Part shown: in pieces, positions 1 to 25,277 of the stretch | Numbering within the stretch: the stretch's first letter is position 1 | How the letters are laid out: the number at the start of each line of letters is the position of its first letter | The notes under the pieces: generated by a model | Database searches by the model: none | The model's input: only the letters and a program-made list of their open reading frames with translations | What the model was told of the DNA's origin: nothing | Translations under genes and position numbers: made by a program | Virus record (IMG/VR): IMGVR_UViG_3300027736_000231 | Coordinates: 1-25,277 of that record | Origin: a virus | Strand: one strand, 5' to 3' | DNA length: 25,277 nucleotides

Positions 1-102
1 CATTGTGGCAAAAATGCATCATAGGCTTTCTTTTTATGGCATTTATGGTTACTCTTTGTTTTATCTAAAAAGCGAATCAATATTGAACTGATAGCGAATC
101 AA

Positions 103-115
103 AACCGATTCGGTT
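103..115. promoter_or_regulatory. 13-bp palindrome AACCGATTCGGTT
   Basis: This is a perfect 6+1+6 inverted repeat (AACCGA, T, TCGGTT) in the non-coding leader. The same arms recur around a C at 4326-4338 inside the giant gene. A palindrome of this length in an upstream region is typical of a dimeric repressor or regulator site, but no cognate regulator is encoded in the window, so the function is unknown. Confidence 0.35.
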
Positions 116-151
116 ACCCATGGTGAATGAGGACACCTATAAGCCTCTGAC

Positions 152-184
152 TCCTAGGAAAGACTAGGACTTTTCTTTTCTTTT
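152..184 (+). terminator. Weak terminator-like hairpin in the terS leader
   Basis: A 6-bp stem TCCTAG (152-157) and CTAGGA (164-169) closes a 6-base loop and is followed by a T-rich tract of TTTTC units to about 184. The stem is only moderately GC-rich and the T tract is broken by C, so it is a weak candidate for an intrinsic terminator of an upstream transcript. It could also be a leader element of the terS transcript. Confidence 0.3.
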
Positions 185-249
185 CATCTGTAGTAAAATC
201 AAGATTCCAACACGCATGAAGATTGCCTCTCATAAAATAGGGGGATACT

Positions 250-327
250 CAGTCTTCAGCCGTGTTGGTGTGGCGAAAGCCTGAGACTGGCAACCTGCGA
301 TAAAGTTCAAGGCAGGACACCAACACC
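250..327 (+). ncRNA. Candidate pseudoknotted structured RNA before terS
   Basis: A perfect 10-bp inverted repeat pairs GTGTTGGTGT (262-271) with ACACCAACAC (317-326). A second helix interleaves with it: CAGTCTT (250-256) pairs with GGAGACTG-like positions 283-289, seven pairs including one G-U; a bulged form pairs 250-259 with 281-289. The two helices therefore form an H-type pseudoknot. Nested inside are GGC-GAAA-GCC (272-281, a GNRA tetraloop) and CCTGC/GCAGG (294-298 with 312-316), which directly abuts the long helix. The helix order matches the P1-P2-P3-P1'-P4-P2' plan of HDV-like ribozymes, and the segment after P1' (CTGGCAAC) resembles the HDV one. The loop-3 cytosines and a clear C-N-A-A in J4/2 are missing, so catalysis is not established. 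It may instead be a leader regulatory RNA. A TAAAAT hexamer at 233-238 could be a -10 element placing transcription start near 245, but no good -35 is visible. Confidence 0.45.
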
Positions 328-390
328 TTATAGCGAACTGTAAGCGAATTGATTTCTGCAATCATTCACTATTCATGGGGACTAAGGGTA

Positions 391-990
391 ATGCCTGAAA
401 CTAATAAGACTGTTAAGAAACCTATAGGGGCCGCCAAGGCTCAGGGTGCAGTTGCCCCCAAAAAATCCCCCAAGCCCAAAACAAAGCCTAAAATAGGCAG
501 ACCATCTAACTATGACCCTAAGATAGCAAGAATCATATGTGAACAACTAAGTGAGGGAATACCACTTAGACAGATATGTAGAGAGAACGAAGGCTTCCCT
601 GCATGGAGGACTGTTTACGATTGGATGGGTCGCAATCCTGATCTTTCCGCATCCATCGCGCGAGCCAGAGATATTGGTTACGACGCAATTGCTGAAGAGT
701 GTTTGCACATTGCGGACAATCAGACAATAACGGAACGGATCACGGAAACGGAAGACCCCAAGACTAAGGCAATATTGCGGTCGGTGATTAGGTCGGACGA
801 TGTTAATGCTCGCCGCCTACAGGTTGAGACCCGATTGAAGTTGCTGGCAAAGTTCCATCCCACCAAGTATGGGGATAGGGTGGCCATTGAGGGGGTTGAG
901 GGAGGTGCAGCCATCAAGACTGAGGATACTGGGGCGAATAAGTTCCTCGAGATTATTAAGAACATGGAGATGACTAAGCGTGCTGGCTGA
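391..990 (+). CDS. terS: Terminase small subunit
   Basis: This 199-residue protein matches phage small terminase subunits, which recognise the packaging site and present the genome to the large subunit. A lysine/proline-rich N-terminal tail (residues 1-35) precedes GRPSNYDP and a helix-turn-helix region at about 44-85 (EGIPLRQIC, WRTVYDWM). A helical oligomerisation region follows (SASIARARDIGYDAIAEEC, about 87-150), with the family-like ending LKLLAKFHPTKYGDR at 149-163. The ORF stays open back to a TTG at 349, but that has no ribosome binding site. The ATG at 391 has purine-rich GGGG (377-380) and AAGGG (384-388) upstream and removes an atypical leader, so I chose it. It overlaps terL by 11 bases, as expected for a terminase operon. 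The leader RNA and AGCGAA repeats lie just upstream. Confidence 0.92.
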   Translation: MPETNKTVKKPIGAAKAQGAVAPKKSPKPKTKPKIGRPSNYDPKIARIICEQLSEGIPLRQICRENEGFPAWRTVYDWMGRNPDLSASIARARDIGYDAIAEECLHIADNQTITERITETEDPKTKAILRSVIRSDDVNARRLQVETRLKLLAKFHPTKYGDRVAIEGVEGGAAIKTEDTGANKFLEIIKNMEMTKRAG

Positions 991-2395
991 GTTGCTTGAA
1001 GACCCAGCGGTCGCGGCAGAGTTTGACGCGCAGGCAGAGCATGACCGGATTGCCCAAATAGCCCATGCAAAATGGATAGCAAGCGCCCATAAGTACCAGA
1101 TACCCCCGCCATTGGAATATGACTACACTGTCTGGATGATGCTCGCGGGTAGGGGCGCGGGGAAGACGCGCTCGGCAGCAGAGGCGCTTTGGTGGTGGTG
1201 TTGGACAAACCCCGGTACTCGAGGGCTTGTACTGGCTCCAACCAGTAATGACATCAAGTTCACTTGTTTTGAGGGGCAGTCAGGCTTACTTGCTTGCATT
1301 CCTCAAGAGTTGGTGACCGACTATAACAAACAGGATCACCAGATCAAACTGAGCAATGGCTCTATCATTCGCGGCATTTCTGGTGATTCCTATGAACGGC
1401 TAAGGGGGCCGCAGTTTCATTGGTGCTGGGCAGATGAGTTGGCTGCATTCCAGTATCTGGGGCCTGGGGAGGCATGGGACATGATGATGATGGGTCTGCG
1501 CTTAGGCACTCAGCCTCGAGTGATTGTGACTACTACGCCCAAGCCTAAGGACTTGATCCTTGATCTGGTGGGCAGAGAGGGTGGTGATGTGGTCATTGAC
1601 CGAGCCAGTACCTATGAGAATAAGGCTAACCTTGCACCCAACTTCAGCAAGCAATTAGAGCAGTACAAGGGCAGCAAACTCTATCAGCAAGAGGTCATGG
1701 GTGAGATAGTTGACCTTGAGGATGGTAAGGTTGTCAGCCGGGATATGTTCCAGATGTGGCCTGCTGACCGACCATTCCCTAAGTTTGAATACATTGTGCA
1801 GTCCTATGACTGCGCCTATACGGATAAGGAATACAACGATCCTACGGCTATGACTACTTGGGGCGTGTTCAAGCCTATGGATGGCCCCATGTCTGTGCTG
1901 CTGATTGACTGCTGGGCAGAACATCTGACTTTCCCTAACCTCAAGCCTAAGGTCATTGAAGAGTGGCGTGTCTCTTATGGTGAGGGGAGGGATGCCAAGC
2001 GCCCTGACTTAATCCTCGTGGAGGCAAAGGCATCTGGTCTGTCTTTAGTGCAAGAGTTGAGGGCAATGCATCTGCCTGTAAGGGCATGGAATCCCGGCAA
2101 TGCCGATAAGATGACCCGGCTCCAGATTACCGCCTCCATCTTTACGACTGGTCGCGTCTGGCTGCCAGAGTCCTCAGTGCGCAAGGGCTATGTCAAAGAC
2201 TGGTGCGAGGGGTTTTTGAGCCAGATATGCTCATTCCCTGATTCCACCCATGATGACTATGTGGATAGCGCAACTCAGGCTATTCGCTTGCTTAAAGATA
2301 TGGGGTTCCTAGACATAAACCCAGAGCCTCGTTATGATGATGATGATGATTATTTAGATTTAAAACCCAAACGGGTCAACCCTTACGCGGTGTAA
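980..2395 (+). CDS. terL: Terminase large subunit (ATPase/nuclease)
   Basis: This 471-residue packaging motor has both expected domains. The ATPase has Walker A LAGRGAGKTR (55-64), Walker B with WCWADE (D152, E153) and the coupling motif VTTTPKP (183-189). The RNase H-like nuclease shows acidic residues in order: SYDCAY (D277), ILVEAK (E348) and HDDYVDS (D425/D426/D429). The start is GTG at 980, supported by GGAGA at 966-970; the next in-frame methionines lie just before Walker A and would destroy the domain. It cuts concatemeric DNA and translocates it through the portal. The C-terminus carries five consecutive aspartates from a GATGAT tract (about 2336-2350). It overlaps terS and is followed after 3 bases by the giant gene. 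Confidence 0.97.
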   Translation: MLAELLEDPAVAAEFDAQAEHDRIAQIAHAKWIASAHKYQIPPPLEYDYTVWMMLAGRGAGKTRSAAEALWWWCWTNPGTRGLVLAPTSNDIKFTCFEGQSGLLACIPQELVTDYNKQDHQIKLSNGSIIRGISGDSYERLRGPQFHWCWADELAAFQYLGPGEAWDMMMMGLRLGTQPRVIVTTTPKPKDLILDLVGREGGDVVIDRASTYENKANLAPNFSKQLEQYKGSKLYQQEVMGEIVDLEDGKVVSRDMFQMWPADRPFPKFEYIVQSYDCAYTDKEYNDPTAMTTWGVFKPMDGPMSVLLIDCWAEHLTFPNLKPKVIEEWRVSYGEGRDAKRPDLILVEAKASGLSLVQELRAMHLPVRAWNPGNADKMTRLQITASIFTTGRVWLPESSVRKGYVKDWCEGFLSQICSFPDSTHDDYVDSATQAIRLLKDMGFLDINPEPRYDDDDDYLDLKPKRVNPYAV

Positions 2396-2398
2396 AAC

Positions 2399-5300
2399 AT
2401 GGGCGCACTTAATATTCTGGCTAAGACGGCCAAGGCAGCAAATGAAGCGGACCGGGCTTTGCCCATGCGTTTGGCTCGTGCTACCCCTAAGACCAAGGCA
2501 GAGATAGATGCTTTGGCTACTCGCGTGTCTAAGCAGATGCTAGGTGAACACGTGGAGTCTGGCAAGGCAGGGGATACCAAGAACTTGGCTGGGCGCTCGC
2601 GTCTTGAGAATGAGCGCGTCAAGGGATTGGACTATGAGGTTGTGCCGACAGGTAAAGCAAGGCAGTCCAATGTGTACCAAGCCCGCAAGGGTGATGTCAA
2701 TGTGGCTATCCCGGGTGACCAGACCATCTCTGACTCAGTCTTGAAGCGAGTTGGGGATATTGAGGGGATTGAATCCATCCAAGAGGGTGGGGCAAGATAT
2801 GGCTTGGGCAAGACGCGTGGCAAGAACCCTCTCTTCTGGGCATCCAATGAGGGGCCGGCACAACAGGCTCAGAACAAGTTTACGGATGTGGCTGAGTTCT
2901 ATGAGCCAGAGCGAGTGGTTGGGCAGCACATGGCTATGGGGCCAATCTCCAATAACTTTGCCATGCACTTTGCTGATGCCAACCTAAGGGCGATGGACTT
3001 CACCAAGATTAAGCCTAAAGATATGCAGACCTTTGATGCTTTGATTGCTCAAGGTTATCCAAAGACAAACCCAAAGACAGGGGTAACGGAGCAGATTTCT
3101 TTTTCTAATTGGCCCGGCATTGCTGATCGAGATGCAGCCATGGAGGCAATGAGGGCTGACCCTGAAATGAGGAAGTGGTTCAACAACCGAATGAAGATAC
3201 CTAAGGTGACTCAACCCTTGGGATTGCCTAATGGCTTGGACATCCAATGGGCTATTACTGAGCCACAGTTGCGCAACATGGAGGTCAATCTGACTGGCTT
3301 ATCAGCCGGGGAGATGGTTCCGGGTGCAAAGTTGACCGACACCGCGGGTCACAATACCTATGAGAAAGGGATTCGTGGCAAGGCTTTAGGTCACCAAGAG
3401 GTCTTGACCCCATTCACCCTATCCTATCCTGATGCAGCACAGCACATTGCCTCAACTCAGCGCCCCCAAGACTTTACTGGGACTATCCAAAAGGTCTTCC
3501 CCCATCAGTTGGTGGATGACCAGTGGCTTGATGAAGTTGCCAAGTACCGCGAGTTGATTAAGAAATACACCGGGCAAAAGTCTGGCGGTGAGATACATAT
3601 GTCCAACTTTGAGAAAAGACTCAGAGGGATTAAGAATGAGGATGATAAGGAATCCATCCGCAAGTTAATGGCTTTGATGGCTGGCATGATTAAGGGTCAG
3701 CCTACTGATGTAGCCTCACAGACCTTTAAGGGTAGGGACTACAAGACTAAGAAGAATCCCAATCCGACAACCCCATCCATGCCCTCATTCGCATTCAAGG
3801 GCAAGCACTTTGCTGATGGCGGCGATGTGGATGACTCCCCAATCAAGTTCAACCCCTTTGTCAACAAGCAGCACATGAATGGAGCAGACATCTCCAATGC
3901 TGGGCTGATGGCTAATGCTGACCTCAAAGATGCGGGCAGACTGAGTGCGGGTGTCAACCTTACTGCCATCGAGAAAGACCGAGAGCGCCGCCAAATGGAG
4001 GCTCTGATGGCTAACTACTCCAACAACATTGGGGATGTGGGCATCAATGCGGGTGTGGTCAAGCCTTTGGACAAGTTCATTCCCGCCAATCTGTATCAGA
4101 CCAACTTGGTTGGCTCTGTCCCTGTTGGTGAGGGCAGACTTAGCGCTGGGATGCATGGCACACACATGGATGGTCAGCATAAGGTGACTGGTAATTCCCT
4201 TGGGTACAATGCGCCCTTGGGTGGTGGTCGCTTAAATGTGAACATGATGAAGCCCAAAGAGGGCAAGCCTATGTTTGGCGCTCAATGGCAACGCTCATTT
4301 GCAGAAGGTGGTGCAACCGACTCGCAACCGACTCGGTTTCGTTTGCCTAAGTTCGGTCGTGGTGGTGGCACAAAGACAAGTAAAGACCGCCCATTCTATG
4401 AGCCGTTTACTCAAGGTCTTGGCCCCATGCTCTATGGTGCAGCAAGAGGAACTGCCGCGGGAATTGCTGGCGCACCCGGTGACATTGAGGAATTGGGTCG
4501 CATGGGCATTAATTATGCAGGTGAACTTGCAGGTAAGCCTAACTTAGTAGAAGAAGAGGCGGCTCTGCCAACTTCTGAGCGCGTGCTAAAGAAGATACCA
4601 TCCCTCAAGGATTTGGGAGCGGGCAAGGAGGCTCAACACTCTGAGGATGTAGCCTCTAAGTTGGGTATGTATGGCGTCTCCCAGATAGTCGCGCCCAAGG
4701 CTGGGTCAACTGTAGCCAAGGGAATAAAGACTGTGGGCAAAGAACTCGGTGAGACCGCAGGGCAGAAGATTGCCATGGGTCAACCCCTTGTACCCGGCAT
4801 TCCTAAGTCTCTGACTAACCCTCCTGTGATGAACATCATCAAGCCAGAGGGTGGTAATTGGAAAGATAAATCTATTACTAATTTTGGGCAGAACTTAAAA
4901 GATAGCAACTCCCCTCGCCATATGGCAAGCGTTCGTGGTAATCCCAAAAAAGTTTATGAAGACACTATCAACAAGATGGATACTGTAATTGAGCGCATGA
5001 AAGAGGCGGGTCAATGGAATCCTGAGACTGAGCAGGCTTATGCCAATTTGCGTAAGCAAGCAGAGAACACCTATGCCATCGATACATGGGTTGACTCTAA
5101 CCTAACCAACTATGTCAAGAAACAAATGGGGACTGAAAAAGACCCTGTCCGACTCTTGGCTGACCAAGGCATTTCCCAGTTTGCTGGTGAGGGTGCAATG
5201 CGTGATGCCCTCAATTGGAGTTATCAACAAGCGGCAGATGCAAGGAAAGCCCGCGCAAAGTTTGGAATGCCAGAAAACCAAATGTCTACAACTAGAATGG

Positions 5301-7423
5301 GTACATTTTGGGAAACTGCAACTGATGATTTAATTGGTGGAAATTCAAAGTTGCTCAAAGATTACAAGACTGAGAAGAGACTAAAAGACAATCCTTGGAT
5401 GGCTAATGCACCGGGTGACACTCCAATTTATGGCATTCCTCCTCATGGTTCTTATGAAGATTATGGCTCTTCTCTTGGCTTTGACCATATTCTTGATGTT
5501 TTGAAAGAAGACTTGGCGACTGGCCGCATCCGTCCAGACCAACTTAACAAAGTGTCAATGAAACAAGCGGTTGAGCGCACCCATCAATACAACCAAGAAC
5601 TTGCTAAAAAAGCAGAAGAGGCTAAAGCAAAAAGGGCTGAAGGATTAACTGTTTTTAAAGAATACCCGGAGGGTTATAAATGGGTTCAGTTAGATAAGCC
5701 CGGTCAGTTTACGGCTGAGTCAGATGCCATGGGTCATTCTGTTCGAGGATATGAGCCGCCAAAAGGACATCCTGAATGGTCATTTGAGTCAGGTAATGCT
5801 GGTAGCCCTGATTATGGTTTAGGTGGTTATGAGGCTATTAAAAGGGGTGATGCCAAGGTTTATTCTTTAGTAGACCCTGAGGGTAAGCCACATACTACTA
5901 TTGAGGTTGGCTCTGGCTATGATGCGCCAGCATGGTATCAAAAAAACAAAAAATTATTTGATAGTGATATGCCATTGACTAATAAATCTGATGAAGAATC
6001 TTTGCATGATACTGTAGGTCAGATGGTAAGTTCTTTCAATGAACTATCTGATAGTCCTGCTGCTTATGTTAAATCAATCAGTAAAATTTTGGATGATGCT
6101 GGCATACCATATATACCTGCAGAGCGCTCAAAACCTACCATCCATCAAATTAAGGGTAAACAAAACCGCTCCCCAAATCCTGAGTATTTGCCCTATGTGC
6201 AAGACTTTGTAAGGTCTAGTGAGTGGGATGAGATTGGTGACTTGAGAAATACAGGCTTGAAGACTCTTGATCAAGCATTCCCCAACTATGCGGATGCCAA
6301 GCGTTATAGCAGAACCAATCCTGACACCCGCTATGTGACTCAAGCAGATATTGATGCTTATCACAAACAAGTCAATGAAGAATTGCTCAATGAGTATTCC
6401 AAGTACCGACTCAAGCCAGACCCTGAGTCTAAGAACACCCTTGGCCGCAATGACTTGATGACCATCAGAGAGTTGGCTGAGTTGGAATTTCCCGGTGATT
6501 TGCAAAAGCAAGCCAACATGATCCGTGGTGCAATGCAAGGCACTACTGAGCCGGGTGCTTATAGTGGCTCAATCTTCCCTCCCCTTGAGGAGAAAAAAGG
6601 TGGGGCAATATCTGCCCCTAAATTTAGCCTAAAGATGGGCGTGGGAGGATTGCTCAAGGGTGCTGCTAAAAGCATGAAAGGGCTGCAAAAGGTATTGCCC
6701 CAAGCAGAACGTGAGGCTAACCTTCAAAAGTTTTTAGAGAAAAGTAAAGTTAAAGAAAAAATGTACCGTGGTGCAACACCACATTTTCAAAAAGAAGGCG
6801 ACCCAATCTTTGTTTCGCCAAATTTGGACTTTGCTGAAAGTTTTCCTGTTGGAAGTAAGAGTCCCACAATTGCGGCTGAGAAGAATCAGACTTTATATCC
6901 ATTACATATTAATGCAACTAATCCATTTGATTATGATGACATCAATCAAATTGAAAAAGTAATACAACAAATTTCTAAATCAGACCCTGATGAGGCTGAA
7001 AAAATAAAAAACGAATTTGATTATTATTTAAAAATGGCAAGATTTGGAAATCAAACAGGTAATTGGGGATTAATTGAGAATCCAGTTGTTCAAGATGCCA
7101 TAAAAAAATTAGGGCATGATAGTTTTTATGTTAATGAAGAAGGTATAAAAAACATTGGGTTATATGACCCATCACAAGTTAAGTCAGCCATAGGCAATCG
7201 TGGAACATATGACATCAATGACCCAGACATCAATAAAGCCATAGGTGGTGCGGTGCAAAGCCTAGAGTCTAAATTACCTAAATTGCTAAAAACCGACTAC
7301 AAGTCTATTGACAAACTTATGACTGAGATATCAAAAAAACATAAAACTGCATCAAAAAAATTGCATGATGAATTTGTTACAAAGCACCACATGACACCAG
7401 ACACTTGGATTAAAAGGAAATAG
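2399..7423 (+). CDS. Giant polyvalent-type protein with PcfJ-like and ART-PolyVal-like domains
   Basis: This 1674-residue protein lies between terL and portal. Residues 1-440 are an unrecognised globular part. Residues 510-636 contain alternating strands with repeated GRLSAG/GRLNVN motifs, then a glycine/alanine-rich hydrophobic stretch (about 670-710, GAARGTAAGIAGAPGDIE) like modules I associate with large phage proteins. Residues 1083-1172 resemble PcfJ-type proteins (MGHSVRGY, YSLVDPEGKPHTTIEV). Residues 1453-1611 look like an ADP-ribosyltransferase of polyvalent proteins: YRG at 1456, YPLHINATNPFD at 1500 and the hallmark end DPSQVKSAIGNRGTYD. Short GG motifs sit between modules (FADGGD 471, FAEGGA 634, KKGGAI 1399, AIGGAV 1614). 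Translation probably follows termination-reinitiation from terL, since the Shine-Dalgarno is weak. The role is inferred: polyvalent proteins are thought to travel with injected DNA and act on the host. The ART end carries D1590 where many relatives have E, so activity is uncertain. Confidence 0.8.
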   Translation: MGALNILAKTAKAANEADRALPMRLARATPKTKAEIDALATRVSKQMLGEHVESGKAGDTKNLAGRSRLENERVKGLDYEVVPTGKARQSNVYQARKGDVNVAIPGDQTISDSVLKRVGDIEGIESIQEGGARYGLGKTRGKNPLFWASNEGPAQQAQNKFTDVAEFYEPERVVGQHMAMGPISNNFAMHFADANLRAMDFTKIKPKDMQTFDALIAQGYPKTNPKTGVTEQISFSNWPGIADRDAAMEAMRADPEMRKWFNNRMKIPKVTQPLGLPNGLDIQWAITEPQLRNMEVNLTGLSAGEMVPGAKLTDTAGHNTYEKGIRGKALGHQEVLTPFTLSYPDAAQHIASTQRPQDFTGTIQKVFPHQLVDDQWLDEVAKYRELIKKYTGQKSGGEIHMSNFEKRLRGIKNEDDKESIRKLMALMAGMIKGQPTDVASQTFKGRDYKTKKNPNPTTPSMPSFAFKGKHFADGGDVDDSPIKFNPFVNKQHMNGADISNAGLMANADLKDAGRLSAGVNLTAIEKDRERRQMEALMANYSNNIGDVGINAGVVKPLDKFIPANLYQTNLVGSVPVGEGRLSAGMHGTHMDGQHKVTGNSLGYNAPLGGGRLNVNMMKPKEGKPMFGAQWQRSFAEGGATDSQPTRFRLPKFGRGGGTKTSKDRPFYEPFTQGLGPMLYGAARGTAAGIAGAPGDIEELGRMGINYAGELAGKPNLVEEEAALPTSERVLKKIPSLKDLGAGKEAQHSEDVASKLGMYGVSQIVAPKAGSTVAKGIKTVGKELGETAGQKIAMGQPLVPGIPKSLTNPPVMNIIKPEGGNWKDKSITNFGQNLKDSNSPRHMASVRGNPKKVYEDTINKMDTVIERMKEAGQWNPETEQAYANLRKQAENTYAIDTWVDSNLTNYVKKQMGTEKDPVRLLADQGISQFAGEGAMRDALNWSYQQAADARKARAKFGMPENQMSTTRMGTFWETATDDLIGGNSKLLKDYKTEKRLKDNPWMANAPGDTPIYGIPPHGSYEDYGSSLGFDHILDVLKEDLATGRIRPDQLNKVSMKQAVERTHQYNQELAKKAEEAKAKRAEGLTVFKEYPEGYKWVQLDKPGQFTAESDAMGHSVRGYEPPKGHPEWSFESGNAGSPDYGLGGYEAIKRGDAKVYSLVDPEGKPHTTIEVGSGYDAPAWYQKNKKLFDSDMPLTNKSDEESLHDTVGQMVSSFNELSDSPAAYVKSISKILDDAGIPYIPAERSKPTIHQIKGKQNRSPNPEYLPYVQDFVRSSEWDEIGDLRNTGLKTLDQAFPNYADAKRYSRTNPDTRYVTQADIDAYHKQVNEELLNEYSKYRLKPDPESKNTLGRNDLMTIRELAELEFPGDLQKQANMIRGAMQGTTEPGAYSGSIFPPLEEKKGGAISAPKFSLKMGVGGLLKGAAKSMKGLQKVLPQAEREANLQKFLEKSKVKEKMYRGATPHFQKEGDPIFVSPNLDFAESFPVGSKSPTIAAEKNQTLYPLHINATNPFDYDDINQIEKVIQQISKSDPDEAEKIKNEFDYYLKMARFGNQTGNWGLIENPVVQDAIKKLGHDSFYVNEEGIKNIGLYDPSQVKSAIGNRGTYDINDPDINKAIGGAVQSLESKLPKLLKTDYKSIDKLMTEISKKHKTASKKLHDEFVTKHHMTPDTWIKRK
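4314..4338. repeat. Tandem 11-mer with AACCGACTCGGTT palindrome
   Basis: CAACCGACTCG is repeated in tandem at 4314-4324 and 4325-4335, and the second copy runs into the palindrome AACCGACTCGGTT (4326-4338). The palindrome has the same 6-base arms as the leader palindrome at 103-115. It lies in the part of the giant gene coding for a linker just after the FAEGG motif. It may be a binding site embedded in coding DNA or simply a codon coincidence. Confidence 0.4.
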
Positions 7424-7425
7424 AT

Positions 7426-9933
7426 ATGGCTACTGAAATGCCGATAGACCCAGAATTCAACCGATTCCTTGATGGAATCAAAGAAATCCCAGAAGAGGGG
7501 ATTGACATTGATATTGACTTAGAGGATTCAGAAGTAGAAGAATTGCCTGATGGTTCTGCCGTAGTCCAAATGGAGGGCTTTAAAGGCCCCAATGAAGATG
7601 AAGATTTCTATGCCAACTTGGCTGAGACTCTAAACCTCTATGACATTGAGAAGATTGCCAACCGCTACATTGACCTCATTGAGAATGACAAAGAGTCCCG
7701 TGAAAAGCGGGACAAGCAACAAGAAGAGGGCTTAAAACGCACTGGCATGGGTGATGACGCGCCCGGAGGGGCTATGTTCTTTGGTGCATCCAAAGTAGTT
7801 CACCCTGTAATGGCAGAGGCTTGTGTAGACTTTGCCTCAAGAGCCATTAGGGAACTATTCCCACCAGATGGCCCAACCCGCACAAAGATTATTGGCGAAG
7901 TAACTGATGAGAAGACTGAGGTCGCAGAGCGTAAACGCGACTACATAAACTGGCAGTTGACTGAGCAGATTGAAGAGTTTAGGGATGAGCAAGAGCAATT
8001 GTTGACCCAGTTGCCGTTGGGTGGCTCTCAGTTTATGAAAATCTGGTATGACGAAACAAAGCGCAGACCTTGCTCTGAGTTCGTCCCCATTGACAACATC
8101 TTGCTCCCCTATTCAGCGGTAAATTTTTATACTGCTCAAAGGGTTACTGAGGTGCAAACCATCTCTGCTTGGGAGTTGGATCAACGCGTTCAAAGGGGTT
8201 TATACCGAGATACTAATTTTGTCCGCGCCCACTCTGAGCCAGAGCAGACTCATTCTGAGAAAGCCAATGAGAAGATTGAGGGCAAGAAATATCAGGACAA
8301 TGAAGATGGAATGCGTAAGGTCTACCACATCTACACATGGTTAAACCTAGATGATGACACCCGTACAGATGGTGAATCCGCTCCTTACATCTTAATGATT
8401 GATGAGTTAGAGCAAAAAGTCTTGGGGTTATATCGTAACTGGGAAGAGGGTGACATTACCTTAACAAAGTTAGATTGGCTCATTGAATTCAAATTTATCC
8501 CATGGAGGGGTGCATATGCTATCGGTCTTCCGCAACTCATTGGAGGTCTTTCTGCTGCGCTTACGGGCGCTCTTCGTGCCTTGCTCGATACGGCACACAT
8601 TAACAATTCAGCGACGATGCTCAAACTTAAAGGCGCGCGAATTTCAGGTGCAAGTCAACAAATTGAGGTCACGCAGGTTACTGAAGTTGAGAGCGCGCCG
8701 GGTGTAGATGACATCCGTAAGATTGCTATGCCAATGCCATTTAACCCCCCAAGTCAAGTTCTGTTTGAACTCTTGGGATGGTTAACTAATGCCGCCAAAG
8801 GGGTAGTAACCACAGCAGAAGAAAAGATTGCTGATGTAGGTCAGAACACCCCAGTAGGCACAACTCAGGCTCTAATAGAGCAAGGAGCGGCAGTATTCTC
8901 ATCTATCCATGCACGCTTGCATGAGTCCCAACGCCGTGTGCTTGGGATAATTGGTCGTCTGAATCGATGGTATTTGGATGAGCAAAAGCGTGGTGATGTG
9001 GTGGCTGAACTACCAATCAAGCGGGAAGACTTCAAACGCAATAGTGACATCATCCCTGTTTCTGACCCCCATATCTTTTCGGAAACGCAAAGAGTGGCCC
9101 AGATGCAAGCGGTATTGCAGTTATCTACACAATTCCCCGCTATTTTTGACCAAAGGGCGGTAGTGGCTCGGATGCTTAAACAGTTAAAGATACCTAACTC
9201 TAATGAGTTGATACCAAATGCCTCTAAACCCGCGGAGATGAATGCTGCTCAAGAGAATTCAGCCATGGCTTTGGGCAGACCAGCCTTTGCATATCCTCGC
9301 CAAGACCACTTGGCACACATACAGGCTCACTTATCATTTGCCCTAGACCCTAACCTAGGCATGAACAATTTAGTTGCCCCTAAATACATTCCACAGGCTT
9401 TAGAGCATATTAAACAACACATGATGCTCTGGTATACCAACCAAATGCAGACTTATGCTGGTGGTGACACAGGGGTTAGGATTGACAATTATGATAACAA
9501 CAAGTTGGTCAAAGAGATTGATAGGGCAATTGCTATAGCCTCAGACCATGTAAAGATGGATTCCCAAGAGGTATTTTCTGGGGTCATGCCTGCTCTGCAA
9601 CAACTCGGTCAGTTTATGCAACAGTTCAAACCACCCGCACCTCCAATGGATGGTGAGGCACAGGCAGTTCTACAGGCATCTATGGCTGAGACTCAACGCA
9701 GAGCGGCTCAAGACCAAGCATCTAACCAACTTAAACAGGCTGAGATGCAAGCCAAGGCTGCTCGTGAGGACAAGGATTTACAGGCTCGTATAGCCATGAA
9801 TGCTGAAGATAACCTCACAACTGAGCGTATGAAAACTGCGGAACTGACTGTAGATGGTGTCAGACTGCGTAAGGAGCAGGAAGAAACTGCAATTAAATTG
9901 AACCAAACCACCCAAAGTAACTTAGGAGAATGA
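7426..9933 (+). CDS. Portal protein
   Basis: This 835-residue protein fits the long podovirus-type portal that forms the dodecameric DNA gate at one capsid vertex. It begins with an acidic segment (about residues 15-60). The core follows with sequences typical of the family, such as GASKVVHPVMAEACVDFASR and QLPLGGSQFMKIWYD. The C-terminal 83 residues (753-835) are almost entirely polar and helical, with many Q/K/A/E, like the helical barrel of P22-type portals. The length is close to or above that of P22 gp1. The start ATG is preceded by AGGAAA and lies 2 bases after the previous stop. The gene sits between the terminase block and the Hsp10/scaffold/capsid genes, where a portal is expected. 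I cannot assign it to a precise family without a profile search. Confidence 0.88.
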   Translation: MATEMPIDPEFNRFLDGIKEIPEEGIDIDIDLEDSEVEELPDGSAVVQMEGFKGPNEDEDFYANLAETLNLYDIEKIANRYIDLIENDKESREKRDKQQEEGLKRTGMGDDAPGGAMFFGASKVVHPVMAEACVDFASRAIRELFPPDGPTRTKIIGEVTDEKTEVAERKRDYINWQLTEQIEEFRDEQEQLLTQLPLGGSQFMKIWYDETKRRPCSEFVPIDNILLPYSAVNFYTAQRVTEVQTISAWELDQRVQRGLYRDTNFVRAHSEPEQTHSEKANEKIEGKKYQDNEDGMRKVYHIYTWLNLDDDTRTDGESAPYILMIDELEQKVLGLYRNWEEGDITLTKLDWLIEFKFIPWRGAYAIGLPQLIGGLSAALTGALRALLDTAHINNSATMLKLKGARISGASQQIEVTQVTEVESAPGVDDIRKIAMPMPFNPPSQVLFELLGWLTNAAKGVVTTAEEKIADVGQNTPVGTTQALIEQGAAVFSSIHARLHESQRRVLGIIGRLNRWYLDEQKRGDVVAELPIKREDFKRNSDIIPVSDPHIFSETQRVAQMQAVLQLSTQFPAIFDQRAVVARMLKQLKIPNSNELIPNASKPAEMNAAQENSAMALGRPAFAYPRQDHLAHIQAHLSFALDPNLGMNNLVAPKYIPQALEHIKQHMMLWYTNQMQTYAGGDTGVRIDNYDNNKLVKEIDRAIAIASDHVKMDSQEVFSGVMPALQQLGQFMQQFKPPAPPMDGEAQAVLQASMAETQRRAAQDQASNQLKQAEMQAKAAREDKDLQARIAMNAEDNLTTERMKTAELTVDGVRLRKEQEETAIKLNQTTQSNLGE

Positions 9934-9935
9934 TG

Positions 9936-10115
9936 ATGGATAAAGAAGTTAAAGAACTGCAATCTGAGCAAGTGCGTCAAAAAACCCGCATGGCGGCTGG
10001 CGCATGGATTACTGGATGTGAAATAAAAGAGCAATCAAAAGCGACAATGCCAGAGGCTAACAGCGACCATGGCGACTTTAGTAGCAAGAAAGGCGTGGAG
10101 AAATCTAACGCATGA
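9936..10115 (+). CDS. Small phage protein, unknown function
   Basis: This 59-residue product begins MDKEVKELQSEQVRQ and is charged and probably helical at the N-terminus. Three consecutive ATG codons (9930, 9933, 9936) overlap the portal stop. I chose 9936 because AGGAGA at 9924-9929 then has a normal 6-base spacing. It overlaps the next gene by the ATGA at 10112-10115, so translation is likely coupled. There is no recognisable domain or membrane segment. Its place between portal and co-chaperonin suggests a small head-module accessory protein, but the sequence does not show a function. Confidence 0.65.
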   Translation: MDKEVKELQSEQVRQKTRMAAGAWITGCEIKEQSKATMPEANSDHGDFSSKKGVEKSNA

Positions 10116-10297
10116 AGTCAGTATCCGACATTATTTCTGCTGTAAAAGCGGAACAGGCAAGGATAAAGGAATCGTTGGCGCAAGGAAACTTGCCCAACTT
10201 TGAGACTTATCAACGCCTTGTCGGACAGTATCAGGGGTTGGATGCAACTCTTGAAATTATTAACAATCTTTTAAAGGAAGATAACGATGAAAGATAG
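10112..10297 (+). CDS. Small helical phage protein, unknown function
   Basis: This 61-residue protein is predicted from its heptad-like pattern to be mostly helical (SVSDIISAVKAEQARIKESL, then ATLEIINNLLKE). It overlaps the previous gene by 4 bases (ATGA) and the next by 11 bases. GGAG at 10097-10100 is a rather distant ribosome binding site. Small helical proteins of this size often lie between portal and Hsp10/scaffold genes in aquatic podoviruses; they may be minor head components, but nothing here proves that. Confidence 0.65.
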   Translation: MKSVSDIISAVKAEQARIKESLAQGNLPNFETYQRLVGQYQGLDATLEIINNLLKEDNDER

Positions 10298-10709
10298 CAC
10301 GGTAGCGGGTAATGCCGCTGAGATAGCGGAGGCTTTTCCGCTTGTAGACCCCGGTGCGATTCCATTAGGCGCTCGTGTGCTTGTACAAATGCGATTAGCC
10401 AAGAAAAAAATGACTGAATCCGGGATTATTCTGCCTGAAGAAACACGAGATACCGAAAGGGCGCAAAACCCAATTGGTAAGGTAGTGGCTATAGGCCCAT
10501 TGGCGTTCAAGAAACGCGACTCAATGGAGCCATGGGTTGAGGGCAGTTGGTGTGACGTTGGTGATTTCCTCCGTGTACCTAAATGGACTGGCGACCGCTG
10601 GACTGTTCGGCACAAGGAAGATGAACAAGTGGAATTTATGATTATGAATGACCACGAAGTTATCGCTAAAGTTACTGGAAATCCACTTGAGGTGAGGGCA
10701 TTTGTATGA
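10287..10709 (+). CDS. GroES-like co-chaperonin (Hsp10 family)
   Basis: This 140-residue protein has a Cpn10 fold signature from about residue 26: IPLGARVLVQ, a mobile-loop region with ESGIILPEE (44-52), then NPIGKVVAIGP (61-71) and a second strand region VGDFLRVPKW. E. coli GroES is 97 residues; the extra length is about 25 residues at the N-terminus and insertions after residue 72. GIILP at 46-50 corresponds to the GroES GGIVL contact with GroEL. AAGGAAG at 10274-10280 gives a good ribosome binding site 6 bases from the ATG. By analogy with T4 gp31 it would cap host GroEL to fold the capsid protein; the position between portal and scaffold supports this. It overlaps the scaffold gene by ATGA. 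Confidence 0.9.
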   Translation: MKDSTVAGNAAEIAEAFPLVDPGAIPLGARVLVQMRLAKKKMTESGIILPEETRDTERAQNPIGKVVAIGPLAFKKRDSMEPWVEGSWCDVGDFLRVPKWTGDRWTVRHKEDEQVEFMIMNDHEVIAKVTGNPLEVRAFV

Positions 10710-11698
10710 GTACAGACCAAAATGTTGTGGAAAATCAAGAAGTTATTGTCATTCAAGAGGAAAAAGATGGTTCTGCAACAATAGATTTGCCAGAAAGTAT
10801 CCCATCCCCTGATGCAGCCCATGATGAGGACTCTGATGAGGCTGATGAGCGTGCTAGACAGACAGAAATGGCTGTTGGTGGGGCTATTGACCCTGATGCA
10901 GAGGCTATGCGAGAGCAAAAAAGGAGCAAACGACGCGCTCGTAAGGAGTATCACAAGCAAGTTGCCTCTGAAAAAGACCTAAAACTAGACCATTTGACCC
11001 GTCAAAACCAAGAATTGTTGGAAAGACTGTCTGTTTTAGAGAAAAAGAGCCATGGATCAGACATTGCACGCCTAAATAAAGCAATTGAAGACCAAAATTC
11101 ACGAATTTTGTTTGCCAAGCAGAAGATTCAAGAGGCTACGGCTACTGGTAATGGTGAATTGCTTACATCCGCTCAAGAAATGTGGTTTGAGGCTCGGAGG
11201 CAGTCTGAGGCTCTTGAGGCTTTAAAGAAACGCTCGGTTGCCCCACAGCGCCAGCAGACAATCCAGGCCCCAGACCCACAATTGAAGAAGTATGCAGGGG
11301 CATGGATGGAGAATAACCCATGGTATGACCCTAGCGGAAAAGACGCTGATTCAAGAGTTGCTCTAACTATTGACCAAGCGATGGCTGAAGAGGGATGGAA
11401 TCCTAAAGCGTCAGATTATTGGGAAGAATTAGATAATCGCTTGCAAAAGTATTTGCCACACCGTTATACTATGAATACCGATGAAAAACCGATTCGGAAC
11501 TCTAGACCAAGGAATGTTGTGACAAGTTCAGGCCGTGAATCAGTATCAACTACTCGAGGAGGTAACACCTTCACCCTTTCACCTGATCAGGTTAGGGCGA
11601 TGAAAGATGCTGGTATGTGGGATGATGCCGATAAGAGAGCGAAGATGATTCGACGCTATGCCTTAGAAGCCCGACAAAACAATGGATATAGGAGTTAA
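10706..11698 (+). CDS. Capsid scaffolding protein
   Basis: This 330-residue protein has the usual scaffold composition. Its N-terminus is very acidic (residues 1-65), followed by a basic stretch QKRSKRRARK (71-80) and a long coiled coil at about 85-175 (DHLTRQNQELLERLSVLEKK). A C-terminal basic helical segment follows (LSPDQVRAMKDAGMWDD, 291-307, to RAKMIRRYALEAR), as in scaffolds that bind the coat protein through a C-terminal helix. It starts in the stop codon of the Hsp10 gene and precedes the capsid genes, the normal place. It contains VGGAID at 57-62, one of the GG motifs shared with other proteins here. The assignment rests on order and composition, since scaffolds diverge fast. Confidence 0.8.
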   Translation: MSTDQNVVENQEVIVIQEEKDGSATIDLPESIPSPDAAHDEDSDEADERARQTEMAVGGAIDPDAEAMREQKRSKRRARKEYHKQVASEKDLKLDHLTRQNQELLERLSVLEKKSHGSDIARLNKAIEDQNSRILFAKQKIQEATATGNGELLTSAQEMWFEARRQSEALEALKKRSVAPQRQQTIQAPDPQLKKYAGAWMENNPWYDPSGKDADSRVALTIDQAMAEEGWNPKASDYWEELDNRLQKYLPHRYTMNTDEKPIRNSRPRNVVTSSGRESVSTTRGGNTFTLSPDQVRAMKDAGMWDDADKRAKMIRRYALEARQNNGYRS

Positions 11699-11702
11699 GA
11701 AA

Positions 11703-12248
11703 ATGGTTGATTCACGTTTAAAAAGAAATCTATCTGCTGGTGGACGCGAAAATCGCGCGAGTCTTGACACGGTTCGAGAGGCACCTGAGGATAAGTTCAT
11801 ATCGGCTGAAGAGCGTCGCAAGATGTGGAAAGACGAGTGGACACAAAGCGCATTGCCCAATATCCCTGAATTAAGGGGTTATCACCTTTGCTGGTTATCA
11901 ACAACCAATAGTTATGACAGTATCGACAAGCGAATTCGGCTTGGCTACATTCCCGTGAAAGCGGATGAGTTGCCTGAGTTTGAAAATTATCGCGTAAAGG
12001 CTGGAGAACATAATGGTTATGTCGCGTGTAATGAGATGTTACTTTACAAGATTCCTATGGAATTGTACCAAGAAGTGATGTCGCATTTCCACCATGAGGC
12101 ACCTCTTGAGGAAGCGAATAAGATTCGTCTTCAAGCAGAGCAAGCATCTGGAGCGCGTGACAGGAACGGGAGAAATCTCGCTCAAGTTGAAGGCGAAGGA
12201 TTGGGTGAAATTGACAAACAGATGCCTGCTCCGCATTTTGCTGGGTAG
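11703..12248 (+). CDS. Conserved head-module protein of unknown function
   Basis: This 181-residue product begins MVDSRLKRNLSAGG. An earlier ATG at 11682 lies inside the scaffold gene and has no ribosome binding site. AGGAG at 11690-11694 is 8 bases from the ATG at 11703, so I chose that start. The N-terminal third is basic and polar. A compact middle part contains RGYHLCWLSTTNSYDSI and RRIRLGYIPVKADELPEF-like sequence (about residues 56-90), which I recognise as recurring in aquatic phage head modules without a known function. The C-terminus is helical and glutamine/arginine-rich. It lies between scaffold and the decoration/capsid genes, so a minor capsid or assembly role is plausible. Confidence 0.7.
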   Translation: MVDSRLKRNLSAGGRENRASLDTVREAPEDKFISAEERRKMWKDEWTQSALPNIPELRGYHLCWLSTTNSYDSIDKRIRLGYIPVKADELPEFENYRVKAGEHNGYVACNEMLLYKIPMELYQEVMSHFHHEAPLEEANKIRLQAEQASGARDRNGRNLAQVEGEGLGEIDKQMPAPHFAG

Positions 12249-12279
12249 GGTGTTTAAATTTTGAACAAGGAGTAAGACT

Positions 12280-12852
12280 ATGTCTTCAACAAACGCTCCG
12301 TTCGGCTTGCGCCCCTCATACCATCCTTCTGGATTGGATCGTGCAGTGGCACTTGCTAACGGTATTGCATCTGGTTACAGTTCTGGCATTTTAAAAGGTC
12401 AACCTGTCGCCCTTAACACGAGTGGAAACATTATTGCCGCGACTGCAGGAAGTGCCTATCAAGGTGCTTTTGCCGGTCACGAGTGGACTGACACTACTGG
12501 TCGTCGTCAAATCAGTAATCAATGGGTTGCTAACACAACTTATCAAACTGGTTCTGAAGTAACTTATTACTACTCTGATCCTAATATTGTTTACGATATT
12601 CAGGCTGATGGTAGTCTTGCCCAAACTTCTGTTGGTGATCAAGCAAACTTTACAAACATTACTGCTGGTTCTACAACCACAGGTTTGTCACAATGCACGA
12701 TTTCCACTAGTCTTGCAGGCACAAGCGCGGTCGGTGATATGCGTATCATTGGTCTTTATAACGGCGTTGATAACGCTTGGGGCGATGCTTACACTGTTGT
12801 GCAAGTACAAGTCTCTCGCAGTCAGTTCGTCGCAACAATTAACGCCATCTAA
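12280..12852 (+). CDS. Putative capsid decoration/minor head protein
   Basis: This 190-residue protein opens with MSSTNAPFGLRPSYHPSG. The NAPFGLRP opening is common in small phage head proteins encoded next to the major capsid gene. The rest is rich in beta-strand-forming residues, glycine, serine and threonine, consistent with an external decoration or stabilising protein. It has no signal peptide or membrane segment. AAGGAG at 12267-12272 lies 7 bases from the ATG, a strong site expected for an abundant virion protein. It directly precedes the major capsid gene with a 14-base gap. A role as a head-stabilising protein is inferred from context. Confidence 0.65.
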   Translation: MSSTNAPFGLRPSYHPSGLDRAVALANGIASGYSSGILKGQPVALNTSGNIIAATAGSAYQGAFAGHEWTDTTGRRQISNQWVANTTYQTGSEVTYYYSDPNIVYDIQADGSLAQTSVGDQANFTNITAGSTTTGLSQCTISTSLAGTSAVGDMRIIGLYNGVDNAWGDAYTVVQVQVSRSQFVATINAI

Positions 12853-12866
12853 GGGGGGACTAAACC

Positions 12867-13781
12867 ATGGCCGCTCCAATGCGCAGTACGGACTTTAGAA
12901 GTATCGTTGAGCCAATCCTTAACGAATGTTTCGACGGAGTCTATGATCAACGTACCGATGAATGGTCACGAGTTTTCCGTGAGCAAGAAGGTATTCCACG
13001 TAACTACCACGAAGAGCCTGTCCTTTATGGATTTGGTGCAGCACCTCAGTTGCCAGACGGCACTCCTGTGTCGTATCAACAAGGTGGTGTTCTGTTCTTA
13101 CAACGCTATGTATACAATGTCTTTGGCTTGGCCTTTGCATTGACCAAAGTGTTGGTTGAGGATGGTGACCATATCCGTATCGGTCAAGTTTATGCTCGTC
13201 ACTTGGCTCAGTCTCTTATTGAGACTAAAGAGACTTTGTCGGCAAACGTGCTGAACCGCGCTTTTAATAGCGCATACCCCGGTGGTGATGGTGTTGCTTT
13301 AAATAGCACATCCCACCCAATCGTTAATGGTACTGTAAGCAATTTGCTAACTACTGCTGCTAACTTGTCTCAGACTTCTCTTGAGCAGATGTTAATCCAA
13401 ATCCGTCAGGCTGTGGATAACAATGGTAAGAAGATTCGTCTAGTTCCACGTCAACTGGTGGTAGCACCGGGCAACGTGTTCCAAGCCGAGGTTCTACTCA
13501 AGTCAGTCTTACGTTCTGGTACAGGCAACAACGACGTCAACCCAATCAAGTCAATTGGTTTGCTTGACGAAGGTGCTGCTGTTCTATCGCGTTTGACTTC
13601 ATCTACCGCTTGGTGGGTGCAGACTGATGCTCCAGAAGGCATGAAGTTGCTAATGCGTCGTAAACTCGAAAAAACGATGGAAGGCGATTTTGAGACCGAC
13701 TCTATGCGCTACAAGGCTACAGAGCGTTATCAAGTAGGCTTTACCGACTGGCGTGCTATGTACGGCACACCCGGCGTTTAA
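12867..13781 (+). CDS. Major capsid protein (HK97-fold, gpT-like)
   Basis: This 304-residue protein has the features of Mu gpT-like HK97-fold coat proteins. These are a helical N-arm, a conserved central stretch (ETLSANVLNRAFNSAYPGGD then SHPIVNGTVSNLLTTAA) and LVVAPGNVFQAEVLLKSV, followed by the late beta-rich part with WWVQTDAPEG and a C-terminus TDWRAMYGTPGV. The ribosome binding site is very strong (AAGGGGGG, 12851-12858), as expected for the most abundant virion protein. It follows scaffold and decoration genes and is closed by an intrinsic terminator at 13789-13820, so it ends the head transcription unit. No long N-terminal delta domain is present, which fits the separate scaffold gene. 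Confidence 0.88.
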   Translation: MAAPMRSTDFRSIVEPILNECFDGVYDQRTDEWSRVFREQEGIPRNYHEEPVLYGFGAAPQLPDGTPVSYQQGGVLFLQRYVYNVFGLAFALTKVLVEDGDHIRIGQVYARHLAQSLIETKETLSANVLNRAFNSAYPGGDGVALNSTSHPIVNGTVSNLLTTAANLSQTSLEQMLIQIRQAVDNNGKKIRLVPRQLVVAPGNVFQAEVLLKSVLRSGTGNNDVNPIKSIGLLDEGAAVLSRLTSSTAWWVQTDAPEGMKLLMRRKLEKTMEGDFETDSMRYKATERYQVGFTDWRAMYGTPGV

Positions 13782-13788
13782 AGTAAGC

Positions 13789-13820
13789 AGGGGCGGGAAT
13801 AAAACCCTGCCCCTTTTTTT
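13789..13820 (+). terminator. Intrinsic terminator after the major capsid gene
   Basis: AGGGGC-GGG (13789-13797) pairs with CCC-T-GCCCCT (13805-13814) with a single bulged T and a 7-base AT loop, followed by seven T residues. This is a strong rho-independent terminator, 8 bases after the capsid stop codon. Confidence 0.92.
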
Positions 13821-13859
13821 GTAATTTGTATTTGTCAAACTTTTCAAGGAGCAGACAAA

Positions 13860-14837
13860 ATGCCACAATTTTCAGATGACCTATTTCTAGGTTCCGCCAT
13901 TACAGTTCAAGGGTCGGATGCTTACCCTACTGTTTCAACTTTTACTGGTTCAATTGCTACAACCACGTTGACCGTCACCGCCATGCTTTCTGGTGACCCA
14001 ATTGCTGTGGGTATGTTTCTTGACAGTTCAACGTCACTTACCAATGGAACTTACATTACCGCTTTTGGTACGGGTTCTGGCGGTACAGGAACTTACACCG
14101 TAAGCGCTTCACAAACTGTGGCAAGCGCCACAATCATCGGTTCTGGTAATGCTTTGTTGCAAAACCCATCCCCAATGAGCGTAGGTGTAGGCCCATTAGG
14201 TCGTGTTTATATTTGGGACGTTGTACCACAAGCAAAACTAACCACTAATATTGTTGCCGCCGTCATCACAACTGCTACCACGCTCACGCTTGCCGCAGGT
14301 GCTGGTGTTACATCTGCCACGATTACAGGCGGTGGTACAGGCTTGCAACTTGACTGCCCTCGTGCGGTTTCCACAACCACAGGCGCTGGTACTCCAACTT
14401 CCGTCAACATCACTGTCTCTGGCTACGACTACTACGGTCAAGCCATGAGCGAAGTGATTGCAACAGGAACGGTGGCGTCTACTACTGTCAGTGGTAAGAA
14501 AGCCTTCTACCAAATTGCCAGTGTTACTTCTTCTGGCGCAAGCGTGGTAACTGTTGCGGTAGGTACAACCGACATCTTGGGTGCGCCATTGCGTATCACT
14601 GATAGGGGCTACGTCACCCGTGCGGGCTGGGACAATACTTTGGCTGAAGATGCTGGCACCATGACTGTTGCCGCTACATTGACGGCTACCACCACAACTG
14701 GTGATGTGAGGGGTACTTATTTGCCCTCCTCGGCGGCAGATGGTATCAAACGTCTTGTGATGGGAATAGCCCTGCCAGCAATTGCGGCAGGCCCAAATGC
14801 AACTCGTATTGGCGCTCTTGGCGTCACCCAAGCATAA
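13860..14837 (+). CDS. Beta-rich virion structural protein with inserted repeat-type domain
   Basis: This 325-residue protein is rich in threonine, alanine, glycine and valine and looks all-beta. Residues 26-93 form a discrete module ([15 protein letters not shown] through [17 protein letters not shown] and SQTVASATI). That sequence type is common in phage fibre and structural proteins, so it appears to be an interchangeable domain placed inside a head-associated protein. The remainder (GRVYIWDV at 114-121, [17 protein letters not shown]) resembles conserved aquatic phage structural proteins of unknown role. AAGGAG at 13846-13851 lies 8 bases from the ATG. The gene begins a new unit after the capsid terminator. 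A decoration, head-fibre or tail component is possible. Confidence 0.65.
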
Positions 14838-14847
14838 GGAGCGCGAC

Positions 14848-16164
14848 ATGGGACAATTTAAACCAATGGTCAAGATGATGACCACTGAGCCTTCAGTAGA
14901 GTTAAAACTTGCTAAAGGTGGTCATGTAAACATGAAAAAAGGTGGCAAAGCCGAATCTGGTCATAAAAAAATGGCTATGGGTGGTGGTGCTATGGACATG
15001 ATGTCAGGAACTCCCGCTTTATTGGGTCGCCCTGCAGTTAATGCTCCAGTTCGCGCTCCCGGCAAACCATCAATGGCTGCACGCCGTAAAGCGATGATGG
15101 CTAAACCTGCAGTTACTCCATCAGGCCCTCCAATGGCCCCTCCTCCAATGAAAAAAGGTGGTAAGGCTGAGGGTGGTGAGTCCAAAAAGACTCATATGGC
15201 TGAAATGAAAGAGATGAAAGGTCTTGAGAAAGAACTAAAGTCTCACGAAAACAAGCCAGCATCTAAAGGTCACAAAGGCTTGAAAACTGGCGGTGTTGCC
15301 CTTGGCAATGGCGGTGGTTACAAGAAAGGTGGCAAGATTGCTAAGTTTGCTAAAGGCGGTGTGGCTGGTGATGGAATTATTCCTGTATCAGCCTCTGCTC
15401 GTGGTGCGGAGAAGTACAAAAACACGATGATGCATACCGCAGAGTACACAGGCAAGTCTTCAGGTAAGACTGGTGGTGTAAAACTAGGCAATGGTGGTGG
15501 CTACAAAATGGGTGGAAAGATTAAGAAGTATGCAACAGGGGGCATCATTCCTTCTGAGTCTACTTCTGGCTCTTATGCAACGACTGAAATGCATACTGCA
15601 ATTCCTGATAACTCAGGTGGGGGTACAGGTGATGTTCGCTTGGGCAATGCTGGAGGCTTTAAAAAAGGTGGTTCAGCAAAAAAAGCCTACGCGGCGGGGG
15701 GTACTGTTAATTCAGGTCGTCCCGTCGCGATGCCTCAAGGTCGCAAGCCAACTCCCGCGCCAGTAAGAATCAGTCAATTGTCTGGAACTTACAAAAATGG
15801 TGGTCGTGCAACTCCTGCTGAGGCAGTTCTTTTAAAGAACAACCGAACAGAGAATGCATCTGCTATGCGTGATGCCAAAACCGATAGCAATCTGAAGTAT
15901 GGGTCTCCCAAACGGATGAATGAAGGTGGTGGCACAACTGATGTATCTAAGGGTGCTTATGATGCTCACTATGCCCGTGAAAAGGCTGAAAATGAGGCAG
16001 ATCGAAAGATGATGACTGATGCTCTAATGTACTTGCCACGTCAAGCCAAAAAGGCTTTTAATAGCCTTACTGGTCAAGGCGCAGTAACTACAACAGAGCG
16101 TGAAATCAGTAAGACTGTTTCTCCTCCACCAGCCAAAAAGCGAAGTGGTGGTAGGGCTTGTTAA
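14848..16164 (+). CDS. Lysine/glycine-rich GG-repeat protein, unknown function
   Basis: This 438-residue basic, low-complexity protein carries many GG motifs: LAKGGHV, MKKGGKA, FAKGGVA, YATGGII, YAAGGTV and YKNGGRA. Three imperfect repeats occupy residues 147-206, 207-259 and 260-297, each with a (T)G-V-x-LGN-GGGYK core and a K-K-Y/F-A-x-GG motif. A proline/methionine-rich segment lies at 85-101. The ORF is open upstream to 14782, but AAGGAG at 14836-14841 marks the ATG at 14848. It has no transmembrane segment. Similar GG-rich proteins are frequent in uncultivated aquatic phages. DNA packing, virion-internal protein or protease substrate are all possible; none is shown. A strong terminator follows. 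Confidence 0.7.
   Translation: MGQFKPMVKMMTTEPSVELKLAKGGHVNMKKGGKAESGHKKMAMGGGAMDMMSGTPALLGRPAVNAPVRAPGKPSMAARRKAMMAKPAVTPSGPPMAPPPMKKGGKAEGGESKKTHMAEMKEMKGLEKELKSHENKPASKGHKGLKTGGVALGNGGGYKKGGKIAKFAKGGVAGDGIIPVSASARGAEKYKNTMMHTAEYTGKSSGKTGGVKLGNGGGYKMGGKIKKYATGGIIPSESTSGSYATTEMHTAIPDNSGGGTGDVRLGNAGGFKKGGSAKKAYAAGGTVNSGRPVAMPQGRKPTPAPVRISQLSGTYKNGGRATPAEAVLLKNNRTENASAMRDAKTDSNLKYGSPKRMNEGGGTTDVSKGAYDAHYAREKAENEADRKMMTDALMYLPRQAKKAFNSLTGQGAVTTTEREISKTVSPPPAKKRSGGRAC
15286..15738 (+). repeat. Three imperfect repeats in the GG-rich gene
   Basis: Repeat units at about 15286-15465, 15466-15624 and 15625-15738 encode a shared LGN-GG-(Y/F)K-x-GG-K core followed by a K(F/Y)A-x-GG motif, with decreasing unit length and identity. 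The divergence suggests an old internal duplication. Confidence 0.65.
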
Positions 16165-16170
16165 AAATTA

Positions 16171-16198
16171 GTAGGGGGTTCGCCCCCTGCTTTTAATT
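16171..16198 (+). terminator. Intrinsic terminator after the GG-repeat gene
   Basis: GTAGGGGG (16171-16178) pairs with CCCCCTGC (16183-16190), including one T-G pair, across a TTCG tetraloop, followed by TTTTAATT. The stem and UUCG loop make this a strong rho-independent terminator. It ends 10 bases before the next start codon. Confidence 0.9.
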
Positions 16199-16208
16199 GG
16201 AGAGATTT

Positions 16209-16628
16209 ATGACTATTACGGCTACATCCCAAACATTATTTGATGGTGAGAGAATTGCCATTATGAAGTTTTACGCATCAATGAGTACGACTGAAAACGA
16301 GTCTGCTGTTGCAAAAGTAACTCCTTCGGCGCTTTTACCATCAAATGCTGGTGGCGCTTGTGATGCTGTGACCATTTTAAAATGTACGGCAATGACGCAT
16401 GGGCTTGAAGTTCAAATGAACTGGAAAGCAACTACGCCAATAGTTATTGAAATTATTCCGCCAAATACAAATTACACCCAAGACTATTCAGGTTTTGGTG
16501 GTTTGTGGAACAACGCAGGTACTGGTAAAGATGGCATCATTACTTTTACAACTTTAGATGGTACTGCTGGAGATGCATACACAGTAATTCTTGAGATGCA
16601 AAAACATTACGTTAACCCGTTAGGTTAA
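16209..16628 (+). CDS. Conserved virion-associated protein of unknown function
   Basis: This 139-residue protein begins MTITATSQTLFDGER and appears all-beta, with IVIEIIPPNTNY, YSGFGGLWNNAG and AYTVILEMQKHYV. I recognise this pattern (a QTLFDG start and a FGG-NNAG core) from structural proteins of cyanophages and pelagiphages with no assigned role. A TTG 12 bases upstream stays in frame, but GGAGAG at 16199-16204 fits the ATG at 16209. It starts directly after a terminator, so a promoter must lie within or before that hairpin, or some readthrough occurs. It is followed after 2 bases by the next gene. Confidence 0.7.
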   Translation: MTITATSQTLFDGERIAIMKFYASMSTTENESAVAKVTPSALLPSNAGGACDAVTILKCTAMTHGLEVQMNWKATTPIVIEIIPPNTNYTQDYSGFGGLWNNAGTGKDGIITFTTLDGTAGDAYTVILEMQKHYVNPLG

Positions 16629-16630
16629 TC

Positions 16631-17155
16631 ATGCCAAGCAAATCATCTTCCCAACATCGTTTGATGGAGGCGGTTGCTCACAACCCCTCTTTTGCTAAAA
16701 AGGTAGGTATTCCCACAAAAGTTGGCAAAGAGTTTGCCAAGGCTGATGAGGGGAAGAAATTTAAAGGAGGAGGTTTATATGACAACATTCATGCAAAGCA
16801 GCAAAGAATTGCTGAAGGCTCTGGGGAAAAAATGCGAAAAGTTGGTAGCAAAGGTGCGCCAACTGCTCAAGACTTCCGAGAATCAGCAAAAACCGCCAAA
16901 ATGAAAGAAGGTGGCCCCAGTTTGGCAATTGGTCGTGGCGAAAAATTATCAGTAGATAAAGGCGCAGGACTTACACAAAAGGGTCGAGACAAGTACAATA
17001 GAGAAACTGGAAGTCATTTAAAAGCACCGCAACCACAAGGAGGGTCTAGAAAGGACTCATTTTGTGCGCGGATGTCTGGGGTAGTAGAACATTCAAAAGG
17101 GGATGCTCCAAGAGCAAAGGCATCATTAAAGCGTTGGAAATGCCCCGGTTGGTAA
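16631..17155 (+). CDS. DUF6321-like basic protein, apparent three-module fusion
   Basis: This 174-residue protein is very basic. Module 1 (residues 1-45, SSQHRLMEAVAHNPSFAKK) and module 2 (about 50-92, YDNIHAKQQRIAEGSGEKM to FRESAKTAKMK) resemble short stand-alone phage proteins. Module 3 (about 96-174, GAGLTQKGRDKYNRETGSH, SFCARMSG, RWKCPGW) matches the pattern I associate with DUF6321. GG motifs (KFKGGGL, MKEGGPS) sit at the module boundaries. The function is unknown in all three; the high charge is consistent with nucleic acid binding. The ribosome binding site is weak and the gene follows its neighbour by 2 bases. The family name rests on memory of the motifs and needs a profile search. 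Confidence 0.7.
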   Translation: MPSKSSSQHRLMEAVAHNPSFAKKVGIPTKVGKEFAKADEGKKFKGGGLYDNIHAKQQRIAEGSGEKMRKVGSKGAPTAQDFRESAKTAKMKEGGPSLAIGRGEKLSVDKGAGLTQKGRDKYNRETGSHLKAPQPQGGSRKDSFCARMSGVVEHSKGDAPRAKASLKRWKCPGW

Positions 17156-17164
17156 AGGATAGTT

Positions 17165-18226
17165 ATGGCGTACTCTGGAACCGTTGGACAAACCGTCATT
17201 AATGTACAAACATTGATAGATCATGGCGCTCGTCGGTGTGGTAAGTTAGCCGAGGAGTTGACCTCTGAACAACAGTTAACCTCACGTCAATCCCTTTATT
17301 TTTTATTGTCAAACCTTGGTAATCGAGGTATTCAGTTTTGGACAATCACTAAAAAAGTTGTTGGTTTAACGGCTGATAAATACATTTATGACCTACCAAA
17401 GGGAACAATTGACCTTTGGAATGCCCTTTATCGCACAATGGATCGCCCAACTGGGGCGTATTCTACATCTGCGGGGGGTGTAATTGCCAATGCTTTTGAC
17501 AGTAATACTGAGACTATTTGCACTCAAACAAGTGCTAATGGGAACATTTCTATCAATTATGGCACTTCAAATCCTGTTTATATTGGTTCTATAGGTATCT
17601 TGCCCGCGGCTACAGGTACTTGGTCTCTCATCTATGAATACTCAGAAGATGGTACAACTTGGAATACTTTGGTTGACCTTGGCTCAGTTGCTGTAGTCAA
17701 TAACACATGGATTTGGACTGATATTGTGGCTGGGCAGACTGTCCCCTTTTATCGGTGCAGAGCCTATGCCAATACAACTTTGTCAGTTAGAGAACTGTAT
17801 TTTGGAAATAATAGCCTTGAAGTGCAGATGTCTGCATTAAACCGGGATGATTACACCAATCTTCCAAATAAAAATTTCACAGCAAATCAACCTTATCAAT
17901 ATTGGTTTAACCGTCAAATTCCTAACCCTCAGATGTTTATATGGCCAACTCCATCTGACCCATTTGTGCAGATGACTCTTTGGTATTCACGCCAAATTGA
18001 GGATGTAGGTGCTTTAACTGATGAATTAGAGATACCGCAACGATGGTATGAGGCTGTATTGTTTATGTTGGCTCATAGAATGAGTCTTGAGTTGCCTCAA
18101 GTACCAATGGATAGGATTGCTTATCTTGAGCGTATGGCAACCCAGTTTCTCTATGATGCAGAGCAAGAAGAGCGAGACCGCTCACCAATTTACTGGGCGC
18201 CGAATATTTCGGTGTACACAGCATAA
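17165..18226 (+). CDS. P22 gp4-like head-tail adaptor with inserted discoidin-like domain
   Basis: This 353-residue protein is split. Residues 1-91 (QTLIDHGARRCGKLAEELTS, YIYDLPKGTIDLWNALYR) and 217-353 (LNRDDYTNLPNKNF, MFIWPTP, RQIEDVGALTDELEIPQRW, QEERDRSPIYWAPN) together match the podovirus tail accessory or adaptor family that binds below the portal. Residues 92-216 are an insertion with features of an F5/8 type C (galactose-binding-like) domain: ANAFDSNTETICTQ, IYEYSEDGTTWNTL, FYRCRAYAN and VRELYFG. The insertion would project from the head-tail joint and might bind carbohydrate. AAAGGA at 17154-17159 is the ribosome binding site. The stop overlaps the next start (TAATG). Confidence 0.8.
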   Translation: MAYSGTVGQTVINVQTLIDHGARRCGKLAEELTSEQQLTSRQSLYFLLSNLGNRGIQFWTITKKVVGLTADKYIYDLPKGTIDLWNALYRTMDRPTGAYSTSAGGVIANAFDSNTETICTQTSANGNISINYGTSNPVYIGSIGILPAATGTWSLIYEYSEDGTTWNTLVDLGSVAVVNNTWIWTDIVAGQTVPFYRCRAYANTTLSVRELYFGNNSLEVQMSALNRDDYTNLPNKNFTANQPYQYWFNRQIPNPQMFIWPTPSDPFVQMTLWYSRQIEDVGALTDELEIPQRWYEAVLFMLAHRMSLELPQVPMDRIAYLERMATQFLYDAEQEERDRSPIYWAPNISVYTA

Positions 18227-18606
18227 TGTCTATATTTTTAGACACTATAGGTCTAACATCTGTTGCTATTGGTATTTGTGACCGATGCAAGATGAAGTAT
18301 CCCTTTGTTGTTTTGGGGCCTGATCCAAACTTTCCCGGCTTGCGAGTCTGTAATACTGGATGTCGTGACCAATTTGACCCATACCGCCTTGCCGCAAGGA
18401 AGACGGAACGTATCAACTTGCGTTTTGCGCGCCCTGATACACCTTTGAATGCTGGAGATAACTACTTGATGACGGGTAGCGAAAACTTTGCTGGTACAAC
18501 CCAGTTTCAAATTTCGACTCAGCAAAACAGTATGCCAAATGATATTGAAGATACTGGCAATAAGGACACACTTGCGCCAAACCCGCCTAACAATACGAGT
18601 ACATAA
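18226..18606 (+). CDS. Small CxxC...CxxxC phage protein, putative zinc binding
   Basis: This 126-residue protein has two cysteine pairs, C18/C21 (ICDRCKMKYPF) and C42/C46 (VCNTGCRDQFDPYR), separated by 20 residues, a layout that could hold one zinc ion. The conserved core GPDPNFPGLRVCNTGC recurs in phages next to adaptor genes. The C-terminal half is polar, proline/asparagine-rich and probably disordered. Both ends overlap neighbours by one base (TAATG), indicating tight translational coupling with the adaptor and the fibre. A tail assembly role is possible, but not shown. Confidence 0.65.
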   Translation: MSIFLDTIGLTSVAIGICDRCKMKYPFVVLGPDPNFPGLRVCNTGCRDQFDPYRLAARKTERINLRFARPDTPLNAGDNYLMTGSENFAGTTQFQISTQQNSMPNDIEDTGNKDTLAPNPPNNTST

Positions 18607-21023
18607 TGTCATCACAAGTAACCATACTACAACTCCCAGCGGCAGGTGCAATAACAGGCACTGAGGCAGTTCCTATCGTTCAAAATGGCGTAACTGTACA
18701 AACGACAACTGCGGCGCTTGCTGGCTCACCTGTTCAGACTTATACATATCTGACAGTCAATCAAACACCTCAATTGGCAAACAGTCGTTATGTTGGCGTG
18801 ACGAATGGTTTAGTAATTACAGATGGCGGTGCGCAAGGACTCTTCAATATCAGCACTACAGGCGCTTTATTGTCTTTAGTAAACTCTGGTACTGGCTTTC
18901 AGGTTAAAACGTCTTCTACGGCTATTACAAATCGTTCTATAGCCGTTTCTGGCGCTGGTATTGCAATTACCAACGGAAGCGGTATATCTGGTAACCCAAC
19001 CATCGCTTTAGATGGTCAAGTATTGAACTTGGCAAATCTTAGTGCAAATGGTTTGATGACCATTTCTTCTGGTGGCGCTATTAGCGCGGTGACTCTTTTA
19101 GGTACAGCCAATCAAGTAACGGTCGCTAACGGTAACGGGGTGAGCGGTGTACCAACAATTTCTTTGGCAGACAATCCTATTTTGGGTGGTACTGCTAGTC
19201 TTACTTTACCTATTGGAGCGACTGGAAGTCGTCCAGCAGTGCCTGTCAATGGCATGATTCGCTATAACTCAACAACAACTCGTTTTGAGGGATACCAAGG
19301 TGGGGCATGGGTTACTCTCGGTTCTGGTGATGGAACAATCTCGGTTGTTACTGGAACGTCTGACCAAATAACGGTTGTTAATGGAACTACGGCTCCAATC
19401 CTTAGTTTGGCTACAAACCCAATAGTGCCGGGTACTGGTAGCATTGCCTTTCCCGCAGGAACAACAGGGCAGAGAAGTCTAGGCCCAATTAATGGAATGT
19501 TCCGCTACAACACGACTACAGCAACCTTTGAGGGTTATGCTAACGGCGCATGGGGTGCAGTTATTACGGGTTCTGGCGTTACCTCGGTGGCTACGGGAAC
19601 TGGCCTCACAGGTGGCCCAATCACCTCTACAGGTACGATTTCAATTGATACGACCGTTGTTGCCACTTTAACTGGTACACAAACGCTAACAAACAAAACA
19701 ATCAGCGGTTCAAGTAATACACTGACTAATATTGCAAATGCAAGTTTAACTAATAGTTCTGTAACCTACAACGGTACTACTGTTGCCTTGGGCGCTTCTG
19801 GAACAATTACAGCAAACACAACAAACGCATTGACCATTGGTACTGGTTTGTCAGGCACATCGTTCAATGGTTCTTCCGCTGTAACAATTGCGATTGATTC
19901 GACTGTTGCTACCTTGACGGGTACGCAGACGTTGACCAACAAGACAATCAGTGGCTCGACCAATACGCTGACAAACATTGCCAATGCAAGCCTTACTAAT
20001 AGTTCTTTGACTATAGGTACTACATCAATTGCTTTAGGCGCATCAAGTCTTACTTTGGGTGGATTGACTACGGTAACCGTAACGCAAAACCCAACTACGG
20101 CATTGGAATTAGCAACTAAACAGTATGTAGACTCTGTGGCTGAAGGGTTAGACCCCAAGGCATCTTGCGTGGCAGCAACGACAACAAACATCACGCTGTC
20201 TGGAACGCAGACGATTGATGGTGTTGCTTTGATTGCGGGAGATAGGTGCTTGGTCAAAGACCAAACTTTGAGCCAAAACAACGGAATTTACTTGGTTGCG
20301 GCAAGTGCATGGACTCGTGCAACGGATATGGACTCGTGGCTAGAAGTGCCGGGGGCGTTTACATTTATCGAACAAGGAACCCTATACGCTGACACTGGTT
20401 GGGTTTGTACTTCCAATGCAGGAGGTACTTTAGGTACAACTCCTATTACTTGGGTGCAATTTGCTGGTGTAGGCTCATATACCGCAGGCACAGGATTGAC
20501 CTTAACGGGTACACAGTTTAGTATTACAAATACTGCTGTGTCTGCTGGTGCTTATGGTTCTGCTACACAAGTAGGGACTTTTACAGTCAATGCGCAGGGT
20601 CAGTTGACGCTTGCTGGCAACACCACGGTAACTCCAGCAGTTGGCTCTATAACTGGCTTGGGTACAGGTGTTGCAACGGCTTTAGGGGTCAATGTTGGCT
20701 CTGCTGGCTCTTTTGTTGTTAATGGTGGCGTGCTTGGAACTCCATCAAGTGGTACGCTGACAAACGCTACGGGCTTGCCAATTAGCACTGGCGTATCTGG
20801 CCTTGGAACTGGAGTTGCTACTGCGCTTGCTGTTAATGTAGGCTCTGCTGGCGCTTTTGTGACGTTCAATGGAGCGTTAGGTACACCAAGCAGTGGAACG
20901 GTGACTAACCTAACAGGCACTGCATCGATTAACATTAACGGAACTGTTGGTGCTACAACACCGACAACAGGAAACTTTACAACAGTCACTGCCACTACAG
21001 GCATTTTTGGAGGAACATTCTAA
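18606..21023 (+). CDS. Large tail fibre protein with internal repeats
   Basis: This 805-residue protein is rich in Thr, Gly, Ser, Asn and Ala, as in beta-helical phage fibres. Its N-terminus (SSQVTILQLPAAGAITGTE, then AVPIVQNGVTVQTT) is a typical phage fibre start. Two NGM(I/F)RYN(S/T)TT..FEGY modules lie at about residues 215-240 and 296-321. A 34-residue module (TLTGTQTLTNKTISGS) occurs twice, at 19659-19760 and 19905-20006. Residues about 505-620 form a familiar fibre domain (ATKQYVDSVAEGLDPKAS, DRCLVKDQT, NNGIYLV, ADTGWVC). Near the C-terminus GLGTGVATAL-VNVGSAG repeats twice. It ends in TATTGIFGGTF without a chaperone domain. The stop overlaps the next fibre gene (TAATG), suggesting the two act together in host binding. 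Confidence 0.8.
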   Translation: MSSQVTILQLPAAGAITGTEAVPIVQNGVTVQTTTAALAGSPVQTYTYLTVNQTPQLANSRYVGVTNGLVITDGGAQGLFNISTTGALLSLVNSGTGFQVKTSSTAITNRSIAVSGAGIAITNGSGISGNPTIALDGQVLNLANLSANGLMTISSGGAISAVTLLGTANQVTVANGNGVSGVPTISLADNPILGGTASLTLPIGATGSRPAVPVNGMIRYNSTTTRFEGYQGGAWVTLGSGDGTISVVTGTSDQITVVNGTTAPILSLATNPIVPGTGSIAFPAGTTGQRSLGPINGMFRYNTTTATFEGYANGAWGAVITGSGVTSVATGTGLTGGPITSTGTISIDTTVVATLTGTQTLTNKTISGSSNTLTNIANASLTNSSVTYNGTTVALGASGTITANTTNALTIGTGLSGTSFNGSSAVTIAIDSTVATLTGTQTLTNKTISGSTNTLTNIANASLTNSSLTIGTTSIALGASSLTLGGLTTVTVTQNPTTALELATKQYVDSVAEGLDPKASCVAATTTNITLSGTQTIDGVALIAGDRCLVKDQTLSQNNGIYLVAASAWTRATDMDSWLEVPGAFTFIEQGTLYADTGWVCTSNAGGTLGTTPITWVQFAGVGSYTAGTGLTLTGTQFSITNTAVSAGAYGSATQVGTFTVNAQGQLTLAGNTTVTPAVGSITGLGTGVATALGVNVGSAGSFVVNGGVLGTPSSGTLTNATGLPISTGVSGLGTGVATALAVNVGSAGAFVTFNGALGTPSSGTVTNLTGTASININGTVGATTPTTGNFTTVTATTGIFGGTF
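19659..20006 (+). repeat. Two 102-base repeats, same protein but different codons
   Basis: Copies at 19659-19760 and 19905-20006 encode 34 residues differing at one position (S or T). They differ at 22 of 102 bases; 19 of 34 codons differ and 18 of those changes are synonymous. Confidence 0.9.
20655..20918 (+). repeat. Two GLGTGVATAL-type fibre repeats
   Basis: Units of about 120 bases at 20655-20774 and 20799-20918 both encode GLGTGVATAL(G/A)VNVGSAG, then a FV...LGTPSSGT...LTNATG-like stretch. The protein is conserved while many codons differ, as in the repeat pair upstream. Confidence 0.8.
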
Positions 21024-23911
21024 TGTCACAAGCAGGCTATACGCCCTTATCTCTCTACTACAGCACTACTGCGTCGGCTGTACCAACTTCTGGCAACCTT
21101 GTTGCAGGCGAATTGGCAATCAATACCTTAGATGGCAAGTTGTACTATAAGAATAGCGCTGGAACTGTTACATTATTGGCCTCAACTTCGGGCGCATCAG
21201 GCGATGTGGTTGGCCCTGCAAGTGCTACAGACAACGCACTAGCACGGTTTGATTTAACGACAGGCAAGTTAATACAGAACTCAGTTGGTATCTTGAGCGA
21301 TGCAGGTATTCTGACAGGCTTAACAGGGATTACGTCATCAGGCTCAATTACATTTTCTAGCCTAACAAGTGGTCGAGTACCTTACGCAACCACCGCAGGT
21401 CTACTAACAGACTCAGCCAACCTTTTATACTCTGGTACTGACTTAACTGTTTATGGAATAAGAGTTGGGCGTGGAAATGCTGCGGCTAGTAATAACACCG
21501 TAGTAGGCGCTAGTGGATTGGCAAGTATTACAAGTGGAAATAACAACTTGGCTCTTGGTAATTACGCTATGTATTTAACTACATCAGGTTCTTACAATAC
21601 TGCTGTTGGTTCACAAGATGCTGGAACATATGGTGCTTTATTTAGTAACAGTTCAGGTAGTTACAATACTGCTATAGGAACTGCGGCATTAGCATTAAAC
21701 ACCACCGCCTCATACAACACAGCCGTAGGTTATCAAGCAGGTTATAGTAATACTACTGTTAATGAAAATACAGCACTTGGTGCTTTTGCTTTATACACTA
21801 CTTCTACTGGAGGTTCTAATTCTGCCGTAGGTAGTCAAGCATTAAGATATAACTCAACAGGCGCAAATAATACAGCGGTAGGAAAAGAAGCGCTTGTAAC
21901 CAACACTACAGCCTCTAATAATACAGCCGTAGGCTATCAAGCAGGTTATAGTAATACGACAGGAACAAGAAATACTGCTGTTGGTGAGGCTGCTTTAAGA
22001 GGAAATACAACAGGTTCATATAATATTGCTTTAGGCGCTGGTAATTCATCTGGTTATGCGCCTTTATATACTAATACTACTGGTGGAAATAATATTGGTA
22101 TTGGTGGAGGAGCGTTATCATCAAATTCAACGGCAAATTACAATGTTGGTATTGGATATGATGCATTAAGAGCAAACTCCACAGGCGCATCAAATACTGC
22201 CTTGGGTAATGAGGCACTTTACTCAAACACCACAGCCTCAAATAACACAGCCGTAGGGTATCAAGCAGGGTATAGTAATACTACTGGGACAGTCAACAAC
22301 GCTTTTGGTCAAGCGGCACTATATTCAAATACTACTGGTGGTGGAAACACGGCTATTGGTAATGCGGCTTTGTATACTAATGTTTCTGCAAGTTCAAATG
22401 TAGCAGTTGGTCAACAAGCCTTGGCTAATTCAACCGCCTCTTACAACACCGCAGTAGGTTATCAATCTTTACAGGCAAACACAACTGCCGTAGGAAATGC
22501 TGCTTTTGGTGGTCGTGCTTTATACGCTAACACAACTGGAGCAGGAAATACGGCTATTGGTACTTATTGGGATGGAATAGTAACTTCTCCTTTATATGCC
22601 AACACAACAGGCTCATCAAATACTGTTGTTGGTGCAGGTGCAATGACTACAAACACAACAGGCTCAAATAATGTGGCAATTGGTAACAATGCCTTAATTA
22701 ATAACACTACCGCCTCTAATAACACAGCAGTAGGTTGGCAAGCCGCTTACTCAAACACAACAAGTACAGCACAAACTGCTGTTGGGTATAAAGCCCTATA
22801 TAGTGCTACAGGGCAGTATCAAACTGCTATTGGTTTTCAAGCCCTTCAGTCAACAACTACTGGTTACGAAAATACCGCAGTAGGCGCAAATGCTACATAC
22901 TACAACACTACAGGAGTCAACAATGCTGCAATGGGTAGTCATGCACTCCATTCAAATACAACTGGCTCTTACAATGCCGCACTTGGTAATTACGCACTTT
23001 TTAATAACACCACAGCCTCTAACAACACAGCAGTAGGTTATCAGGCGGGATATAGCCAAACAACAGGCGCTCAAAATGTTTGTGTTGGCTACACAGCAGG
23101 ATATTCAAATATTACTGGTGAAACTAACGTATTTGTTGGTAATGCGGCTGGGTATACTAGCACAGGCGGCTCAAATGTATGTATTGGCTATACAGCAGGG
23201 TTTTCTTTAACTACTGGAAAAGGAAATATTTTTTTAGGCTCTGGTGTTGCTTTAGCAATTCCCGGCTCTGGGTATGATGTAACAACAGGTAGTAGTAATG
23301 TTATTCTTGGTAACTTTAGAGGTAACGCTGGTGGTCTAGACATCCGTACAGCAAGTAACAATGTTGTCTTATCTGATGGTGATGGGAATGTTAGATTATA
23401 CATTGATAGTTCAGAAAATTATTACTTCTCATGCGTTACTACTCCTAGTGCAAGTGTTTATGGACTTGCATATATAACTTCCGGTGGAAACAATGGGTAT
23501 TTGTATAATCAGGTTAGTTCAACTGCTTCGGCATCACAAATTATTTTTGGTAATGGCAACGGCGTAGCAGGTTCTATTCAAACAAGTGGGTCATCGACTT
23601 CCTATTCAACTTCTTCAGATTATCGTTTAAAAGAAAATGTGCAGCCAATGACAGGTGCATTGGATAAAGTTGCACAACTTAAACCTGTCACTTATAAATG
23701 GAAAGTTGATGGCTCGGATGGTCAGGGTTTTATTGCTCACGAACTAGCCGAAATATGCCCACAAGCAGTATCAGGGGAAAAAGATGCAGTTGATGCGGAT
23801 GGCAAACCTAAGTATCAAGGCGTGGACGCATCATTTTTAATAGCAACACTTACAGCCGCAATCCAAGAACTCAAAGCAGAATTTGACGCATACAAAGCAA
23901 CTCATCCTTAA
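21023..23911 (+). CDS. Tail fibre/adhesin with YadA-like repeats and Peptidase_S74 chaperone
   Basis: This 962-residue protein starts with a common fibre N-terminal domain (QAGYTPLSLYYSTTA, GNLVAGELAINT, DGKLYYKN). Residues about 157-770 are a long array of N-N-T-A-(V/I)-G-x-x-A-L type repeats (NNTAVGYQAGYSNTTG and variants), like the YadA head that folds as a trimeric left-handed beta-roll. The C-terminus carries an intramolecular chaperone of the Peptidase_S74 family: SDYRLKENV at 865-873, with the S865/K870 spacing of the Ser-Lys dyad, then PVTYKWK and GFIAHELAEICPQAV. By analogy with endosialidase fibres, trimerisation would trigger cleavage before S865, releasing about 98 residues. The final 25 residues (IATLTAAIQELKAEFDAYK) form a coiled coil. 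It is probably the main receptor-binding fibre. Confidence 0.9.
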   Translation: MSQAGYTPLSLYYSTTASAVPTSGNLVAGELAINTLDGKLYYKNSAGTVTLLASTSGASGDVVGPASATDNALARFDLTTGKLIQNSVGILSDAGILTGLTGITSSGSITFSSLTSGRVPYATTAGLLTDSANLLYSGTDLTVYGIRVGRGNAAASNNTVVGASGLASITSGNNNLALGNYAMYLTTSGSYNTAVGSQDAGTYGALFSNSSGSYNTAIGTAALALNTTASYNTAVGYQAGYSNTTVNENTALGAFALYTTSTGGSNSAVGSQALRYNSTGANNTAVGKEALVTNTTASNNTAVGYQAGYSNTTGTRNTAVGEAALRGNTTGSYNIALGAGNSSGYAPLYTNTTGGNNIGIGGGALSSNSTANYNVGIGYDALRANSTGASNTALGNEALYSNTTASNNTAVGYQAGYSNTTGTVNNAFGQAALYSNTTGGGNTAIGNAALYTNVSASSNVAVGQQALANSTASYNTAVGYQSLQANTTAVGNAAFGGRALYANTTGAGNTAIGTYWDGIVTSPLYANTTGSSNTVVGAGAMTTNTTGSNNVAIGNNALINNTTASNNTAVGWQAAYSNTTSTAQTAVGYKALYSATGQYQTAIGFQALQSTTTGYENTAVGANATYYNTTGVNNAAMGSHALHSNTTGSYNAALGNYALFNNTTASNNTAVGYQAGYSQTTGAQNVCVGYTAGYSNITGETNVFVGNAAGYTSTGGSNVCIGYTAGFSLTTGKGNIFLGSGVALAIPGSGYDVTTGSSNVILGNFRGNAGGLDIRTASNNVVLSDGDGNVRLYIDSSENYYFSCVTTPSASVYGLAYITSGGNNGYLYNQVSSTASASQIIFGNGNGVAGSIQTSGSSTSYSTSSDYRLKENVQPMTGALDKVAQLKPVTYKWKVDGSDGQGFIAHELAEICPQAVSGEKDAVDADGKPKYQGVDASFLIATLTAAIQELKAEFDAYKATHP
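21490..23330 (+). repeat. Array of YadA-head-like repeats in the fibre gene
   Basis: More than twenty imperfect units encode a beta-roll. A longer highly similar segment, coding TTASNNTAVGYQAGYSNTT, recurs near 21705, 21908, 22229, 22708 and 23010 (variants W-A at 22735 and S-Q at 23045), at intervals of about 200-480 bases. At the DNA level these segments remain very alike, so recombination between them is likely. Confidence 0.9.
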
Positions 23912-23922
23912 GGAGAATTAAA

Positions 23923-24249
23923 ATGGCAACAGTCTTTACCACTCGCATCACAGCAATGTACACAGTACAACAACCTGACCCCAACTATGTAATTAACGCA
24001 CTATGGGAAGTAACAGGAGTAGACGGCACTTATACTGCATCTATCCAAGGCAACACACAGTTTGACTCTACAGACCAGACTACATTTGTGCCTTACGCAA
24101 GTCTAACTGAGGCGTTAGTTATTAGTTGGATTCCTGAGAACCAAATAGACAGCGCACAGTCTTGTGTACAAGGGCAGATTGACAGCCTAATTACACCACC
24201 TGTTAGCCCTGAGAACACCCCTTTACCTTGGGCAACACCTTCGGCATAA
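23923..24249 (+). CDS. Small fibre-associated protein, DUF7936-like
   Basis: This 108-residue protein has VINALWEVTGVDGTYTASI (24-42), a NTQFDS segment, FVPYASLTEALVISWIPE (55-72) and a proline-rich tail VSPENTPLPWAT. This pattern is familiar from small phage proteins after fibre genes, which I tentatively link to DUF7936. The function is unknown; a chaperone or a tip component is possible by position. AAGGAG at 23911-23916, overlapping the fibre stop, is a strong ribosome binding site 6 bases from the ATG. A terminator-like hairpin follows the stop. Confidence 0.7.
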   Translation: MATVFTTRITAMYTVQQPDPNYVINALWEVTGVDGTYTASIQGNTQFDSTDQTTFVPYASLTEALVISWIPENQIDSAQSCVQGQIDSLITPPVSPENTPLPWATPSA

Positions 24250-24264
24250 TAGAAGAAGGGTGAA

Positions 24265-24294
24265 CCGCTGACCCATAACAGCGGAAATTTTTTT
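24265..24294 (+). terminator. Terminator-like hairpin after the fibre module
   Basis: CCGCTG (24265-24270) pairs with CAGCGG (24279-24284) around an 8-base loop, followed by AAA and seven T residues. The three A residues between stem and T tract make it slightly less ideal than the other two terminators. Confidence 0.7.
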
Positions 24295-24308
24295 AAAGGA
24301 AAATGGCA

Positions 24309-24470
24309 ATGGAAAGCAATATATCTTTATCAACCAATTTGGTAAATGGCATTCTTCAGTATTTGGGGAATCAACCATATGCTCAAGTAGCGAATTTGAT
24401 TCAAGGCATTCAACAAGAAGCCCAAAGTCAATTGCCGCCTGCTGAAGCAGAAGAGCCAAAAGCGGAGTAA
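24309..24470 (+). CDS. Short phage protein, unknown function
   Basis: This gene encodes 53 residues beginning MESNISLSTNLVNGILQYLG. An in-frame ATG at 24303 lies only 2 bases from AAAGGA (24295-24300), while the ATG at 24309 has 8-base spacing, so I chose the latter. The N-terminal part looks helical (LVNGILQYLG, AQVANLIQGIQQEAQ) and the C-terminus is acidic. It has no membrane segment. It is the first gene after the fibre terminator, and its stop lies 5 bases before the next gene. Similar short glutamine-rich proteins occur near phage lysis genes. Function is not evident. Confidence 0.6.
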   Translation: MESNISLSTNLVNGILQYLGNQPYAQVANLIQGIQQEAQSQLPPAEAEEPKAE

Positions 24471-24475
24471 GTTAC

Positions 24476-24691
24476 ATGGAAGGGGTTGAAGAATTGGCTA
24501 ACGAGACCGACAAGCGTTTAAGCGTTCACGAGGCGATATGCGCTCAACGGTACGAGGTCATTCAAACCCGCTTTGACGAAGGTTCCAAGCGCATGAATAG
24601 GATTGAGTACCTCTTGTATGTAGTCATCCTAGCCGTGTTGCTTGGCCCCGGCGTTGCCGCTGAAATGGTTAAAAAAGTTTTTGGACTATGA
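24476..24691 (+). CDS. Small membrane protein, holin/XhlA-like candidate
   Basis: This 71-residue protein has a charged helical N-terminal region (ETDKRLSVHEAICAQRYEVI) and one C-terminal hydrophobic segment at about 44-62 (EYLLYVVILAVLLGPGVAA). It ends KKVFGL. The coiled-coil-then-TM layout resembles XhlA-like haemolysin/holin-associated proteins. GGAG at 24464-24467 lies 8 bases from the ATG. It overlaps the next gene by ATGA. Its presence in a run of membrane proteins after the fibres suggests a lysis function, but this is inference. Confidence 0.6.
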   Translation: MEGVEELANETDKRLSVHEAICAQRYEVIQTRFDEGSKRMNRIEYLLYVVILAVLLGPGVAAEMVKKVFGL

Positions 24692-24951
24692 ATATTCAAG
24701 ACGTCCTAAAAGCGGTACTTCCTATTGTTGTGGCGTGTCTAGCATGGCTACTCGGTCAAGTGTCTGACTTCTCTACACGGCTGACTAAGATTGAAGGGCA
24801 GATGCCAGCACTAATCACTAAAGAAAATGTGCCGACTGACTCACCTTTAAGTGCAGAGGCAAGGCATAGGCTGAAAGAAGAAGTTTATAAAGACATTCAC
24901 CAACTACAAGTAAAGGTTCAATTACTTGAAGAACGAGAAAAGAGGAAGTAA
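24688..24951 (+). CDS. Small membrane-anchored coiled-coil protein, spanin- or holin-like
   Basis: This 87-residue protein has an N-terminal hydrophobic segment (VLKAVLPIVVACLAWLLG, 6-23) followed by a soluble helical part ending in a charged coiled coil (HQLQVKVQLLEEREKRK). This is the topology of an i-spanin or of a small phage membrane protein. No nested o-spanin lipobox frame was seen. It overlaps both neighbours (ATGA upstream, TAATG downstream), so translation is coupled. Confidence 0.55.
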   Translation: MNIQDVLKAVLPIVVACLAWLLGQVSDFSTRLTKIEGQMPALITKENVPTDSPLSAEARHRLKEEVYKDIHQLQVKVQLLEEREKRK

Positions 24952-25277
24952 TGTTTACACTATTTTCAACTTTGATTTCATTTTTGGCTGGCGGTTTGCC
25001 AAAACTATTAGATTACTTTCAAGACAGAAGTGACAAAAGCCATGAGTTGGAAATGGCGCAGTTGCAGATTCAACGTGAGTTGGAAATGCGAAAACTTGGC
25101 TTTGAGGCTCAAGAAAGGGTAGAACATATCCATATTGAGCAGATTGCTATGGAGACCTCATCTCAAGACAAACAAGTTTTAATTGGCGCTCAACAGGCTG
25201 AAATGCAAGCGTTATATGCCCACGACATAAGTTTGAATGAGGGAACTTCTGAGTGGATGCATAACCTAAGAGCCTCT
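24951..25277 (+). CDS. Membrane-associated protein, partial (runs off window)
   Basis: The first 109 residues are present with no stop codon. It begins MFTLFSTLISFLAGGLPKLL, a hydrophobic start, followed by a long polar helical region (ELEMAQLQIQRELEMRKLGF, then IHIEQIAMETSSQDKQ) and a NEGTSEWMHNLRAS stretch. In related phages such proteins often continue into two C-terminal membrane segments like three-TM holins. That part lies outside the window, so this is a guess. The ATG shares a base with the preceding stop. Confidence 0.65.
   Translation, partial: MFTLFSTLISFLAGGLPKLLDYFQDRSDKSHELEMAQLQIQRELEMRKLGFEAQERVEHIHIEQIAMETSSQDKQVLIGAQQAEMQALYAHDISLNEGTSEWMHNLRAS

What the first reader, a model, noticed from the sequence alone, without database searches (positions are those of the whole stretch)
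2399..7423. A 1674-residue polyvalent protein placed between terL and portal
One ORF longer than any virion gene here joins an unknown N-terminal region, a strand-rich module, a hydrophobic module, a PcfJ-like domain and an ADP-ribosyltransferase-like domain. It sits inside the packaging/portal operon and not among accessory genes. Polyvalent proteins are proposed to be carried with the DNA and to act on the host at entry. Its location suggests loading into the capsid during assembly. This could be an undescribed ejected effector system.
Basis: partly seen in the sequence, partly recalled or inferred. Interest (0 to 1): 0.7.

Follow-up and report, generated by a model that had tools for sequence, protein, structure and literature searches.

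The report
Swappable phage entry protein with barrel
This giant phage protein looks like mix-and-match cargo that is packed inside the virus head and shot into the bacterium, and it carries an unexpected module shaped like a bacterial outer-membrane pore, which would be a new way for a phage to cross the cell envelope if experiments confirm it.

Summary
The ORF is real (ATG 2399, stop 7423, 1674 aa; 3 nt after terL, 2 nt before portal). It belongs to a hypervariable "cargo slot" between terL and portal in uncultured aquatic phages. In 46 distinct portal-seeded relatives, 23 slots hold a gene of at least 450 aa and 14 are essentially empty: optional cargo, not core packaging machinery. Its modules are an unnamed conserved domain (A), a ten-stranded barrel (C), a PcfJ-like domain (B), an ART and a C-terminal tag. 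Relatives carry them in other orders, separated by [FYM]AxGG joints; near-identical L003 lacks exactly C. The barrel's structural matches are outer-membrane beta-barrels (KdgM Z 14.6), and in a second lineage it is fused to a lytic transglycosylase. The protein has no cysteine, like the ejected T7 gp15/gp16, P22 gp7/gp16/gp20 and N4 vRNAP. Best reading: a head-interior, ejected polyvalent protein. Polyvalent proteins are known; the barrel module, the fixed slot and the joints appear undescribed. Presence in virions, membrane insertion and enzyme activity are untested; this copy's ART has Arg where 16 of 17 aligned copies have His.

The parts
980..2395 (+). terminase large subunit, upstream border of the slot
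   Evidence: Pfam Terminase_6N E 3.6e-19, PHROG terL
2399..7423 (+). 1674 aa polyvalent slot protein, no cysteine
2399..3598 (+). module A (res 1-400), conserved unnamed alpha/beta domain, permuted in relatives
3809..3823 (+). joint motif FADGG (res 471-475), left border of module C
3845..4294 (+). module C (res 483-632), ten-stranded outer-membrane-type beta-barrel in the model
4298..4312 (+). joint motif FAEGG (res 634-638), right border of module C; breakpoint of the C-less relative L003
4424..6313 (+). module B (res 676-1305), PcfJ-related; MGHS (res 1111-1114) where classical PcfJ has MGHC
5627..6262 (+). part of B with weak GNAT-like fold (res 1077-1288); QIKGKQN motif at 6146-6166 (res 1250-1256)
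6314..6703 (+). linker with two GG motifs (res 1401-1402, 1416-1417)
6704..7234 (+). ART-PolyVal-like module (res 1436-1612); Arg1457 (6767-6769) replaces the His of YHGT
7226..7420 (+). C-terminal tag (res 1610-1674), phrog_10346, shared with Synechococcus phage proteins annotated tail fiber
7426..9933 (+). portal protein, downstream border of the slot
   Evidence: PHROG portal E 1.2e-27

Best explanation
The protein is a head-interior, ejected polyvalent protein from a swappable cargo slot. Shown here: it is encoded between terL and portal, in a slot that may be empty or hold long proteins (up to 2799 aa) of shuffled modules joined at [FYM]AxGG motifs; one module models as an outer-membrane-type beta-barrel; the chain has no cysteine. 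Inferred: it is made with the packaging proteins, is taken into the procapsid near the portal, and leaves through the tail with or ahead of the DNA. In the envelope the barrel inserts into or engages the outer membrane and helps the rest of the chain, or the DNA, to cross; in a sister lineage the attached SLT domain would cut peptidoglycan at the same step. The B and ART modules then act on host proteins in the cytoplasm, in the manner of T4 Alt. Module A, the commonest uncharacterised part, is the best candidate for the loading or anchoring part. The GG joints are flexible linkers and the borders at which modules are exchanged. Likelihoods: in the head 0.75, ejected 0.65, barrel acting in the outer membrane 0.35.
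For: Position: between terL and portal wherever both flanks are seen. Optional: 23 of 46 portal-seeded slots hold a gene of at least 450 aa, 14 have a gap under 210 nt. Shuffled modules. Exact gain or loss of C and replacement of half of B against L003, whose terL is 99.8% identical. Motif [FYM]AxGG 152 times outside and 14 times inside recognised modules. Barrel model and outer-membrane matches. SLT (PF01464, E about 1e-12) fused to the same barrel in the same slot of a second lineage. No cysteine: 114 of 159 non-redundant slot proteins have none, 0.051% against 1.22% in TerL; T7 gp15/gp16, P22 gp7/gp20/gp16 and N4 vRNAP have none. Distant A-like protein in a cysteine-free run at the ejection-gene position of a P22-like record. 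Precedent: AXL1 gp16, a 1192 aa MuF+VIP2 protein encoded next to the portal gene, found in virions by MS (PMC9206674).
Against: No virion proteomics. Scaffolds are also cysteine-free, so the mark says head interior rather than ejected. In complete relatives the classical ejection-type genes lie elsewhere, at the end of the late operon. The slot is empty in about a third of relatives, so it is not needed for entry in general. Barrel pLDDT is only 62-78 with few informative rows, there is no signal peptide, and pore function is not shown. The ART copy has lost the conserved His.
Confidence: 0.62

Rival explanations
1. It is a structural or assembly protein of the portal vertex or an inner core that stays in the particle; the effector-like modules are relics.
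For: Place between terL and portal, high conservation of module A, absence of cysteine as in scaffolds.
Against: The slot is empty in close and in cultured relatives, and content changes between phages with 97% identical portals; a core assembly part would not behave so.
Confidence: 0.12
2. It is a late protein that acts only inside the producing cell (counter-defence, host take-over, exclusion of competitors) and is not in particles.
For: ART and PcfJ-like modules are typical of conflict proteins; an optional, fast-changing gene.
Against: Strong loss of cysteine not seen in TerL or TerS of the same operon; a barrel and an SLT domain have no obvious use in the cytoplasm; position in the head operon.
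Confidence: 0.15
3. It is a polyprotein cut at the GG joints, by a phage or host protease, into separate parts before packaging or after entry.
For: GG motifs sit at module edges; some slot proteins show HExxH-like stretches (L191, read by eye); phage P1 DdrB is cleaved before encapsidation (PMC5512222).
Against: No maturation protease recognised among the window proteins scanned; the same motif is repeated in another protein, at 14782-16164, which fits a linker or binding motif as well.
Confidence: 0.08
4. Module C is not a membrane barrel but a soluble or fibre-like beta structure that the predictor closes into a barrel.
For: Moderate pLDDT of 62-78, shallow alignment, only moderately hydrophobic strands, no signal peptide, no sequence match to any outer-membrane family.
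Against: All 50 structural rows are membrane beta-barrels, best Z 14.6 at rmsd 2.8 over 145 residues, far above the usual background of 7-8; alternating faces with few charges; last strand ends in Phe; neighbour SLT in the second lineage.
Confidence: 0.4

Closest known systems
Phage polyvalent proteins (Iyer et al. 2017, PMC5512222)
   Same: Several unrelated conflict-type domains in one giant chain, ART-PolyVal domain, late-gene context in portal-terminase phages, strong domain shuffling, lysozyme-type domains in some members.
   Different: Fixed slot between terL and portal, an unnamed common module A, an outer-membrane-type barrel module (the words outer membrane, porin and barrel do not occur in that paper) and [FYM]AxGG joints.
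Podovirus ejection proteins (T7 gp14-16, P22 gp7/gp16/gp20, N4 and DEV vRNAP)
   Same: No cysteine in the large ones; SLT fused in the sister lineage, as lytic transglycosylase activity is known for T7 gp16 (own knowledge); predicted envelope crossing.
   Different: Different gene position, no sequence match in PHROGs, absent from many relatives; the solved DEV outer-membrane pore is helical (PMC10925440), not a beta-barrel.
AXL1 gp16 (MuF + VIP2 ART, PMC9206674) and T4 Alt
   Same: Large ADP-ribosyltransferase-bearing proteins carried in the head; AXL1 gp16 is encoded next to the portal gene.
   Different: No MuF domain here; different ART family; here the gene lies before the portal gene and holds more, exchangeable modules.
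KdgM-type outer-membrane porins
   Same: Fold of module C in the model (Z 14.6, rmsd 2.8 over 145 residues).
   Different: 8% identity, internal module of a phage protein, no signal peptide, ten strands.

Membership tests
Phage polyvalent proteins | two or more distinct conflict-type domains in one chain | tested here: met
   A, C, B (PcfJ-related), ART in one ORF
Phage polyvalent proteins | domain shuffling across relatives | tested here: met
   module orders permuted in over 100 contigs
Phage polyvalent proteins | late/virion gene context in a portal-terminase phage | tested here: met
   between terL and portal
Phage polyvalent proteins | carried in the virion | not testable with these tools
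   needs proteomics; absence of cysteine is indirect support
ART-PolyVal (PF18760) | profile match above curated cut-off | tested here: inconclusive
   25.1 bits against 31.2 for this copy; relatives L016, L017, L137, L143, L093 above it
ART-PolyVal (PF18760) | His of strand 1 in the H-Y-D active site | tested here: not met
   Arg1457 in this copy, His in 16 of 17 aligned copies; H-Y-D from PMC5512222
PcfJ (PF14284) | profile match | tested here: inconclusive
   not for the window copy; 8 of 40 homologues match; L005 and L048 proteins above cut-off
GNAT acetyltransferase fold | fold and acetyl-CoA motif | tested here: inconclusive
   nearly all rows GNAT but Z at most 7.3; QIKGK[QG]N resembles Q/RxxGxG/A; no sequence-profile support
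Outer-membrane beta-barrel proteins | closed antiparallel barrel of even strand number | tested here: met
   ten strands in model, matches to KdgM, FapF, OmpG, OMPLA; model only, pLDDT 62-78
Outer-membrane beta-barrel proteins | N-terminal signal peptide for export | tested here: not met
   module is internal, no such segment before it in the sequence; expected to be delivered another way if ejected
Outer-membrane beta-barrel proteins | insertion into the outer membrane | not testable with these tools
   needs experiment
Podovirus ejection proteins | encoded in the tail/ejection gene cluster | tested here: not met
   slot lies between terL and portal; ejection-type genes are elsewhere in complete relatives
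Podovirus ejection proteins | no or almost no cysteine (regularity found here, not a textbook criterion) | tested here: met
   0 of 1674; yardsticks
MuF head proteins | MuF domain | tested here: not met
   no MuF profile match at E 0.1

The most novel reading that the evidence does not exclude
Some aquatic phages carry, inside the head, a ready-made outer-membrane beta-barrel fused to host-modifying enzymes (and in a sister lineage to a peptidoglycan-cutting domain), and use it to build or gate the outer-membrane passage for DNA or effector delivery: a beta-barrel alternative to the helical pores of known podovirus ejectosomes, mounted on a plug-and-play cargo protein.
Probability: 0.3. Interest if true: 0.85.

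Novelty: new variant of a known kind. Interest (0 to 1): 0.62.

Why it matters
If right, it gives a defined locus from which many combinations of virion-delivered effectors can be read off metagenomes, a simple compositional marker (no cysteine) for head-interior and ejected proteins, and a first candidate for a beta-barrel outer-membrane component delivered by a phage particle. It makes the open question of how short-tailed phages cross the outer membrane testable with one expressible module of about 150 residues.

Tried and rejected
(1) Pfam, PHROGs and solved-structure sequence searches gave no name for module A and no sequence match for C. In the structural search of the joint A+C model the barrel filled the list, so A is not shown to lack a known fold. 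(2) The genome-contig search with A found no relative, so no prophage or host link. (3) A combined B+ART alignment with short ART rows misplaced them and was dropped; the ART part of model 2 is low confidence. (4) A crude beta-amphipathicity scan did not separate barrels from coiled coils and was not used as evidence. (5) Promoter and terminator scans found no more than chance; no Rfam or tRNA match. (6) The barrel has no relative in the annotated phage collection. (7) MuF-type head protein considered and rejected: no MuF match. (8) An ordinary tail or packaging function for the whole chain considered and rejected, because the slot is often empty.

Full report
OBSERVATION. The ORF is exactly as reported: ATG 2399, stop 7423, 1674 aa, 3 nt after the terL stop and 2 nt before the portal start. 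It recurs at 100% in an independent 54 kb contig and is under purifying selection (dN/dS 0.12-0.35 by module). Neighbours are a small terminase, TerL, portal, a GroES-like protein, a scaffold-like protein and a capsid protein (GroES by the annotation of the homologous gene in relatives; 'scaffold-like' is my inference from position and composition).

THE SLOT. Searches with the whole protein and with modules A and B brought in well over a hundred contigs. In 72 distinct cases where both TerL and portal were seen, 69 had at least one gene of 450 aa or more between them. That sample was chosen by the modules, so I repeated it from the portal side: 46 distinct TerL-portal intervals, 23 with a gene of at least 450 aa (up to 2315 aa), 14 with a gap under 210 nt, the rest with small genes. 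Named relatives agree: filled in HTVC027P, 023Pt_psg01, MW202545 and DSL-LC04; empty in Caulobacter phage RW, Roseobacter CRP-902, Planktothrix Pag-Yong1 and Alcaligenes QDWS535. The gene is therefore optional cargo at a fixed place in the packaging operon, not a core packaging or tail part.

MODULES. Module A (res 1-400) is the most frequent uncharacterised piece; it lies first, in the middle or last in different relatives. It is modelled with high confidence (pLDDT mostly above 80 over res 21-390) and its fold matches only unnamed phage proteins in the viral library, apart from one called PcfJ-like (1403 aa) and, weakly, one called NAT_SF (1489 aa). Module B (res 676-1305) is PcfJ-related: 8 of 40 homologues match PF14284, the window copy does not. 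Its structural neighbours are almost all GNAT acetyltransferases, but at Z of 7.3 or less, in the range of chance; the motif QIKGK-x-N, invariant in 40 aligned rows apart from x, resembles the GNAT Q/RxxGxG/A motif. I treat 'GNAT-like' as a lead only. Module D is an ART-PolyVal domain: sub-threshold here, clear in relatives. The His of the YHGT motif, kept in 16 of 17 aligned copies, is Arg here, so this copy may be altered or inactive. The C-terminal tag is shared with proteins annotated as tail fiber in Synechococcus phages.

THE BARREL. Module C (res 483-632) models as ten long antiparallel strands (pLDDT 62-78). Foldseek and VIA-align return membrane beta-barrels: KdgM porin Z 14.6 (rmsd 2.8 over 145 residues), FapF 13.0, OmpG 11.9, OMPLA 11.8, a designed ten-stranded transmembrane barrel 10.4. 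About 70% of residues on one face of the strands are hydrophobic against 10-24% on the other, with few charges (the face was chosen strand by strand, which favours apparent alternation). Searching on from this module led to a second lineage (L182-L195; portal 31-33% identical) in which the same slot holds proteins of 1420-1788 aa. The three scanned carry, in order, a lytic transglycosylase domain (PF01464, E about 1e-12, above its cut-off), a GG joint, the barrel, another GG joint and further modules. A barrel of outer-membrane type beside a peptidoglycan-cutting enzyme in one chain points to envelope passage. In several first-lineage genomes the SLT domain is on a separate gene instead. One relative, L107, carries a GDSL hydrolase in a 2799 aa slot protein.

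JOINTS AND EXCHANGE. The motif [FYM]AxGG occurs 152 times outside recognised modules and 14 times inside in 97 non-redundant slot proteins, over nearly equal numbers of residues (odds ratio 10.7; the sequences are related, so the p-value should not be taken at face value). L003 is a natural experiment: TerL 99.8% and A 99% identical to the window, yet C is missing with breakpoints at the two FA[DE]GG copies, and a middle stretch of B is a diverged allele between near-identical flanks. L046 has a 97% identical portal but A at 83-85%, B at 58%, ART at 31% and no C.

CYSTEINE. The window protein has no cysteine. Over 159 non-redundant slot proteins the rate is 0.051% and 114 have none, against 1.22% in TerL and 0.27% in portal. 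As yardsticks, T7 gp15 and gp16, P22 gp7, gp20 and gp16, N4 vRNAP (3500 aa) and the four DSL-LC04 genes at the ejection position have none, while the terminases do. Scaffolds are also free of cysteine, so the mark is 'head interior', compatible with but not proof of ejection; T7 gp13 and gp14 have a few, and two cysteine-rich proteins at the ejection position of MW202545 are an exception. The distant A-like protein of a P22-like record sits near cysteine-free genes at the ejection-gene position and has none itself.

MECHANISM AND STATUS. Shown: locus, modularity, exchange, composition, predicted folds. Inferred: loading beside the portal, ejection, barrel in the outer membrane, enzymatic action in the cytoplasm. 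A published precedent for a giant ART-bearing protein encoded next to portal and found in virions is AXL1 gp16 (PMC9206674). The solved outer-membrane pore of a podovirus ejectosome, DEV, is helical (PMC10925440), so a barrel would be new. Polyvalent proteins as such are known (PMC5512222), so I file this as a new variant of a known kind.

Noticed in passing
window 14782-16164: 460 aa protein after the capsid genes with 20 GG pairs and four strict [FYM]AxGG motifs, the same motif as the joints of the slot protein; a possible docking partner or repeat protein.
   Followed up: partly
window 10287-10709: Homologue of genes annotated co-chaperonin GroES, kept between portal and capsid genes across the group, including phages with an empty slot.
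   Followed up: no
window 10706-11698: Scaffold-like protein almost free of cysteine across 85 relatives (0.007%), supporting loss of cysteine as a head-interior mark.
   Followed up: partly
window 18606-23911: Two long repeat-rich tail-fibre-like proteins; the second has many repeats of the type NNTAVGYQAGYSNTTG.
   Followed up: no
L180 10833-13994 (MW202545): Two adjacent proteins at the ejection-gene position with 33 and 36 cysteines (8% and 6%), against the near absence of cysteine elsewhere in such genes.
   Followed up: no
L038 2445-5401 (Caulobacter phage RW): Two genes annotated large terminase subunit with a SAM-methyltransferase gene between them, and a tRNA-Val in the otherwise empty slot.
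   Followed up: no
L016 7714-12929: Slot protein with repeated ART-PolyVal domains, several preceded by the same GGSVEQMSAELREKG stretch.
   Followed up: no
L005 7402-11643, L016 and L017: A further shuffled module with a GHEGRHR motif, possibly ParB-like, not present in the window protein.
   Followed up: no
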